From: Henriciella sp.
GTDB lineage: Bacteria; Pseudomonadota; Alphaproteobacteria; Caulobacterales; Hyphomonadaceae
Direction: 5' to 3'
Assembly: GCF_029936995.1 (NCBI RefSeq)
Contig: NZ_JAPYRE010000007.1
Coordinates: forward strand, 62,001 to 126,000
Length of the DNA: 64,000 bases
Of this stretch, positions 1 through 64,000 are shown in pieces (within the stretch, counting starts at the first letter, position 1; each line of letters opens with the position of its first letter). The notes beneath the pieces are model-generated. The model had not been told where the DNA came from. It did no database searches and worked only from the letters and a program-made list of their open reading frames with translations. The position numbers and the translations under genes were made by a program.

Positions 1-954
1 ATCGTGGACCCCCACCACCATCTCTGGCCAAAGCCCAATGATCGCGACATCATCTATGATCTGGAAGACCTCTGGCGCGACACCGATGACGGCCACAATG
101 TCAGCCAGACCGTCTTCGTCGAATGCGGGGCTGCCTATCGTGAGGACGGGCCTGACCATCTGAAACCTGTCGGTGAAACCGAGTTCGTCGCCGCAGCCGC
201 CGCGCGCTCTGCCGCCGATCCGGACAGGGCAACCATCGCTGCAATCGTCGCCCATGCCGATCTCCGCCTCGACAATCTCGACGAAGTGATCGACGCGCAC
301 ATTGATGCATCACAGGGGCTTTTTCGCGGCATCCGCCACGCCGGCCCGCACGATGCGGCAAGCGAGCATTTCCGGATCCGTCCCCGCTCCCCCGCCGGGC
401 TTTACCGCGACGAGGCGTTCCGGCGCGGCGTCGCCCGGCTCGGCGAGCGCGGCTTTACCTACGATACCTGGAATTACCACCACCAGCTCGGCGACTTCAC
501 AGACCTCGCCACGGCTGCGCCCGGCACCACCATCATCCTCGACCATTTCGGCACCCCCCTTGGCGTCGGCCCGTATGAAGGCAAGCGAGAGGAGATTTTT
601 GCCAAGTGGAAAGATGACATCGCCGCCGCCGCACAAGCCCCAAACGTCTATGCCAAGCTCGGCGGCCTTGCCATGCCGGACAATGGCTTTGGCTGGCATG
701 AGCGCGATACCCCGCCCACCTCGGATGAGTTCGTCGAGGCACAAGCAGCCTATTACCACCACACCATCAAATGCTTCGGGCCCGAGCGCTGCATGTTCGA
801 GAGCAACTTCCCCGTCGACCGGCTGTCCATCGGCTACAGCGTCATGTGGAACGGGCTTAAGAAGATCGCGGCCGAGTATTCCGACGCCGAACAGGATGCC
901 ATGTTCTCCGGCACTGCCCGGAAGGTCTACAGCATTGATGCGCCCGGCTCGTGA
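1..954 (+). CDS. Amidohydrolase-family metal-dependent hydrolase, 5' end cut off by window edge
   Basis: The frame is open from the first base and reads IVDPHHHLW, the N-terminal metal-binding HxH motif of the amidohydrolase 2 (TIM-barrel) family. Only a few residues should be missing, so the start lies left of the window and the GTG at base 4 is probably not the true start. Later family landmarks are visible: an ILDHFG segment near residue 180 and a C-terminal ESNFPVD motif near residue 263. Members hydrolyse or decarboxylate cyclic and aromatic acids and lactones; the substrate cannot be read from sequence. The enoyl-CoA hydratase 10 bases downstream suggests a shared catabolic operon. Confidence 0.85.
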   Translation: MVDPHHHLWPKPNDRDIIYDLEDLWRDTDDGHNVSQTVFVECGAAYREDGPDHLKPVGETEFVAAAAARSAADPDRATIAAIVAHADLRLDNLDEVIDAHIDASQGLFRGIRHAGPHDAASEHFRIRPRSPAGLYRDEAFRRGVARLGERGFTYDTWNYHHQLGDFTDLATAAPGTTIILDHFGTPLGVGPYEGKREEIFAKWKDDIAAAAQAPNVYAKLGGLAMPDNGFGWHERDTPPTSDEFVEAQAAYYHHTIKCFGPERCMFESNFPVDRLSIGYSVMWNGLKKIAAEYSDAEQDAMFSGTARKVYSIDAPGS

Positions 955-964
955 GGGAAACGCC

Positions 965-1858
965 ATGTTCGACGAGATTATCTACGAAACTGCCAATGGC
1001 CGTGCACGTATCACGCTGAACCGGCCCGAGAAGCTCAATGCGCTTACCCTCAGGATGCAGGCAGAGATGGCCGAGGCTTTCTGGCAGGCCGACAATGACC
1101 GCGATGTCCACTGCGTCATCATCCGCGGCGCAGGCCGGGCCTTCTCCGCCGGGTATGATCTTGCAGGCAACAGCGATGTTCCGGTCTCGCGCGTTGAGAC
1201 AGACAATCCGCGTGGGAGCCGGTCCGTCGATGACGACATCTGGCAGCTTGAACGTGCCCAGCGCTACCGCATGGCCATCTTCGACATGCACAAACCGGTC
1301 ATCGCAGAGGTCCACGGCCCCTGCATCGCCGGGGGCACCGACATCGCCCTGCTGTGTGATATGGTCATCATCGCTGACGACGCGACCGTATCCTTCCCTG
1401 CGGGCCGCAATCTCGGCGCGCTGCCCAACCAGATGTGGCTCTACAATGTCGGCCCTCAATGGACCAAGCGCCTGATGCTCACGGGTGACTCCATCACGGG
1501 CACGGAAGCCGCCCAGCTGGGCTTCGCCATGAAGGCTGTCCCGGCTGGCATACTCGAAGCGGAAGTCGAAGGGCTCGCCGCGCGCATGGCACATATCGAT
1601 CCTGATATCCTCGCCGCCAACAAACGCGCGGTGAACCTCGGCATGGAGCTGATGGGCGCGCGCACCATGCAGCGCCTTGCTGTCGAGAACGATGTGCGCG
1701 GCCACCAGGCCGCCTCAGCCCACGCTTTTGTCAAACGTGCCAGCGAAGCGGGCCTCAAGACTGCGCTAAGCGAACGCGATGCCCCGTTTGGCGATGGCCG
1801 TGTCCGGGTCAACGGACCTGAAATCAGGGACGGAGATGGAAGACTGACCGAGGACTAG
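965..1858 (+). CDS. Enoyl-CoA hydratase/isomerase (crotonase) family protein
   Basis: The predicted 297-residue protein opens with a crotonase N-terminus (ARITLNRPEKLNAL). It carries the first oxyanion-hole segment (GRAFSAGYDL) and the second (GPCIAGGTDIALLCD). Crotonases hydrate, isomerise or cleave CoA thioesters. The second block shows TDIA rather than the usual acidic Glu-Leu catalytic pattern, so a hydratase reaction is not assured. The ATG at 965 follows a GAGGGA ribosome site and lies 10 bases after the amidohydrolase stop. The frame stays open upstream, but that part is antisense-like noise over the previous gene. Its stop overlaps the stop of the convergent acetyltransferase. Confidence 0.9.
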   Translation: MFDEIIYETANGRARITLNRPEKLNALTLRMQAEMAEAFWQADNDRDVHCVIIRGAGRAFSAGYDLAGNSDVPVSRVETDNPRGSRSVDDDIWQLERAQRYRMAIFDMHKPVIAEVHGPCIAGGTDIALLCDMVIIADDATVSFPAGRNLGALPNQMWLYNVGPQWTKRLMLTGDSITGTEAAQLGFAMKAVPAGILEAEVEGLAARMAHIDPDILAANKRAVNLGMELMGARTMQRLAVENDVRGHQAASAHAFVKRASEAGLKTALSERDAPFGDGRVRVNGPEIRDGDGRLTED

Positions 1859-2481
1859 GAAGACCGTTCCCGCACGTTCGCCAGCCACGCCTCACGGGTA
1901 ATTTCCCATATCTGCGAAGGCCGAAACGTGCCGTCGGGGCGCACGCTTTGGGTATCGCCCTTGTGCTCGAACCCCATACGGGCAAAGAGCTTCTGCATCC
2001 TGAAATTGTCGAGCGCAGTCGTGTTACAGATGATATCGAGATCGAGGGTCTCGAACATCCATGTGAAAGTCGCCGCCATACCGGCCCCGCCCTGTCCCCT
2101 GTTCTGGAGATCGGGACGGATCGCCCCACCGACTTCCCCGGCGGCCCATTCCGGCCAGATGAGCACTTCGGTATATCCGGAGACCGCACCATCCTCATCG
2201 AAGTTAAGCGAAAGCAGCCCTTCACCCCGCTCCCGCGCAGAAAGCCCATCAGCGATGAAGGCCGCGACCGACTCCATCGTGAGAGGCTTGGGCAGCGAGT
2301 AGATCCAGTTGTGCACTTCGGGGCTCTCAAGGAATTTCAGAAATATACTTTCATCCCCGGCCACTGCCAGCCGGCTATGTTGCGTCATTGAAGGAAGCCG
2401 GTCCGCGGAATTTACCGCCGCACGAATAGCGGCCTCCCGTTCCGGCCCAGTCCGGTTCTTCGTGAAGGGAATGTCGCCCAT
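1855..2481 (-). CDS. GNAT-family N-acetyltransferase
   Basis: The 208-residue protein has the layout of RimJ/RimL-like GNAT enzymes. There is a variable N-terminus, a central beta-strand pair (residues about 95-115), an acetyl-CoA loop region RPDLQNRGQGGAG, and a C-terminal NFRMQKLFARMGFEHKG segment typical of the last helix and strand. Acceptors for this group are protein N-termini, antibiotics or small amines and cannot be told here. It starts 3 bases after the ribokinase stop and is probably the last gene of the nucleoside hydrolase-ribokinase operon. A second possible start lies at residue 32 (MTQHS). Confidence 0.8.
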   Translation of the reverse strand: MGDIPFTKNRTGPEREAAIRAAVNSADRLPSMTQHSRLAVAGDESIFLKFLESPEVHNWIYSLPKPLTMESVAAFIADGLSARERGEGLLSLNFDEDGAVSGYTEVLIWPEWAAGEVGGAIRPDLQNRGQGGAGMAATFTWMFETLDLDIICNTTALDNFRMQKLFARMGFEHKGDTQSVRPDGTFRPSQIWEITREAWLANVRERSS

Positions 2482-2484
2482 GTC

Positions 2485-3348
2485 TTACGCCTTGTCTTTC
2501 AGGAAAGCCTCGACCTCTTCACGCCATGGCAGGCTTGGCTGCGCGCCCTCCCTGGTCACGGCAAGTGCACCCGCAGCTGACGCGAAGCGAAGTGCAGCGC
2601 CGTCTTCCATGCCCTCGGCCAGCGCCACGGCAAGCGCACCGCAGAACGTGTCGCCAGCACCGACCGTGTCGATGACAGGGACAGCATAGACCGGCATCCG
2701 CGCAACCTCCTGGCCTTCACGATAGAGAATAGCGCCCTCCCCGCCAAGCGTGACGGCAACAAGTCCGCTTCCACGGTATAACGCATCGCCATAGAACTCT
2801 GCTTCCGCTTCATTGGCGATAAGAAGGTCTGCCCGCTCAAGCAGCTCGGCGGGAACGGGCATGGCTGGGGCAAGGTTGATGGCAAAGAGCCCGGTGTCGA
2901 TGGTGGCGGCCGCCTCAATCGCGCCAAGCGGGACTTCCAGTTGGCAGAGTACGGCATCTGCTGGCCCGGCCCCGGCGACATCACGCGGTTCGAGATGGGC
3001 ATTGGCACCGCTGGCCACGACAATCATGTTCTCACCAGCGGCATCGACAGCGATCAGTGCAACACCTGTCGGTGCATTTTCATCCTCAATGATGCGGGAG
3101 AGATCAACCCCGTCGGCCCGCAGGAGCGCCAGGGCTTTTTCGGCATTTGCGTCCGTGCCGACGCGCGCGACCATGGAAACTTCCGCGCCCAGCCTGCGCG
3201 CGGCAAGGGTCTGGTTGGCACCCTTGCCACCGGGATATTCCGCATAGCTCGCCCCTGTGACTGTCTCTCCGGGCGCTGGCAGGCTTTCACAAGCAGCCAC
3301 GAGGTCGAGATTGGCCGAGCCGACTATGACAATTTTTGCGGCACTCAT
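2485..3348 (-). CDS. rbsK: Ribokinase, PfkB carbohydrate kinase family
   Basis: The protein has 287 residues. The N-terminus reads IVIVGSANLDLV, followed by the PfkB signature 1 region GGKGANQTLAARRLGA. Signature 2, DTVGAGDTFCGALAVAL, holds the catalytic Asp and anion hole. The enzyme phosphorylates ribose to ribose 5-phosphate with ATP in the cytosol. Its ATG overlaps the stop of the upstream nucleoside hydrolase gene as ATGA, so the two are translationally coupled. The pair makes a compact route from ribonucleosides to base plus ribose 5-phosphate. Another sugar or nucleoside kinase of the family remains possible. Confidence 0.88.
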   Translation of the reverse strand: MSAAKIVIVGSANLDLVAACESLPAPGETVTGASYAEYPGGKGANQTLAARRLGAEVSMVARVGTDANAEKALALLRADGVDLSRIIEDENAPTGVALIAVDAAGENMIVVASGANAHLEPRDVAGAGPADAVLCQLEVPLGAIEAAATIDTGLFAINLAPAMPVPAELLERADLLIANEAEAEFYGDALYRGSGLVAVTLGGEGAILYREGQEVARMPVYAVPVIDTVGAGDTFCGALAVALAEGMEDGAALRFASAAGALAVTREGAQPSLPWREEVEAFLKDKA

Positions 3349-4280
3349 TCGCCGTACCTCGCGATCTGACCCAGCATCTCAGAAAACACACCATCCGCGT
3401 CGGCCTGTGTATACCAGAGCACATGGCCATCTTCCCGGTAATCCGGAATGGTCCTGCCGAACTCTTCGCCTTCTTCGGTGATGACTTTCACTTCTGCCTT
3501 GCGGCCCTCGAAAAGGTCCGGGCGCAGGAGGGCGATGATCGTGGACGGATCATGCAGGGGAGCGTGGCGCCCCTTCTCGTTCTCCTCAAGCCTGTTGGAA
3601 GCGGCCAGCAGGTCCGCGGCCGCCACTGCCTGTGTCGACCCGAGCGCACGAATCCGGCCGACCTGTTCATCGCTGGTCAGTAACTGGTGGGTTACATCAA
3701 GGCTCAAGACCCGCATTGGCACGCCGCACCGGAACACGGCCGCCGCCGCATGAGGATCGGCGAATACATTGAATTCGGCGTAGGGGGTAATGTTACCGCC
3801 CTCTACATCGGCGCCCCCCATGACAACAATTTCGTCCAGCCCCGATACGATGTCAGGTGCCATGGCAAGGGCGAGGGCAAGGTTGGTCATCGGCCCCGTC
3901 ACGACAAGCGTCATAGGCTGGCCCCTCGCGGCTCTCAAGGTGCGGACCAGATAGTTCACGCCATGCGCCCGCGATGCCCGGACCCTGGGCTTTGGAAAGA
4001 CAACATTCCCTAGCCCGGTTGTGCCGTGGAAGTCCTCTGCGGTGACAGGATCGCGCAAAAGCGGCCCCGGCGCGCCGGCACACACGGGCACTTCCCGGCC
4101 CCGTCCGGCCAGTTCGCGGATGATGCGCGCATTGCGAAGCGTCAGTTCGGCGCGGACATTTCCGGCAGCGGTCGTGATGCCCGCCACATCCATCATGTCG
4201 GAGGCGGCAAAGGCGGTGAGCAGCGCGACCGCGTCATCGAGACCGGGATCGCAATCTATTATGATCTGTCGTTTCCTCAT
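3345..4280 (-). CDS. Inosine-uridine preferring nucleoside hydrolase (IunH family)
   Basis: The protein (311 residues from the chosen start) opens with RQIIIDCDPGLDDAVAL, the calcium-binding DxDPGxDD motif of nucleoside hydrolases. A GTTGLG segment and the C-terminal substrate and metal region (EFNVFADPHAAAAVF, then DVTHQ) also fit. The enzyme cleaves the N-glycosidic bond of ribonucleosides. I start it at the ATG at 4280 because the motif must sit at the extreme N-terminus; 29 further codons open upstream have no family support. Ribokinase follows with a 4-base overlap. A short palindrome in the divergent gap at 4303-4319 could regulate it. Confidence 0.92.
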   Translation of the reverse strand: MRKRQIIIDCDPGLDDAVALLTAFAASDMMDVAGITTAAGNVRAELTLRNARIIRELAGRGREVPVCAGAPGPLLRDPVTAEDFHGTTGLGNVVFPKPRVRASRAHGVNYLVRTLRAARGQPMTLVVTGPMTNLALALAMAPDIVSGLDEIVVMGGADVEGGNITPYAEFNVFADPHAAAAVFRCGVPMRVLSLDVTHQLLTSDEQVGRIRALGSTQAVAAADLLAASNRLEENEKGRHAPLHDPSTIIALLRPDLFEGRKAEVKVITEEGEEFGRTIPDYREDGHVLWYTQADADGVFSEMLGQIARYGE

Positions 4281-4302
4281 TATCCGAGAACAAAAAACCA
4301 GT

Positions 4303-4319
4303 CTTGCCGTTCCGGCAAG
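4303..4319. promoter_or_regulatory. Short palindrome in a divergent promoter gap
   Basis: CTTGCCG and CGGCAAG form a perfect 7-base inverted repeat with a 3-base centre. It lies between the start of the nucleoside hydrolase operon (minus strand) and the dienelactone hydrolase gene (plus strand). Position and symmetry suit an operator, but no regulator is encoded nearby and chance is not excluded. Confidence 0.35.
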
Positions 4320-4385
4320 GGCTGGCCGGCATGGCTTGTGGCCCTTAAGTATATGGCCAGCACACAAAAGGGAGTTTTTCCGATA

Positions 4386-5093
4386 ATGGGTATCTCAACG
4401 AAATCGCTCGAATATGAAGCTGGCGGCCAGAACTATGAAGGCTTTCTCGCCATGCCGGACGGCAAACCGAAAGCCGTTGTCGTCATTGTTCACGCCTGGG
4501 GCGGGCAAAGCGAATTCGATCATGAGAAAGCCAAGCTGATGGCTGAATGGGGCTATGCGGGCTTTGCCGTCGACGTCTTCGGCGTTGGCAAGCGCGGCGA
4601 GACCAAGGAAGAGTGTCAGGCCCTGATCGAACCGCTGGTTTCCAATCGCGAGGAACTCCAGAACCGTCTCCAGCTCAGTCTTGAAGCCGCTCAGAAGGAA
4701 TCCGGCTGCGACAAGGCTGCCGCGATCGGCTTCTGCTTTGGCGGGCTTTGCGTGCTGGACATGGCGCGCGCTGGAATGGAGGTCCAGGGGGTTGCCTCTT
4801 TCCACGGCCTGCTCGGCGCGCCGGGCAATACCGATGGCAAGAAAACCGATACGAAAGTGCTTGTCCTGCATGGCTGGGACGACCCGATGGCCACGCCGGA
4901 AGAGGTTCTCACCTTCAGCAAGGAAATGACAAAGGCCGGAGCCGACTGGCAGCTCCACGCCTATGGTGGCACCGCCCACGCCTTCACCAATCCGGACGCC
5001 AATGATCCGGACTTTGGCACTGTCTATAACAAGGATGCCGAACGCCGCTCTCTGGCATCGCTGAAGGACTTCCTCAGCGAACTTTACGGCTAA
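4386..5093 (+). CDS. Dienelactone hydrolase family alpha/beta hydrolase
   Basis: The 235-residue protein shows the dienelactone hydrolase order. An early VVIVHAWGGQ loop is followed by the nucleophile elbow GFCFGG with Cys in place of Ser near residue 119. The acid comes in HGWDDPMATPEE near residue 163, and the His in GTAHAFTNP near residue 197. This Cys-Asp-His triad is characteristic. The canonical reaction opens dienelactone to maleylacetate, but many members are general esterases. The ATG at 4386 is chosen because the family starts there; the frame runs open far upstream without homology. The stop overlaps the convergent antiporter gene by 4 bases. Confidence 0.88.
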   Translation: MGISTKSLEYEAGGQNYEGFLAMPDGKPKAVVVIVHAWGGQSEFDHEKAKLMAEWGYAGFAVDVFGVGKRGETKEECQALIEPLVSNREELQNRLQLSLEAAQKESGCDKAAAIGFCFGGLCVLDMARAGMEVQGVASFHGLLGAPGNTDGKKTDTKVLVLHGWDDPMATPEEVLTFSKEMTKAGADWQLHAYGGTAHAFTNPDANDPDFGTVYNKDAERRSLASLKDFLSELYG

Positions 5094-6463
5094 GCGGTCA
5101 CCAGACCGGCGACCAGATAGAGCATCACAGCCCCTGCGCCTGTAATCAGGGCGTAGGGCAGCTGTGTTCGCACATGCTCGATCAGCTCACATTCCGCCGC
5201 CAGACTCGCGATGATCGAGGTGTCGGAAATCGGGGAGCAATGGTCCCCGAAGACCCCGCCACCGAGCACTGCCGCCAGCGCCAGGGAGGGCGGCACGCCT
5301 GCGCCCAGTGCCAACGGAATGGCGACCGGTACGAGAATGCCATAAGTGCCCCAGCTGGTGCCTGTCGTGAAAGATGTGAGCCCGGCGACGATGAAGATAA
5401 TCGCCGGCAGTGCCCAGGCGAGCGGAAAGCCGGCAGCAAGGCTGCCAAGAACCTCGCCCGTGCCAAGCGCCTTGAGGCTTGCCCCGAGTACAATGGCGAG
5501 GAAAATAACGGTAACAGCGGGCAGAAGTTCGCCCATGCCCTTGAAGCCAGTCTGGATCAGGGAGCCTTTCTCTTCACGCCCGGACCGCCAGAGCAGAATG
5601 CCCGCAACCGCAGTCGCGATACAGATCGCCCAGAGGATGGACTTTGAGCCGGAGCCCTGCAGCAGGTTGCCCCCACCGGTCCAGGCCATGAAGCCGAGCG
5701 CGCCGAGCACCAGAACGGCGACGGGCAGCCCCATGTCCATCGCCCGGCCGGGGGCCTCTGCCTCACCTGGTTCCGCACCGCCCGTTTCCTGCACTTCAGC
5801 TTCGCGGGTCTTGAGCGGGCCGATCGTGCGGTCCGTGAAGACGGTGAGGTAGACACCGATCAGGGTCAGGACCGCATAGAAATTGAAGGGGATTGTCCCG
5901 ATCAGGATCTGCAGCGGGTTGTCGAAGCCGTATCCGGAGATCAGGGCGAGGACATAGGCCCCCCAGCCATTCAGGAGGATGATCACACTGACCGGCGCGG
6001 AGGTGGAGTCGATGAGATAGGCCAGCCGTTCGCGGCTCATCTTCAGCCGGTCAAAGAGCGGCCTGCCCATGATGCCGGTCGCAAGCAGGCTGATATTGGT
6101 CTCGACGAAGATGATCGTACCTGTCAGCGCCGTCACCGTACCCGCCCGGCGGCGCGTGCGGGCGGCCCCGGAGCGTATCAGCCAGTCCACCATGCCGGAG
6201 ATGCCCCCGGAGCGGCGCATGTATTCTATCATGGCGCCAATGATGAGACAGAACAGGAGGATGCGCGTATTGCCCGCATCCCCGAACACAGAAACGGCGC
6301 GCTCAATCCCGCCCGTAAGGCCAAGTGCCGGATTGAAAGAACTTACCAGCGTTTCCGAAAGCCAGATGGCAATCCCGAGCGCGATGTAGACATTACGCGT
6401 CCACACCGCGATGGCGAGCGCCACGACAGGCGGCAGTATGGTGAGCCAGTCTCCCGCTGTCAT
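5090..6463 (-). CDS. Na+/H+ antiporter, NhaC family membrane protein
   Basis: This 457-residue, strongly hydrophobic protein has about a dozen predicted membrane segments. It carries NhaC-type signatures: GTIIFVETNISLLATG near residue 115, GTSWGTYGILVP near residue 370 and GGGVFGDHCSPISDTSIIAS near residue 400, the last with conserved polar residues in a membrane-embedded loop. It would exchange sodium (or an amino acid, as in malate/lactate-type relatives) for protons across the inner membrane. It lies 22 bases upstream of a dipeptidase on the same strand. Coupling to amino-acid uptake is possible but not shown. Confidence 0.85.
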   Translation of the reverse strand: MTAGDWLTILPPVVALAIAVWTRNVYIALGIAIWLSETLVSSFNPALGLTGGIERAVSVFGDAGNTRILLFCLIIGAMIEYMRRSGGISGMVDWLIRSGAARTRRRAGTVTALTGTIIFVETNISLLATGIMGRPLFDRLKMSRERLAYLIDSTSAPVSVIILLNGWGAYVLALISGYGFDNPLQILIGTIPFNFYAVLTLIGVYLTVFTDRTIGPLKTREAEVQETGGAEPGEAEAPGRAMDMGLPVAVLVLGALGFMAWTGGGNLLQGSGSKSILWAICIATAVAGILLWRSGREEKGSLIQTGFKGMGELLPAVTVIFLAIVLGASLKALGTGEVLGSLAAGFPLAWALPAIIFIVAGLTSFTTGTSWGTYGILVPVAIPLALGAGVPPSLALAAVLGGGVFGDHCSPISDTSIIASLAAECELIEHVRTQLPYALITGAGAVMLYLVAGLVTA

Positions 6464-6485
6464 GACGCGCCGCCTGCCACGAGCA

Positions 6486-7829
6486 CTAGTTCAGCACGCC
6501 GGGAGAGGTCAGTTCCGAAGTGCGGGCTTCCTCGGCGGCGCGCAGGAGGCGCAGCATGTTGCCGCTCCAGACCTTCTCGATCTCTTCCTCGCTGTAGCCC
6601 GCCTCGAGCAGGGCCGCGGTAACCTTGGGCAGGAAGGTGATGTCGCTCATCCCCTCGACACCGCCGCCGCCATCCCAGTCGGCGCCCATGCCGACATGGT
6701 CCGGACCGACCAGCTCCAGCGCATAGAGCAGGTGTTCCATGAACTTGTCGAAGGTCGAACGCGGCTCGGGATACTGCGCATCGACTTCATCACGCGCCTC
6801 GCTGTAGGCCGCGCGGGTCTCTTCATCCATGTCGTAATAATCATCGCCATACTCCGCCTTCAGCTCATTCATGGCCTGCTGGCGCTCAGGGCTTGGTTCA
6901 AGCGCTTCAAGATAGGAGCCGTAGGCGTTGATCTGGATGACGCCGCCATCGTCTGCCACAGCCGTGAGAAGCTCGTCGGGAATGTTGCGATAATGGTCGT
7001 ACACACCATCGACACCCGTATGTGAAAGGATAACGGGCGTCTCGGAGACCTCGATCATGTCATAGACTGTCTCGTCGGAAGCGTGTGAACCGTCGAGGAT
7101 CATGCCGAGTTCATTGGCCTTCTGCACCAGTTCTTCGCCCAGCGGAGAGAGTCCGCCAAACTCTTCGCCGGAAACATCCGTCGCACTGTCGGCGAACTGG
7201 TTGTCGCGGAAGTGCACCGGGCCGACCATGCGCAGCCCGCCAATGTAAAAGGTTTCGAGCATGGAGATGTCCGTGCCGAGCGGATAGGCATTTTCCATGC
7301 TCTGATAGACGACGCGCTTGCCCTCATCAGCGATGCGCTGGGCATCATCCGCGGTAAATGCCAGCTCAACCTCGTCAGAATACTTCGCCGCCAGTTCGCG
7401 GATCGCCATCTGGCGCAGGACGGCACTATTGCGGGCCGCATCATAGGAGGCGTCATCAAGCGGCCCCTGCGCAGTGAAGATCACCCAGAACCCGCCATCA
7501 AGGCCACCGGCTTTCATGCGCGGCAGATCGACATGCGTTCCGTCTTCCTCGAAGCTCTGGCGCTGCGAAAAATCGTATTCCTGGGTATGGAAGTAAGCGG
7601 GTGTGTCGAGGTGGGTATCCATGACAAGCATATCGTTATGGATTTCGCCTGTCTCTGTCTCGACCGCGCGTCCGCTTTGTGCGGCAGGCACATCGGCTTC
7701 TTCAGATGACTGCTGCGCTGTGGCCTGCGGGATAATCTTGCTGCCATTCTCGCCGTGGTGTTCCTGGCATGCCGTGAGACCGAAGAGGCTCACGCCGGCC
7801 AGCAGGCTGGCCATGAGACGAATTTTCAT
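6486..7829 (-). CDS. Membrane dipeptidase (peptidase family M19), lipoprotein
   Basis: From the ATG at 7829 the protein has 447 residues. A signal peptide ends in the lipobox LTAC, so it should be lipid-anchored. M19 zinc-site motifs appear in order: DTHLDTP near residue 75, the Glu/His region of MENAYPLG and GGLRMVG, LDGSHASDETVYDM, LSHTGVDG, and MGADWDGGG near the end. Renal-dipeptidase relatives cleave dipeptides, including D-residue substrates. A start 15 bases upstream is possible, but the shorter one gives a cleaner signal peptide. It probably forms a transcription unit with the downstream antiporter. Confidence 0.9.
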   Translation of the reverse strand: MKIRLMASLLAGVSLFGLTACQEHHGENGSKIIPQATAQQSSEEADVPAAQSGRAVETETGEIHNDMLVMDTHLDTPAYFHTQEYDFSQRQSFEEDGTHVDLPRMKAGGLDGGFWVIFTAQGPLDDASYDAARNSAVLRQMAIRELAAKYSDEVELAFTADDAQRIADEGKRVVYQSMENAYPLGTDISMLETFYIGGLRMVGPVHFRDNQFADSATDVSGEEFGGLSPLGEELVQKANELGMILDGSHASDETVYDMIEVSETPVILSHTGVDGVYDHYRNIPDELLTAVADDGGVIQINAYGSYLEALEPSPERQQAMNELKAEYGDDYYDMDEETRAAYSEARDEVDAQYPEPRSTFDKFMEHLLYALELVGPDHVGMGADWDGGGGVEGMSDITFLPKVTAALLEAGYSEEEIEKVWSGNMLRLLRAAEEARTSELTSPGVLN

Positions 7830-7900
7830 GAGGCTAAGCTCCATATGATGTGTTTTGCCCGATACGAGCAGAGTCTGGGCGCAAGGGCAATCGCACCGGC

Positions 7901-9208
7901 TCAGGACTGGCGCGACTTGCGCAGCTCCGCCCAGCGTTTCAGCCGCTCGGCAATCGGGCCTTCCCTGCCCTCGCCCTTTGGCTGGTAGAAGTTTTCGCGT
8001 TCCATGCCATCAGGGAAGTAATCCTGTCCGGAGAAGCCTTCTTCGGCATCATGGTCATAATTGTAACCGTCACCATACCCCTCATCCTTCATAAGCGCCG
8101 TCGGGGCATTGAGGATGTGTTTGGGCGGCATCAGCGAGCCGGTGGCCCTGGCCGAACGCTGGGCCGCCTTCCAGGCGGTGTAGACGGCATTGGATTTCGG
8201 CGCGGTGGCGAGATGGACGACGGCGTGAGCGAGTGCAAGTTCGCCTTCCGGGCTGCCGAGACGTTCATAAGTGCGCGCTGCTTCAGCCGCGATCATCAGG
8301 CCGGTTGGATCGGCCAGCCCGATATCCTCGCTCGCCATCCTGACAATCCGCCGGGCGAGATAGAGCGGGTCCTCGCCGCCGGTGATCATGCGCGCCAGCC
8401 AGTAGAGCGCCGCATCCGGGTCCGAGCCGCGCACGGACTTATGCAAGGCAGAGATGAGGTTATAGTGCTCCTCCCGGTCCTTGTCATAAGCCGGTGCGCG
8501 CTTCTGGAGCGCTTCGGACAGCGCCCCGGCGGTGAGTGCCTTGCCTTCATCGGCGAGCGTAAACGCCTGCTCGGCCAGGTTCAGCATGTAGCGCCCATCA
8601 CCATCGGCCATATCGATCAGCGCTTCACGGGCGCGCGGCTCCAGCGGCAGTTTGCGGCCTTCGAGTTTTTCCGCGCGGGTGAGCAACTCACCGAGCGCAT
8701 CCGGCCCGAGCCGTTTCAGCGTCAGCACCGCACAGCGCGAGAGAAGCGCACCATTGATCTCGAAACTCGGGTTTTCGGTCGTCGCGCCGACGAGGGTGAC
8801 AATCCCCGCCTCGACGAAGGGCAGGAAGCCGTCCTGCTGGGCACGGTTGAAGCGGTGAATTTCGTCGACGAAGAGCAGCGTGCCTTTGCCCGTCGAACGC
8901 CTGTTCTCGGCCCGGTCAAAGGCCGCGCGCAAATCCTTCACGCCGGAAAAGACTGCGCTGATCGCCTCGAAAGCAAGATCGGTCTCTTCGGCCAGCAGGC
9001 GCGCAATGGTCGTCTTGCCCGTGCCGGGCGGTCCCCAGAAGATGATTGAGGACAGCCGGCCCGTCTTCAGCATCCGCCCGAGCGCGCCGTCGGGGCCCAG
9101 CAGATGATCCTGCCCGACGACATCGGAGAGTTGCGCGGGACGTAGCCGGTCAGCCAGCGGACGCGGGGCGTCATCGGCCATGCCGGAAGCGGAGAAGAGA
9201 TCGCTCAT
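7901..9208 (-). CDS. rarA: Replication-associated recombination protein RarA (MgsA), AAA ATPase
   Basis: The 435-residue protein starts with the RarA segment ADRLRPAQLSDVVGQDHLLG. It continues with Walker A GPPGTGKTTIARLL near residue 60, Walker B LLFVDEIHRFNRAQQD near residue 111, sensor GATTENPSFEIN near residue 140, and the C-terminal tetramerisation region with the family hallmark LHKSVRGSDPDAALYWLARM. RarA acts at stalled replication forks and interacts with SSB. Length and motif set are those of a full enzyme. Confidence 0.95.
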   Translation of the reverse strand: MSDLFSASGMADDAPRPLADRLRPAQLSDVVGQDHLLGPDGALGRMLKTGRLSSIIFWGPPGTGKTTIARLLAEETDLAFEAISAVFSGVKDLRAAFDRAENRRSTGKGTLLFVDEIHRFNRAQQDGFLPFVEAGIVTLVGATTENPSFEINGALLSRCAVLTLKRLGPDALGELLTRAEKLEGRKLPLEPRAREALIDMADGDGRYMLNLAEQAFTLADEGKALTAGALSEALQKRAPAYDKDREEHYNLISALHKSVRGSDPDAALYWLARMITGGEDPLYLARRIVRMASEDIGLADPTGLMIAAEAARTYERLGSPEGELALAHAVVHLATAPKSNAVYTAWKAAQRSARATGSLMPPKHILNAPTALMKDEGYGDGYNYDHDAEEGFSGQDYFPDGMERENFYQPKGEGREGPIAERLKRWAELRKSRQS

Positions 9209-9217
9209 GAGCGTGGG

Positions 9218-9802
9218 TTAGAGCTTCATGAGCCGACTGAAAAGGTTCCGCTTTACGTCGTCGGGAATATGGGACTTGATGTGCGCTTCGAGGTGCGTGT
9301 GCCCCCAATGATATCCAGTCCAATGGATACGCTTTCCATCGACGCTCTCAATGTAGGAAAACCAGAGGGAATGGCCTTGCCGTTTAATATCATTCATCGC
9401 GATTGTGGTTCGGGTAGCCTTCCAGCCAAGGGCGCGGATCTCGGATGGCCCGCTAATCTCGTCTTCATCCCAGTAGACGGTGTATAAGTCCGTAGTGAGA
9501 GCCTTGAGGAAGAATAGGATCGGCAGACCAAACAGTAATGTGACCGGCAAAATGACCAAGGCACCCATAATATCGTCCTTGGGCAAAAAGGTCACAAAAC
9601 CGAACACCGCGGCACCAAGCACCAAAGCGCCACATACGACACAGAAAATGCACCAAGCCTTACTGACGCGCGCGATTTTCCTACCATCGCTAAGGGTCTT
9701 CGGCCCAAACAGTCTGGTGACCGTCGCTGGATAAAACTTTTCCATCGCAACGATAGCAATGATGAGAGCGATGCCAGCAACGAAGCCTATCCAAGTCGTC
9801 AT
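9218..9802 (-). CDS. Unrecognised membrane protein with a C-terminal soluble domain
   Basis: The protein has 194 residues from the ATG at 9802. There is one N-terminal membrane helix (residues about 4-20), a pair of helices between about 48 and 110, and then a soluble C-terminal part rich in Trp, His and Tyr (YHWGHTHLEAHIKSH). That part includes a beta-rich stretch (TVYWDEDEISGPSEI) resembling a PH-like or immunity-protein fold. I do not recognise a family. It sits 9 bases downstream of the divergent-promoter side and just upstream of rarA on the same strand. An upstream start at 9874 is open but lacks a convincing ribosome site. Confidence 0.6.
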   Translation of the reverse strand: MTTWIGFVAGIALIIAIVAMEKFYPATVTRLFGPKTLSDGRKIARVSKAWCIFCVVCGALVLGAAVFGFVTFLPKDDIMGALVILPVTLLFGLPILFFLKALTTDLYTVYWDEDEISGPSEIRALGWKATRTTIAMNDIKRQGHSLWFSYIESVDGKRIHWTGYHWGHTHLEAHIKSHIPDDVKRNLFSRLMKL

Positions 9803-9876
9803 ATTTCTTCCTCTTGAAGAGACAATACTGTTTTGTCCGCCGACCCATGGTAGAATGTCTTCTGGAGGACACAAGA

Positions 9877-10728
9877 ATGACCCTAACCATCACGACAAGC
9901 GGGCAGGCTTGTGGCGCGAGCGTACGCGGTCTCGACCTGTCGGCACCGCTGGATGAATCGACCATCGCAGAGATCCGCACCGCCTGGCTGGAGCATCACG
10001 TGCTCGCCTTTCCGGACCAGAAACTCAGCGATGACGACCTCGAACGCTTCACGCAGTATTTCGGCCCGTTCGGCGAGGACCCGTTCATCGCGCCTATTCC
10101 GGGCCGCGAGCATATCATTGCCGTGAAACGCACCGCCGAGGAGACCGGGCCGGTCTTCGCAGAGACCTGGCACACCGACTGGAGCTTTCAGGAAACCCCG
10201 CCCGCAGGGACCTGCCTCTATGGCATCACCATCCCGCCCGTGGGCGGCGACACACTTTTTACCAATCAGCACAAGGCACTGGCCGAGATGCCTGATGAGC
10301 TGCGCGAAAAACTCGAAGGCAAGGTGGCGATCCATTCCGCGCGCAATGGCTACAGCGCGAAGGGGCTATATGGCGAAAATGATGCCGGGCGCAGCATGGA
10401 CATCCGCTCCTCTGATGACGCCATGGCGACCCAGCGCCACCCCCTCATTCGCAAACACCCGGAGACAGGCGAGGAGGGCCTGTTCGGGTGTGCAGGCTAT
10501 ATCATCGGCTTTGAGGGCATGGGCGAAGAGGAAGGCTTTGCCCTGCTGACGGAGCTCTATCGCTGGCAGACACGGCCGGAATTCCAGTACCGCCACAAGT
10601 GGCAGCCGGATATGCTGCTGATGTGGGACAACCGCTCCTGCCTGCATATGGCGACTGGCGGCTATCAGGGCCATGACCGCCTGCTCCACCGCACGACCAT
10701 CGGTGCGCGTGAGCGCGTGGCGGCGTAA
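9877..10728 (+). CDS. TauD/TfdA family Fe(II)/2-oxoglutarate dioxygenase
   Basis: The 283-residue protein has the TauD-family iron-binding triad. HxD is in TWHTDWSFQE (about residues 94-100) and the distal His is in WDNRSCLHMATGGYQGHDRLLHRTTI, followed by the Arg that binds 2-oxoglutarate. Family members hydroxylate sulfonates, aryloxyalkanoates or amino acids with O2 and 2-oxoglutarate. The substrate is unknown, and no sulfonate transporter adjoins it. A strong GGAGGA ribosome site at 9864-9869 fixes the ATG at 9877 rather than an open start at 9814. Confidence 0.9.
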   Translation: MTLTITTSGQACGASVRGLDLSAPLDESTIAEIRTAWLEHHVLAFPDQKLSDDDLERFTQYFGPFGEDPFIAPIPGREHIIAVKRTAEETGPVFAETWHTDWSFQETPPAGTCLYGITIPPVGGDTLFTNQHKALAEMPDELREKLEGKVAIHSARNGYSAKGLYGENDAGRSMDIRSSDDAMATQRHPLIRKHPETGEEGLFGCAGYIIGFEGMGEEEGFALLTELYRWQTRPEFQYRHKWQPDMLLMWDNRSCLHMATGGYQGHDRLLHRTTIGARERVAA

Positions 10729-10738
10729 GAGGCCGCCC

Positions 10739-10764
10739 CCCGGAGCGCGCTAGGCGCGTCCGGG
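10739..10764 (+). terminator. Possible hairpin after the TauD-family gene
   Basis: A GC-rich inverted repeat (CCCGG, bulged A, GCGCGC against GCGCGTCCGGG) lies 10 bases after the dioxygenase stop. There is no T-run, so it is a weak terminator candidate at best. Confidence 0.35.
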
Positions 10765-10781
10765 ATGGCGGAGAATGTCCC

Positions 10782-12821
10782 CTACTCTGCCGAGGCTTCC
10801 TGTATGCCGCCTGTCGCTTCCGGCGCTTCGCCCTTCAGATAGGTGTCGAGAAAATCGACATAGGCTTCTGAAGCAGTGATGCGGTTTTCACGCTTCTGGA
10901 AGCCGTGGCCTTCATCGGGGAAGACGATGTATTCCACCGTCGCCCCATTTACACGAGCCGCTTCGACCAGTTCGTCACTTTCCACCTGCAGTACACGTGG
11001 ATCGTTCGCCCCCTGAATGACGAGCAACGGCTTTTCGATGTTTTCGGCATGGAATAGCGGGGAAATGCTGCGCAGGCGTTCCTTGTCAGTCGCCGGATCG
11101 CCCATCTCGTCATAGAGCGCGTCGCGAAACGCGCCCCACCATGGCGGGATGCTTTCCAGCGTCCGTACCCAGTTCGTGACACCAAAAATGTCGATACCGA
11201 CATCGAACACTTCGGGCTCGAAGGTCATGGCGGCAGCCGTCATGAAGCCGCCATAGGAGCCGCCGATGATGCCGATCCTGTCTGGATCGATGCCTTCAAC
11301 ACCTTCGAGATATGTCCGTGCCTCGACGATGTCCTGGAGGTCCTTGCCGCCATGATCCTGGTCGTCCATGTGAAAGAAGGTCTTTCCGTAGCCGGACGAT
11401 CCGCGGTTGTTGGCCGCCAGCACCGCATAGCCGTGATTGACGAGGTGCTGGATGGTGGCGGAGTAGCCGCGTGTGCTTTGCCCGCCGGGACCGCCATGCA
11501 CCCAGACCAGTGCCGGGACCGGAGTGTCGGCGGAGGCCTGCTTCGGCTTGTAGAAGACGGACGGGATTTTCACACCGTCGAAACTCTCATAGCGCACGAT
11601 CTCGGCGCTCACGAGATCTTCCTCATCAATCTTCGCGGGCAGTGCATTGGTCAGCCGCGTCGCCTGCCCGGTCTCAAGATCGGCCGTGTACAGATTGAAC
11701 GGTGATGTATCGGTGTTCACCCCGAAGGCAATCGAGCTTTCGTCACGGTTGAAGCGGACCTGACCGACTTCGCCATCAGGGATATTCTTCAGCTCGACCG
11801 TCTCACCAGTCTGATTGTCCTTGATCGTCAGCTCGGTTGTCGCATCCGCATTGATGGCAGAGACAAGGTAGCGCCCCGCCGGGCTGTCGAAGACATATGA
11901 GACATCCCAGTCCGCCTCGATGAGTGGACTACGCTCGCCGCTGATCAGACCGTATGTCCAGGCCTGGTTGAACTCGCCAAACTCATTTGTGGCATAGATC
12001 AGGCGTTCGCTGTCGGCGGTGAAGTCGTAAACACCATAGGCAATGTCGCCCATATGCTCGGTAATCAGCTGTGGCTTGTGATCTCCGGCCACGAAATCGA
12101 CAATATAGATATTGGAGTCGGCATTGGTGCGCTCCTTGGTCAGCGCCAGCCAGCGGCCGTCCGGGGAGATGTCGGCGATTTCCTTGCTATCATTCTCGAA
12201 GATCATCTCGCGGGAATAGTCATCTGCGCTGTAGGCGTAGAGATCATTGGTCTCCGGATCGCGCTCATTGGTCTGGACGTAGAAGACCTCGCCATCGTCG
12301 CGCCAGCCGAGAAACCGCGCACGGACTTCTTCGCCAGGGGTCAGATCGGTCAGCGTGCCGTCGGCCTCGCGGACATAGACATGATATATCTCGTTGCCGC
12401 CCGTGTCAGAGGTGACGATCACGCGGTCATCCTGCGGGAAGAAGGACTGGGCATAGACCGCGTCATCATCCGACTCGGTTAGCGGGGTGACGTTGCCGGC
12501 CGCGTTCAGGGTAACGGCGTTGAAGATGCCTGTCCTGTCCGTGGAGGCAAGAAGATCGCCATCATCATGGGAGAAGATAAAGCCGTTGGAGGCGCCGAGA
12601 TTATAGCTCGTGGTCTGGTGGAAAAGCGCTGCCGGATACTGCTTCACCGTGTCAGGGGCCGGCAGCGCCGCAGATTCTGCGTCCGGTTCCGGCATGCGCT
12701 TGATCTCTTCCTGCGGTGAGGTGACCGTGGAGTCCTCAACCTTCTCCGCAGGTGTCTCATTCGTCGCGCACGCCATGACCAGCCCGGACGCGGCAAGCGC
12801 GAGTGTCCATCTCAAATCCAT
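10782..12821 (-). CDS. S9-family prolyl oligopeptidase-like peptidase, lipoprotein
   Basis: The 679-residue protein begins with a signal peptide and lipobox ([11 protein letters not shown]), so it is exported and lipid-anchored. A beta-propeller region fills roughly residues 60-420. The C-terminal alpha/beta hydrolase has HGGPGGQS near residue 448, the Ser nucleophile in [11 protein letters not shown] near residue 525, the acid in GANDPRVLQ near residue 608, and the His in [12 protein letters not shown] near residue 640. It should cleave short peptides, probably imported ones. It is distinct from the lasso isopeptidase at 56192-58843, although both belong to S9. Confidence 0.92.
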
Positions 12822-12893
12822 GAATCCCTCTCACAATCTGAATTGCCGCAAAGGCTAGCAGCCATTTTTCAGGATAGCGAGAGAGGACAGGAC

Positions 12894-14378
12894 CTAGAGC
12901 CGCACTGTGCCGCTGATGCGCCGGCCATTCCGGTCGATTTCGATCGCCCAGGCCGAGGTGTCGGCGTCCAGCGCTGTCTGCAGGTCGTCCATGGTCTTGA
13001 TGGCAGTGTCATTGATCGCGACAATCAGGTCTCCGGGGCGCACGATCTGCCAGGCATAGGCGCCGCGCAGGATACGGGTCACGAGGATACCGCTCGCAAA
13101 CGGGTCACGCCCCATCTCCTCGGCCAGGCGCGGTGACAGTTCAGCCACCTCGGCGCCGGAGAAGGGGTGACGCCCATCCAGCACTTCAAGCTCTGCCTTG
13201 GTCGCCCCCGGTGGCGGGGCGAGCGTGACCTTCACGATTTCTGAATCACCACCCCGCAGGACCTTGAGTTCCGAGCGCTCACCCGGGGACCGCGTGGCGG
13301 CAAGGAATTTCAGGCCATTTTCATCAAAGACTTCCCGCCCGTCGATCTCGGTGATGAGGTCGCCGCGCGACAGGCCGGCCTTGTCAGCCGGGCCATCGTC
13401 AAAAACTTCGCTGACCATGACACCGACAGGCCGGTCGAGCCCTTGTGACTTGGCGATATCATAGGTCACCGACTGAGCTTTCAGCCCAAGCCAGGGACGC
13501 ACGATACGGCCTTCGTTCACAGCCGCATCAACCACGCGCTGCACCATCTCGGCGGGGATGGCAAAGCCGATCCCGTTCGATCCGCCCGAGCGCGAGAAGA
13601 TGGCGGTGTTCACACCGACCAGCTCAGCTTGCGTATTGATCAGTGCCCCTCCGGAATTGCCAGGGTTCACGGCCGCATCGGTCTGCAGGAAGAAGGAATA
13701 GTCCGACACGCCCACATCGGTACGCGCGGTCGCGGAGATGATGCCTGTCGTCACCGTCTGGCCAACACCGAACGGGTTGCCGATAGCCAGCACAATGTCA
13801 CCGACTTCGGTATCGCGCGTATCGGCGTAATTAACCGTCGGCAGGGGTTCGCCCTCGGTATCTATACGTAAGACGGCAAGGTCTGTGCGCTCATCGGAGA
13901 GGATCAGTTCGGCTGCGTATTCCCGCCGGTCTGACAGCACCACAAGCAACTCATCGGCATCTTTCACGACATGGCTGTTGGTCACGATCACGCCGTCATC
14001 GGAAACGATGACACCGGAGCCGAGCGAATTCTGAACCCGTTCACGGGGAGTACCGAAAAACTGCCGGAAGACCGGGTCATTCGCGAAAGGGGACGCGCTC
14101 TGGCGCACCACCTTCTTGGAATAGACGTTCACCACGGCTGGCGAGACCTGTTTGACGAGCGGAGCATAGGAAAGCTCAAGCTCGGCGCGGCTCTGCGGCA
14201 CACGTTTATCTGGGGTGAAGAAACTGCTCGCCTCCTCTGGCGAGACCTTGTCCTGGGCATCAGCACCGCCAGCCGGAAAGAGTGGGCTGAACACCACGGC
14301 CAGCAAGGCAAGTACGGCAAGCAGGCTCAGCAGGAGAAGCTTGGAAACATGTCGGGTCATGGTGTTGGTTTGCATCAT
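12894..14378 (-). CDS. Do-family periplasmic serine endopeptidase (DegP/HtrA type)
   Basis: The 494-residue protein has an N-terminal signal anchor followed by a trypsin-like domain. The catalytic His is in VTNSHVVKDAD, the Asp in DERTDLAVLRI and the Ser in NPGNSGGALIN. A PDZ domain follows (GVMVSEVFDDGPADKAGL), and a second degenerate PDZ-like region lies near the C-terminus (VRPGDLIVAINDTAIKTMDDLQ). It handles misfolded envelope proteins. The start is uncertain: ATGs at 14378, 14375 and 14360 all keep the hydrophobic segment, and none has a strong ribosome site. Confidence 0.92.
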   Translation of the reverse strand: MMQTNTMTRHVSKLLLLSLLAVLALLAVVFSPLFPAGGADAQDKVSPEEASSFFTPDKRVPQSRAELELSYAPLVKQVSPAVVNVYSKKVVRQSASPFANDPVFRQFFGTPRERVQNSLGSGVIVSDDGVIVTNSHVVKDADELLVVLSDRREYAAELILSDERTDLAVLRIDTEGEPLPTVNYADTRDTEVGDIVLAIGNPFGVGQTVTTGIISATARTDVGVSDYSFFLQTDAAVNPGNSGGALINTQAELVGVNTAIFSRSGGSNGIGFAIPAEMVQRVVDAAVNEGRIVRPWLGLKAQSVTYDIAKSQGLDRPVGVMVSEVFDDGPADKAGLSRGDLITEIDGREVFDENGLKFLAATRSPGERSELKVLRGGDSEIVKVTLAPPPGATKAELEVLDGRHPFSGAEVAELSPRLAEEMGRDPFASGILVTRILRGAYAWQIVRPGDLIVAINDTAIKTMDDLQTALDADTSAWAIEIDRNGRRISGTVRL

Positions 14379-14433
14379 GAAAATGGCTCTATTGCGGCGC
14401 GCTCATGAGTGCAATCGGGCAGGCGATGACAAT

Positions 14434-15870
14434 TCAGTCAGCTTCCGGGGCAGCACGTGACCTCAGCGTCTCCAGGTTTTCGGCATGAACATCACGATTG
14501 ATGCGATAGAACATGAGTGAACAGATCATTGCCACCCAGATGAAGAACAGGCATGGCGCATACCAGGCCCCGAGACGGAATACGGCTTCATCCGATACCT
14601 GGCCGGGCTGGGCGCTATCGGGAAAGCTTGCCAGGGTCAGGATGAACGTGGCCATCATGATCCCCACCCCGGAAACCAGTTTCCGGATAAAGCTGATTCC
14701 GGCGAAGAAAATACCTTCCGAGCGCCGGCCTGTCCGCACTTCACTTTCTTCCACGATATCGGCAATCATGGAGGCCATCAGCGTCTGTGTCGTGATGATC
14801 AGGGCCGTATCGATAATGCTGGTGACGATTATAATGCCGAAAAGCAGATCGGTGCCATTATCGGGCATGACGCCTATCAGGCGTAGAAACACTGGTGCCG
14901 GGGTCATCGTGAAGGCGATCGCCCCGACGATGATCGCTCCCTTCTTCTTGCCGATCGTTTTCGACACGATTGGCGAGATGAAAAGCGCCATGAAAGCCGA
15001 GAGGAAGACCGAAAAGGTCAGCAGCGAGGTCTGATCTGTGGTGAATTCCCAGAAAAAACCGTTGATGTAGTAGTTCAGCGAAGATGCAATCCCGCTGGCG
15101 AGGAAACCAAAGAAAGCCGCGACAAACAGTGCGGCGAAAGAACGCGAAGCGACCGTCTCTGCAATTTCGCGCATGATCGTCAGCGGCGTCATCTTGCGCG
15201 GGGGCGGCGAAGGTTTGAGATGCGGGATGTGTGAGTGCGTGCCGAGTGCGCTGATAAGTATGGCGCCGCCAATCATGCACGCCGCCAGCAAACCGTAGGT
15301 ATTATAGCCCTCGACATTGAAAAAGCCGCTCGGATCGGCCTCGGTCGCGGTCAACAGATAGCGAAGGGCGAAAAACGCCACGAAAATCCCCCCCATCCAG
15401 GCAAAGAAATACCTGTAGGAAAGATAGGAGGTGCGCTCGTCATAATCGTCGGTCAATTCTGCCGCCAGAGCCGAGCTGGGCACCTCGTAAAGCGTGATCA
15501 GCGTGCGCACCAGAATGGAAATGACAACGAGATAGGGGAAAAGTTCATTGCCAGTGAGCGCTTGAGGAGGATTCCAGACGAAGTAATAGGCAAGCGCGAC
15601 CGGCACGGCGGCCACATACATGAACGGATGCCGCCGCCCCCAGCGTGTCTTCACATTGTCCGACCAGTAGCCAACAAGTGGATCGGAAAAGGCGTCGAAA
15701 ACCAGCGCGATCATCAACGCCAGGCCGACAAGCGGTGCCGACACTCCGAGCACCTGCGAGTAGAAGATCAGGACAAAATAGTCGAACCCGTTGGCCTTGA
15801 TGCCGCTGGCGGCAGCGCCAACGCCATAAGCGAGCTTCGTACCAAAGCCGGCTTTACGCGGTTCGGACAT
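14434..15870 (-). CDS. GPH-family (glycoside-pentoside-hexuronide:cation symporter) MFS transporter
   Basis: The 478-residue membrane protein begins with the GPH/MelB N-terminus (KLAYGVGAAASGIK). It holds the D(A)FSDPLVGYWSD helix-2 motif near residue 60 and the RWGRRHPFMY loop near residue 75, both hallmarks of this group. Twelve hydrophobic segments can be traced. GPH transporters import sugars or sugar acids with sodium or protons. No glycosidase adjoins it, so the substrate is open. Confidence 0.88.
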   Translation of the reverse strand: MSEPRKAGFGTKLAYGVGAAASGIKANGFDYFVLIFYSQVLGVSAPLVGLALMIALVFDAFSDPLVGYWSDNVKTRWGRRHPFMYVAAVPVALAYYFVWNPPQALTGNELFPYLVVISILVRTLITLYEVPSSALAAELTDDYDERTSYLSYRYFFAWMGGIFVAFFALRYLLTATEADPSGFFNVEGYNTYGLLAACMIGGAILISALGTHSHIPHLKPSPPPRKMTPLTIMREIAETVASRSFAALFVAAFFGFLASGIASSLNYYINGFFWEFTTDQTSLLTFSVFLSAFMALFISPIVSKTIGKKKGAIIVGAIAFTMTPAPVFLRLIGVMPDNGTDLLFGIIIVTSIIDTALIITTQTLMASMIADIVEESEVRTGRRSEGIFFAGISFIRKLVSGVGIMMATFILTLASFPDSAQPGQVSDEAVFRLGAWYAPCLFFIWVAMICSLMFYRINRDVHAENLETLRSRAAPEAD

Positions 15871-15894
15871 CAGATTCGGCTTTCCGTCAGGGGT

Positions 15895-16185
15895 CTATTC
15901 GACGATGTCGTACTGCTCGATCTCGGGGCGCCCGGCGAGACAGGCGCCGAGCTTTGCCCCTGCCGCCTTGAAGTAATCGGTCTGACCATGCGCTTTCAGC
16001 GCGTCTTCGCTGGAGTACTGCTCCATGAAGATATAGACCTGCGGATCGGATTTGGACTTGTAGAGCTGATAGGTCAGCGTGCCCGGCTCATTCGCCTTGA
16101 CCTTGGCCATCAGATCTTTGCCGATGTCTTCGAACTCCGCGTTCTTGCCCTCGGCGATTGTGAGTTTGGCGACAACTCCGATCAT
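15895..16185 (-). CDS. Antibiotic biosynthesis monooxygenase (ABM) domain protein, putative quinol monooxygenase
   Basis: This 96-residue single-domain protein reads as a dimeric ABM/YgiN-type fold. It has the typical opening GVVAKLTIAEGKNAEFE, the core GTLTYQLYKSKSDPQVYIFMEQYSSEDALKAH, and a trailing HGQTDYFK helix. Such proteins oxidise quinols or other small aromatics without a cofactor, and some only bind ligands. It lies 24 bases upstream of the GPH transporter on the same strand, hinting at cotranscription. Confidence 0.85.
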   Translation of the reverse strand: MIGVVAKLTIAEGKNAEFEDIGKDLMAKVKANEPGTLTYQLYKSKSDPQVYIFMEQYSSEDALKAHGQTDYFKAAGAKLGACLAGRPEIEQYDIVE

Positions 16186-16277
16186 GAATTCCTCCGCAAT
16201 GCTTTATATCTTTATCAATATGACAATAACCAGCTACATTCATTGTACAAGGCTTTACGTCGCGGCGGATGAGCGGA

Positions 16278-16664
16278 TTATCCCCGGAAAGCTGTGACCT
16301 CGATCTCGATTTTCATTTCCGGCGCGATCAGGCCGGCCACAACCATGGTCGCCGCGGGGCGGATATTACCAAGATGGTGTCCGAGGACCGGTTTCAGCGT
16401 ATCCAGCAGGCCCGCATCCGTGACGGTGTACTGGACGCGCACAATATCCTCCATCCGGAATCCGGCATCAGACAGGACAGAGCCGATTGTGGCGAAGCAG
16501 ACCCCGGCCTGGGCGGCCGGATCTTCCGGCATGGACATTGTGGCATAGTCATATCCGGTGACCCCGGCGACAAAACACCAGTCGCCCTGAACCACGGCCC
16601 GCGAATAACCGATCTCCTCCTCGAAGGGAGAGCCGGTCGAGATGAGGCGGCGGTGCGAGGGCAT
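16278..16664 (-). CDS. RidA/YjgF/TdcF family protein
   Basis: From the ATG at 16664 the protein has 128 residues, the usual size for this trimeric family. Landmarks are GYSRAVVQGDWCFVAGVTGYD near the N-terminus, a DIVRVQYTVTDAG helix, and the C-terminal PAATMVVAGLIAPEMKIEIEV strand. RidA proteins deaminate reactive enamine/imine intermediates. The Arg of the canonical IARxxLPxGALVEIE motif is replaced here (APEMKIEIEV), which points to a non-archetypal subgroup whose activity may differ. It follows the enoyl-CoA hydratase on the same strand. Confidence 0.88.
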   Translation of the reverse strand: MPSHRRLISTGSPFEEEIGYSRAVVQGDWCFVAGVTGYDYATMSMPEDPAAQAGVCFATIGSVLSDAGFRMEDIVRVQYTVTDAGLLDTLKPVLGHHLGNIRPAATMVVAGLIAPEMKIEIEVTAFRG

Positions 16665-16727
16665 GACAGATCCTTCCAGGCAAAGAAGACCCGCCATTTA
16701 TCCGCGATTCCCGCCACGCCGGACAGG

Positions 16728-17525
16728 CTATTTCCCTTCAAATGTCGCCGTGCGCTTTTCGAGGATAGCATTGACGCCTTCCATGTGATCCTCGGTTTCG
16801 TGCATCAGCGCCTGCGAGGCGGCGGAGAATTCCATCATGGTTTCATAGGACGCGCTCTGGCCGTGGCGCAGGAGGGTCTTGGCGAGGCGCAGCGCCTGCG
16901 GCGGCTGGGCGGCCATGCGGCCGGCGAGCGCATTGGCTTCTTCCATCAGGGTATCGCCGGAATGCACATCGGAGACGAGCCCCCACTCCTTCGCTGTTTC
17001 CGCGTCGATGACATCGCCTGTGAAGAGAAGCTGGGCGGCGCGGGAATTGCCGACAATGCGCGGCAGGAGCCAGGCCCCGCCATCGCCGGGAATGAGGCCG
17101 AGCTTGAGGAAGGTCACGCCGAACTTCGCCTTCTCGGCAGCAAGGCGCACATCCGCCATGCAGGCAACATCACAGCCAAGCCCGATGGCCGCACCATTGA
17201 CCGCCGCAATCAGCGGGGTTTCGAGATTGTAGAGCGACTTTACCGCCAGATGGATGTTGCGGCGATATCCATTGCGCACCTCGTTCGGGCTGCCGCCGAA
17301 AGCGCCCGTCTTGTCACGCATCGCCTTCACATCGCCACCCGCCGAGAACGCCTTGCCTTCGCCGGTCAGGATGGCGACGCGGATCTGCGGATCGGCCTCG
17401 ATCTCAGCGCAGGCGGCGGCGACTTCCGTGCCATCGCCTTCCTGGCCGAGCGCGTTCATCATCTCCGGACGCGTCAGCGTCAGCGTGGCGATGGGGCCGG
17501 ATTTCTCAAGTTTGATGACGGACAT
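16728..17525 (-). CDS. Enoyl-CoA hydratase/isomerase family protein
   Basis: The 265-residue crotonase has an IATLTLTRPEMMNAL N-terminus and the first oxyanion segment GKAFSAGGDVKAM. The second (GAAIGLGCDVACMADVRLA) contains the GxGCD turn, and FLKLGLIPGDGGAWLLPRIVG carries the position of the second catalytic acid as Asp in PGDGGAW. It should hydrate or isomerise enoyl-CoA esters. It lies beyond a terminator from the two acyl-CoA dehydrogenases upstream on the same strand, so it may be a separate transcript of one catabolic cluster. Confidence 0.9.
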   Translation of the reverse strand: MSVIKLEKSGPIATLTLTRPEMMNALGQEGDGTEVAAACAEIEADPQIRVAILTGEGKAFSAGGDVKAMRDKTGAFGGSPNEVRNGYRRNIHLAVKSLYNLETPLIAAVNGAAIGLGCDVACMADVRLAAEKAKFGVTFLKLGLIPGDGGAWLLPRIVGNSRAAQLLFTGDVIDAETAKEWGLVSDVHSGDTLMEEANALAGRMAAQPPQALRLAKTLLRHGQSASYETMMEFSAASQALMHETEDHMEGVNAILEKRTATFEGK

Positions 17526-17618
17526 GGATGGGCGCTCCCGATAAGATGTTTCGTGAATGATCTGACGATGTCTATGACAGGGTGAGCACTGGCCTGTCGA
17601 GACCAGCGCGTAAAGTTA

Positions 17619-17654
17619 AAAGCCCCATCCTGCACGCGGGCAGGACGGGGCTTT
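17619..17654 (-). terminator. Intrinsic terminator of the acyl-CoA dehydrogenase genes
   Basis: AAAGCCCC-A-TCCTGC pairs with GCAGGA-C-GGGGCTTT around a 6-base loop, giving 14 paired bases with one mismatch. On the minus strand it is followed by TTTTAACTTT. It lies 27 bases after the stop of the acyl-CoA dehydrogenase at 17681-18838. Confidence 0.85.
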
Positions 17655-17680
17655 CGGTATACGTCTTGTAGAGCTGGTCC

Positions 17681-18838
<1,158 letters not shown>

Positions 18839-18954
18839 GTGTTTCCCTCCCCGGCCGTCCGGGTTCATCCTTATTGTTTCGCTGTGTCCTCGAATGAAGC
18901 GGCAGCGCTATGCCGCCGCCTCATTGTCGTTTTCGTACCTGTTTCCGGCGCGCC

Positions 18955-20151
18955 CTAGAGCCCGAGGATCATCTTGGTGATGATGTTGCGCTGGATTTCG
19001 TTGGAGCCGCCATAGATCGACGTCTTGCGCATGTTGAAATAGTTCGGCGCTGCCTGGTGGGCATACTCCGGGCCGATCGGGAATTCGTTGGAGCCGTCTT
19101 CCGGGAAGCCGCGGAAATATGGATGGCCATAATGACCGACAGCTTCCAGCGTCAGCTCTGTCAGGCGCTGCTGGATCTCGGTGCCCTTCACTTTGAGAAT
19201 GGAGCTTTCCGGCCCCGGCCCCTTGCCCTGCGCTTCACCAGCGAGCGTGCGCAGCTCGGTGAACTCAAGCGCGGTGAGGTCAATCTCCAGCTGGCCAATC
19301 TTACGCAGGAACTCGTCATCCTGGATCAGCGGCCTGCCTTCAAGCAGCTCGGTGGAGGCAATCTCGCGCAGGCGTTCGACGCCACGCTTGGACCGGGCAA
19401 CCCCGGCAATGCCGGAACGCTCATGCGCAAGCAGGAACTTGGCATAGGTCCAGCCCTTGTTCTCTTCGCCGACAAGGTTCTCGACCGGCACGCGCACATC
19501 GGTCAGCCAGGTCTCGTTGACCTCGTGGCCGCCATCGATGGTCTTGATCGGTTTCACCTCGATGCCGGGCGTATTCATGTCGGCGAGGATGAAGGAGATG
19601 CCTTCCTGCGGCTTGGAAGCGTTCGGGTCTGTCCGGCAGAGGAAGAAGCCCCAGTCGGCATGCTGGGCCAGCGTCGTCCAGGTCTTCTGGCCATTGATGA
19701 CATAGTGGTCACCATCGCGAACGGCTGTGGTTTTCAGAGAAGCGAGGTCAGACCCGGCGCCCGGCTCGGAATAGCCCTGGCACCACCACACCTTGCCTTC
19801 GCGGATACCGGGCAGGTGTTTGGCCTTCATTTCCTCGGAGCCGAACGTGTAGATCACGGGGCCGACCATGGAGACACCGAAAGGCAGCGGCATGATTGTG
19901 TCCATGCGTGCATTTTCTTCCGACCAGATATACTTCTGGGTCGGCGTCCAGCCTGTCCCGCCATATTCTTCTGGCCAGGACGGCACGGACCAGCCCTTTT
20001 CACCGAGAATCTGGTGCCAGGCGAGCATGTCATCCCTGCTGAGATCCTCACGCGCACCGACGCCGCGGAGATGCTTGGGATAATTTTCCTCGATGAAGGC
20101 CCGGACCTCCTTGCGAAACTCGACTTCCTCCGGGGTGAATTCCAAATTCAT
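18955..20151 (-). CDS. Acyl-CoA dehydrogenase family protein
   Basis: From the ATG at 20151 the protein has 398 residues and reads MNLEFTPEEVEFRKEVRAF. The flavin and substrate region CQGYSEPGAGSDLASLKTTA lies near residue 130, with TWTTLAQHADWGFFL next to it. The C-terminus is complete, with SIYGGSNEIQRNIITKMILGL, the signature that contacts FAD. It lies 116 bases upstream of the second dehydrogenase and probably pairs with it. A perfect 7-base inverted repeat at 20222-20239 sits about 70 bases upstream of the start and could be an operator for the set. Confidence 0.93.
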   Translation of the reverse strand: MNLEFTPEEVEFRKEVRAFIEENYPKHLRGVGAREDLSRDDMLAWHQILGEKGWSVPSWPEEYGGTGWTPTQKYIWSEENARMDTIMPLPFGVSMVGPVIYTFGSEEMKAKHLPGIREGKVWWCQGYSEPGAGSDLASLKTTAVRDGDHYVINGQKTWTTLAQHADWGFFLCRTDPNASKPQEGISFILADMNTPGIEVKPIKTIDGGHEVNETWLTDVRVPVENLVGEENKGWTYAKFLLAHERSGIAGVARSKRGVERLREIASTELLEGRPLIQDDEFLRKIGQLEIDLTALEFTELRTLAGEAQGKGPGPESSILKVKGTEIQQRLTELTLEAVGHYGHPYFRGFPEDGSNEFPIGPEYAHQAAPNYFNMRKTSIYGGSNEIQRNIITKMILGL

Positions 20152-20221
20152 GGCTTGATCCTCACGATTGTCTTTTTGTGTCTGTTGCCGCCCTTGTGCC
20201 TGCATGAAGGCATGAAAGCAA

Positions 20222-20239
20222 GTTGACGCGCACGTCAAC
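20222..20239. promoter_or_regulatory. Inverted repeat upstream of the acyl-CoA dehydrogenase operon
   Basis: GTTGACG-CGCA-CGTCAAC is a perfect inverted repeat, followed at once by a further GTAAAC. Sites of the TTGACGT/ACGTCAA kind are used by regulators of acyl-CoA catabolism in proteobacteria, but the regulator here is not in the window. It could equally govern only the minus-strand operon, since cobT on the left flank is transcribed toward it. Confidence 0.45.
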
Positions 20240-20276
20240 GTAAACTGTGTCGCAGGGCACCCTTACAGGCAGCCTG

Positions 20277-21281
20277 TCAGCTGGCTGGCTGCCCCAGGAA
20301 TGGCGCGCAGGCCGTCTGCAGGACGCCTACCGCGGCGGCCGAGCCCATGCCGCCACCGGTATTGAATTCGAATGGCAGCAGCGGGCGCATATCGATACGT
20401 TCGAGAGCGGCCTCATGCGCGGGTCGCTTTGTCACATGACCCGGCAGGACATGCGCCACGGCTTTCGGATTGATGGCGTGGACGACACCGGCGGCTATGG
20501 TTGTGGCAAAACCGTCCAGGACGACCGGCACGGACTGGATGCGCGCGGCGAGGATAGCCCCGACACAGGCGGCAAGCTCACGCCCGCCAAGACAGCGGAG
20601 GGCTTCCAGCGGATCATCAAGATGCCCGCGATGTTTCTTGAGGGCTGCATTTACCAATTCAGTACGGGCCGCGCTGACTTCACGCGGTGTATGCGGGCCG
20701 GGACGAACCCAGTAATCCGGTGTTCCGCCATATAGCGCGCAGGCAACAGCCGCCGCCGATGTACCAATACCAGCGCCAAGAACCCCCAGGGCCAGGACAT
20801 CCGGCTGACCTTCCAGCGCTTCGAAACCATAGGCTATTGTCGCCGCACATTCACGCTCGGTCATGGCGGGAGACTCGGTGAAATCGGCTGTCGGCTGGTC
20901 AAGGGCAAGTTCGAAAATACGGATATTGGCCCCGACCTGTGTCGCGATCGCCGAGAGTGGTGCCTTGCCGCCACGCAGGGACTCGACCCGGGTTTTCGTG
21001 CTCGCATCGCTTGAGAGAGAAATCTTGTCGCCGACAATCCCGTGTGCGCCCGCAAACAGGGCCAGTGTCGCATTCTCTATGCGCGGCGGATAACGCCCCT
21101 GCCAGCGCGCCAGCCATTCGGCTGCCTCGCCCAAGCGGCCGAAATCGCCCTCACGCCCCATCTCGAGCAGGGCTTCACGTACGGATTTCGACGGTGCCTC
21201 GTCAGGCTCGACCCGGCGCATGGCCAGATCGCGAACATCATCGAATGGCGTTGCAGAAGACGCTGCGTCGCTCACTGGCAT
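20277..21281 (-). CDS. Divergent CobT-like nicotinate-nucleotide:base phosphoribosyltransferase
   Basis: The 334-residue protein aligns by eye along CobT: GRLGEAAEWLARWQGR near residue 48, LALFAGAHGI near 73, QPTADFTESPAM near 130, LGGRELAACVGAILAARIQSVPVVLDGFATT at 231-261, and a C-terminal glycine-rich segment. CobT transfers phosphoribose from nicotinate mononucleotide to dimethylbenzimidazole for the lower ligand of cobalamin. The two key motifs are altered. The usual GEMGIGNTT reads GVLGAGIGT near residue 166, and the usual RLGEGTGA reads FNTGGGMGS near 306. Both expected glutamates are therefore missing. No other cob gene is nearby. It may use another base or be inactive. Confidence 0.8.
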   Translation of the reverse strand: MPVSDAASSATPFDDVRDLAMRRVEPDEAPSKSVREALLEMGREGDFGRLGEAAEWLARWQGRYPPRIENATLALFAGAHGIVGDKISLSSDASTKTRVESLRGGKAPLSAIATQVGANIRIFELALDQPTADFTESPAMTERECAATIAYGFEALEGQPDVLALGVLGAGIGTSAAAVACALYGGTPDYWVRPGPHTPREVSAARTELVNAALKKHRGHLDDPLEALRCLGGRELAACVGAILAARIQSVPVVLDGFATTIAAGVVHAINPKAVAHVLPGHVTKRPAHEAALERIDMRPLLPFEFNTGGGMGSAAAVGVLQTACAPFLGQPAS

Positions 21282-21378
21282 ACCTCACACTTCAGAATTG
21301 GCGCAAAGCGCCTGAAACACCGATTGAAGTCAATGAAAGATTCGTGATTTTTTCCTATCAATACCATATTGAGCCCCT

Positions 21379-21603
21379 ATGCAGGAGAGCATGCAGAAAA
21401 GCGTGAAACCCATAGAGACCCCCTGCCGCAAGGTTTGCGCGGTGGACGGCCAGACCGGGCTGTGCCTGGGATGTGGCCGTACGCTGAAGGAAATCGGCGG
21501 ATGGTCAGGGCTGAGTGACACCGACCGCAGGACTGTCATGGAAGAGCTGGACGCGCGCATGGAACGGCTGAAGAAGCTCGGCAAACTCGGGCCTGCGGCA
21601 TGA
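21379..21603 (+). CDS. DUF1289 domain-containing small protein
   Basis: The 74-residue protein carries four cysteines in the order PCRKVCAVDGQTGLCLGCGRT, the defining DUF1289 pattern, then IGGWSGLSDTDRR and a charged helix. The cysteines suggest a bound metal or Fe-S cluster; no function is established that I can name with confidence. A second in-frame ATG is at 21391. Its stop overlaps the start of the retropepsin-like gene by 4 bases, so the two are translationally coupled. Confidence 0.88.
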   Translation: MQESMQKSVKPIETPCRKVCAVDGQTGLCLGCGRTLKEIGGWSGLSDTDRRTVMEELDARMERLKKLGKLGPAA

Positions 21604-22136
21604 GTGCGCGGATCATCTCGATGTTGCTGAGCGCCTGCGCAGTTGCAGGGGCCGTAGCTGTGTTTGTTGCCCCCGAACTCGAACGAGCCTCACAACAGGA
21701 GACATCGGACGCCCCTGCTGCGACCGTCAACACAGCGACCCCTGAAGCTGAAGATAAGAGCCGGTCACGACAGGCCGTCCTGTCAATCCGCGATGACGGC
21801 CATTACTGGGCCCGCACGCTGGTCAACGACAAGGCCAGTGTGGACTTCATGGTCGATACCGGCGCCAGCACAGTCGCCCTGACCCAGGAGGACGCGCGCA
21901 AGATGGGCTTCGATCCGGAGCGCCTCGACTATAAATGGGAGATACGCACGGCTGGTGGGGTAACTTATGGCGCAAGCGTCGTCATCGACTCCATCAAGAT
22001 CAACCAGGTTCACGTGAAGAAGGTCAATGCCATGGTCCTGCGTGAGGACCTCTCCCAGTCCCTGCTTGGCATGAGTTTCCTGCGTGAGCTCTATTCCTAC
22101 GAATTTCGTGGTGACCGGCTGATCATCCGGCAATAG
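21600..22136 (+). CDS. Retropepsin-like aspartic protease, TIGR02281/clan AA type, membrane-anchored
   Basis: The 178-residue protein has an N-terminal membrane helix (about residues 3-20), a linker, and a single retropepsin-like domain with the catalytic motif FMVDTGASTVALTQ near residue 82. The second conserved segment is MVLREDLSQSLLGMSFLREL near the C-terminus. It should work as a homodimer in the periplasm. The ATG overlaps the stop of the DUF1289 gene, a frequent sign of coupled expression. The 3' end overlaps the convergent TauE/SafE gene. Confidence 0.88.
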   Translation: MSARIISMLLSACAVAGAVAVFVAPELERASQQETSDAPAATVNTATPEAEDKSRSRQAVLSIRDDGHYWARTLVNDKASVDFMVDTGASTVALTQEDARKMGFDPERLDYKWEIRTAGGVTYGASVVIDSIKINQVHVKKVNAMVLREDLSQSLLGMSFLRELYSYEFRGDRLIIRQ

Positions 22137-22947
22137 TCTTCCAGATCATTCGCGCAGACACGACGACCAGAAGCACACCGAACAGCTTTCTGAGCAATGC
22201 CGCATCTAGCTTGTGCGCAAGGGCCGCACCGAGCGGCGCCATTGTGACAGTGAATGTCGAAATCAGGAGGAAGGCCGGGGCATTGACGTGGCCGATGGAA
22301 AACGGTGGAAGGCCATCGCGTCCGATGCCGTTCGCAACCGCCACCATGGCGCCGGGAAAACCGATAGCCACGCCGAAACCGGCTGCTGTTGCCACCGCCT
22401 GGTGGATCGGGCGGCCACAGACCGTCATCAGGCTGACCCCAAACGTGCCGCCACCAATGCCCATAATGGCCGACAGCGCGCCGAGCATACCTCCAAGGCC
22501 GATACGCGGTGTGCCCTTGGGAAGGTCCTCGGCCAGCTTCCAGGTCGGCCGGCCGAAATAGAGCTGCATGGCGAGGATGAGCAACATCGCACCGAAGAAG
22601 AAGGTCAGCCCGTCCTTGGAAACGAAGCCGGCGATGAGCTGGCCGAGGACGGCGCCGAGCATGATCCATGGCGCCCAGCCCCGAATGATCGCCCAGTCGA
22701 CCGCCCCGCGGCGGCTGTGCGCCATGACAGAGCGGACCGATGTCAGGATGATCGTCGCGAGTGAGGTTGCCACAGCGACATGCATGGCCGTTTCGCCATA
22801 GCCGAGCGCGGTGAACAGGAAATAGAGCACAGGGACGATAATCGCCCCGCCGCCAATGCCGAAGAGGCCTGCGGCCAGCCCGGCGACACCACCGGCAACG
22901 ATGAGCGAGACAATCAGGACGCCATACTGAGCGAGAAAATCAGCCAT
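22123..22947 (-). CDS. TauE/SafE-family membrane transporter
   Basis: The 274-residue polytopic protein begins with GGVAGLAAGLFGIGGGAIIVPVLYF. It carries the second half-repeat GGMLGALSAIMGIGGGTFGVSLM near residue 150, the internally duplicated glycine-rich motif of TauE/SafE exporters. Substrates of the family include sulfite, sulfoacetate and other sulfur or organic anions. It starts with a TGATG overlap on the stop of dusA, so it is cotranscribed with it. It lies outside the sulfur island at 29.6-38.2 kb. Confidence 0.88.
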   Translation of the reverse strand: MADFLAQYGVLIVSLIVAGGVAGLAAGLFGIGGGAIIVPVLYFLFTALGYGETAMHVAVATSLATIILTSVRSVMAHSRRGAVDWAIIRGWAPWIMLGAVLGQLIAGFVSKDGLTFFFGAMLLILAMQLYFGRPTWKLAEDLPKGTPRIGLGGMLGALSAIMGIGGGTFGVSLMTVCGRPIHQAVATAAGFGVAIGFPGAMVAVANGIGRDGLPPFSIGHVNAPAFLLISTFTVTMAPLGAALAHKLDAALLRKLFGVLLVVVSARMIWKTIAG

Positions 22948-23948
22948 CAGGCAGCTACAGCTTCAGGCGCAACATGCTCGAGCGCTTCATCAAGCACCTC
23001 AAGCCCTGCCCCGGTCTTCACCGCCTTTTCCGACAGGGTCCGCCGCCAGGCCCGCGCGCCCGGCTGGCCAGCAAAAAGGCCCAGCATATGACGCGTCATG
23101 GAAGACAGTTTCACACCGTTGTCGAGCTGCCTGGCCATGTACGGACGATAGGATGCAAGCGCGGCCAGGCAGTCTGACATCTCGATGGCATCATCCCCGG
23201 TCCCGGTCCCGATCAGCCTGTCAGCCCGCGTCAGCAGCCCCGGCGTCTGATAAGCGGCCCGTCCGAGCATGACACCATCGAACGTCTCCAGGTGAGCTTC
23301 GGCTTCCGCCATGGTCTTGATGCCGCCATTGAGGATAACGGAAAGGTCTGGACGCTCGGCCTTCAGGTCTGCAACAAGGCCATAATCAAGCGGCGGAATG
23401 TCCCGGTTCTCCTTCGGGCTGAGGCCGGAAAGCCAGGCCTTGCGGGCATGGACAGTAAACACCTCGCAGCCCGCATCAGCCACCTGATCGACAAAACCGA
23501 ACAGCGTCTCGCGCGGCGGGTCCTCATCAACGGCAACCCGGCACTTCACCGTGACCGGTATGGAAACCGCCTCGCGCATCGCCGTGACACATGCTGCGAC
23601 CGTCGCCGGCTCCTGCATCAAACAGGCCCCGAACCGGCCGGACTGCACCCGGTCGGACGGGCAGCCGCAATTGATATTGACCTCATCATAGCCGAACTCT
23701 TCCGCAATCCGGCTGGCCTCGGCCATCTTCTGCGGGTCGGAGCCGCCAAGCTGAAGCACCACCGGATGCTCGTCTTCACTGAACCCGATGAGACGCTCGC
23801 GATCGCCGTGGATCACCGCATCGGCCGTGACCATCTCCGTCCACAAGAGCGCCTGTTCCGACAGGGAACGATGGAACATCCGGCAATGACGGTCCGTCCA
23901 GTCCATCATAGGCGCAATGGAAAATCTATAGGGTTGATTTATATGCAT
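22947..23948 (-). CDS. dusA: tRNA-dihydrouridine synthase A, target of the element's insertion
   Basis: The 333-residue protein starts with MHINQPYRFSIAPMMDWTDRH, the DusA N-terminus. The catalytic cysteine lies in VNINCGCPSDRVQSG near residue 97, and the FMN and tRNA-binding segments follow (TVKCRVAVDE, FTVHARKAWLSGLSPKENR). It reduces uridines 20/20a in the D-loop using FMN and NADPH. A tyrosine integrase gene faces its start 110 bases away. The 5' end of dusA is a documented attachment site for a family of integrases, so the first codons and the promoter here may come from the inserted element. Confidence 0.95.
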   Translation of the reverse strand: MHINQPYRFSIAPMMDWTDRHCRMFHRSLSEQALLWTEMVTADAVIHGDRERLIGFSEDEHPVVLQLGGSDPQKMAEASRIAEEFGYDEVNINCGCPSDRVQSGRFGACLMQEPATVAACVTAMREAVSIPVTVKCRVAVDEDPPRETLFGFVDQVADAGCEVFTVHARKAWLSGLSPKENRDIPPLDYGLVADLKAERPDLSVILNGGIKTMAEAEAHLETFDGVMLGRAAYQTPGLLTRADRLIGTGTGDDAIEMSDCLAALASYRPYMARQLDNGVKLSSMTRHMLGLFAGQPGARAWRRTLSEKAVKTGAGLEVLDEALEHVAPEAVAA

Positions 23949-23950
23949 TT
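23905..23950. other. Probable left attachment junction at the dusA 5' end
   Basis: This stretch encodes the conserved SIAPMMDWTDRH codons of dusA and the last bases before the integrase leader region. Elements with dusA-type integrases recombine within these codons, leaving one copy here and another at the far end. I did not find a second copy in the window, so the right junction should lie beyond base 64000. The exact crossover base cannot be set. Confidence 0.55.
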
Positions 23951-23981
23951 TTTCAGTAACTTCAGTGGACTAAATCGAGAA

Positions 23982-24056
23982 CGTGTGCACTTTTTTGGAT
24001 GAATTTGCACACGATTGTACCGGTTTTGATCTCTCGGTGCACACGGAGCGCACACG
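23982..24056. repeat. Cluster of TGCACACG-type repeats beside the integrase start
   Basis: CGTGTGCA at 23982-23989 (inverted), TGCACACG at 24006-24013 and 24038-24045, and CGCACACG at 24049-24056 lie within 75 bases. They sit between the presumed attachment core and the integrase ATG. Spacing and orientation suit arm-type sites for integrase or an excision factor, or an autoregulatory operator. Function is inferred. Confidence 0.5.
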
Positions 24057-24058
24057 AA

Positions 24059-25114
24059 ATGGCGACGATTGTTAAACTTCCTTCCGGAAACTGGCGGGCC
24101 CAGGTCCGGCGTAATGGACGCTACGTGTCCAGGACCTTCAAACGCCGTCGTGACGCCGGACAGTGGACGGTCGACATGGAGCGGCGCATCGACCGCGGCG
24201 AAAGTGTCTCCAAAACCCGTCCCAGACATCTCAATACCCTTACCGATCTCGTCGACCTCCACATTGCGGACATGTACGACTCCCGCAAGCCCCTGCGTCG
24301 CTCGAAATCCTACTCGCTGAACAAACTCAAGCAGGATATCGGTCATATCCGGATTAACCAGATCGACCGGGAGACGATTGTCGATTTTGGACGCCATCGG
24401 TCTATTGAAGGCGCCGGTCCGTCGACCATTGGCATGGACATCTCCTATCTGAAAACCATTCTTCTTCATGCCAAGGCCGTTCACGGCGTTCACACACCCG
24501 TAGAAGAAGTCCAGCTTGCCAGGGTCGCTCTCAATCGGCTCGGGCTGATCGGCAAAAGCCGTGAGCGAGACCGTAGACCAACGCAGGAAGAACTGGATAA
24601 GCTGTTTGCATTTTTCGATGCCAACACTCGTTACTTGGCTCCGATGAGCCGGATCGTTCGTTTCGCTGTCGCAACGGCTATGCGCCAGTCCGAAATTTGC
24701 TCCTTCGAATGGGATGACGTGGATATGAGGCGGCGGATTGTAACCGTGCGCGATCGCAAAGATCCGAGACAGAAGGATGGCAATCATCAGAAAGTGCCAC
24801 TTGTGGACCTGACGGGATATGATGGCTGGGCCCTCATAAATGAGCAGCGCCGGCATAATAACAACATCGGACGGGTCTTCCCCTACAATCCCCGGACCGT
24901 CGGCACCGCTTTCCGCCGCGCCTGCGCCGACCTGGGAATTGACAATCTCCACTTCCACGACCTTCGTCACGAGGCGACAAGCCGTCTGTTCGAGGCTGGT
25001 CTGGAAATCCAGCAGGTCGCGCTCGTGACCGGGCACAAGGATTGGAAAATGCTGAAGCGATATACGCACCTCACGGCAGACTCGATTGTCGCTTTGGGGG
25101 ACAAAAGCTCTTAA
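24059..25114 (+). CDS. Tyrosine-type site-specific integrase of a dusA-targeting element
   Basis: The 351-residue protein has a short N-terminal arm-binding domain (KLPSGNWRAQVRRNGRYVSRTF) and a core-binding domain of roughly residues 60-160. The catalytic domain has Arg in ATAMRQSEICSFEWDD, His-x-x-Arg in FHDLRHEATSRLFEAG, His in VTGHKDWKMLKRY and nucleophile Tyr in KRYTHLT. All expected residues are present. The upstream start at 23999 is open, but residue 21 (ATG at 24059) begins the recognisable domain. Its location head to head with dusA, and the mobile cargo after it, mark it as the element's integrase. Confidence 0.93.
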   Translation: MATIVKLPSGNWRAQVRRNGRYVSRTFKRRRDAGQWTVDMERRIDRGESVSKTRPRHLNTLTDLVDLHIADMYDSRKPLRRSKSYSLNKLKQDIGHIRINQIDRETIVDFGRHRSIEGAGPSTIGMDISYLKTILLHAKAVHGVHTPVEEVQLARVALNRLGLIGKSRERDRRPTQEELDKLFAFFDANTRYLAPMSRIVRFAVATAMRQSEICSFEWDDVDMRRRIVTVRDRKDPRQKDGNHQKVPLVDLTGYDGWALINEQRRHNNNIGRVFPYNPRTVGTAFRRACADLGIDNLHFHDLRHEATSRLFEAGLEIQQVALVTGHKDWKMLKRYTHLTADSIVALGDKSS

Positions 25115-25762
25115 TCTCTGAAACGTACTAGCGTCATACGCAGTAGAGCAGCGGGACTAAGTGATAATAGATCATTCCCACTCGGCGGGCGGAGAGATTT
25201 TCTATTTAAAATCGAATACTTGAATAGATTCCTTGGAGTACTGCCACTGGTTTCGGCTAATCCCCCTAAACAAATTCGATTATACTCGCCGGTTCAAAAC
25301 AACGAACTTTCCTTATTTGGCTGCGCGCCTCGAACTCGATCATGATCTCTCGTTATCAGAAGATAAGAGGCAGGAATCTCGTCACATCAACCTCGATTGT
25401 CGACATTCCCAAGCGCATCGATCGCAACTATCCGAGCGACTTCTTCTTTCCAGATGGTGCAGACGGGACGGAACGCTAGGCGCCTGACGAAACCGCGACT
25501 GAAAATTTAAACGGTGGCGGTGATGATTACCATCAGAACCAGCCGATACCTTTATCACGTCCTTCTAAATGACCGCATTGCCGAGAATGTACACATTCTT
25601 TTGCCAAGGAAGCAGGCAGGCGTAACGATGATCAGAACAATGGACATCTTAAGTATCACGCCGACCAGCTCATCACGGTCTATATCCCGTTTGCCGCATT
25701 GACCAGGGCAGGTCGTTTTCCAAGATGCAAGGTACACGAGCAATGGACCTGCAGCAAAGTAT
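25115..25762. other. Gene-poor stretch after the integrase
   Basis: This 650-base stretch is less GC-rich than its surroundings and has no convincing gene. A 45-codon open frame at 25342-25479 (plus) has no recognisable family and no clear ribosome site. It may be a remnant of element DNA. I see no strong hairpin or repeat. Confidence 0.5.
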
Positions 25763-27091
25763 TCACGATCTAATTATCGATTTTGGAAGACTGATAACGG
25801 CCAAAAGCCCACCAGCTTGGCTGTGCATCAGCTCAAGATGCCCGTCCAATGCTTCGAGAGCGGTCTCTACAATTGAAAAACCGAGCCCCGTTCCCGTCTC
25901 ACTTGCGGAAGAACCACGTTCAAAACGCCTTCTCAACGTTTTACGCTTGTCTGGCGCAATGCCTGGACCGCTGTCTTCAATATGGATTTCGAAACGGCTT
26001 CCCGCACGACAGCGAATACTAACAGTCTGGCCATATCCCCCGTAGATAATCGCATTTTCAACGAGATTTCCGATGGCAAGCCTCAAAAGATCCGGGTCTA
26101 CGCACAGGCAATAGCTGCAAGGTTGCTTCATATTGAGAACGGCATCGCGCTGTTGAGCCAATGGATGCCAGTCGTCCAGGATTTCTCCCAAGAGGCTGTC
26201 CAGGCTGACTTCGCCTACGGGGGTATAGCTTTTTTTATCCTGTAGTCTCGCCAGTACAAGCAGCTGCCTGACCAGTCGGCCAGTTCGATCCACGGCCCTT
26301 GAAATTCGCACGAGCGCTGACCGTCGCATATCCGGGTCACTCGTGCGGGCCGCAACTTCAGCTTGGGCCTTCAGTCCCGCCAGCGGCGTCTGCAGTTCAT
26401 GTGCTGCATTGGCCACAAAATCCCGCTCGGACCTGCGAGCGGCTTCAAGCCGCGAGAAAAGCCGGTTCATGGCGTTCACCAAGGGTTCGATTTCCGCCGG
26501 AACCTTCCCAACAGCAATCTCGGCGGCATCATCGGCAGAGCGCTCCTCGATCGCCGCTGCAAGCCAGCGAACCGGGCGCAGTCCCCTCGCAATACTGAAC
26601 CAGATCATGACGCCCAGAAAAATCAGGCCTGCGATTGCCGGCAGCAATAGTCCGGCAAGCATGTCGCGCAACAACATCCGGCGCACGCGCAGCTTGTCCC
26701 CCACCATCACGCGAAGACCACGTTCAGTGTCAATATGTGTATATATGCGCCACCGCTCCTCTTCGATAACACGTTCACTGAAGCCGGATTCAACGACAGC
26801 AAGTGGACGCGTAGGAGCTCCGGCGGACCGCCCCACCAAGGCGCCATCAAGTGTCCAGATCTGACAGGAGAGTTGACGCGAATAGGAAGAGAGATCCTGA
26901 ACACCGGAGGCATCACGGCGCGGACCGAGATTGAGCGCGGCCACCATCCGCGCTGCTTCGAGAAGCCTGCTGTCGAGTACGTCCTGAACCTCCTCACGCG
27001 TCGAGACGATTGTCCAGGTTGCGGCGAGCGTCCAGACAAGCGTGGTGGCGAGGGTGACCAGTACGAAAAGCCGTCCCCTAAGTGACCTCAT
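25763..27091 (-). CDS. Sensor histidine kinase, QseC/PmrB-like
   Basis: The 442-residue protein has an N-terminal membrane helix (8-30), a periplasmic sensor of about 110 residues, a second helix (147-167) and a HAMP-like linker. The phosphoacceptor His231 is in NAAHELQTPLAGL. The ATPase domain has an N box (GNLVENAIIYG), DSGPGI and GTGLGFSIVE. It phosphorylates the response regulator whose stop it overlaps by 4 bases. The periplasmic domain has two cysteines, one at 76 in QLSCQIW and none obviously paired with it. The stimulus is unknown, but divergent thioredoxin and DsbA genes suggest envelope redox or metal stress. Confidence 0.93.
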   Translation of the reverse strand: MRSLRGRLFVLVTLATTLVWTLAATWTIVSTREEVQDVLDSRLLEAARMVAALNLGPRRDASGVQDLSSYSRQLSCQIWTLDGALVGRSAGAPTRPLAVVESGFSERVIEEERWRIYTHIDTERGLRVMVGDKLRVRRMLLRDMLAGLLLPAIAGLIFLGVMIWFSIARGLRPVRWLAAAIEERSADDAAEIAVGKVPAEIEPLVNAMNRLFSRLEAARRSERDFVANAAHELQTPLAGLKAQAEVAARTSDPDMRRSALVRISRAVDRTGRLVRQLLVLARLQDKKSYTPVGEVSLDSLLGEILDDWHPLAQQRDAVLNMKQPCSYCLCVDPDLLRLAIGNLVENAIIYGGYGQTVSIRCRAGSRFEIHIEDSGPGIAPDKRKTLRRRFERGSSASETGTGLGFSIVETALEALDGHLELMHSQAGGLLAVISLPKSIIRS

Positions 27092-27747
27092 GGTATAGCT
27101 ATCCTATAGCCCTGCCCCCGCACCGTCTCGACCCACTTGCGCCCAAGCTTCAATCGCAGGTGATGAATGTGGACCTCGACCGCGTTACTTTCGACTTCCT
27201 CCTGCCATCCATATATCCGGTCTTCCAGTTCGTGCCTGGAGAATACCTGGCCGGGGTGACCTGCAAGGGTTTGCAAAATCGCAAACTCGCGTCGCGAGAG
27301 CGGCACCAGAACACCATCGAGGCGTGCTTGCTTGCCGGCTTCGTCTATGAACAGACTGCCAACCTCGATGCCCGCTTCTGCACGCCCATGAGATCGGCGA
27401 AGCAGTGCTCGCAACCGCGCAGACAGTTCTGCCAGAGCGAAGGGCTTTCCAAGATAATCATCCGCACCGCTATCGAGACCGCTGATGCGTTCGTCGATCA
27501 GGTTTCGTGCCGTAAGAAGTAGTATCGGCAGCTCAACACCACGTTTCCGCCACTGCTTCAGAAGCTCAAGGCCTGAGCCGTCAGGCAAACCGATGTCAAG
27601 GATGATAGCATCATGACTGGAGGCCAGAACGGCCGCATCTGCCGCCTCACAGGTCCCAACAAGATCCACTTCAAAGCCATCAAGCTTTAGCCCTTCAACA
27701 AGGCCGTCCTGCAGAATTTCATCATCTTCAACAACGAGTAAGCGCAT
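27088..27747 (-). CDS. OmpR-family response regulator
   Basis: The protein has 219 residues. The receiver domain opens MRLLVVEDDEIL and contains the phosphoacceptor Asp51 in AIILDIGLPDGSG, the switch Thr in LLLTARNL and Lys in YLGKPF. The C-terminal winged helix carries the RRSHGRAE linker, LSRREFAIL and VEVHIHHLRLKLG signatures. ATGs also exist at 27750 and 27759; 27747 gives the best spacing to the GGA ribosome site. It is the first gene of the two-gene operon. The divergent region at 27772-27810 contains a binding box of the PmrA/QseB kind, so it probably regulates itself and the neighbouring redox genes. Confidence 0.93.
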   Translation of the reverse strand: MRLLVVEDDEILQDGLVEGLKLDGFEVDLVGTCEAADAAVLASSHDAIILDIGLPDGSGLELLKQWRKRGVELPILLLTARNLIDERISGLDSGADDYLGKPFALAELSARLRALLRRSHGRAEAGIEVGSLFIDEAGKQARLDGVLVPLSRREFAILQTLAGHPGQVFSRHELEDRIYGWQEEVESNAVEVHIHHLRLKLGRKWVETVRGQGYRIAIP

Positions 27748-27771
27748 CATGATTTCCAAGACTTCGTGGAC

Positions 27772-27810
27772 CTTAAAGCAGCCTTAAGGCGGGGATAAGC
27801 TCCCCTTAAG
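27772..27810. promoter_or_regulatory. PmrA/QseB-like box in the divergent promoter
   Basis: CTTAAA (27772-27777), five bases, CTTAAG (27783-27788) gives two hexamers one helical turn apart, the arrangement bound by PmrA/QseB-type regulators. A third CTTAAG (27805-27810) follows 22 bases after the second, exactly two turns. It lies between the response regulator and thioredoxin genes. Confidence 0.65.
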
Positions 27811-27832
27811 GACAGACGCAGATGGAGACCAT

Positions 27833-28639
27833 GTGACCGGTACTTTAAACATAGGCCCTTTCGTCCTGACGTATGACAGGCTCCTGGCACTTGGCCTGAT
27901 CCTGATATTGCTCGTACTTTCTGAATTCCTGTCGCGGCGCAGCAATAGCAAGCTGTCGACACATGTCTGGATAAGCCTACTTGTAGGTGTCGGCGTTGCG
28001 CGGCTCGCTTATGTGTTGCTCAACTGGTCCGCATTCGCTGTTGACCCCTGGACGATAGCAGCCATCTGGCAGGGTGGTTTTCTGCTCTGGCCGGGCGCAA
28101 TAGCGGCAGCTGGCGCGCTTTTGCTCTTCCAGGGGCTGCATCGCGCCAGCCTGATGCTGACAGCAGCAATTGCCGTTCTGGCACTGACCTTCAGCATTAC
28201 CAATGCGGCCTTGCTTGCCGCCGAGCCAAAACCGCTGCCGAAGGGCCTAACCGTAACCAGCCTGGACGGCAACCAAGTCAGTCTCGACACGTTGGAAAGC
28301 CAGCCATTCATTGTAAACCTCTGGGCGACATGGTGTCCTCCCTGCCAGCGGGAGATGCCCATGCTGGTCGATGTTGCTTCGACCTCGAGCGTGCCCATTC
28401 TTCTCGCCAACCAGGGAGAGACACTGGACACGATCCGGCGCTATCTCGACCGGAAGGGCTTCGATACCGGCGCTGTGTGGCGCGATCCCGATTACAGCCT
28501 ACAGTCCGTGACGGCTTCACCCGTCCTCCCAACGACCTTCTTCGTCGACCAGTCCGGCATGGTCACTCACATACACACCGGCGAAATCTCCCGCGCCGCA
28601 CTCAAGAAACAGATCAGGAAACTGGAGAAGACCCGATGA
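27833..28639 (+). CDS. Membrane-anchored thioredoxin-like (TlpA-type) protein with a polytopic N-terminus
   Basis: The 268-residue protein starts at a GTG with GGAG upstream at 27824. The N-terminal half has about four membrane helices (residues 15-33, 46-64, 80-100, 106-130), resembling the prolipoprotein-diacylglyceryl transferase-like segments that precede some thioredoxins. A periplasmic TlpA-type domain follows, with the redox motif WATWCPPCQRE (Cys168, Cys171) and the cis-Pro region SPVLPTTFFVD. It should reduce or transfer disulfides in the periplasm. The stop overlaps the DsbA-like gene by 4 bases, so the two proteins probably act as a pair. Confidence 0.88.
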   Translation: MTGTLNIGPFVLTYDRLLALGLILILLVLSEFLSRRSNSKLSTHVWISLLVGVGVARLAYVLLNWSAFAVDPWTIAAIWQGGFLLWPGAIAAAGALLLFQGLHRASLMLTAAIAVLALTFSITNAALLAAEPKPLPKGLTVTSLDGNQVSLDTLESQPFIVNLWATWCPPCQREMPMLVDVASTSSVPILLANQGETLDTIRRYLDRKGFDTGAVWRDPDYSLQSVTASPVLPTTFFVDQSGMVTHIHTGEISRAALKKQIRKLEKTR

Positions 28640-29322
28640 AACGAACACACATTGTTGGTGCTGGTGCTGCAGCTTTTATAGCCACCGGCCTCTACCTCGC
28701 GACCGAGATGCCGATGACTTCTCCGGCAACGGCGGAGGAAAGCACGGAAGAGGCAGGCACCCCCGACAGCGATCAGAAACGTATTCTTGCCGACATCCAG
28801 AATGATCCACTCGCCCCGACCGTCGAGCCTGAAAACTACGACGTCACCATTGTCATGTATTCAGACTACCAGTGCCCTTATTGCCGGAGGATGCATCCGG
28901 CAATTGAGAGTGTTCTCGAAAGTGATGACAAGGTGCGTGTCGTGTATCGTGACTGGCCAATCTTTGGCGGTCCCTCCGATCGGGCAGCCAAGGCCGCAAT
29001 AGCCTCCCAGTATCAGGACATGCACTTGGAGTTCCATGATGCTCTGATGACCTCCAGCGGCAGCTTTACACAGGCCACAATCCGCCAGGCCGCTGACGAG
29101 GCTGGTGTCGATTGGGAACAGCTGGAGTCAGATATGCAGACCCATAGCGATGAAATCGATGCGCTTCTGGACCGTACGCGCGCCCAAGCCGCGTTGTTAG
29201 GCTTTCAGGGCACGCCCGGCCTTCTTGTTGGATCCAATCGTATTCCAGGAGCCGTCGATGAGGCCATGTTGAGAAATGCAATCGAAGCGGTGCGTACGGA
29301 AAGCGAGTCTAGCAATGATTGA
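28636..29322 (+). CDS. DsbA-family thiol:disulfide interchange protein
   Basis: The 228-residue protein has a signal peptide or anchor (residues about 7-25), an acidic linker, and a DsbA/DsbG-type thioredoxin domain. The motif MYSDYQCPYCRRMHPAI places Cys80 and Cys83, and the cis-Pro is in GFQGTPGLLVGSN. The CPYC dipeptide favours an oxidase or isomerase like DsbA. Its ATG overlaps the stop of the membrane thioredoxin gene. Both lie divergent from the two-component system and probably respond to it. Confidence 0.92.
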   Translation: MKRTHIVGAGAAAFIATGLYLATEMPMTSPATAEESTEEAGTPDSDQKRILADIQNDPLAPTVEPENYDVTIVMYSDYQCPYCRRMHPAIESVLESDDKVRVVYRDWPIFGGPSDRAAKAAIASQYQDMHLEFHDALMTSSGSFTQATIRQAADEAGVDWEQLESDMQTHSDEIDALLDRTRAQAALLGFQGTPGLLVGSNRIPGAVDEAMLRNAIEAVRTESESSND

Positions 29323-29355
29323 TCAGTTCACAGCTCTGAAAGGTGAGGTGCAGCT

Positions 29356-29586
29356 ATGCGCACTCTGATCCATGGTCTGCTGGCCACAGGTCTTTCATTT
29401 GGCTTGTCCCTGACATTCTGGGCCGTCTTCGGCGTTTTCCAGCCAGGCCCGTTCTGGGTTGTCAGCGCTGCCGTAGCTATCGTGGGTTTTCTCGCCGGCC
29501 GCCTATCCTCACGGTATTCCGTCACCGCGATAGCGACAATTCTCCTGCGCTGCGCTGCGTTTGCCATGGCCCTGCTGGCCTCGTAG
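29356..29586 (+). CDS. Small unrecognised membrane protein
   Basis: The 76-residue protein is mostly hydrophobic, with three likely membrane segments (about 7-27, 31-47 and 55-75) separated by a basic turn (RLSSRYS). A GGTGAGG ribosome site sits just upstream. It follows the DsbA-like gene by 33 bases on the same strand, so it is probably part of the redox operon. No family is recognised. Confidence 0.65.
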   Translation: MRTLIHGLLATGLSFGLSLTFWAVFGVFQPGPFWVVSAAVAIVGFLAGRLSSRYSVTAIATILLRCAAFAMALLAS

Positions 29587-29611
29587 CTTCAAGACCTGTC
29601 ATATCAAGAAG

Positions 29612-29640
29612 AAGGGCCGCACCGATGTGGCGCGGCCCTT
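29612..29640 (-). terminator. Intrinsic terminator of the sulfide operon
   Basis: AAGGGCCGC pairs perfectly with GCGGCCCTT across an 11-base loop. On the minus strand the stem is followed by CTTCTTGAT, a T-rich tail. It lies 12 bases beyond the stop of the last operon gene (peroxiredoxin) and may also stop the convergent redox operon. Confidence 0.8.
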
Positions 29641-29652
29641 GGCTTGTGCCTA

Positions 29653-30279
29653 TCAAACCTCCGTCAGGCGCAGATACGGTCGGACTTCATCCCAGCCCTG
29701 GGGAAACAGCGTTCGGGCAGCCTCATTTGTCACTGACGGTGGAATGATCACTTTGCTGCCGGGCAGCCAGTCCGCCGGCGTGGCGACCTTGTACTTGTCG
29801 CCGGTCTGCAGAGCGTCGATCACCCGCAGGATTTCGTCGAAGTTCCGACCAACGCTCATCGGGTAGGTCATTGTAAGACGGATCTTCTTGTTCGGATCGA
29901 TGATGAAGACGGAGCGGACGGCAGCTGTCTCGCTCTCACCAGGATGGATCATTTCATAAGCCTGGGCAACCTTGTGTTCGGTATCGGCGATGATCGGGAA
30001 AGCGAGGTCTGTATTCTGGGTCTCATTGACATCATCGATCCATTTGATGTGCTCTTGGACACTATCGGTCGACAGTCCCAGTGGCTTGGTATTGCGCCTG
30101 TCAAACTGATCGGCCAGCTGCGATGTACGGCCCATTTCTGTCGTGCAGACGGGCGTGAAGTCAGCCGGGTGGCTGAACAGGAAGACCCAGCTGTCACCCG
30201 CCCATTCATGGAAGGAGATATCGCCTTTCGTCGTCGGTATAGTGAAGTCCGGCGCTGTATCACCAATTCTCAAAGACAT
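29653..30279 (-). CDS. Peroxiredoxin, 1-Cys Prx6-type
   Basis: The 208-residue protein opens SLRIGDTAPDFTIPTTKGDI and has the peroxidatic motif HPADFTPVCTTEMG, with Cys in the Prx6 context. The family's C-terminal region GWDEVRPYLRLTE is present. No resolving Cys is obvious. It reduces peroxides; Prx6-like enzymes can also act on hydropersulfide species. The ATG at 30279 is chosen by family alignment, since 63 upstream codons have no similarity. It ends the minus-strand sulfur operon, just before the terminator. A second Prx6-type gene starts the same operon. Confidence 0.9.
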   Translation of the reverse strand: MSLRIGDTAPDFTIPTTKGDISFHEWAGDSWVFLFSHPADFTPVCTTEMGRTSQLADQFDRRNTKPLGLSTDSVQEHIKWIDDVNETQNTDLAFPIIADTEHKVAQAYEMIHPGESETAAVRSVFIIDPNKKIRLTMTYPMSVGRNFDEILRVIDALQTGDKYKVATPADWLPGSKVIIPPSVTNEAARTLFPQGWDEVRPYLRLTEV

Positions 30280-30332
30280 GACACGGTCCTTTTCTGTTAA
30301 GTGTCTATGGGAGGAAATCTGTTTGCTATTTG

Positions 30333-31703
30333 TCAGGCCACGCTGCTTTTCGTGGGGCGTTCCTCTGCGGTCCACGCTGAATAGGACCCCATGAAGACGT
30401 CCACTCCGCTCTGGCCGCATCGCTTCAGAGCCGACGCCGCGAGCGTGGCGCGGGCACCACTGCCGCACATGACCGTGACACGAGCAGGAAGCACAGGCCC
30501 ATCACAGGCGGCAAGGACATCTCCGGCATAGCAATGCCGCGCCCCTGCAATGTGGCCGGCCTCGAACTCGTCGATCGAGCGCACATCCAGCAGCGCCCAG
30601 TCCTGCTTGTTCTCAAGACGCTGGGCCACCTCGACCGCATCTACAATCGGGATCGCACCGAGTTTTTCGCCGCCGGCCGCCATGCCCACCGGCGCAAGCG
30701 CGGCGCCGACAATTTTATCGAACCCGATCCGGCAGAGATGCCGTGATGCAACTTCGGCTTCTTCCACGGACTCCGCTATCAGGGCGATGCTGTCGTCGCG
30801 ACCAAGAAACCATCCGCCGAAAGCCGCGATCATCGAGACCGGAAGCGCCTGGCTCCCTTCGATATGACCGCCAAGATAAGCCAGCACAGAACGGACATCG
30901 AGAAGATGTCGAGGCGCCTTCTGCCTGAGGGCCGAAAGCGGCAGCATCTGTAGGGACGCAGGGGCAGTGCAGGCCGGCGCACCGCTAAGGTTTAACTGTT
31001 CCATCAGCCTGAAATATGGTGGCTGATAATGATGCTCGGCTGTCTTGGCAGCGATGAACGCCTCGCGGCTTTCAATCTGCAGGCGCGGATTGTTGCGCCG
31101 CTCATGCCCAATCGTGGAGAATTCCCGCGCAGCCATGCCGGATCCGCAGACAGAGCCTGCCCCATGCGCCGGGTAGAGGATTGTTTGGTCGCCAAGTGCG
31201 AGCAATTTCTGCAAACTGTCATGGAGCTTGCCGGCAACCTCTTCGGCCCGATCTGGGTAGAAATCGGTGCGTCCGACATCGCCGACAAACAGGGCGTCAC
31301 CCGTAAATACGCCGACAGCGCCGTCGGTATATCCATCGTCAAGAATAACGATGGATATGGAATCATCCGTATGCCCCGGTGTTTCCAGAACTTTGAGTGT
31401 CAGCGTGCCTATGTCCGCGGAGAAGCCCTCGGTTACTGTCCCGGCGTAAGGGATTTTTCCTGCTGCATTCGGGCCGTGATAGACCGTGGCTCCAGTAACA
31501 TCCGCCAGCGCGCGTGCACCGGAAACGAGATCCTCATTGCGGTGTGTCTCGAAAATGTGGGCAATGCGAACGCCATTGGCACGGGCGATATCAAGGTAGA
31601 TGCCTATGTCACGGCGCGGATCGATCACCGCAGCCAAGCCGCCATCGCCCAGGATATAGGAAAAATGAGCGAGGCCTTCTGTCTTAATCTGTCTGAGAAA
31701 CAT
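30333..31703 (-). CDS. MBL-fold hydrolase with two C-terminal rhodanese domains
   Basis: The 456-residue protein has an N-terminal metallo-beta-lactamase fold (about 1-250) followed by two rhodanese domains. The canonical THxHxDH metal site is replaced by ETHRNED at 52-58, while the later ligands PGHTDDS, FTGDALFVGD and PAHGAG are conserved. In the first rhodanese domain the catalytic Cys position is lost (ALIAESVEE). The second keeps it as Cys413 in MCGSGARA. Relatives oxidise or transfer persulfide sulfur; this subgroup may not be a dioxygenase. It lies in the sulfide operon between the SulP gene and the terminal peroxiredoxin. Confidence 0.85.
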   Translation of the reverse strand: MFLRQIKTEGLAHFSYILGDGGLAAVIDPRRDIGIYLDIARANGVRIAHIFETHRNEDLVSGARALADVTGATVYHGPNAAGKIPYAGTVTEGFSADIGTLTLKVLETPGHTDDSISIVILDDGYTDGAVGVFTGDALFVGDVGRTDFYPDRAEEVAGKLHDSLQKLLALGDQTILYPAHGAGSVCGSGMAAREFSTIGHERRNNPRLQIESREAFIAAKTAEHHYQPPYFRLMEQLNLSGAPACTAPASLQMLPLSALRQKAPRHLLDVRSVLAYLGGHIEGSQALPVSMIAAFGGWFLGRDDSIALIAESVEEAEVASRHLCRIGFDKIVGAALAPVGMAAGGEKLGAIPIVDAVEVAQRLENKQDWALLDVRSIDEFEAGHIAGARHCYAGDVLAACDGPVLPARVTVMCGSGARATLAASALKRCGQSGVDVFMGSYSAWTAEERPTKSSVA

Positions 31704-31732
31704 TCTGATTTTCCTTGATTGGGGTGAAGTTG

Positions 31733-33541
31733 CTAGGCGCGTTCGAGGCCGGCCATTCTCAACGATGGACAAGGAATGGCATCCGGCGTGGTCGTCTTTG
31801 CGTCGCGGCTGAAAGCCATCTGGACAGTTTCAAGGTCCAGATCCTCCATTGCGTCGTATGTGTTGAGGTACACATTACCGGTCAGCTCCTCGAGGAAATG
31901 CGAGCGTTTCAGCCGGTCCATGACCGGCCCTTTCACTTCAGACAAGTGGAGCGTGACATCCGCATCCTTCAGGCGAAGATTGATCGCTTCGAGACTTTCC
32001 AGCCCACTCGCATCAATCCGGTTCACAGCCGGACACATAAGCACAAGATGCTCCAGGTCCGGCCGGTTACTGAGCACACAGTAAACGGTGTCTTCCAGAA
32101 AACGGGCATTTGCAAAGTACAGGCTCTCATCGATCCGAATGATGAGTACCTGGTCCGAAATCACGACACTGTGGCGGTTCACATTGCGGAAGTGGTGCGT
32201 GCCCGGCATCTGTCCGACCAGCGCGAAATGTGGACGGCTGGTATTGTAGAGATGCAGGAAGAGCGACAGCGCTACGCCGGTCGTCACACCAAGTTCAACA
32301 CCCGAGAGTAGCGTCACCAAAATTGTCGCCGCCATGGCCGCGAAGTCGGACCGCGAATAGGTCCAGACCTGCCATATGGCCTTGAGGTCGACGAGGGACA
32401 GCACTGCAACGATGATCGTTGCGGCAAGTACAGCCTGCGGCAGGAAATAGAGATACGGCGTCAGGAAGAGTGTCGCGAGGGCGATGCCGACCGCCGTGAA
32501 TGCGCCTGCCGCTGGCGTTTCGGCCCCGGCGTCGAAGTTCACGGCTGAACGGGCGAGCCCCCCGGTGACCGGATACCCGCTCGAAATGCCGGCGGTCATA
32601 CTGGCAGCCCCCAGGCCGATAAGCTCCTGGTTCGGGTCGACGCGCTGACGGCGCTTGGCGGCAAGCGTTTTGGCAACCGAAGTGGACTCGACGAAACCAA
32701 TCAGGCTGATCAGTGCGGCCGACCCGACAAGCTGCATCCACACATCCCGGTCAAAGGCAGGCAACCCGATAGACGGCAGGTCGCGCGGCACTTCTCTGAG
32801 AATACGCACCCCCTCCTCGTCGAGGCGCAGCAGGGCCACGGCGAGTATACTTGCAATGACGGCAAAGACCGGCCCTGTCCGGGTCAGGATGGCGGCAGCT
32901 TTTTCAGGCAATCCAGCCTTAATGAGAGCTGGCTTCAGATACTTGCGTGAGCCGAACAGGAAAATGAGTGACGCAACCCCGATGATCAGGGTTGGAAAAT
33001 TGATATCGTCAAGACTCGCGCCGAGCTCTATCACAATCTCGAAAAGATTGTGTCCGCCCGCCTCGACACCAAGGATGTGCTTGAGCTGGGAGGCCGCGAT
33101 GATAATGCCCGATGCGGTAATGAAGCCGGACACCACAGGGTGGCTCAGAAAATTCGCCAGGAAACCCATCCGGAACAGGCCAAGCACCAGAAGAATCACC
33201 CCCGACAGGAAGGCGAGGATCAGCGCCGCCTGTATGTAGGCCTCCGACCCCTGCGCGGCGACCTTTCCCGCCGCGGCGGCCGTCATCAGCGAGAGGATCG
33301 CGACAGGCCCGACCGCCAGCGTCCGGCTGGTCCCGAAGAGTGCATAGGCAATGAGCGGCAGGATGGACGCATAAAGCCCGATAACGGGTGGCAGTCCCGC
33401 CAGCATCGCATAGGCGAGAGATTGCGGGATCAGCATGATCGTGACGATCACCGCCGCGATCAGGTCATTGACCAGCGTTTCGCGGCGGTAGTCGCGCCCC
33501 CATTCGAGGATCGGCAGATAGCGGGATGGGCGGAACACCAT
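31733..33541 (-). CDS. SulP-family anion transporter with STAS domain
   Basis: The 602-residue protein has the SulP N-terminal sequence LIAAVIVTIMLIPQSLAYAMLAGLPPVIGLYASILP. About eleven to fourteen membrane segments follow, then a C-terminal STAS domain (about residues 450-570) with the VLMCPAVNRIDASGLESLE signature. SulP proteins move sulfate, bicarbonate or other anions. In this operon it could export sulfate, sulfite or thiosulfate made from sulfide, or import sulfate; direction is not visible. It begins 5 bases after the SQR stop. Confidence 0.9.
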   Translation of the reverse strand: MVFRPSRYLPILEWGRDYRRETLVNDLIAAVIVTIMLIPQSLAYAMLAGLPPVIGLYASILPLIAYALFGTSRTLAVGPVAILSLMTAAAAGKVAAQGSEAYIQAALILAFLSGVILLVLGLFRMGFLANFLSHPVVSGFITASGIIIAASQLKHILGVEAGGHNLFEIVIELGASLDDINFPTLIIGVASLIFLFGSRKYLKPALIKAGLPEKAAAILTRTGPVFAVIASILAVALLRLDEEGVRILREVPRDLPSIGLPAFDRDVWMQLVGSAALISLIGFVESTSVAKTLAAKRRQRVDPNQELIGLGAASMTAGISSGYPVTGGLARSAVNFDAGAETPAAGAFTAVGIALATLFLTPYLYFLPQAVLAATIIVAVLSLVDLKAIWQVWTYSRSDFAAMAATILVTLLSGVELGVTTGVALSLFLHLYNTSRPHFALVGQMPGTHHFRNVNRHSVVISDQVLIIRIDESLYFANARFLEDTVYCVLSNRPDLEHLVLMCPAVNRIDASGLESLEAINLRLKDADVTLHLSEVKGPVMDRLKRSHFLEELTGNVYLNTYDAMEDLDLETVQMAFSRDAKTTTPDAIPCPSLRMAGLERA

Positions 33542-33546
33542 TCGGG

Positions 33547-35289
33547 TCAGGCCGCCTTGCCTGTCGTGTCGTTGCCATCTCCAGCATCCTGAGCCTCATG
33601 TGCGGCCGGACGATGCGGCAGCACTTCATGGGTCACGAGCGTTTCCTTGCCCCGCAACATCATGTCGAAATAAATCCAGGGCAGCATCTTCTCTTTCAGG
33701 AACCAGGCCGCACGCGTCGGCCTCTCTCCATTCAACATCCACTTGGGCAAGGTCGGCTCAAGTTTTCCGCCATAAGCAAATTCGGCCAGCACGATCTTGC
33801 CACGCTCCACTGTCAGCGGACACGAGCCATACCCGCTATAAACAGCCGTGGGCGCCTGGCCATCGAGTGCGCGGACGACGTTGTGAGCGGCGACAGGCGC
33901 CTGCTTGCGCACGGCGGCCGCCGTCTTGGCGTTGGGCGTGGACCCGGCATCGCCGAGGCCGAAAACATTGCCATACTGTTTGTGCTGCAAGGTCTCTGCA
34001 TCGACGTCGACCCATCCGGCATCATTGGCCAGCGGGCTTTTCGCGACGAAATCGAGCGCTGTCTGCGGCGGGCAGACATGCAGCATGTCGAAGGAGTGTT
34101 CCTGCCGGGTCACATTGCCCTCGGCATCCTTTACATCGAACCAGGCTTTTTTCGCAGGGCCATCGACCGCGACGAGCGTCTGATTGAAAGCGAGATCAAT
34201 GCCATAGGCTTTGATGTATTCCATCAGCGCCGGGACATATTCCTTCACACCGAAAAGAACGCCACCCGCATTGTGGAAGCTGACGTCGATATCCTTCAGG
34301 ACACCGCGCCTCTTCCAGGCATCGCAGGCAAGGTACATCGCCTTCTGCGGGGCGCCCGCACACTTGATCGGCATCGGCGGCTGCGTGAAGAGCGCTTTGC
34401 CCCCCCTCAGTGACTGAACCAGCTCCCAGGTATAAGGTGCCATGTCGAACAGATAGTTCGAGGTAACGCCATTCTTGCCGAGCGTATCGCGCAACCCCTC
34501 GACACCTTCCCAGTCCAGTTTAAGGCCGGGCGCCACCACAAGAATGCGATAGCCGATGCGCGTTCCATCCTCGAGGACGACCTGATTGCGGTCAGGCTCG
34601 AAACCCGTACAGGCCGACCGGATCCACTTCACACCTTCAGGCATGAGCGAGTCCATTGGCCGCTCGGTCTGCTTGCGGCTGAAGACCCCGCCGCCGACAA
34701 GCGTCCATCCTGGCTGATAATAATGCTCTGTCTTCGGCTCGACGATGGCGGTATCGGTCTCGCCACGCCGCTTGAGAATGCTGGAAGCCGTCGAAATGCC
34801 CGCTGCGCCGCCGCCGATAATCAGCACGTCATGAATGCGTGAAGCACGCGCGCCGACTGAACTGCCCGCAGCATTTTCCGCCGAAAGACGATCTTTCAAC
34901 CCTGATATATCATAGCCGGCATCCGACGCCGTTTTGAGGATTGAGTCCGCAGACAGGTGGCCTGCCTGTAACAGGGCCCAAAGGCTGACGGATCGTGTGC
35001 CCGTGCGGCAATAGGCCAGCACCGGGGCGGGCAGTTCACGCATGGCTGTCGCGAAATTCGATACGTCGGCCCGGGTGATGTCACCTGGCGTGACAGGTAT
35101 ATATCGGACATTGAGCCCATGCCTTTCTGCTGCCGCAAAAATCTCCTCGTGATTGGGTTGCTCGCTCGCTTCGCCATCAGGCCGGTTGATGAGGATGGCG
35201 CGATAGCCTTTCGAGGCGGCCAGGCCGACATCCTGCGCGGTAAGCTGGGGTGACACCGAAAAGTCCGGCGCAATAGTCTTGATATCCAT
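33547..35289 (-). CDS. Sulfide:quinone oxidoreductase fused to an N-terminal DUF442/phosphatase-like domain
   Basis: The 580-residue protein joins two domains. Residues about 1-115 form a DUF442 protein-tyrosine-phosphatase-like domain with the Cys-X5-Arg loop YCRTGTRS (Cys94-Arg99). From about 150 it is a flavoprotein with VLIIGGGAAGIS (GxGxxG at 158-163), an ATP-like VVAPG loop, and SQR cysteines in PIKCAGAPQKAMY and HVCPPQT. SQR oxidises sulfide to persulfide or polysulfide and passes electrons to quinone at the inner membrane. The Blh-type domain is usually encoded separately in BigR operons; here it is on the SQR chain. The persulfide dioxygenase precedes it by 33 bases. Confidence 0.92.
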   Translation of the reverse strand: MDIKTIAPDFSVSPQLTAQDVGLAASKGYRAILINRPDGEASEQPNHEEIFAAAERHGLNVRYIPVTPGDITRADVSNFATAMRELPAPVLAYCRTGTRSVSLWALLQAGHLSADSILKTASDAGYDISGLKDRLSAENAAGSSVGARASRIHDVLIIGGGAAGISTASSILKRRGETDTAIVEPKTEHYYQPGWTLVGGGVFSRKQTERPMDSLMPEGVKWIRSACTGFEPDRNQVVLEDGTRIGYRILVVAPGLKLDWEGVEGLRDTLGKNGVTSNYLFDMAPYTWELVQSLRGGKALFTQPPMPIKCAGAPQKAMYLACDAWKRRGVLKDIDVSFHNAGGVLFGVKEYVPALMEYIKAYGIDLAFNQTLVAVDGPAKKAWFDVKDAEGNVTRQEHSFDMLHVCPPQTALDFVAKSPLANDAGWVDVDAETLQHKQYGNVFGLGDAGSTPNAKTAAAVRKQAPVAAHNVVRALDGQAPTAVYSGYGSCPLTVERGKIVLAEFAYGGKLEPTLPKWMLNGERPTRAAWFLKEKMLPWIYFDMMLRGKETLVTHEVLPHRPAAHEAQDAGDGNDTTGKAA

Positions 35290-35322
35290 TGGGTCGTCCT
35301 CCCGCTTCAGGATTACCGGCTA

Positions 35323-36189
35323 TTACAGTGCGTTGATGGGTAGCTTCATGTAGATCTTGCCATTCGGCTCGGCGGGCGGCATTTCACCTGCACGCATATT
35401 GATCTGAACCGATGGCAGGATCAGCTTCGGCATGGAAAGCGTTGCATCACGCTCGGTGCGCATCTTTACGAAATCCTCGCGCGATGTGCCTTGCTTGACA
35501 TGCTTGTTGGAGTGTTTCTCTTCGCCGATCGTCGTCTCCCAGACATAGTCGTCGCGCCCCGGCGCCTTGTAATCGTGGCACAGGAAGATGCGCGTCTCAT
35601 CCGGAAGCGCAAACAGCTTCTGGATCGAGTCATAGAGCGTGCCGGCATCCCCGCCGGGAAAGTCGCAGCGCGCGGTGCCGAAGTCCGGCATGAAGATCGT
35701 ATCGCCGACGAAAACAGCATCGCCGATGACATGGCTCATGCAGGCAGGCGTATGGCCCGGTGTGTGGATCGCCTTCGCCTCAATCGAGCCGAGCCTGTAG
35801 GTCTCGCCATCCTTGAAGAGATGATCGAACTGGCTGCCATCGGTGTGGAACGCCTGTCCTTCATTGAAAATCTCGCCGAAAACCTTCTGGACAGTGGCGA
35901 TATGTTCGCCGATCCCTGTTTGTCCGCCAAGCTGTTCGCGAACATAGGGCGTCGCGGTCAAGTGGTCGGCATGGACATGGGTATCGATCACCCATTCAAC
36001 CTCCAGGCCCTTCTCCCTGACGAAGGCGATCAGCCTGTCAGCCGAGTCTGTTTTCGTGCGGCCCGAAGCCTGGTCAAAGTCCAGTAATGCATCGATGACG
36101 GCGGCCTTCTCGGTCGCGGGGTCCCAGACGACGTAACTGATCGTGTTTGTGGTGTCGTCGAAGAACCCTTGAACGGTGGGTGTGTTCAT
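35323..36189 (-). CDS. Persulfide dioxygenase (ETHE1/Blh type), MBL fold
   Basis: The 288-residue protein carries the complete MBL metal site THVHADH (70-76). The second His is in IHTPGHTPACMSHV, the Asp in VFVGDTIFMPDFGTARCDFPGG, and the last His in FLCHDYKAPGRDD. DFGTARCDFPGG and the iron-coordinating pattern match ETHE1-like persulfide dioxygenases. They oxidise glutathione or sulfane persulfide to sulfite with O2. It is directly downstream of the ArsR/BigR-type regulator and upstream of the SQR, so sulfide would pass from SQR to this enzyme. The ATG at 36189 is the family-consistent start. Confidence 0.93.
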   Translation of the reverse strand: MNTPTVQGFFDDTTNTISYVVWDPATEKAAVIDALLDFDQASGRTKTDSADRLIAFVREKGLEVEWVIDTHVHADHLTATPYVREQLGGQTGIGEHIATVQKVFGEIFNEGQAFHTDGSQFDHLFKDGETYRLGSIEAKAIHTPGHTPACMSHVIGDAVFVGDTIFMPDFGTARCDFPGGDAGTLYDSIQKLFALPDETRIFLCHDYKAPGRDDYVWETTIGEEKHSNKHVKQGTSREDFVKMRTERDATLSMPKLILPSVQINMRAGEMPPAEPNGKIYMKLPINAL

Positions 36190-36205
36190 GGGTCTGTTCC
36201 TTCTT

Positions 36206-36610
36206 TCAGTTGAGAACACGGGCAAAATGGCCCGAGCCATCGCTTAAATTCTTCTGAATGAACCCCTCCCGCGCGACACGGCCGAGCGGCTTCGCGCCAG
36301 GGACGACCTTGTCGAGCATGACAGCGCAAAGCGCATCGACCATGGCGCCGGCGCGTGAGGCGTCCGACAGCCTGTAATAGATGGACTTCGCTTCGCGCCG
36401 GGTTTCCACCAGACCCTCCTCGCGCAGCTTGGAGAGTTCGCGCGAGAGGCGCGGCTGGCGGATCCCGATCGCCTCTTCGATCTCACTGACCGAGAGCTCA
36501 GTATCGCGCAGCTGACAACAGATCATCAGGCGGACCGGATGCGCCAGCGCCTTTAGCAGCATTGTCGTGTCTTCGGCCAAAGGCAGCATGTCCTCGTTGT
36601 CCGGTGTCAT
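36206..36610 (-). CDS. ArsR-family repressor, BigR/SqrR-like persulfide sensor
   Basis: The 134-residue protein has an ArsR winged helix (LLKALAHPVRLMICCQL, then the recognition helix IGIRQPRLSRELSKLREEGLVETR). Cysteines sit at 31/32 and 95, matching the two sensing cysteines of BigR/SqrR, which form a disulfide or persulfide bridge and release DNA. In Agrobacterium and Rhodobacter such repressors control persulfide dioxygenase and SQR genes. Here the gene lies inside the operon it should regulate. Its ATG overlaps the upstream peroxiredoxin stop by 4 bases. Confidence 0.9.
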   Translation of the reverse strand: MTPDNEDMLPLAEDTTMLLKALAHPVRLMICCQLRDTELSVSEIEEAIGIRQPRLSRELSKLREEGLVETRREAKSIYYRLSDASRAGAMVDALCAVMLDKVVPGAKPLGRVAREGFIQKNLSDGSGHFARVLN

Positions 36611-37275
36611 TGATCCACTCCCCGGAGCGTATAGTACCAGGCTGCGCCATCTCCGGTGCTACGGGCGTCGGCCTCATGCATGTTGCTCGGCGCTGACAGA
36701 ACGGGACGATCGCCGGGCATCCACCCTTCCGGCGTGGACACGTTGTCCGTGTCCGATGTCTGAAGTGCAGCGAGGACGCGGAGAATTTCTCCGACCGAAC
36801 GGCCCACCGCCAACGGATAATGAACCATCGCACGGATCACGCCTTGAGGATCGATGAAAAAGACCGACCGGACAGACGCCGTGGAGTCTGACTCGTCATG
36901 GATCATCCCGTAAGCCCGGGCAATCGACATCGAAATGTCCTCGATGATGGGAAAGGAGATGCGCACATCGAAACGCGCCTCGATATCCTTCACCCAGGCG
37001 AGATGGGCATACAGGCTGTCGACCGACAGGCCGAGCAGGTCGCACTCCAGATCATTAAACCGCTCGATCTGCTTCTGAAACGCGATGAATTCCGAGGTGC
37101 AGACCGGCGTGAAGTCAGCCGGATGCGAGAAAAAGACCAGCCAGCGCCCCCGATAGCCGGACAGCTGGACCGAGCCTTCTGTGGTCCGCGCAACAAAATC
37201 CGGCGCCGTCGCCCCGATACGGGCAGAGGGCAGTTTCGCGTCGTCCGTGCGGGAAAGATCCATTGTGTCGCTCAT
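36607..37275 (-). CDS. Peroxiredoxin, Prx6-like, first gene of the sulfide operon
   Basis: The 222-residue protein, from the ATG at 37275, has RIGATAPDFVARTTEGSVQ, the peroxidatic motif HPADFTPVCTSEFIAF and the Prx6 signature IRAMVHYPLAVGRSVGEILR. No downstream resolving Cys is evident. It should reduce peroxide or persulfide species in the cytosol. It shares the operon with a second Prx6-type gene at its other end; the two differ clearly, so this is not a recent duplication. A stop-start overlap couples it to the ArsR-family gene. Confidence 0.9.
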   Translation of the reverse strand: MSDTMDLSRTDDAKLPSARIGATAPDFVARTTEGSVQLSGYRGRWLVFFSHPADFTPVCTSEFIAFQKQIERFNDLECDLLGLSVDSLYAHLAWVKDIEARFDVRISFPIIEDISMSIARAYGMIHDESDSTASVRSVFFIDPQGVIRAMVHYPLAVGRSVGEILRVLAALQTSDTDNVSTPEGWMPGDRPVLSAPSNMHEADARSTGDGAAWYYTLRGVDQ

Positions 37276-37363
37276 CAGATAATCCTTGATTGCCAATTTA
37301 CATATTACATTATACAGATGTGTCAATTGATTTGATCTGGCTATCCACCACGGAGAGACAAGT
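37276..37363. promoter_or_regulatory. Divergent promoter of the sulfide operon and YeeE/YedE genes
   Basis: This AT-rich gap separates the minus-strand operon from the plus-strand transporters. A TTGACA-like -35 on the minus strand lies at 37321-37326, and TATAAT (minus) at 37309-37314 is too close to it to be its -10. The imperfect ACAT...ATGT symmetry around 37300-37321 could be a repressor site. This is the natural place for the operator of the ArsR/BigR-type regulator. Confidence 0.4.
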
Positions 37364-37789
37364 ATGGAAAATTTTACGCCCCTGAGCGCGAGTATCGGCG
37401 GCGCATTGATTGGCGTCTCAGCGGTTCTGCTCATGGCACTGCACGGCCGGATCGCGGGCATAAGCGGCCTTTTCTCCGGTATGGTGTTCGCGGATCGCGG
37501 TGACCGGACCTGGCGCGTCTTTTTCGTCGCAGGACTGGTCCTCGCCGCGCCCGCATGGCTGGCCGCCAGCGGTCAAGGAATCGCGTTCGACTTGGACGCG
37601 GGCTGGCCCCTGATCGTCGCGGGCGGGCTGCTGGTCGGCTTCGGCACACGGCTTGGGTCTGGCTGCACAAGTGGTCATGGCGTGTGCGGGCTGTCCCGCC
37701 TCTCCTCCCGCTCGATGGTCTCGGTGGCACTGTTCATGGGCGCCGGAATGGCCACGGTCGCTCTCGTCAAACCCCTTTTCGGAGGCTAG
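37364..37789 (+). CDS. YeeE/YedE-family half-transporter, first subunit
   Basis: The 141-residue protein has about four membrane helices and the signature FGTRLGSGCTSGHGVCGLSR with Cys101 and Cys108. This is the N-terminal half of YeeE/YedE (PMP/thiosulfate-type) transporters. The second half is the next gene, 4 bases on. The cysteines are thought to relay sulfur compounds such as thiosulfate or persulfide across the membrane. In BigR operons the same gene pair accompanies the persulfide dioxygenase, matching the present divergent arrangement. Confidence 0.9.
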   Translation: MENFTPLSASIGGALIGVSAVLLMALHGRIAGISGLFSGMVFADRGDRTWRVFFVAGLVLAAPAWLAASGQGIAFDLDAGWPLIVAGGLLVGFGTRLGSGCTSGHGVCGLSRLSSRSMVSVALFMGAGMATVALVKPLFGG

Positions 37790-37792
37790 CTG

Positions 37793-38224
37793 ATGGCCCG
37801 CAATATTACCGCCTTGTTCGCCGGGCTCATTTTCGGCCTGGGGCTTGTCATCTCGCAGAAGGTCAACCCGGCCAAGGTCATCGCCTTTCTTGACGTTTTC
37901 GGAGACTGGGATCCGTCGCTCGCCTTTGTTATGGGCGGCGCCCTCATCGTGACAGCCATCGGCTACCGGACGGCCTGGCAACGCGCCAAACCGGTTTTAG
38001 CGGATCGTTTCCAGGTGCCGTCCAGCCGCCAGATCGACAAAAGGCTCGCCATTGGCGCCCTGCTGTTCGGTTTCGGCTGGGGCCTCGTCGGCCTGTGCCC
38101 AGGCCCGGCCATTGCGGCCATCACGATTGGCGGATGGGACGCGGCGCTGTTTCTCGTCATGATGAGTTCGGGAATGGTCCTGTTTGAAGCGCTTCATAAA
38201 TCGACATTACTGCAATCGACATAG
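37793..38224 (+). CDS. YeeE/YedE-family half-transporter, second subunit
   Basis: The 143-residue protein forms the C-terminal half of the split YeeE/YedE unit. It has LIFGLGLVISQKVNPAKVIAFL, then a long linker, then the Cys motif FGFGWGLVGLCPGPAIAAI (Cys102) in a membrane segment. It starts 4 bases after its partner and likely assembles with it in the inner membrane to move a sulfur species. It ends convergent with the CopG-type gene of the mobilisation block. Confidence 0.9.
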   Translation: MARNITALFAGLIFGLGLVISQKVNPAKVIAFLDVFGDWDPSLAFVMGGALIVTAIGYRTAWQRAKPVLADRFQVPSSRQIDKRLAIGALLFGFGWGLVGLCPGPAIAAITIGGWDAALFLVMMSSGMVLFEALHKSTLLQST

Positions 38225-38246
38225 CACGCGGAGGCAATCTAAGGCT

Positions 38247-38657
38247 TCATTCCTCGGCCAACGGCTTGTTCAGTCTGGCAGCCACACCACGATCATTTCC
38301 GAGCTTACCCGCCACCTGCTCAACAAAGTAGTCGAACCGCCGCTGTCCAAGTGCATGCGCCGCCGCCCGCTCACCTTCGGGAATGGGGTCTGTTCGTGTC
38401 AGCCAGTAAAAGACGAACTGTCCCAGCGCTTCGAGCGTAAATCCAACATCGCGTTCGATCTCGCCCTGGCGAAGGTCGAATGCATCCAGCCGCGCCAGAA
38501 AGCGCTCTTCCAATCCGATCCTCGTTTCTGGATTGAAATACTCTCGCAATGCCTGCTCGATGATCGCCGACTTGGTGGAGCCGGGACGCTGCGTCGCCTC
38601 ATCGAGCCTGGCGTAGACATCGAGAGCAAGACGCAGATTGATACGGGGTTTGGGCAT
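38247..38657 (-). CDS. Ribbon-helix-helix (CopG-type) DNA-binding protein of the transfer region
   Basis: The 136-residue protein opens with a basic, beta-strand-like INLRLALDVYARLDEATQRPGSTKSAIIEQAL, the ribbon-helix-helix DNA-binding pattern, followed by a helical C-terminus of unknown role. In related conjugative elements a CopG-type gene sits between traG and the trb operon and may control transfer genes. Here it lies 3 bases downstream of the traG stop, and the trb operon is absent. Confidence 0.82.
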   Translation of the reverse strand: MPKPRINLRLALDVYARLDEATQRPGSTKSAIIEQALREYFNPETRIGLEERFLARLDAFDLRQGEIERDVGFTLEALGQFVFYWLTRTDPIPEGERAAAHALGQRRFDYFVEQVAGKLGNDRGVAARLNKPLAEE

Positions 38658-38660
38658 GGC

Positions 38661-40628
38661 TCAGAAATCCGGCAAAGTGTCAGGGTCGGCGAGATCCAGC
38701 GCAGCCGCGGTGCGAATGGTGTCCAGATGCCTGGCATCAGCCGGCTCCAGACCATCCTCCTCAACCAGGTCCGCAGCAAGCTCGGGCCCGGATTTCTTTA
38801 TCTCCTGTGCCTCCGCAAGTTTCGGGGTAACCTCCAGCCCGCCTTCACCCTGACCATCAGGCGCAAGACGATCACTGGACATGGCATCCTTTTTGGGAAC
38901 CAGCCCCGACCAGTCATGTGCGCGCTTTGCGGAGGCCACCCGAACAGGGGCCGGAGGCTGTACCCGGCGCGTGAAATTGCGGTCCCTGAAATAGCGTAAC
39001 TTCTTCGCCTGAACGGGCGGTGCACCTGAGACCATGACAAGCTCATCGCTGGCCGGCAGCTGCATGACCTCCCCGGGCGTCATCAGCGGGCGCTGGGTTT
39101 CCTGGCGTGAGACCATCATGTGCGAGAGCCATGGGGCGAGCCGGTGGCCGGTATAGTTCTTCTGCGCCCGGAGTTCGGTCTTGGTGCCGAGCGCTTCCGA
39201 TATCCGCTTCGCCGTGCGCTCATCATTCGTCGCGAAGGCCACGCGGACATGACAATTGTCCAGGATCGCATTGTTGGGTCCATAGGCCTTCTCGATCTGG
39301 TTCAAGGACTGGGCGATGAGAAAGCTCCGGATTCCGTAGCCTGCCATGAAGGCAAGCGCGGTCTCGAAAAAGTCCAGCCGCCCCAGGGCAGGAAACTCGT
39401 CCAGCATCATGAGCAATCGGCGCCGGTTTGGCACCGGTAACTCTTCCGTCAGCCGGCGCCCGATCTGGTTGAGCATCAGGCGCATCAGGGGTTTGGTCCG
39501 TGACATGTCGGAGGGCGGGCACGCCAGATACAGCGAGACAGGCCGCTCGGCCTCGACAAGATCTGCAAGGCGCCAGTCGCTGTCGGACGTCACGGCCGCA
39601 ATCACCGGGTCGCGGTAGAGCGCCAGGAAACTCAAAGCGGTCGATAGTACACCTGAGCGCTCATTCTCGGCCTTGTTGAGGAGATCCCGCGCGACCTGCG
39701 CCACGACAGGATGAACTGAACTTCCCTCACGCGCGTCGACCAGGTGTCTGGTGCGCATCATCCGGGTGAGCGTTGCGGTAAAGGTCCGGCCGGGATCAGA
39801 CAGGAATTTCGCGCAGCCTGAAAGCGTCTTGTCCTTTTCGGCATAGAGAACATGGAGGATCACGCCCACCAGGAGCGCATGCCCTGTCTTCTCCCAGTGA
39901 TTGCGCCGTTCAAGCGAGCCCTCCGGATCCACGAGAATATCGGCAATGTTCTGGACATCGCGAACCTCGCATTCGCCGCGCCGGACCTCCAGGAGTGGGT
40001 TGTAACGCGGCGAATTCCGGTCGGTTGGGTCGAACCGGATACAGGTCGAGAAGCCGGAGCGCCATCCGGAGGTCAGGTCCCAGTTCTCCCCCTTGATGTC
40101 GTGAATGACCGCACTTCCGGTCCAGGACAACAGGGTCGGCACAACCAGGCCAACACCCTTGCCAGATCGCGTCGGCGCGAACGCCATGACATGTTCGGGA
40201 CCGTCATGGCGCAGATAGGCCTGACGGGTCTTTCCCAGGAACACACCCGCCTTTGCGCGTAGCCCATGCTTTTTCAGCTCCCGGGTCTTTGCCCACCGCG
40301 CCGACCCATATGTCGTGACATTCGCTGCATCACGGCTGCGGATCACCGAGCCGATAACAGCCGCCAGGATCCCAAGCAGTCCGCCGGAGGAGGCGATAAG
40401 GCCCGCACGGGCGAACACGTCCGGCGCATAGGCCTCATAGGCATACCACCACTGAAAAAGGCGCCAGGGTTTGTAGATCGGGGTCTCGCCAAGGCTGAAC
40501 CACGGATGTCCCAGGGCTGGCTGATAACCAAACATATGGGCTGTCCATTGCGTCGCGCCCCAGAGGGCAAGGAGGATCAGGAGGAAGACGGTGAGGACCT
40601 GGCCGAGCAGGATTTTTCCGGGGCGCAT
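38661..40628 (-). CDS. VirD4/TraG-type conjugative coupling protein
   Basis: From the ATG at 40628 the protein has 655 residues. Two N-terminal membrane segments (about 8-25 and 75-95) precede the Walker A motif APTRSGKGVGLV (151-162), with the Walker B region in LLMMLDEFPALGRL and an SLNQIEKAYG segment. The VirD4 ATPase pulls the relaxosome into a type IV secretion channel. The frame extends 177 codons upstream, but that part is not protein-like; the membrane anchor begins at 40628. It forms one transcription unit with the relaxase and TraF genes. Confidence 0.93.
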   Translation of the reverse strand: MRPGKILLGQVLTVFLLILLALWGATQWTAHMFGYQPALGHPWFSLGETPIYKPWRLFQWWYAYEAYAPDVFARAGLIASSGGLLGILAAVIGSVIRSRDAANVTTYGSARWAKTRELKKHGLRAKAGVFLGKTRQAYLRHDGPEHVMAFAPTRSGKGVGLVVPTLLSWTGSAVIHDIKGENWDLTSGWRSGFSTCIRFDPTDRNSPRYNPLLEVRRGECEVRDVQNIADILVDPEGSLERRNHWEKTGHALLVGVILHVLYAEKDKTLSGCAKFLSDPGRTFTATLTRMMRTRHLVDAREGSSVHPVVAQVARDLLNKAENERSGVLSTALSFLALYRDPVIAAVTSDSDWRLADLVEAERPVSLYLACPPSDMSRTKPLMRLMLNQIGRRLTEELPVPNRRRLLMMLDEFPALGRLDFFETALAFMAGYGIRSFLIAQSLNQIEKAYGPNNAILDNCHVRVAFATNDERTAKRISEALGTKTELRAQKNYTGHRLAPWLSHMMVSRQETQRPLMTPGEVMQLPASDELVMVSGAPPVQAKKLRYFRDRNFTRRVQPPAPVRVASAKRAHDWSGLVPKKDAMSSDRLAPDGQGEGGLEVTPKLAEAQEIKKSGPELAADLVEEDGLEPADARHLDTIRTAAALDLADPDTLPDF

Positions 40629-40743
40629 GATGAGTTTCTCAAGGCTTGGATCTGGGAAACCGTATTCTCGCCTGGCTTCTGCTGTCCTGAACAGACGGAC
40701 ACGCGGACAGGCTGCGCAAAGCGATGCAAAGTCACCCAACGGG

Positions 40744-42681
40744 CTAGCGCGACAGGCCGCGGTGCCGGCCGGAGCCAAACGTCCAGGAAACACCTCTGGC
40801 GGTCCGCCGGGCGAGCAGGTCGCGCCCGCGATGGCGCTCGATTTCGGCCCGCCAGGGGACAAGTGCAAACTGTTTGGCATTGCCGATGAGCGCAAACCGG
40901 CCAGGGCCCAGATCGATCGCCCGTTCATAGCGTCCAGGCATTGCGTCCCCGGTCTGGAGGTCGACTGCTTCACGCCCCGATGCCTGCGTGATCCGCGCAA
41001 TGGCTGCAGACCGCTCTCGCTGAGCAAGCTGACCACGGACACCCAGGTCCAGTGTCTCCTCACCGGGTGCAAGATGCCCCCTCTCCCGCAGCCACTCGAT
41101 CCGGGCTTTCCGGGCAGCGACAAGGCGTTGGCCCCGGGTTTCACCTGAGATATCATCAAGCCAGGTCACACCGTCCCGCGTGACCTGCTGGTCCAGCGAA
41201 AGCCATGAACGTACCCTGAAATCGACCCCGCCCTGCCGCTCCCTTTCAAATGCCGCTGCGCGGCCCAGATAGTCTTCCGGGATCGTCCAGTTTCCATCGG
41301 GCATCCGCACGACCAGGCCGGCCCGGCGAAGCGCTTCGAGGCGCCTGACATGGGCGTGCCGGAAGCGCGCGGTCGATGTGGGGTCGGCTTCGGCATGAAG
41401 ATTTTCTGAGTAGAGCCCACCGGTGCGCTCCGCAATACCGGCAATTGTACGGTCGGATGCTCTGGCCCGCGCCTGTCGAGGTCCGGCCTTGACAACCGCC
41501 CCATCCGGCGGAATGGCGCCGGGTTCAGCATCGCCAAGATCCACCAGCCATTTCTGGCCGTCAAAGTCCTCGAGAATGAGCGAGCGGCGATCACGCAACT
41601 CGTCCTCCGGCAAGGCCGCAAGGACTGTGCCGGTCAGCACGCGCGCGCCGGCCCGGCTGGGATCAAAGGTCGCCAGGCGTTCGAGGCCATCCTGGCGGCC
41701 AAACCGGTGCGCCAGCGTCCGGATGACATCGTTGCGCTGTCCCATCTCCGCCAGCACATCGTCCCATCCGGACTTCATTTTCCATCTTTGCCCGGTCACC
41801 TGCTCTGTCAGACCAAGCGCTCGCAAGTGTGCGAGCCGCTGACGTCGGAGGCTGCGTTCAAATCGTGCCGCCTCACTTGAAGCGGCAGGTGAGACATCCA
41901 CCATGCCATCTTCAACATCGCGCAGGATCGCGCGGTCGATCGCCGTCAGCCGGTCCTTCCGGATCTCCGCATTGCGTGACCGCGCGATCTCGAGATCCCG
42001 CCGCGGTCCAAGCCTTTCCGTCACCAGGTCCGAGGCGCGCTGACGAAGCCCTGATTTCAGATAGTCCGGCGCGATGACCAGGTCATGGCCCCGCGCATCC
42101 CTTCCCCGAACGACGATATGGGTATGGGGATGACCGGTATTGTGATGATCGACCGCAAGCCAGTCGAGGCGCGTGCCAAGATCACGCTCCATCCGGGCCA
42201 TCAGGTCCCGTGTCATCTCACGCAGATCGCCAAGCGCACCCCCGTCTTCGGGCGACACGATAATGCGGAACTGATGGCGGTCGGTTTCACTGCGGTCGAG
42301 AAAGCCTGAAGCAGCCGGGGGTTCGCCTTCACGTGTATAGAGCTCACCGCCCCGGCCATCGCGCTCCACACCGTCGCGCTGAATATAACGGATATGGGCC
42401 CGGAAGGCGCCAGCACCCCCGCCCCGTCCCGACCGCGCGATATGGAACTTGACGATAACGCGCCGCATGCGGAAAGCGGCCAGTCTCTGGCGCCGGAACT
42501 CGAGCTGCCGCGCGACCGCGCCGCCACGCCCGAGCCGCCGGCCCGTATAGCCGCGCCTCTTCCGCGCTGGACCCAGCTTTGCAGTGGCCTTCCGGAGCTG
42601 CTTCGAAAACCGCTTGCCCCCGCCCCGTCCCCGATCCCTGATCCGTCCGAGACGCGGTGTGAAGTCATCATCGACCGGCAA
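40744..42681 (-). CDS. VirD2-type relaxase with DUF3363 C-terminal domain
   Basis: The 645-residue protein has a very basic N-terminus (about 1-75) and then a relaxase domain. The candidate nucleophile Tyr99 is in RAHIRYIQRDG, and the metal ligands form VDHHNTGHPHTHIVVRG (His184, 186, 188). The rest is a DUF3363-type region seen in alphaproteobacterial mobilisation proteins. It nicks at oriT and pilots the strand. The start is a TTG with AGGAG six bases upstream. A palindrome-rich gap at 42804-42841 is the likeliest oriT. Confidence 0.9.
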   Translation of the reverse strand: MPVDDDFTPRLGRIRDRGRGGGKRFSKQLRKATAKLGPARKRRGYTGRRLGRGGAVARQLEFRRQRLAAFRMRRVIVKFHIARSGRGGGAGAFRAHIRYIQRDGVERDGRGGELYTREGEPPAASGFLDRSETDRHQFRIIVSPEDGGALGDLREMTRDLMARMERDLGTRLDWLAVDHHNTGHPHTHIVVRGRDARGHDLVIAPDYLKSGLRQRASDLVTERLGPRRDLEIARSRNAEIRKDRLTAIDRAILRDVEDGMVDVSPAASSEAARFERSLRRQRLAHLRALGLTEQVTGQRWKMKSGWDDVLAEMGQRNDVIRTLAHRFGRQDGLERLATFDPSRAGARVLTGTVLAALPEDELRDRRSLILEDFDGQKWLVDLGDAEPGAIPPDGAVVKAGPRQARARASDRTIAGIAERTGGLYSENLHAEADPTSTARFRHAHVRRLEALRRAGLVVRMPDGNWTIPEDYLGRAAAFERERQGGVDFRVRSWLSLDQQVTRDGVTWLDDISGETRGQRLVAARKARIEWLRERGHLAPGEETLDLGVRGQLAQRERSAAIARITQASGREAVDLQTGDAMPGRYERAIDLGPGRFALIGNAKQFALVPWRAEIERHRGRDLLARRTARGVSWTFGSGRHRGLSR

Positions 42682-42803
42682 ACCCGTCTCCTCTCACCAG
42701 GCGCCCGCTGAATTCCCAGCAGCCACGGGCGAACCTCACACACCACGCGCGTCTCGACCCGGTACAAAGGGCGCCTGAAAATCGATGTACAGAGAGGGCG
42801 TTA

Positions 42804-42841
42804 GGCAGGGCCTGGCGCCAGGCCTTTGATCTTGCCCTGCC
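42804..42841. other. Nested inverted repeats, candidate oriT
   Basis: GGCAGGGC at 42804-42811 and GCCCTGCC at 42834-42841 are inverted, and between them lies a perfect 16-base palindrome, GGCCTGGCGCCAGGCC (42809-42824). This sits in the only larger gap between the relaxase start and the TraF gene, the usual oriT location. No nick site can be named. Confidence 0.4.
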
Positions 42842-42900
42842 GGGTCCGAAATCCTGCCCCTGGCCCACGCTTCTATTCCCTTGCATGGCCTTGCCGCGCT

Positions 42901-43401
42901 CTAGCCGCCGATCAGAAGCAGGGGGATGGCAACGCCGTCCACATCCTCGATCGAGGTGGCCCCGAAATAACGCCCGTCCAGCGATCGGGGATGAGCGTTC
43001 AGAAGGAAGATTTCGTCCTTGTCCAGCACATGACAGCCGCGCCAGACCGGCAGCTCACGGCCCCGGGAATCCGCCTCAAGCGCGGTGGCGGCCCATACGC
43101 CATCAATGAATATATCGGCACCAATCCGGCAGATTTCCGCACCCTGGACCGCAACGATTCTCTTCAAAAGCGGCCAGTCCCTGCCCACGAAACCGTTCGC
43201 TTCAGCCCACGCACCGGCCTTGCTCCGGCTGGAGACGGCGACCCACTGGCCCGGCGTGAAGGGCGCGCCGCTCAGCCGGTAAAGCCCCTGCGGCGCACTG
43301 CTGGTGCGGTTCCAGACAAGCCAGCTCTGCGGCTGCAGAAACAGGCCCGACCCCGCCAGCAGAACCCCCGCCGCCGTGATCATGACGATCCGGATATTCA
43401 T
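42901..43401 (-). CDS. S26-family signal peptidase, TraF-like
   Basis: The 166-residue protein has one N-terminal membrane helix (about 7-22). The S26 catalytic Ser is in NRTSSAPQGLYRL (Ser35) and the Lys in PLLKRIVAVQG (Lys80), followed by the substrate loop LLNAHPRSLDGRYFG. TraF peptidases mature conjugative pilin, though the pilin and other trb genes are missing here. Its ATG overlaps the upstream HTH gene stop by 4 bases. Confidence 0.92.
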   Translation of the reverse strand: MNIRIVMITAAGVLLAGSGLFLQPQSWLVWNRTSSAPQGLYRLSGAPFTPGQWVAVSSRSKAGAWAEANGFVGRDWPLLKRIVAVQGAEICRIGADIFIDGVWAATALEADSRGRELPVWRGCHVLDKDEIFLLNAHPRSLDGRYFGATSIEDVDGVAIPLLLIGG

Positions 43402-43631
43402 TCCGGTTTGCGCAAACGCTGCGAGGTCGAGGCATATGTATTGCGCTCCGACCAGGCGATGAGACTGGCCCTGGGATAGAAGACCCGCGCGCCATGCTTG
43501 CGATAGACCGGCCCCCTGCCCTCGCAGCGATAATGATCGAGTGTCGAGCGGCGAAGCCGCAGGAATTGCGCGGCCTCCTCGACCGTCAGCAGCTCCGTCC
43601 AGCCATCATTTTGCGATGTATCCGTGTCCAT
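43398..43631 (-). CDS. Helix-turn-helix (AlpA/MerR-like) protein
   Basis: The 77-residue protein has one HTH domain: LLTVEEAAQFLRLRRSTLDHYRCEGRGPVYRKHGARVFYPRASLIAW. This pattern is typical of excisionase-like DNA-binding proteins common in mobile elements. It may control or bend DNA for the transfer or excision process. It is cotranscribed with the TraF gene. Which of the two roles applies is not clear. Confidence 0.82.
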   Translation of the reverse strand: MDTDTSQNDGWTELLTVEEAAQFLRLRRSTLDHYRCEGRGPVYRKHGARVFYPRASLIAWSERNTYASTSQRLRKPE

Positions 43632-43757
43632 GTTGTCCGTCCTTTCCTGGTTTGCGGATGCCGCAAATTCTTGGACAGGCGTGCTGGAAACTGGAGCCGT
43701 AAAATGCGGGAAGGCGATTTTTCACCCTGTAATTAAGCCTTTCCGGAAACGCAGAAA

Positions 43758-43785
43758 GCCGCACCGGGACGGAACCCGGTGCGGC
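43758..43785 (-). terminator. Intrinsic terminator of the DUF736 gene
   Basis: GCCGCACCGGG pairs perfectly with CCCGGTGCGGC across a 6-base loop. On the minus strand a TTTCTGC tail follows. It lies 24 bases beyond the DUF736 stop. Confidence 0.85.
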
Positions 43786-43808
43786 TTGTAGAGACTGGAG
43801 CTGGCGCG

Positions 43809-44132
43809 CTAGTCGCGGGCGTTCCAGAGGATGACATGGCGGCCTTTCTGGCCCTTGACCGGGGCGAGATTGGCGAAGATCCGGCGCGGGCCGATCTGCG
43901 GATCGGCGAGGGTCAGCGAGACATAATCGCGTCCCGAAACCTTTGATTTGCGCATCCAGCCGCCACCGATTTCCGTCGATGTTTCTCCGGCATAGATGCG
44001 GAAGTCCGGCTGGCCATCCTGGGCCTTTTCTGCATTTTTCTCGATGCGGATCGCAGCCGAGAGGTTCATCATTGCGAGTGTGCCTTCGAAGCCGGTCTTG
44101 GTTTCGCTGACATATCCGAGTGCGTTTGCCAT
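43809..44132 (-). CDS. DUF736 domain-containing protein
   Basis: The 107-residue protein begins with GYVSETKTGFEGTLAMMNLSAAIRIEKN and shows the DUF736 core PDFRIYAGETSTEIGGGWMRKSKVSGRDYVSLTLADPQIGPRRIFANL. DUF736 proteins are small conserved partners of alphaproteobacterial conjugative elements, and their exact role is unknown to me. A strong terminator follows. It belongs to the minus-strand mobilisation block but is separated by about 180 bases from the next gene. Confidence 0.9.
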   Translation of the reverse strand: MANALGYVSETKTGFEGTLAMMNLSAAIRIEKNAEKAQDGQPDFRIYAGETSTEIGGGWMRKSKVSGRDYVSLTLADPQIGPRRIFANLAPVKGQKGRHVILWNARD

Positions 44133-44727
44133 GGGGATCTCCTTTTCATTCCTTGGCTTGGTCTCCGGGAACCCCTTGTCCCCGTCGACGCCGGACCGGA
44201 AGGACGGCCAATCGGCTGGCCAGAACCTGAAAGGGCGCAGCGCCAGCGAAGCACCGGGGCGGTGACGAAATTTGGCTCGCGGTGAATGCGCGGAACGCGC
44301 AGAGGAAATTTCTTCGCCCGCCCCGGTTTCAGGGCCAGACGATTGCCGTCCAGGTCATGCGGCAAGAGACGGGACAAAGGGGGCTTTCGGGTGATGCCAG
44401 GATAGAAAAGAGGGCCGCATATGAGAGCCGCAGCGGCAGGTGTCAGAGCTATCCAGACAGGCAGAATGAACCGCGATCAGTATGGTCCCCTCTTTCGACT
44501 TGAATCCCCTCGCATGCGAATCTGGCTGCACGTGACCGTCCGGATAAATCCGGTCTGACGACGAAACCGCGGAACGGGTGGCACCCTGCGCCTTTACTGG
44601 CTATTCGAGGAAATGCATCCTTCGCACCCAACGCCACCAACGCGGCGCGGTCACGCCGTCTTCTGCATTCTTGAAACGTGTCGCGGGAACAGATATACCC
44701 TACAAAACATAAAACTGTAGGGTAGAC
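44133..44727. other. Noncoding stretch between DUF736 and the nucleotidyltransferase gene
   Basis: About 600 bases with no supported gene. Short open frames here (for example on the minus strand across 44449-44739) have no family pattern and overlap the regulatory palindrome. The last 30 bases contain the inverted repeat of the next gene; the rest holds the divergent promoters, if any. Confidence 0.5.
44697..44723. promoter_or_regulatory. Perfect 8-base inverted repeat upstream of the nucleotidyltransferase
   Basis: ACCCTACA (44697-44704), 11 bases, TGTAGGGT (44716-44723). It ends 4 bases before the ATG at 44728, so a protein bound here would block expression. This suggests autoregulation, as seen in toxin-antitoxin and AbiE-like systems, but no second gene is present. 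Confidence 0.55.
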
Positions 44728-45735
44728 ATGCAAAGCCATCCACTTTCAGTCCAGACTACCTATCAGGACCTTGTCGAGGCGCACAGGATGCGGGCGGTCT
44801 CGGACCTTGGCGGCACGCCCTTCCTGAAGACGGCGAACAGCAATCGATACTGGTATGCCCGCCAGAGGGTCGGCGACCGCGTCGTCGACAGATATATCGG
44901 CCCGGATTCGCCGGAATTGAGAAACCATATCGAGCGCGCCCGTGAAGCGGCGGAAGATACGCGGCAGTTCGAGCGCCGGTGCGCAAGCATGGTCGCACAA
45001 TTGCGCGCCGCAGGCGTTCCCGCGATTGATCGCGAAACAGGCAAGGTGCTCAATGCCATGGCCCGGGTCGGCACGTTCCGGCTGGGGGGAACGCTTGTCG
45101 GAACGCATGCCTTTCGCATGTATAGCGCAGAGCTGGGCGTCGGATTTCCCGAGGCGCTTGGCGTCACATCAGATGTCGATATCGCGTCCTTCGAGAACCT
45201 CAAGCTTGTCATTGACGATGAAGTCGATCCGTCTCTCGCAGAGACGTTCAAGGATCTGCAACTGACCCCCGCCCCCGGTCTGGACCGCAAGAACAGACCC
45301 ACACGCTGGGTCATGGCCGGCGGGGGGACCATGGTCGACTTTCTGGTGCCGAAAATGCTTGCAGAGAAGGATATTGTTCTCCTCAAGCCGCTGGGCGTCT
45401 ATGCGCAGGCGCTTTCGTTCCTGAACTTCCTGATTGCCGATCCGATCCCTGCGGTCGGCCTCTACCGGAGCGGCCTCCTTGTACAGATTCCGCGCCCGGA
45501 ACGCTATGCCATTCACAAGCTTATCGTTGCCGCCCGGCGCCACGAAACCTCTGCGGCGAAAGCCAGAAAGGACCTTGCCCAGGCAGATATTCTGATATCG
45601 ATCCTCTCCGAAGACAGGCCGTATGAACTCAAGGCGGCGTTCGAGCTTGCCATGGAGTCGGGGCCTCAATGGCGCGAAACCATCGAGGAGAGCCTCGATA
45701 AACTGCCTGACGCATCAGCCGCCTTGAAGGCCTGA
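44728..45735 (+). CDS. GSU2403-family nucleotidyltransferase-fold protein
   Basis: The 335-residue protein has a nucleotidyltransferase signature RLGGTLVGTHAFRMY (about 118-132) and a divalent-metal pair SDVDIAS with Asp149 and Asp151. The helical remainder reads YAIHKLIVAARRHETS. It resembles the GSU2403 group of MNT/AbiEii-like enzymes. The family is often on mobile elements, and roles in defence or toxin-antitoxin systems have been proposed. No clear partner gene is adjacent. A perfect inverted repeat ends 4 bases upstream of the ATG and suggests tight self-control. Confidence 0.75.
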   Translation: MQSHPLSVQTTYQDLVEAHRMRAVSDLGGTPFLKTANSNRYWYARQRVGDRVVDRYIGPDSPELRNHIERAREAAEDTRQFERRCASMVAQLRAAGVPAIDRETGKVLNAMARVGTFRLGGTLVGTHAFRMYSAELGVGFPEALGVTSDVDIASFENLKLVIDDEVDPSLAETFKDLQLTPAPGLDRKNRPTRWVMAGGGTMVDFLVPKMLAEKDIVLLKPLGVYAQALSFLNFLIADPIPAVGLYRSGLLVQIPRPERYAIHKLIVAARRHETSAAKARKDLAQADILISILSEDRPYELKAAFELAMESGPQWRETIEESLDKLPDASAALKA

Positions 45736-45955
45736 GCCGTACGCGGTTCAGGCCTGTTCAACGTACAAACCACGCTCGCATCGCACCTGAAGCCACCACG
45801 CTCACCACGATCATAGGCCTTGCTGTCTTGCTGAGATCGCCCCTCTCCGCACACGCGGATCATGTCTCGAGACAGCTTCAGGACGGGCGATTTTTTAGGC
45901 GTTTCTATATCGCACCAAATCTCGCCCGCCATCTCCACAGCCGGAAACATGAAAA

Positions 45956-45982
45956 CCGCCCGATGCCAGAGACACCGGGCGG
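45956..45982 (-). terminator. Terminator of the ParB-ArdA operon
   Basis: CCGCCCG (45956-45962) pairs with CGGGCGG (45976-45982). On the minus strand TTTTC follows. It lies 30 bases past the ParB stop. Confidence 0.7.
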
Positions 45983-46012
45983 CTCGCACTCTGCTGGACG
46001 GGAGACGCACCG

Positions 46013-48034
46013 TCAGGCAGCGTCGGACTGTGTCACGGCCTCATCATCGGCTGTATCCGTTCCCGTGCTCTCGAACAGACCCGAAATCCGCGCCCAAGCA
46101 TCGGCGGGCGGTGACCCGGCTCCATCGACAAGGGGGGTTGGCGGCACCTGCATCCAGCCCGGCCGCCAGTCGGGACGGGCCTCGCAACCTTGGCCACTTA
46201 TCCGGTTTGCGAGCACCTGTTTCTGCGCCTTTCCGGTCTCGGTGCGGCAGCTATCGGCCAGCGATTTCGTCGCAATATCTCCGACCATCGCATTGATCGC
46301 GCGCTTGTCGCGGGTCAGCTCGAAGAAGGTCTCGTCCGGTGCCCAGCAGGCTGCCAGGTCGGTGCTACAGACATGCAGTACGGCCTCGACAATGCCGTTT
46401 CCGGCTTCCAGCGTGCGCGCCATGACACTCGCCAGAACCTGCAACACTTCTGCGTCCGATAGGGCGAGCAAAGCCGAAAACAACTCGCACAGTCGATAGT
46501 CATCGCCATTGCGATGGAAAGCGGGATTGACGTTCAGCGCTTTCAACAGGGCGTCGGCATCAGCCGTCCGTTCTGCAAGGCTCGCCACCGATGCCGAGGC
46601 CTCCACGCTTGCCTGCGTCTCCTCTTTCCGGGTCCGCACTTCATGCGGGCGTACATCCCAGAGCGCACTCCCGGTCATCGCATGCGCGACCATCAGGCGA
46701 AGCGCAATGGCAGGCGATCCGGCAAGGCTTGCCTGTGCGGCGGCATGGCGGTGGAGCAAGATGTATTCCGCAAGCGGGCCGGACATTTCCGGGCGGATCG
46801 AGGCAGGCTCTGCTGTACCGCCCTTCTCTGCGCGATCACGTTTTCGCGCCTCCGCACCGGATACATACCCTTCATGGAAGGTCACCGTGCCGTCATGGCG
46901 GATTTCGACAAACACCTTGCCACCATCTTCCCGGTCACACCGGACATGGTCCCAGCGGTGGAAATACGCCCCGCGTTCGAGACAGACGACATCGGCCCAG
47001 CCTTCCGCAAGATAGGCCTCTATGCGGGCCGCGACGGCTACTGACTGCGCCTTCCAGAACTGGTCCGCATCGGCGAACACGCCATGCTCCCCGAACAGGT
47101 CAGCTGTGACTTGTCCTTCATAGGTGTCGAGGTCGAACAGCGCCTTGTCGGTGGTGATGGCTGTGCCGCCCGTCACCCATGCCCGGCAGGAACGCCCCAT
47201 CGGCGCACGTTCGTTGTCGCTCTGCCAGAGGCGTAACCAGTCCGCCTGCTGGTCCGGCGTCGCAAGCGTCAGCGCCCGGATCGTCTCGCGGTCAATCTCA
47301 TCTGCGGCATAGAGCTTGCGGATAGGATCGGCGAGTGAGGCGAGCGCCAGCACGCGCCGCACAAGCAGTCCGGTCACCCCGAAGAAGGTCGCGATATCGT
47401 CCACCGCCCTGCCCTCGTCATGCAACCGCTTGAAGGCGTCATACTGCTCCATCTCGGTTGCCGGAAGGCGTCCGACATTCTCGATGACGGAAGCCGCGAT
47501 TGCGCTCGCCGCATCCTTTTCGGGCATGACCGCGCACGGGACGAGTGGCGTCTTGCCGGTCTCCTTTTCGAGTTCCTTCAGGGCGAAGAAGCGGCGGCGT
47601 CCGGCGATCACGCCATAATATTTGCCTTCGCGCCGCACCAGCAGGGTCTGGCGAACGCCCTTTTCGCGGATCGACGGCAGGATGTCGGACACGTCCGGTT
47701 TTTTGCGGCTGTTACGCATGTTGAGCTTCGAAATCCGCAGTTCATCAAGCGGGATATGTTTCAGGTCGGGCTGTGCCATAGGGGTCTCCTTTTCTGGCGG
47801 GTAAAGCGAGAGACCGAGCGCCCATGCCGGGTCTCTCCAGTTGATCTTGGTGTAGGGAAAGCCATCGCCGTCGCGGGAGGGTTCGGGGTCGGTCTCGCCC
47901 CAATCATAGTCCCGGAGGCTGATCGCGGGCGCGCGGCCCTCGACCCAGATTTCAACAATCCGGGCCTCGGCAATGACCAGCGTCAGCCGGGGGCGCGGGC
48001 CGAGTGCTTCGACGAGGGAAAGCGCCGCGCTCAT
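46013..48034 (-). CDS. ParB/RepB/Spo0J family protein with an extra N-terminal segment
   Basis: The 673-residue protein contains a ParB-type N-terminal domain starting near residue 86 (MAQPDLKHIPLDELRISKLNMRN), the box II-like GVIAGRRRFFALKEL and an HTH region around FGVTGLLVRRVLALASL. A long C-terminus of unknown fold follows. In mobile elements such proteins often regulate or stabilise rather than partition. The first 85 residues are an unrelated open segment (MSAALSLVEALG...), whose ATG overlaps the previous gene's stop. A good ribosome site (AGGAG) also precedes the internal start at 47779. Either one fused protein or two starts are possible. Confidence 0.82.
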   Translation of the reverse strand: MSAALSLVEALGPRPRLTLVIAEARIVEIWVEGRAPAISLRDYDWGETDPEPSRDGDGFPYTKINWRDPAWALGLSLYPPEKETPMAQPDLKHIPLDELRISKLNMRNSRKKPDVSDILPSIREKGVRQTLLVRREGKYYGVIAGRRRFFALKELEKETGKTPLVPCAVMPEKDAASAIAASVIENVGRLPATEMEQYDAFKRLHDEGRAVDDIATFFGVTGLLVRRVLALASLADPIRKLYAADEIDRETIRALTLATPDQQADWLRLWQSDNERAPMGRSCRAWVTGGTAITTDKALFDLDTYEGQVTADLFGEHGVFADADQFWKAQSVAVAARIEAYLAEGWADVVCLERGAYFHRWDHVRCDREDGGKVFVEIRHDGTVTFHEGYVSGAEARKRDRAEKGGTAEPASIRPEMSGPLAEYILLHRHAAAQASLAGSPAIALRLMVAHAMTGSALWDVRPHEVRTRKEETQASVEASASVASLAERTADADALLKALNVNPAFHRNGDDYRLCELFSALLALSDAEVLQVLASVMARTLEAGNGIVEAVLHVCSTDLAACWAPDETFFELTRDKRAINAMVGDIATKSLADSCRTETGKAQKQVLANRISGQGCEARPDWRPGWMQVPPTPLVDGAGSPPADAWARISGLFESTGTDTADDEAVTQSDAA

Positions 48035-48513
48035 GTCGCGGCCCAAGGCTTTAGCGTCATGGCAAGGCGCTGGGCGGCCTCCCGGCCCGTTATCAATGCG
48101 TCAGTCAGAAGCTCATTGGCGACCTGAGTGAGATAGGCATTGTCCGAGCCGGGATAGTTGACCTCAATACCCCAGAGGCTCGCGGCATGTGGCGCGATCA
48201 GGATGTCGTCCACGCGAACCGACAGCATGATCCCGCAATAAAACCATTCATCCGTCTTCCAGGCCTGCATGACAGCTTCGGCCTGTTTGAGAGCGGCGTC
48301 ATAGCGCTGGCGCGGCTGTCGCCCGGCGCCGATAAATCCCGGATCGCCGATATCGAGTGAAGGCCAGAACCCGTCCTGCCGCTCGTCAGGGCGGTCGGAA
48401 CAGTCATCGCGCACGATGCGCGCGGTAACCGTGAAGCCCTGCGCGTCACACTGGATGGTGTCGCCTTCACAGGCGAAGCTGTCGAAATGCTGTGTGAATG
48501 TCATGGCGCTCAC
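48031..48513 (-). CDS. Unrecognised 160-residue protein in the ArdA operon
   Basis: The 160-residue protein is acidic to neutral, with DDCSDRPDERQDGFWPSLDIGDPGFIGAG in the middle and WFYCGIMLSVRVDD further on. I do not recognise a family. It overlaps the ParB-like gene (4 bases) and the ArdA gene (4 bases), so the three form one tightly coupled operon. That context suggests a role in element establishment, such as anti-restriction, but nothing in the protein shows it. Confidence 0.7.
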   Translation of the reverse strand: MSAMTFTQHFDSFACEGDTIQCDAQGFTVTARIVRDDCSDRPDERQDGFWPSLDIGDPGFIGAGRQPRQRYDAALKQAEAVMQAWKTDEWFYCGIMLSVRVDDILIAPHAASLWGIEVNYPGSDNAYLTQVANELLTDALITGREAAQRLAMTLKPWAAT

Positions 48514-49073
48514 CGCGTCCAGAAGACGTGAACGTCTTCAAACCCGGCCTCGAAGACCATGATGTCGCCCGAGAGCTCCATGTCGCGGGCGAGCGCCTGC
48601 CAGTCGATATAGTATTCGAGACTGGTGGGGATTTCCGTCCCGGTGTCACGGTGGAGCCGTTCGGCAAAATCCGCCGCGCTGCGGTGGCATCCAGCATAAT
48701 CGTCAAACGCCGCGCGGGCCTGTTCGAGGTCATCGCCGAAATGGCGGTGGACCAGTGCGCCGAGCCTGCCATGGTCGGTAATGAAATCGGCCAGGTCGCA
48801 GACCGTCTCGAAGCTCGCATATTCCGACAGGTGCGCGCCTTCGAATCCGTCATGATCATGGATGGCCCATTCTTCCGCGTCCGGCAGCGGCGAGTCCGCC
48901 AGCATCGTGCGCACCGCGTCCATGATCTCATCCGGCGTGGTCGCGTCGATCCATGTCCCATGCAGACAGCCATTATTGTAAGCGGCCAAGCAGGCGACAT
49001 AGACACGCGGGCGGCTGTCAGGTGCAGGCGCGGTGTCTGTTCCAAGAGGAGGTGAAGGTTGCGTGGTGGGCAT
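48510..49073 (-). CDS. ardA: Antirestriction protein ArdA
   Basis: The protein has 187 residues from the ATG at 49073. It has the ArdA pattern: an early RVYVACLAAYNNGCLHGTWID, the TPDEIMDAVRTML helix, AIHDHDGFEGAHLSEYASFETV, and a C-terminal acidic part with FEAGFEDVHVFW. ArdA is a DNA mimic that blocks type I restriction enzymes, so it protects the element when it enters a new host. Thirty-three upstream codons are open but lie before the family start. Confidence 0.92.
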   Translation of the reverse strand: MPTTQPSPPLGTDTAPAPDSRPRVYVACLAAYNNGCLHGTWIDATTPDEIMDAVRTMLADSPLPDAEEWAIHDHDGFEGAHLSEYASFETVCDLADFITDHGRLGALVHRHFGDDLEQARAAFDDYAGCHRSAADFAERLHRDTGTEIPTSLEYYIDWQALARDMELSGDIMVFEAGFEDVHVFWTR

Positions 49074-49356
49074 GGCGTCAGTCCCGTCTCCCCGCCCAAA
49101 TGACCCTCCCGCATCAGGCGGGGGTGGGCGGCGAGAAGGCCGGCAGGCCGGACCAATTAGCCGGTGGCGCAAGGCGGCAAGGTAGGCCGCTCACATGGCC
49201 TTCATACGGACACAGCTCCGGCGCCTTGCGCCAGCGGCGGGTCCGGGCAGACCGGTCGTCCGCCCACCGCCGTCTGGAAGGGACCCGTCAGCACGCCGGG
49301 GAGGAACGGGTCGCCGGTCGCGCACCAGCCGCCGAATCCGTACAAGCTGATCTGAC

Positions 49357-49785
49357 ATGACCTTGCACATTCGCGAATTTCGGGAGGAGGATCGTGACCA
49401 CGTCGTCGCGCTCTGGAGCATGTGCGAGCTCACGCGACCCTGGAATGATCCCGATGCAGATATCGACCTGGCCGTACGAAGCCGCGAGGCGAGCCTGCTC
49501 GTGGGCCTGAAACAGGACGAGATCATGGCCAGCATCATGGTCGGCCATGACGGGCATCGCGGATGGATATACTATCTTGCCGTGACGCCAGACCATCGAA
49601 GCCATGGACATGGCCGTGAAATGATGGCGGAAGCCGAACTCTGGCTGCAAAGCCGGCGCATTCCAAAGGTTCACCTCATGGTGCGGTCCGGCAATACGGA
49701 CGCCGCAGAAGTCTACAAGGCTCTCGGTTATGAGCGCCAGGAGGTCAGCGTCTTCGGAAAATGGCTCGGCCCCGAACGGTCATAG
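49357..49785 (+). CDS. YpeA-like GNAT acetyltransferase
   Basis: The 142-residue protein starts LHIREFREEDRDHVVALWSMCELTRPWNDP. It has the GNAT core GWIYYLAVTPDHRSHGHGREMMAEAE with the acetyl-CoA loop (RxxGxGR), and the final segment KVHLMVRSGNTDAAEVYKALGYER. The resemblance to the YpeA group is strong. The acceptor is unknown. It is transcribed alone, divergent from ardA. Confidence 0.9.
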   Translation: MTLHIREFREEDRDHVVALWSMCELTRPWNDPDADIDLAVRSREASLLVGLKQDEIMASIMVGHDGHRGWIYYLAVTPDHRSHGHGREMMAEAELWLQSRRIPKVHLMVRSGNTDAAEVYKALGYERQEVSVFGKWLGPERS

Positions 49786-50029
49786 GGCAGATACGTCTGA
49801 CAGACACCCATTGAGACCAGGCAGCCCGTGACCCCTCTGGCGCAAGACAGTGGGACGCGCGGGCTGGCGCGATCACCGGCGAGACACCCGCATGCCGCAG
49901 CGTGGACCCGGCAGGGGGCCACGCGGGGGTCCGGAGACGAGCCGGGCTGCTGGCGGCGCGTGCCGTCAGCAGATCAGCTCCCGCGAACCGCGGGGTGATC
50001 GCCACATCAAGGCCTGATGCCGGAAAAGG

Positions 50030-50200
50030 TTAGAATGCTCTCCAGAGGCCCGTCATGCTGAGGAATACCAGGGTGAGAAACCCCAGGAAACTGAACACGA
50101 AGACCAGGCGGCCAATGAAATCCCGCCAGCCCAGGATCAGGAAGTCCGGGCGCTCTGACGGATCCTGCGCCTTTTCACGATCACTGTCCTTGTCGCTCAT
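50030..50200 (-). CDS. Small membrane protein, unrecognised
   Basis: The 56-residue protein (start MSDKDSDREKAQ at 50200) has a charged N-terminus and one membrane helix, RLVFVFSFLGFLTLVFLSMTGLW. The ATG at 50221 would add seven residues. No family is recognised. It lies 11 bases downstream of the nuclease gene, so cotranscription is likely. Confidence 0.55.
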   Translation of the reverse strand: MSDKDSDREKAQDPSERPDFLILGWRDFIGRLVFVFSFLGFLTLVFLSMTGLWRAF

Positions 50201-50211
50201 GCCGGCCTCAT

Positions 50212-50637
50212 CTATCCGCACCAGTCAGGCTTCGAAGAAAGCGCCCTGCCCCCTTCGTGCGGCCAGGGCTTGAGCACGCCTTCGCGCAGGCCCGCACGGG
50301 CGATGTCCTGCCCATCTGCGCTGAGCCGGATCACGACCCGGCCATAAAGGTCGGGTGGCTCCTGGTGCGTGATCTCGAGACCGGCATTCCGCGTCAGCTC
50401 GGTCATGAAGGCTTTCGCCTCGAAGCCCAGTTCACGTTCGCCTTCACAATGCGCCCCGCCAATGGCCGCGCCCACGCCGCCGGTTTCCGGGGCGTCGACA
50501 TCGCCGAGCCGGAAATCCATGCCATGAACCCGGCCACTATCACCATCGGACCAGTAGATCGAAGCGTCCGTCTTGCGGTCTTCGGACTGGGCAAATGAAC
50601 AGGCGCCGAGACTGGCGGCGAGAAGAAGCCATCTCAT
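50212..50637 (-). CDS. Staphylococcal-nuclease-like (thermonuclease) secreted protein
   Basis: The 141-residue protein has a signal peptide ending in a lipobox-like LGACS and then a shortened SNase fold. DFRLGDVDAPE resembles the RLIGIDAPE Ca-binding strand, and LYGRVVIRLSADGQDIARAGLREG matches the DxYGRxLAxV...LxxxGLA segment. Catalytic Arg, Glu and Arg positions are partly conserved (YGR), so nuclease activity is uncertain. It could protect the element or degrade foreign DNA. Confidence 0.75.
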   Translation of the reverse strand: MRWLLLAASLGACSFAQSEDRKTDASIYWSDGDSGRVHGMDFRLGDVDAPETGGVGAAIGGAHCEGERELGFEAKAFMTELTRNAGLEITHQEPPDLYGRVVIRLSADGQDIARAGLREGVLKPWPHEGGRALSSKPDWCG

Positions 50638-50682
50638 CAGGTCTATCTAGCCAGATTCGGCGTGACATGGGCAGGTGCTTCG

Positions 50683-50952
50683 TCACTCACGGTCCTGCAA
50701 TGCCCTCAATCTTCGCCTGGCCTCATCCTGCAATATTCCGAGCTTCGTTACTTTCGACCGGTTTTGCACGACCTCCTGGATCGCCACCTTGCGCACCGCA
50801 ATCCGGTCGAGGTGATCCTGTTCCTGCCGCTTAAGATCGTCGGCGATATGGGCGATGTAGTGCTCCAGCGCTTCTACGGTGCAGAGGCCTTCTGGAAAGC
50901 CGGCAAGTGACACGCGGCCCTCCCGCGTCAGATAGGATGGCGGAACGCTCAT
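50683..50952 (-). CDS. Unrecognised 89-residue protein
   Basis: This charged, mostly helical protein has a long amphipathic helix (KRQEQDHLDRIAVRKVAIQEVVQNRSKVTKLGILQDEARRRL shortened here in concept). It might be coiled-coil or a small DNA-binding protein. I do not recognise a family. It lies 45 bases upstream of the nuclease gene on the same strand, in the cargo part of the element. Confidence 0.45.
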   Translation of the reverse strand: MSVPPSYLTREGRVSLAGFPEGLCTVEALEHYIAHIADDLKRQEQDHLDRIAVRKVAIQEVVQNRSKVTKLGILQDEARRRLRALQDRE

Positions 50953-51300
50953 TGTGTCCTCACAGGCAGTATTTCCTCAACACCAATCAACACCCCATAG
51001 AACAAGACACGCCCGGAAACGGGCAATGCCTGGCTCCTTTCAGGATATGTGCCATTTCACCCGCGAAGCACTTGGCCCGGCCCTCTGCAGGCCAGCAAAA
51101 CCTGTAAAAATTCCACCAGACATATCGACAACTCTCAGTGACAGACCTCCACCTGTACGCGAGCCGACAGCCAGAAAGACTGCCGCTCATTCCATCAAAC
51201 CGCCGATGGGGTGCTGGCGGTCAGGCGATGGGAGAACCCCCTCAATGTACAAGGCCTGCCGGCCAGCGCCCCTGGCACAAGAGTGCAGAAAAGGACGCAC
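50953..51300. other. Noncoding stretch before the DUF3892-like gene
   Basis: About 350 bases without a supported gene. Short open frames exist in several phases, none with a family pattern or clear ribosome site. No strong repeat is visible. Confidence 0.45.
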
Positions 51301-51576
51301 ATGATGAAAGCAAGACAGGTCAAATGGGTCGAACGCAATGAGACCGACCCTCACCGCCGCATCTCCCGGCTGGGCGGGGATGATTTCACCCATACGGTCC
51401 TGGAGGCCATCATGAACGTCCACCATGGCGAATGTCGCTACTGGATGATCTACCAGGGCGCGCCGGTCTGGATCGTGCTCGATACACGCCCGGGCGCAGC
51501 GTATCTGCGCACCGAGTTCGATGCCGGTGAGCCCGACATGCTGCTCAGCCTGCCTGGTGAGACAAAGGCCCGCTAA
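51301..51576 (+). CDS. DUF3892-like small protein
   Basis: The 91-residue protein reads KWVERNETDPHRRISRLGGDDFTHTVLEAIMNVHHGECRYWMIYQGAPVWIVLDT. This is close to the DUF3892 layout of a beta-strand, a basic Gly turn and a short helix ending in a Trp-rich strand. Function is unknown. The ATG at 51301 is preceded by a weak ribosome site. Confidence 0.6.
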   Translation: MMKARQVKWVERNETDPHRRISRLGGDDFTHTVLEAIMNVHHGECRYWMIYQGAPVWIVLDTRPGAAYLRTEFDAGEPDMLLSLPGETKAR

Positions 51577-51869
51577 GATCACGGGACTGCGGGGCCTTCC
51601 GCGTTCCGCAGTCCTCTGCGGCCATGCGTGAGCGTCCGCAATGATAGATTATTCTATTTTATATATAGATCAGCTAAAAGGTTACTCAGCCCCGACTTTC
51701 TTCCAAACGCCTGCCATAAATGGGGTTTGCACGAAACCCTCTTGATTATCGAATCTACTTATGATTTATTATTTGTCCTCTCAAAGTCAAAAACTGAATA
51801 GCTGGTTGACGCTGCCGCAGACCATAAATGGTGCGGTAGCGACAAAGCCGCGAATGCGAGGACGGGACA

Positions 51870-53276
51870 GTGGCACTGCGGCCGGCAGAAGGCCGGGCAG
51901 AAACAGACAAGGAAACAGCAGCCGCAGCGCCAGAAACCTGGCGCGATTGCATGCGCGCAGGCATGGAGCTTGCCCGGACAGGTGAGCTTCACCTCGCGGT
52001 CAGCTGCTTCGACGCGGCAAGACAGACACGCTCTGATCATCCGCAAACCCTTCATACATGTGCCAGCACGCTCCTGCGGGCCGGTAAGACGGATGCGGCA
52101 TGCCGCGGTTTCAGTCAGCTCATTCAGCTGGTCCCGGAATTGCCCTCGGCCTGGCACGGGCTCGGGCTGGCCCGCCATGGGCGCGGAGAGATTGACGAAG
52201 CGCTTGGCGCCTTCCGTCAGGCGGCAAGGCTCGATCCCAAAGCCTGGCGCTCCTGGCAGTCCATCGCGGACATCACACCAGACGAAGACGAGCGGATCCT
52301 TGCGATCGGCCACGCCGCCGACAGCCTGGAAGCCCGCGCCGGAGACCCTCGCACAAAACCTGACATCATCCTTCGCGTCTGCAATGCGCTGGCCGACGCA
52401 CACAGGTTCGAGGATGCTGTCATTTTCGCTCGAAACAATCTGTCACGCTTTCCGGATCAGGCATTCGCGCACGAACGAATAGGCCATTGCCTCTATGCAG
52501 CAGGGGCTTTCCAACCGGCCTTCGAACAGCTGAAGCGTGCACTCGCCTGTACAGCCTGCCCGACCGCGGCACCATCAACCCACAATCATGGCTTCGACCC
52601 CGGCAAGGCAACAGAGGCGCTCAACGAGGTCTGCACTATACTCTCAGCAGCCGGTCTCGTGCCTTTTCTGGCCGCCGGCACATTGCTGGGTTTCATCCGC
52701 AACGGCCAACCCCTGACCCATGACCGGGACATCGATATCGGTGTGTTCGCTGATGAAGCTGCGCCGGGTATCGCGGCCATCGTCCGTCAGCACCCAGCCC
52801 TCATGCTGGAAAGGCGCGCTCGCCCCGGCGAGCGCTATTTCGCGCTGACGCACAAGGGCATCGGCGTCGACATCTTCCTCTACGAGAAAACAGCCCGCCA
52901 TGCGCTTTGCGGCTTCAGCCATCATCCGGGCGATATCCAGTGGCGCTTCACAGACTTCCGGCCCATCAAATCCCGCTTCCAGGGTCTGACCTGTCACATC
53001 CCGGAGAGCCCGGAGCGCTATCTCACCGAAACCTATGGGCCTGACTGGCAGATTCCAGACCATGGTTTTGCTTCGGCGATCAGCTCGCCTGCCCTCTACA
53101 AGACGGATGCCTTCGCCCGGGCCTGTTACAGCGCGGCCCGCGCCAGACGCGCCCTGAAGGCTGGCGACCGGGGTAAGGCGCGCGCCCTGATCAACCAGTC
53201 CCCCATTCCAGTTCCCCTCCAACCAGACATGCAGGATGCAAGCACCGATGAGATGAACAGACAGAGCCGCCGTTAA
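51870..53276 (+). CDS. TPR-repeat protein with a LicD-family nucleotidyltransferase domain
   Basis: The 468-residue protein starts at a GTG. Residues about 25-225 are helical tetratricopeptide repeats, for example LVPELPSAWHGLGLARHGRGEIDEALGAFRQAARLDP. A LicD/fukutin-type domain follows: FLAAGTLLGFIRNGQ (267-280), the metal pair DRDIDIG (285-291), a further acid in GVDIFLY (Asp334), and ERYLTETYGPDW near residue 382. LicD proteins transfer phosphocholine or phosphosugar groups. It lies 173 bases upstream of the lasso precursor in the same direction, so it may be a tailoring enzyme that uses its TPRs to hold the peptide. This is inference. Confidence 0.82.
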   Translation: MALRPAEGRAETDKETAAAAPETWRDCMRAGMELARTGELHLAVSCFDAARQTRSDHPQTLHTCASTLLRAGKTDAACRGFSQLIQLVPELPSAWHGLGLARHGRGEIDEALGAFRQAARLDPKAWRSWQSIADITPDEDERILAIGHAADSLEARAGDPRTKPDIILRVCNALADAHRFEDAVIFARNNLSRFPDQAFAHERIGHCLYAAGAFQPAFEQLKRALACTACPTAAPSTHNHGFDPGKATEALNEVCTILSAAGLVPFLAAGTLLGFIRNGQPLTHDRDIDIGVFADEAAPGIAAIVRQHPALMLERRARPGERYFALTHKGIGVDIFLYEKTARHALCGFSHHPGDIQWRFTDFRPIKSRFQGLTCHIPESPERYLTETYGPDWQIPDHGFASAISSPALYKTDAFARACYSAARARRALKAGDRGKARALINQSPIPVPLQPDMQDASTDEMNRQSRR

Positions 53277-53449
53277 ATCGTCAGCGTTTTCAAGCCTCCC
53301 GATCGCGCACAGCTGATCGGACAAGAAGCTTTGCGTATCCACCATAACGCCTTGTTTTTATTACGAATCTTTGGTTGACTCCCTCTACTCAAGAGGTCAC
53401 ACTCAAGGCGCTGCCAGAACGGCGGCGTAACCTCAGAAGGAGAAAGACC

Positions 53450-53587
53450 ATGAATACCAGGACAGACGAATACGTCACCGAAGACGAGTTCGAGCCAATC
53501 GAACTCGGTACGGTTTCCGAGGAAACCCGCGGCGGTCAAGAACTCGGTGTCGAGTTTGCCAACGGGCCGAATTCCCGGATCGCCTGA
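53450..53587 (+). CDS. Lasso peptide precursor
   Basis: The 45-residue precursor has a good ribosome site (AGGAG) upstream. The leader (1-27) ends in EETR, with Thr at -2, the conserved residue recognised by the protease, and FEPIELG resembles the leader motif bound by the B1 domain. The core (28-45) is GGQELGVEFANGPNSRIA, where Gly1 and Glu8 would close an 8-residue ring. The tail has Phe9, Asn11, Ser15 and Arg16, of which Arg16/Ile17 are candidate plugs. My hand-computed monoisotopic mass for the folded core is about 1796.88 Da. It lies just before the fused leader-binding/protease and cyclase genes, which makes the assignment strong. Confidence 0.88.
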   Translation: MNTRTDEYVTEDEFEPIELGTVSEETRGGQELGVEFANGPNSRIA

Positions 53588-53602
53588 CCCGTATCAAGGA
53601 GA

Positions 53603-53626
53603 GGGGGAACGCAAGTTCCCCCTTTT
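53603..53626 (+). terminator. Terminator/attenuator between the lasso precursor and its maturation genes
   Basis: GGGGGAAC (53603-53610), tetraloop GCAA, GTTCCCCC (53615-53622), then TTTT. It lies 16 bases after the precursor stop. It would stop most transcripts after the precursor and so make much more precursor than enzyme, as in other proteobacterial lasso clusters. Confidence 0.9.
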
Positions 53627-53665
53627 CCCCGAACCCATGGAAGAGCCATAGCCGAGGCGGCACGG

Positions 53666-54367
53666 ATGAACAGCCAGTACTATCTGCCGGATGACGTTCA
53701 TGTGTGTGCCTGCGGCACAATATACATCATCCTTGACGCGGTGAATGACAGGTATCTGTGTCTGACATCCGACCAGTCATACCTGTTCGCGCAGCTTGCA
53801 GCCGCCGACGGCCATGTTCCCACATTCTCGAAAGCAGGCCAGCTGGCGAACCGGCTAGCTGATCAAGGCATTCTTACACCCCGCCATGCGGCGGGGCATC
53901 CTATCGCCCACCGCACATTCCCTGCGGCGGCATATTCGATCACCGACCGGCATCCGGTTTCCCGGCCGCTCCCCCACTGGAAACACACACCGCATTTGAT
54001 GCTGGCCATTGCGATATGTCTTGCCCTGCGAAAGGCAGGACGTAGACATATCGCGCGATGCGTCCACGCTGCCCGTACGTGGAAAGCCGGCATTCCCGGC
54101 AATAGCGACACGTCCCGAGACCAGGTGCTCGCCCTGACGGAAAGCTTTCATGCGCTGACACCCTATTTCTTCACAACCCAGGACGCCTGCTTCTTCAGGA
54201 GTCTTGTCCTTCTCCGCTTCCTTTCGAGCTTCAATATCTCAGCCGAGTGGGTGTTTGGTGTGCGGCTTGCCCCGTTCGATGCGCATTGCTGGGTCTCACA
54301 TCGCGGGATTCTTCTGAACGAAACTTGCGACAAGGCGGCAGAGTATCAGCCGATCATGGTCGTATAG
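53666..54367 (+). CDS. Lasso peptide leader-binding domain fused to a transglutaminase-like protease (B protein)
   Basis: The 233-residue protein joins an N-terminal PqqD-like RiPP recognition element (about 1-75) to a cysteine protease of the McjB/transglutaminase type. Cys175 in TQDACFFRSLVL and His207 in FDAHCWVSH are catalytic candidates. The third residue, normally Asp twelve positions after the His, is Glu219 here. The protein binds the leader, cuts before Gly1 of the core and hands the core to the cyclase. It starts 78 bases after the precursor stop, beyond the attenuator, and its stop is one base before the cyclase ATG. Confidence 0.9.
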   Translation: MNSQYYLPDDVHVCACGTIYIILDAVNDRYLCLTSDQSYLFAQLAAADGHVPTFSKAGQLANRLADQGILTPRHAAGHPIAHRTFPAAAYSITDRHPVSRPLPHWKHTPHLMLAIAICLALRKAGRRHIARCVHAARTWKAGIPGNSDTSRDQVLALTESFHALTPYFFTTQDACFFRSLVLLRFLSSFNISAEWVFGVRLAPFDAHCWVSHRGILLNETCDKAAEYQPIMVV

Positions 54368-54368
54368 A

Positions 54369-56195
54369 ATGAGTGCTTTCTTCGCCATGATCTGGGAAGC
54401 GGAGAATATGAAAGCCGCCGAGCAGGCTGGTGTCATCGAAACACGCCTGCATCATCATTTAGGCAGATCCGTAAGCTCATGCACCGCAGAGGGCTTACGC
54501 GTTTATGATCTGCATCCGGCATCAACCAGCCCGGGATTGATCGAACTCCGGCCGGTCAATAGCCAGCCTTCCGGCGCCGTCTTCGGCACACTCTTCAAAA
54601 ATCGGACAGACCTCGTCGCGGGTCCACCTTTGACTCAGTTCGATCCCTCGGACAGTGCGCACCTCATGACATCTGCGGGCAGCGCCCTGATCTCGGACTT
54701 CTGGGGAAGTTATGTCGCAGTTCTGAGAACGCCCCAGGGCGTGGCCGTTCTTGCGGATCCGACCTCGTCCATACCCTGTTTCTATAGCAACGCCGGCAAT
54801 GTCACACTTGTCTTCTCACACCTGGAAGCGTGCGAGTTTCTCGATCGGACACAATTCTCCATCAACTATGACTTCATCCGTGCGCTGCTCGTCTATGACA
54901 AGATCCAGAACGGGCAGACCGGCCTGAATGAAGTGCATGAACTTGCGGGCGGGCACCGTCTGACCGTTACCCGCCAAGGCCTTCATGTCGAGCAGCTGTG
55001 GGACCCGCGCAAGACTGCGCGCAGACCCTGCGAGGAGGCGGAACCCGCGGCTGCTTCGATACTGCGGGACACGATAGAATATGTCGTGCATTCGAGGGCT
55101 AAAGCCTGTCACGGCGGTATAACCCTTAATCTCTCGGGCGGCCTGGATTCAGCGATCGTGGCTGCGACGCTCGGCAGACATTCCTCTTTGACCCGGGCCA
55201 ACGCCGTCCACTTCGTCCTGCAATCTGAAGATCCATCTGAGCTGGCGTATGCGCAGGCAGTCGCCAGTCATGCCGAGATCGGTCTCGAAGAGGTTGCGGT
55301 TACGCCGCAGCGGACGCTGCCGGGTCCGGCAGATCATCCTTTGTCGGTACGCCCATTCCGCAGCTTCCTCGGACAGGATCTCACAACCCACCTTGCCGGG
55401 CTGGCGCAACTGGAAGGCCGCACGATCTTCACAGGCCAGGGTGGCGATCACCTGTTTCTCGAAACCCGCAGCGCGCTCGGCTTCGCCGAATACCTGCAAC
55501 ACTGTGGTCTGGGCAGACAGGCCCGCATGGAGCTTCTCAACTCGGCCCGGCTTTCCGGCCTCTCCATCTGGCAGGCGCTTGGCAAAACCTTCGCCACGAC
55601 ATTGAACAGCTTACGGAATGGCGATGGCGCTCATGGTATTCTCGACCGCAGGACCCGGATGAACCAGAACGACCATGAGACACTCGATCCGGCAGCCCTG
55701 TTGCCGGAATGGGCCAGCGACAGGCAAGGTCTTCCAGCCGCAAAGTTCGGCCAGATCGCCAGTCTGGTTCACATGTTCCAGATCCGCAGCGGGCTTGCAT
55801 CGCTCCACTCCCGGCCGGTTGTTCACCCGCTGATTTCCCAACCGCTTATCGAACTCTGCCTGCGGCTGCCCACCTATCTGCTTTGCACTGACGGACAGGG
55901 GCGCGGGCTGGTCCGCAAGGCCATGGCCGGCCTGGTTCCGGATCAGGTTCGGCTCAGACGCTCGAAAGGAGACGCCTCCCGATTTTTCATCGACCAGCTG
56001 GATAGCCACCGCGAGATGATCGCTGAGGTGATCCGGCATGGCGAGCTGGTCCGTCATGATCTGCTAGATCCGGCAGATCTGGATATATTTCTCGGGCGCG
56101 AGGAATACCGGCACCAGACATTCGGGCGTATGCTGCTCATCCATTACGCCATTGAGGCCTGGCTCCAGTCATGGAAGCAGGTGGGGCGACACTAG
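54369..56195 (+). CDS. Lasso peptide cyclase, asparagine-synthetase-like (C protein)
   Basis: The 608-residue protein resembles AsnB with a degenerate glutaminase-like N-terminus (no Cys2) and a C-terminal synthetase domain. The PP-loop is LNLSGGLDSAIVAATLG near residue 254. GQGGDHLFLE is the nucleotide-binding region, and LRRSKGDASRFFID lies near the end. It adenylates the side chain of Glu8 and joins it to Gly1. It follows the B gene after a single base. The end overlaps the convergent isopeptidase stop by 4 bases. Confidence 0.92.
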   Translation: MSAFFAMIWEAENMKAAEQAGVIETRLHHHLGRSVSSCTAEGLRVYDLHPASTSPGLIELRPVNSQPSGAVFGTLFKNRTDLVAGPPLTQFDPSDSAHLMTSAGSALISDFWGSYVAVLRTPQGVAVLADPTSSIPCFYSNAGNVTLVFSHLEACEFLDRTQFSINYDFIRALLVYDKIQNGQTGLNEVHELAGGHRLTVTRQGLHVEQLWDPRKTARRPCEEAEPAAASILRDTIEYVVHSRAKACHGGITLNLSGGLDSAIVAATLGRHSSLTRANAVHFVLQSEDPSELAYAQAVASHAEIGLEEVAVTPQRTLPGPADHPLSVRPFRSFLGQDLTTHLAGLAQLEGRTIFTGQGGDHLFLETRSALGFAEYLQHCGLGRQARMELLNSARLSGLSIWQALGKTFATTLNSLRNGDGAHGILDRRTRMNQNDHETLDPAALLPEWASDRQGLPAAKFGQIASLVHMFQIRSGLASLHSRPVVHPLISQPLIELCLRLPTYLLCTDGQGRGLVRKAMAGLVPDQVRLRRSKGDASRFFIDQLDSHREMIAEVIRHGELVRHDLLDPADLDIFLGREEYRHQTFGRMLLIHYAIEAWLQSWKQVGRH

Positions 56196-58843
56196 TCGCG
56201 AGCACGCGGCGTATCCTCGTCCGGAGTGAAGATACCGCTTTCTTCGAGAAACCCATCGATCCGCCTCCAGAAATCGCGGATATTATCAGGCGATGAGGGA
56301 CCATGCCCTTCGCCCCAGTAGCGGACATAACGCGCCTCCTTTCCAGCCCGGTAAAGCGCGCCGAACATTTCGTCATATTGCGCCATGTCGAAATAATCGA
56401 AATCGCTGTGGACGAGCAGCACGGGTGCCGTGATGTCCGCCGCGTTCGCGACGGGGCTGGTTCGCGCATAGGCGGCGGGGTTTTCAAGTGCACTTTCGCC
56501 AAACCCGAACGGACAGTAATGGCTTGGCCCTTCCATGGCGCATTCATAGCGCCACCTGTTATCGCCGCCATTCTGGTCGAGATGAAAATACCGCATCAGC
56601 CCGCGCGCGCCAAAATAATGACTGAAATAATCGGCCCAGCCATTGACCGATATCACGGCGGCAAGCCTGTCCGACTGTGTCGCCGCGACCAGGGAGGCAA
56701 TTCCGCCCTGGCTGAAGCCGTAAAGCGCAATACGGCCGGGATCGGCATAGCCCTGCTCTACCAGCGCGCCGATTGCCTGATCCAGGAGATTCCCATACCC
56801 GGCGAGCGACCCCTCCGGCGTGGAAGCGAGATCGAGAGGCAGGGCGGGACGAAAGTAGATAAATCCCCGGGCGCTCCAGAGATCATCCAAAACGGCCCCG
56901 GCCCGGGCGGCATCTTCAAGGGTCTTACACCTCCCGCCTGTTCCCGTCGGGTAGACTTCAACCAGAACCGGATAGCGTTTCCCGCTTTCATAGCCGGGCG
57001 GCAGAAGGAGACAGCCCTGCATGGACCTGGCCGGTTGCTCCCCTGACGGATCCTCCAGGGTGTAGGAAACCGGCCGGTCAACCGGATGATTTATGCCGTT
57101 GAGATGCTCATTGATACGTGCCAGCTCCTCAACACGCCCGTGCCCCCGGATGAGAAGCAGACGCGTCGCAGCCCCCTCCTTCAGCGTCGCGACCATGGCC
57201 CCGGCCGCCCGGGACGCGGCAAGAACCCTCGCCCCGGCAATGCCGACTGGCTGGAGTGCGACAGCATTGTCAGTCCCGTCAAAGTTGACATGAACAATGG
57301 CGCCATCGCCCTCCACATCCGGCGTCTCGACAATGAAGTCCGCTGTATCCTGCAAGGGGTAGCGTATCAGCGGCGAGCCGAGGCGGAACTCGTTCGACCA
57401 GCTGTGCGCCATGTTTGGCCGATAGGTCAGCGGGCCAGTGATTTCGATACCTTCCGGCAGAATAGGGTCTACAGGTCTCTCCGTCCCAAGCCGAACCACG
57501 TTCGTCCCAGATATGATCGTAATCGACCGGTCACCGGCGTGGAGCAATTGCCCGGCCGGGCTGTCGAGCGAAGCAGACAGGTTCGAGATCGTGCCGCCCG
57601 GACCGAGCAGGTACCAGTCGAGCCGCTCCTCATCTGCGTCTCGCGCCAGCACGGCAATACCTTCATCGAGCAGCGCCGCACGCGCCGGACCCGCCCACCA
57701 CTTGTAATCAGGATCCAGATGATTGGTTGCGAGAACCAGCGCGCCATGGTCCCGGCACCCGGGTCTAAGCGCCGCGGTATCGACAATGTAGAAACACCCC
57801 TCTTGCGGGGTTTCCTGGCGGTCCCATCCGAAGACGGCAAAGCGCCGGCTGTCCGGCGACCAGGTCAGGGAATGAGGATCGATGTTAAACGGACCATTGA
57901 AGACGTCGGTCTTCCCCGTCTTGAGGTCGATCAGCCGCAGCCCGTAGCGCCGGTCGAATACCGGATGCGTCTCGTGTGCCACAGGGCGGGCATCGGGGGG
58001 CGGACGCCGGCGTTCCCCGGTCCGCGCAGCAATCAGGTAACGGCGATCCGGCGAGACACGCACACCTGCAAACCGCCCTTCTGCCACAAGCCTTGTTGTT
58101 CCGGAGGAGAGATCAAACTCGACAAGTCGGCCGGACGCCCAGTCTTCGGACCGGTCGCGCCCCGTGCTCACCGCTTCCGATGCTGTTACCCCCTCGCCGG
58201 ACCATGCCTTGTTCCATTCGCGCCAGAGGAACCGGCCAGCCGTGCCGCGACTGCGCATCTCGGAGCCTGGGAGGTCGGGGTCGCGCACCGGCACGACGAA
58301 GCGATCATTCGACGTCCAGACAAGGCGTTCATTATACCTCGCTCCGGCGACATATCTGTCGCGTATATCAGGCATTTCAGAGAAGCGGACACAGTCGTCG
58401 CGCCCCGTGCGGCAGACGACCAGGCGATGCCGACCCAGCCTGTGTTCAATCGTCACGACCCGGCTTCCATCCGGAGAGAACCCGAACAGGAAGTTCGTCG
58501 CGTCCGGATCGAGGCCAGGTTGAAGCCGCGCAGGTTCAGAACCGGCCATATCCCTGACCCAGAGCTGGTGTCCGCTCAGCCCATAGGCCCGCAACCAGTA
58601 GGAATAGTCAGCCAGTGTCTCATAGGCGGGCACGAGATTGTAGGCGAGCCACTTGCCATCCGGCGAAAAGGCCGCCTCACCGATCCCTTCGATCATCAGT
58701 ACGTCATCAAGGGTCAGCAGGCGGCGACCTTCATCTTCACCGGTCCCGGCACGTGCCGCAAAAGGATCAGCAAGCAGGCAAAGCAGCCCGGTCACAAAAA
58801 CCAGACGGACCATCTCCGCCCGAAACAGGAAACGGGAACTCAT
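56192..58843 (-). CDS. AtxE2-type lasso peptide isopeptidase (S9 family)
   Basis: The protein has 883 residues from the ATG at 58843. A signal peptide (VRLVFVTGLLCLLADPFAARA) puts it in the periplasm. A beta-propeller fills the middle. The C-terminal hydrolase has Ser711 in GFSQGG, the acid in HSDFDYFD (Asp814 or 816) and His847 in GEGHGPSS. AtxE2 relatives hydrolyse the isopeptide bond of imported lasso peptides. It lies next to the receptor and faces the biosynthetic genes, the usual layout. It is longer than my memory of AtxE2, so a propeller extension is possible. Confidence 0.88.
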   Translation of the reverse strand: MSSRFLFRAEMVRLVFVTGLLCLLADPFAARAGTGEDEGRRLLTLDDVLMIEGIGEAAFSPDGKWLAYNLVPAYETLADYSYWLRAYGLSGHQLWVRDMAGSEPARLQPGLDPDATNFLFGFSPDGSRVVTIEHRLGRHRLVVCRTGRDDCVRFSEMPDIRDRYVAGARYNERLVWTSNDRFVVPVRDPDLPGSEMRSRGTAGRFLWREWNKAWSGEGVTASEAVSTGRDRSEDWASGRLVEFDLSSGTTRLVAEGRFAGVRVSPDRRYLIAARTGERRRPPPDARPVAHETHPVFDRRYGLRLIDLKTGKTDVFNGPFNIDPHSLTWSPDSRRFAVFGWDRQETPQEGCFYIVDTAALRPGCRDHGALVLATNHLDPDYKWWAGPARAALLDEGIAVLARDADEERLDWYLLGPGGTISNLSASLDSPAGQLLHAGDRSITIISGTNVVRLGTERPVDPILPEGIEITGPLTYRPNMAHSWSNEFRLGSPLIRYPLQDTADFIVETPDVEGDGAIVHVNFDGTDNAVALQPVGIAGARVLAASRAAGAMVATLKEGAATRLLLIRGHGRVEELARINEHLNGINHPVDRPVSYTLEDPSGEQPARSMQGCLLLPPGYESGKRYPVLVEVYPTGTGGRCKTLEDAARAGAVLDDLWSARGFIYFRPALPLDLASTPEGSLAGYGNLLDQAIGALVEQGYADPGRIALYGFSQGGIASLVAATQSDRLAAVISVNGWADYFSHYFGARGLMRYFHLDQNGGDNRWRYECAMEGPSHYCPFGFGESALENPAAYARTSPVANAADITAPVLLVHSDFDYFDMAQYDEMFGALYRAGKEARYVRYWGEGHGPSSPDNIRDFWRRIDGFLEESGIFTPDEDTPRARD

Positions 58844-58930
58844 CGGGTCTCTCCCCTGATGCATGGCGAAGGCCCTCTGCGTCACGATGCTTTCCAGCGC
58901 GCGACAAAAGGGGCCTCGGCCGATGACACT

Positions 58931-61687
58931 TCAGAACGTCTTGCGAACTTCGACGCTGACGAACCGGCCGATCGGAGAGGCATTGGCCGGATCGTAGCCG
59001 GTCAGGGCGAACCCGCTCAGAGGCGGCGCACTCGGCGGCGACTCATCGAACAGATTGGTCGCCGAAAGATTGAAGACCGTGCCCGATAGCCAGCCCGTCC
59101 GGTCCTCGCCAAAATCGTATGACAGCGAAAGGTCGGCGGTAATCCATGAGCCGATCCGGCGCGCATCGGCGGTACCATCAATCCTGTAGTCATCGGTATA
59201 GTTGACGAAGAAATTCCCCGTAAAACCACCCCTGGAGAGACCAAGATGCGCGCGCAACTGCAGGTCAACCGGATTGTAAAGCGTGTTCAGTGTCTCGACC
59301 GCCGGCGTCGTCTCTGCGGCCTGCTTCACGAAATCGATGATGTAGTTCGCATTGATCCCGGCCGAGACACGCCCGATTTCCGCATCCGCGGAATAACCAA
59401 GCTGGAGGTCGATCCCGCGCGTTTCGGTCGACGCCAGATTGCGTGTCAGATTCACCCTGTTGATGAAGCCGATATTCTCGACCGCGGTCGCGCCACCAGC
59501 CAGAATGACCGGGCGGCTGAGCGATGCCAGCAGGGCATCGATCTGTACGTCGGTGGGGAAGAAGATCACCGTTCCAGCCGGGAAAAGATCAGGATTGTCA
59601 AAAGCCAGGCCGGGCGCGAAGTTGGAATTCAGATTGCCCGGAATGGGTGTCGCACCGAGACGGTCCTCGAAATTGATATCGTAATAGGAACTGCTCAGAG
59701 ACCAATCGTGTACGCCCGAGCTCACCTCATAGTCGATCCCGGCGGTGAAGGTTCGCGACGTCTCTGGCTCAAGATCGGGGGCTGTCCCGTTGGCCTGGAT
59801 ATAGTTCACACCGGCCAGTGACGGATCTGGCAGCTCTATGCCGAATATACCGCGTATGAAATCATAGGGCAGCACGCCTGCAATCCGGTCAAGCGCACCG
59901 GCCTGACCCAGCGCCGGGGGCGCGAAGGATGTGCTGTAGGAGCTTCTGAGGTTCAGCCCGTCCACGGGTGCCCAGAGGAGCCCGATCTTGGGGTTCGACG
60001 TCGAGCCGAAGTCGGAATAGTCGTCGATACGGCCAGACAGGTTGAGTTCGACGCGGTCCGCCAGCGGCTGGGCGTTGCCCGGCCCGATCAGCGGAAACAG
60101 GACTTCCGCATAGACAGAGGAAACATCACGCTCACCGTCCCGCAGCGCGGGCGATCCGGCCTGCTGGACCCTGAAACGCTCCTGGCGGACCTGTCCGCCC
60201 ATGGCTGCCCTCACCTGCCCGCCCGGCAATTCGAACAGATCGCCATTGAGCAGCACCCCGGCTGACCAGAGATCGGACTCGGTCTTCTGCCGCGACGGAT
60301 CCCGCGGCACCGGCGACAGGATCCGGGACGTCCGGTCATTCCGGATCTGGCTGTAATTGCCGTCCAGCGACAGGATCCAGCGGTCAGAAAACCGGTATTC
60401 CGCACCGAGATTGAAGGTCAGGCTTTCAGACCCGATCCTGTTGCGGCCAGCGGAGGCAAAACTGCCAATGCCGACCGCCCGGCTATCAACCTCGCGGTCG
60501 GAATAAAGAAGTGTCGATGAGAAGTCGAGCCGGCGCCCCACCTCCTGATTGGCGGACAGGACCAGGCTGTTGCGGGTCTGGGCGGGGAGCAGGTCGAACA
60601 CATCGGTAAGTGTGATCGGGTCGCCGCCCGACAAGGGCGGGACGGCAATATCCGGGCGCTCCGACAGGGTCAGGTTTCCACGGTCGGAATATTCATAGAC
60701 AGCGAGCAGGTTCCCGCTGTCCCACGCGGTCCCGGCGGACTGGCTGAAGCGATATGCGTCAAGATCGCCGCTGGTCACCGTTCCGTAGCGCAGCGCAGTT
60801 TCCGCCCCTTCAAAGTCATCCCGAAGGACAAGATTGATCACCCCGGCCACGGCATCGCCGCCATAAATGGAAGAGGCCCCGTCGGTCAGCACCTCGACCC
60901 GTTCAAGGGCTGAGACCGGAATGAGGGAGAGATCGACAAAATCCCCTATCGTTGAGGTCGGAGCGACCCTGTTGCCGTTCAGCAGGGTCAGCGTCGCCCC
61001 GGATCCCAGCCCGCGGAGATTGGCACCGGTGCCATAAGTATTGTTCGATTGTGAGTTGCGGTCATTCGGCAGTCCCTGCCCGGCTGCAAACTCGGTCGAC
61101 CCGCCGCTGAAATTCTGCGGCAGCTGGCGGATAAACTGTTCGGTCGAAGAGGCTGCCGACTGCAGCAGGTCCTCGCGGTCATAGACCTGTAGCGGAGAAC
61201 TCTCCGGCGCGAAGCCGCGCAGACTGGTGCCGGTCACCCTGACCGTATCGATGCGAAGCGCACTTTCCTGGTCCGTTTCAGTCCCGGCGGGTCCAGGGAC
61301 CTCCACAGGCGCGACGGGAGTCCGTTCGGGTGCTCTCTCGCGTCCCGGTACAGGTGCATCAGGCGCTTTCCTTACAATCAGCGCTTCACCGCCGCCACGA
61401 ACCGCAACCAGCCCGCTTCCGGCCAGAAGGCGTTCCAGCGCTTCTTCAGGCGAATAGTCCCCTTCGAGAGCCTCAACATCACGGCCTGCAACAAGCGGCC
61501 TCGAGAACATGATGGGCGTACCGGTCTGTGCGCTCAGCGCCTGCAGGGCTTCAGCCAGCGAGGCTGCCTCGATCGTCACCTCTGTGCGTTCGCGCCCATC
61601 CTGCGCGGCAGCCGTGCCAGCGCCTGCGATCATCGATACGGCCACTGCGCCAAGCAGTTGCCGTCTCAGGCCAGTCTTCATCCCCAT
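58931..61687 (-). CDS. TonB-dependent receptor with an N-terminal STN signalling domain
   Basis: The 918-residue protein has a signal peptide (LLGAVAVSMIAGAGTAAAQ) and a secretin/TonB short N-terminal domain (about 35-110: EALQALSAQTGTPIMFSRPL). A Pro/Glu-rich linker, a plug with GANLRGLGSGATLTLLNGNRV, VEVLTDGASSIYGGDAVAGVINLVLR, and a barrel ending in SVEVRKTF complete it. The STN domain signals to FecR, encoded 118 bases upstream. Next to the isopeptidase, this is the likely lasso peptide receptor. It belongs to the TonB-FecR-sigma regulatory relay. Confidence 0.92.
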   Translation of the reverse strand: MGMKTGLRRQLLGAVAVSMIAGAGTAAAQDGRERTEVTIEAASLAEALQALSAQTGTPIMFSRPLVAGRDVEALEGDYSPEEALERLLAGSGLVAVRGGGEALIVRKAPDAPVPGRERAPERTPVAPVEVPGPAGTETDQESALRIDTVRVTGTSLRGFAPESSPLQVYDREDLLQSAASSTEQFIRQLPQNFSGGSTEFAAGQGLPNDRNSQSNNTYGTGANLRGLGSGATLTLLNGNRVAPTSTIGDFVDLSLIPVSALERVEVLTDGASSIYGGDAVAGVINLVLRDDFEGAETALRYGTVTSGDLDAYRFSQSAGTAWDSGNLLAVYEYSDRGNLTLSERPDIAVPPLSGGDPITLTDVFDLLPAQTRNSLVLSANQEVGRRLDFSSTLLYSDREVDSRAVGIGSFASAGRNRIGSESLTFNLGAEYRFSDRWILSLDGNYSQIRNDRTSRILSPVPRDPSRQKTESDLWSAGVLLNGDLFELPGGQVRAAMGGQVRQERFRVQQAGSPALRDGERDVSSVYAEVLFPLIGPGNAQPLADRVELNLSGRIDDYSDFGSTSNPKIGLLWAPVDGLNLRSSYSTSFAPPALGQAGALDRIAGVLPYDFIRGIFGIELPDPSLAGVNYIQANGTAPDLEPETSRTFTAGIDYEVSSGVHDWSLSSSYYDINFEDRLGATPIPGNLNSNFAPGLAFDNPDLFPAGTVIFFPTDVQIDALLASLSRPVILAGGATAVENIGFINRVNLTRNLASTETRGIDLQLGYSADAEIGRVSAGINANYIIDFVKQAAETTPAVETLNTLYNPVDLQLRAHLGLSRGGFTGNFFVNYTDDYRIDGTADARRIGSWITADLSLSYDFGEDRTGWLSGTVFNLSATNLFDESPPSAPPLSGFALTGYDPANASPIGRFVSVEVRKTF

Positions 61688-61805
61688 ATTGCCCCTCCGG
61701 ACGTGTTGTTGAATCCGGCTGGCACCCCGGTCGGGCCCAGCTCGATAAATTCAACAAGCCGTCCGGCCTGCCATGCAGAAATTCTCCGAACCGCTGTCTG
61801 TGGGG

Positions 61806-62774
61806 CTAATCCCGCTCCTGGCGCCGCAGCGTGATCGTGCGGCCGGACATGTCCGCCGTCACTGGCAGGAAGAGCTCGAGGCTCTCGGCAAAGTCCCGCT
61901 GCTGGCCCGCCGGGAAGCTGCCGCTGATCCGTTCTGCCGCCAGGGCCTGATCCCCGATCCTGATCGTCACACTGGAGTAGCGGTTCATCTCGGCCACAGC
62001 CTCGGCGAGGGTCGTATTATCGAACTGAACCAGCCCGGACGTCCACCGCCCGACACTTTCCAGGTCGACTTCTGAAACCTCGACACCGCCATCCGCCTGC
62101 ATGACAAGCTGGTCCCCGGGCTCCAGCACGCTCCCCTGCCCTGCCCCGTCCGAAGCCCCGACCCTGACCGATCCCTCGACCAGCGTGATCGCAACCTCAT
62201 CCCCGCCAGCCTGAACATTGAACCGTGTCCCAAGCGCCTCGGTCCGGCTGGCGCCGGCCATGACCACAAAGGGCCGGGCCTCGCCTGCGACATCAAACAA
62301 GGCCTCGCCCCAAGCGAGCTCTATCTCGCGCGCGTCTTCTCCAAGCCTCACCTCGACCCGGCTTGCGGTATTGAGCGTGACCGTCGATCCATCGGCGAGC
62401 ACCACCTGCCGAACCTCGCCAATGTCCGTCACATAAATATCCGGTGCCACTGGTTGAGCAGCCGGCCAGACCCCCACAACCACAAGCCCGATGAGCACAA
62501 GCGCGGCGATCCCGCCAAGCCAGCCCACCCATCCCGGTACGCGGTCCTTCCGGGACACCTCCCGGTCTTCCCGCGCCCGCCGGCCAAAGCCTGAACGGTC
62601 CATGGCCACCAGGGAGCGTTCGATCTCACCAAAGGCTGCGGCATTCGCCGGATCGCTCTCCCAGGCCTGGAAGGCTTCCCAGGTCTCGTGCGAAAGGCCG
62701 GGCTCCTGCAGCTCGGCATACCAGTCCGCCGCGGCTTTCAGCCGCTCCGAATATCTGTCCCGATGTGCCGTCAT
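61806..62774 (-). CDS. FecR-family anti-sigma factor
   Basis: The 322-residue protein has a cytoplasmic DUF4880/N-terminal anti-sigma domain (about 1-70: ADWYAELQEPGLSHETWEAFQAWESDPANAAAFGEIE), one membrane helix (about 83-102) and a periplasmic FecR domain (TDIGEVRQVVLADGSTVTLNTASRVEV, then LGTRFNVQAGG). It holds or activates the sigma factor and receives the signal of the receptor's STN domain. A GTG at 62783 gives a GTGA overlap with the sigma stop; the ATG at 62774 has a better spaced site. Confidence 0.92.
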   Translation of the reverse strand: MTAHRDRYSERLKAAADWYAELQEPGLSHETWEAFQAWESDPANAAAFGEIERSLVAMDRSGFGRRAREDREVSRKDRVPGWVGWLGGIAALVLIGLVVVGVWPAAQPVAPDIYVTDIGEVRQVVLADGSTVTLNTASRVEVRLGEDAREIELAWGEALFDVAGEARPFVVMAGASRTEALGTRFNVQAGGDEVAITLVEGSVRVGASDGAGQGSVLEPGDQLVMQADGGVEVSEVDLESVGRWTSGLVQFDNTTLAEAVAEMNRYSSVTIRIGDQALAAERISGSFPAGQQRDFAESLELFLPVTADMSGRTITLRRQERD

Positions 62775-62779
62775 GAGCT

Positions 62780-63409
62780 TCACCCTGCCGGGTTCGCTTC
62801 CCGGCCTTCCAACCTTGCGAGACGTTCGGCAATCTCGGCGAGTGCCGTCGCAACCTCACTCTTGGCCGTTCTCGGTGAAACTGACAAGCGCCGCGCGATC
62901 TCATCATAGGTGAGCCCGTCATAGCGGTGGAGCCTGAGCACTTCGCGGCGCCGCCACGGCATGGCGGCAATGGTCTGCTCGGCGATGGCGAGAAGCTGGG
63001 CATTCATGAGCTGTTTCTCCGGCGTCACGGTCCGCGCACAGGCCAGCGCCTCGCCAACACTCCCGACTTCGACAGAGGCCTGCTGCTGACGCCTGTGGCC
63101 CGACTTCAGATGATTGACGGTCAGATTGCGCAGGGTCGTGAACAAGAGCTTGCGAAGTTCCTCACCCGCCCTGTCCGGATAGGCCCGCCCCACAGCAACA
63201 AAGGCATCCTGCACCAGGTCCTCGGCATCCGCCCGGTTCCCCACCCGCAACAGTGCCAGACGCACGAGTTGCCTTCGATGATGGTGAAAGATACTCCGAA
63301 GATGTTGGTCTGACTGATCAGAGTTGAACTCACCTGAATCCTCACTTGGACCCCGCCGAAATCGCGACAGTCTCAGTTCCGTTTTCGTGGTATTAACGGG
63401 GCTAACCAA
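62780..63409 (-). CDS. ECF-type RNA polymerase sigma factor
   Basis: The 209-residue protein has region 2 (LVRLALLRVGNRADAEDLVQDAFVAVGRAYP, about 47-80) and region 4 (EQTIAAMPWRRREVLRLHRYDGLTYDEIARRLSVSPRTAKSEVATALAEI). It is of the FecI kind, with the FecR anti-sigma gene overlapped or nearly touching downstream. Its targets should include the receptor and perhaps the lasso genes. Its start faces the XRE regulator across a 25-bp palindrome (63426-63450). Confidence 0.92.
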   Translation of the reverse strand: MVSPVNTTKTELRLSRFRRGPSEDSGEFNSDQSDQHLRSIFHHHRRQLVRLALLRVGNRADAEDLVQDAFVAVGRAYPDRAGEELRKLLFTTLRNLTVNHLKSGHRRQQQASVEVGSVGEALACARTVTPEKQLMNAQLLAIAEQTIAAMPWRRREVLRLHRYDGLTYDEIARRLSVSPRTAKSEVATALAEIAERLARLEGREANPAG

Positions 63410-63425
63410 GTCGCAGCTTCCTAGC

Positions 63426-63450
63426 GAATAATCCCAAAATGGGATTATTC
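63426..63450. promoter_or_regulatory. Perfect 25-base palindrome between the sigma and XRE genes
   Basis: GAATAATCCCA (63426-63436), AAA, TGGGATTATTC (63440-63450). The arms match perfectly. It sits 16 bases beyond the sigma start codon, where a bound protein would block its promoter, and 28 bases before the XRE gene. It is the likely operator of that regulator. Confidence 0.8.
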
Positions 63451-63468
63451 CATATCAGGATTACGAAG

Positions 63469-63488
63469 GCAATCTCTAATGGGATTGC
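63469..63488. promoter_or_regulatory. Second inverted repeat over the XRE start codon
   Basis: GCAATC (63469-63474) and GATTGC (63483-63488) are inverted with 8 bases between, spanning the XRE ATG at 63479. The arms share AATC/GATT with the 25-bp palindrome, which suggests a weaker autoregulatory site. Confidence 0.5.
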
Positions 63489-63751
63489 TGAGTAAGTACT
63501 TGGGAAAATATCTTCGTTCTCCTGCCCACCAATTGCTCATATCGGAGATCAAGGCAGCTCGCCTTCAGGCGGGCCTGTCACAGCAGGCGCTGGCAAAGCG
63601 GTTGGGCCACCCGCAGTCATACATAGCAAAAATAGAAACAGGCGAGCGTCGGATCGACGTAATCGAGTTCCTCTTGCTGCTCAACGTTCTGGAAATCAGT
63701 TATACTGATATGCTCGAGCCAATCGCGAAATTACTGAACGACTCTTGGTAA
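63479..63751 (+). CDS. XRE-family transcriptional regulator
   Basis: The 90-residue protein has a short N-terminus and one helix-turn-helix domain: ISEIKAARLQAGLSQQALAKRLGHPQSYIAKIETGERRIDVIEFLLLLNVLEI. No effector domain follows. Two palindromes flank its start. It faces the sigma-FecR-receptor operon and probably represses it and itself, giving a second layer of control over the lasso uptake genes. A further role in element maintenance is possible. Confidence 0.88.
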   Translation: MGLLSKYLGKYLRSPAHQLLISEIKAARLQAGLSQQALAKRLGHPQSYIAKIETGERRIDVIEFLLLLNVLEISYTDMLEPIAKLLNDSW

Positions 63752-64000
63752 CCCTCAGTGAGCGTCCTCTATGGGCGCAAAAGCAAACGTAAGAAAAGTA
63801 TTGCTCGTACGTACTACCACGTCCGTTGGTAAGGATGCCCGCGCTTGCATCCTGCCCGCCGGTGGTTCCTTTAGGGTATTAAGCCCAAATCAGAGCTAAT
63901 AGACTTGACCCAGCCCCGTGATCCGGGCCGTTCATTCGGAGAGTCTGTTCGCCTTTCTTTCTGTTGTTGATGGCGTGGTCAAGGCCCGGGGAGTGGAGCT
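63752..64000. other. Right-edge stretch without a supported gene
   Basis: I found no complete gene or clear hairpin here. A minus-strand frame open to the right edge (roughly 63903-63999) could be the end of a gene beginning past base 64000. The element therefore probably continues. Confidence 0.4.

Follow-up and report, generated by a model that had tools for sequence, protein, structure and literature searches.

The analysed window (a 64,000-nt stretch of DNA) carries, on its forward strand, genes encoding a 45-aa lasso precursor A (53450..53587), a 233-aa B protein (53666..54367) and a 608-aa C protein (54369..56195), a lasso macrolactam cyclase of the asparagine-synthetase type with an SGGLDS motif. 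On the reverse strand lie genes encoding an S9-family peptidase of 897 aa (56192..58885), a TonB-dependent receptor of 918 aa with an N-terminal STN domain (58931..61687), a FecR-type regulator (61806..62783) and an ECF sigma factor (62780..63409); the S9 peptidase, the receptor with its STN domain, the regulator and the sigma factor all scored above their Pfam cutoffs. A preliminary description had called this cluster complete, and the seven genes that it named are indeed intact open frames at the positions claimed, but it overlooked a gene just outside its coordinates (51870..53276, forward strand), which lies directly upstream of the precursor gene on the same strand and encodes a 468-aa protein with TPRs and a Pfam LicD domain, hereafter TPR-LicD (it begins with GTG, its precise start being uncertain). 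Searches of the 64,000-nt window for tRNAs and, at gathering scores, for Rfam families gave no match.

The B protein is a single chain with a C-terminal B2 cysteine protease (Transglut_core3), scoring 59.6 bits against lasso_biosyn_B2 (NF033537, cutoff 33), and two residues of its catalytic triad were assigned (C175 and H207, invariant in six of six aligned proteins); judging from its length, the N-terminal part is probably leader-binding. The C protein reached 98.4 bits against Asn_synthase (cutoff 21) and also matched the lasso cyclase models, in each case under the cutoff. A B leader peptidase and a C cyclase, both with catalytic residues, are thus present, and five further loci (L009, L011, L012, L017 and L018) carry homologous clusters in which the A, B, C, S9 and TonB genes recur, so the arrangement in the window is more than chance. 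By its gene content the locus is a genuine lasso peptide gene cluster, the basic parts of which are ordinary.

The leader of precursor A extends to R27 and is followed by the core GGQELGVEFANGPNSRIA. Lasso precursors are characterised by Thr at -2, Gly1 and Glu or Asp at positions 7-9; the window precursor has Thr at -2, Gly1 and Glu8, and the 18-residue core proposed earlier was confirmed. An eight-residue macrolactam ring between G1 and E8 is therefore predicted, and the folded mass computed by hand in the preliminary description (about 1796.88) agrees with the recomputed value of 1796.8805 ([M+2H]2+ 899.4475). The precursor scored just under the cutoff for Subterisin (PF24178, 26.6 bits, cutoff 27) and well under that for benenodin (NF033522, 20.2 bits, cutoff 33). 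Both profiles matched all 21 precursors scanned, with E up to 0.1, which makes them the nearest profiles for this group, and no astexin or caulosegnin model was among the profile matches of these 21 precursors, the libraries possibly containing no such model; the astexin/caulosegnin kinship put forward in the preliminary description may therefore hold or not. The core had been described as new-looking, and its sequence was found in no open-access paper, which is weak evidence limited to open-access texts. Novelty of the core was dropped as a main point: the 28 cores collected from LicD clusters are all distinct once copies are merged, so a new core is unremarkable here.

Upstream of the precursor gene, a promoter -35-like TTGAC (53375..53379, forward strand) is followed, 34 nt past its start, by a stem-loop (CGCTGCC-AGAAC-GGCGGCG, 53409..53427, forward strand) near the expected 5' end of the mRNA. 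TTGACTC occurs in 20 of the 27 aligned upstream regions of LicD clusters, and the best stem starts 32-35 nt past this anchor in 20 of 27; in the other seven (L060, L065, L067, L070, L072, L082 and L110) the anchor or stem picked automatically was misplaced or dissimilar. The stem sequence varies while pairing is kept (TGTCGC/GCGACA, GCCGTTG/TGACGGC, CGCTGCC/GGCGGCG), and the best stems of all 27 regions summed to 169, against a mean of 123 and a maximum of 140 in 300 mononucleotide shuffles.

The S9 protein, which had been described as an isopeptidase, belongs to the S9 family (59.4 bits against Peptidase_S9), has a signal-peptide-like start by eye and retains the Ser-Asp-His residues (S725, D828/D830 and H861, invariant in three of three). 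The AtxE2 isopeptidase model NF033523 was the best NCBIfam match with 42.5 bits against an equivalog cutoff of 400. A search of PDB sequences gave 13 matches at E 0.01, of which none was named as a lasso isopeptidase. Its relatives scored similarly against NF033523 (L009, 31.3; L017, 46.6; L060, 38.3 bits). The protein is accordingly listed as a candidate lasso isopeptidase divergent from AtxE2. A structure model of it was unusable (mean pLDDT 48.5).

In TPR-LicD, a TPR superhelix is followed by a LicD/FKRP-type domain at residues about 241-468. The protein scored 29.5 bits at full length, and 32.4 bits with the domain alone, against Pfam LicD (PF04991, gathering cutoff 22.6), and the motif AGTLLG...R...DRDID is intact in it (DxD aspartates D285, D287 and D289) and nearly or fully invariant among six of six proteins. 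A profile of the LicD domain alone, used because a full-length search of PDB sequences was swamped by TPR matches, found human FKRP (6kaj, E 8.6e-5) over a span that includes the catalytic motif. The structure model was of moderate quality (mean pLDDT 71.8), and the best PDB matches listed in a structure search with it were TPR proteins. The substrates of known LicD and FKRP members are teichoic acids, lipids or glycans, and FKRP uses CDP-ribitol.

TPR-LicD lies immediately 5' of the precursor gene in the five closest clusters, which include a second lasso cluster of the same genome (L009, contig C14), one of Hyphomonas chukchiensis (L017, in which L049 of genome G148 is contained letter for letter) and one of a Rhodobacterales MAG (L018). 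On the strength of that containment, G148 is regarded as H. chukchiensis or a close twin, and the window's family as that to which Hyphomonas belongs. When 398 genomes of the order were searched with a LicD profile, 37 places had an E of at most 1e-15, 34 of them strong (E 4.4e-69 or better, in 24 genomes) and three weak (E about 1e-16, in the TPR part). A lasso precursor adjoins 33 of the 34 strong places, and the remaining one (G363:C488) runs to a contig end. LicD and a precursor with the tail motif described below are kept in G130 and G216, where a short B gene is followed by an IS4/5-type transposase gene, and in G293:C5; no C match was found in the fetched DNA of these three. In the window's own genome, PF04991 detected two genes, one at each of its lasso clusters. 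This linkage rules out a chance neighbour, and on gene neighbourhood TPR-LicD belongs to the lasso cluster, to which it is strictly linked, and is a candidate tailoring enzyme. An association with known plasmids was rejected: the cyclase matched 28 plasmid records and TPR-LicD eight, the complete tallies of organism names share no genus, and among the plasmid records no LicD match covered 80% of the query.

The preliminary description had further placed the cluster on a mobile element. Genes for a coupling protein (38661-40805), a relaxase (40747-42681), DUF736, nucleotidyltransferase and ParB-type proteins do lie at window positions 38661-48046, some 4-13 kb 5' of the TPR-LicD gene, and the relaxase and coupling protein by which an ICE is recognised are both encoded; these genes have collinear counterparts (75-81%) beside the second lasso cluster, on contig C14. 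No element ends were found, however, so that the mobile element is a putative one. Elsewhere in the window, positions 13098-23783 recur in direct orientation at C11:127176-137862 (a 10.7 kb repeat, 91.9% identical overall, with 100% between about 14.1 and 18.6 kb and some 78-90% past 19 kb). Next to the second copy lies an IS3-like transposase gene, and an integrase gene (C11:142066-143271) and TrbE/VirB4-type and VirB8 genes lie past the repeat.

The core of the window ends in a tail containing N14-S15-R16. To compare such tails, 28 distinct LicD-cluster cores (copies merged) were set against 26 cores of 18 LicD-free loci, a subset hand-picked from lower-scoring cyclase places, each of which yielded at least one core; LicD-free here means no tblastn match within the fetched stretch, non-lasso frames that fitted the pattern by chance were removed by eye, and L061, an NSR core on a short contig without LicD, was excluded. 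Glu8 is present in all 28 LicD-cluster cores and in 12 of the 26 others. A Ser/Thr-Arg/Lys pair occurs in the tail of 26 of 28 LicD-cluster cores and in none of the 26 LicD-free cores (Fisher 2e-13, for events that are non-independent), whereas 2000 tail shuffles gave a mean of 5.3 and a maximum of 13 cores with the motif. In 25 of the 26 motif-bearing cores the pair stands 6-8 residues after E8, while most ring residues vary. The exceptions are L018, which has NSQ, L082, which has LicD without the motif, and L110, in which the motif stands four residues past E8. The pattern noticed initially, in six cores, was NS[RQ]; it was widened to [ST][RK] after the larger set had been viewed. In the cyclase tree the LicD clusters form one side of a single branch (29 of 40 rows, support 97/89; nine of 49 loci gave no row, L061 was counted as LicD, and the branch of L082 is very long). 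With the LicD clusters all in a single cyclase clade, the p-value is no tally of independent cases, and LicD and motif may simply have been inherited together.

Samples of the class (385 genomes) and of the phylum (398 genomes) gave, besides the window's own genome, five weaker homologues outside the order (E 2e-27 to 1e-34). Four of these five adjoin a gene of the IspD (cytidylyltransferase) family, which in L115 and L118 is a fusion with a short-chain dehydrogenase; L118 also adjoins a flagellin gene and L115 a sigma factor gene, and no IspD match was found in the 3.8 kb of L096. The Pfam LicD cutoff was reached in L096, L116, L117 and L118, L115 staying below it (18.8 against 22.6); TPRs were found in L096, L116 and L117, and no Pfam TPR in L115 and L118 at the limits used. 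The IspD-type neighbours suggest CDP-alcohol donors for the wider LicD family. The fetched flanks of the lasso LicD loci yielded no IspD-like gene; in the window's own genome, IspD gave one strong match and a second of 40 bits.

From these comparisons we propose, with a probability of about 0.5, that the cluster makes a G1-E8 lasso peptide with an extra modification, a putative phospho-alcohol placed by TPR-LicD on Ser15, the predicted acceptor, from a CDP-activated donor. The TPR superhelix would bind the linear precursor, and the LicD domain would move the phospho-alcohol from the donor to the Ser15 hydroxyl within N-S-R, giving a phosphodiester. B would then cut off the leader, C would close and thread the ring, and the peptide would leave the cell; the TonB receptor with its STN domain, FecR and the sigma factor would sense it and import it again, and the S9 protease would open or degrade it. 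We infer the substrate, the acceptor residue, the donor class, the order of steps, the import and the isopeptidase function. The linkage, the tail motif, the conserved LicD residues, the FKRP match, the IspD neighbours and the precedent of the lasso-modifying enzymes PadeK and PsmN were counted in favour of phospho-alcohol transfer, and counted against it were the single cyclase clade, the exceptions to the motif and its widening, the lack of an IspD-like gene in the fetched flanks, the limits of L096, L115 and L118, and the moderate model with TPR proteins as its best PDB matches.

Two other explanations were considered, each of them rather unlikely. LicD may serve self-protection against the lasso peptide by adding a phospho-alcohol to a glycan or lipid of the cell surface, the tail motif being conserved for another reason; this would fit the surface polymers and lipids that characterised LicD proteins decorate, the match of TPR-LicD to the diacylglycerol cholinephosphotransferase model NF045866 (37.2 bits, cutoff 225) and the cluster itself, in which no ABC exporter gene was seen by eye. 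Against it, LicD and motif persist where C was not found and immunity would be less needed, and the fusion to TPRs fits a polypeptide substrate, both being weak arguments. Alternatively, the N-S-R tail may be conserved because the TonB receptor, the S9 protease or the cyclase recognises it, with LicD modifying another residue or being non-catalytic, an improbable reading but one consistent with a single cyclase clade whose members mostly have similar TonB and S9 genes, any of which the motif could track. However, the motif is kept where the fetched flank holds no S9 match (L058, L059) and beside an unlike S9 (L064), it is absent from LicD-free clusters that do have an S9 relative (L074, L084, L087), and the LicD motif residues are conserved.

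The LicD fold is of the nucleotidyltransferase type, which would agree with transfer of CMP or AMP to the tail Ser (+305.04 or +329.05), but the kinship to FKRP and the IspD-type neighbours of distant homologues favour phospho-alcohol transfer and leave this very doubtful. The pseudomycoidin protein PsmN, annotated as a nucleotidyltransferase in the available text of PMC9266682, was counted in favour of nucleotide transfer.

If LicD modifies the tail, this would be a new kind of lasso tailoring chemistry, for which the modified residue and exact masses can be predicted, and LicD/fukutin-type phosphotransferases would be extended to a short peptide. The calculated [M+2H]2+ of the window peptide would be 960.9518 with phosphoethanolamine, 976.4491 with glycerol-phosphate, 981.9753 with phosphocholine, 1006.4597 with ribitol-phosphate and 1051.9682 with CMP. 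Tentatively, and somewhat against the odds, TPR-guided enzymes of the LicD/fukutin type may attach an alcohol, through a phosphodiester, to a Ser/Thr in the tails of a whole clade of lasso peptides, a clade represented in the family of the window and of Hyphomonas, in another two families of the order and in one Rhodobacterales MAG; teichoic-acid-like or FKRP-like chemistry would then have shifted to a ribosomal peptide. The distant homologues adjoining IspD, one of them beside a flagellin gene, hint at wider protein targets. In the open-access literature no relevant paper joining lasso peptides with LicD was found, as judged by title and start of abstract, and nothing on lasso peptides with Hyphomonas, on LicD with phosphocholine and lasso, or on LicD with tetratricopeptide and flagellin, an absence that is weak evidence. 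A TPR gene in a lasso cluster is not new in itself, since the available text of PMC12670498 mentions that one metagenomic lasso cluster, BGC 38, contains a gene for a tetratricopeptide protein.

Among known systems, the Subterisin and benenodin families share with the window and related precursors the matches to both profiles, and the window differs from them in scoring below both cutoffs, in its extra TPR-LicD gene and in the conserved [ST][RK] tail. The S9 protein resembles AtxE2-type isopeptidases in family, Ser-Asp-His residues and position adjoining a lasso cluster and a TonB receptor gene, but it falls far below the NF033523 cutoff and is 259 residues longer than that model. With LicD/FKRP phosphotransferases TPR-LicD shares the domain and the catalytic motif, and it differs from them in its fusion to a TPR superhelix and in its likely acceptor, a peptide. 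Closest in kind are paeninodin (PadeK) and pseudomycoidin (PsmK, PsmN), for which the available text of PMC9266682 describes phosphorylation of the C-terminal Ser of a lasso precursor by PadeK and further modification of an already phosphorylated precursor by PsmN. As lasso tail chemistry is thus already known, tailoring by TPR-LicD would be a variant on a known theme, alike in having an in-cluster enzyme gene and a lasso-tail Ser as the site. Those systems come from Paenibacillus and Bacillus and use a kinase and a nucleotidyltransferase-annotated protein on a C-terminal Ser, whereas the candidate Ser of the window peptide lies inside the tail and the enzyme is of LicD/FKRP type, fused to TPRs.

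The lasso region is flanked on both sides by a direct repeat of 10.7 kb, with one copy at window 13098-23783 and the other at 127176-137862 of the same contig (C11; L089), where it is bordered by a transposase gene. The two copies form a mosaic, in which about 4.5 kb are 100% identical and the last 4.7 kb are approximately 78-90% identical. The repeat could have originated from integration by homologous recombination, or it could reflect an assembly problem. A gene set of sulphide/persulphide type (window 29653-37461), assigned by eye only, encodes metallo-hydrolases, a SulP-type transporter, a quinone-reductase-like protein, an ArsR-type regulator and two peroxiredoxin-like proteins, and an NTP_transf_8 nucleotidyltransferase gene (window 44728-45735) lies inside the conjugation-type block, its copy on contig C14 being 81% identical in DNA.

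The genome carries one further lasso cluster of the window's type (L009, C14 ~19-32 kb), which has the core GLPGIQDEFGSGSANSRVQ and a collinear flank of conjugation type. Two genomes of another family (G171, L060/L064; G147, L062/L065) each carry two lasso clusters with an adjoining TPR-LicD gene, about 13 kb apart on a single contig. Decayed clusters of this kind were observed in a third family (L105, L106), where a short B gene is followed by an IS4/5-type transposase gene and no C match was present.

Upstream of the precursor, a stem-loop was observed at window 53409-53427, close to where the precursor mRNA is expected to start, and also upstream of other LicD-cluster precursors, with variable sequence and conserved pairing; its role is perhaps mRNA stabilisation.

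Distant LicD homologues (L115-L118) adjoin genes encoding IspD-family cytidylyltransferases, and lasso genes were absent from the stretch fetched around them. One of these homologues (L118) adjoins a flagellin gene, which hints at flagellin as a possible target of phospho-alcohol modification.
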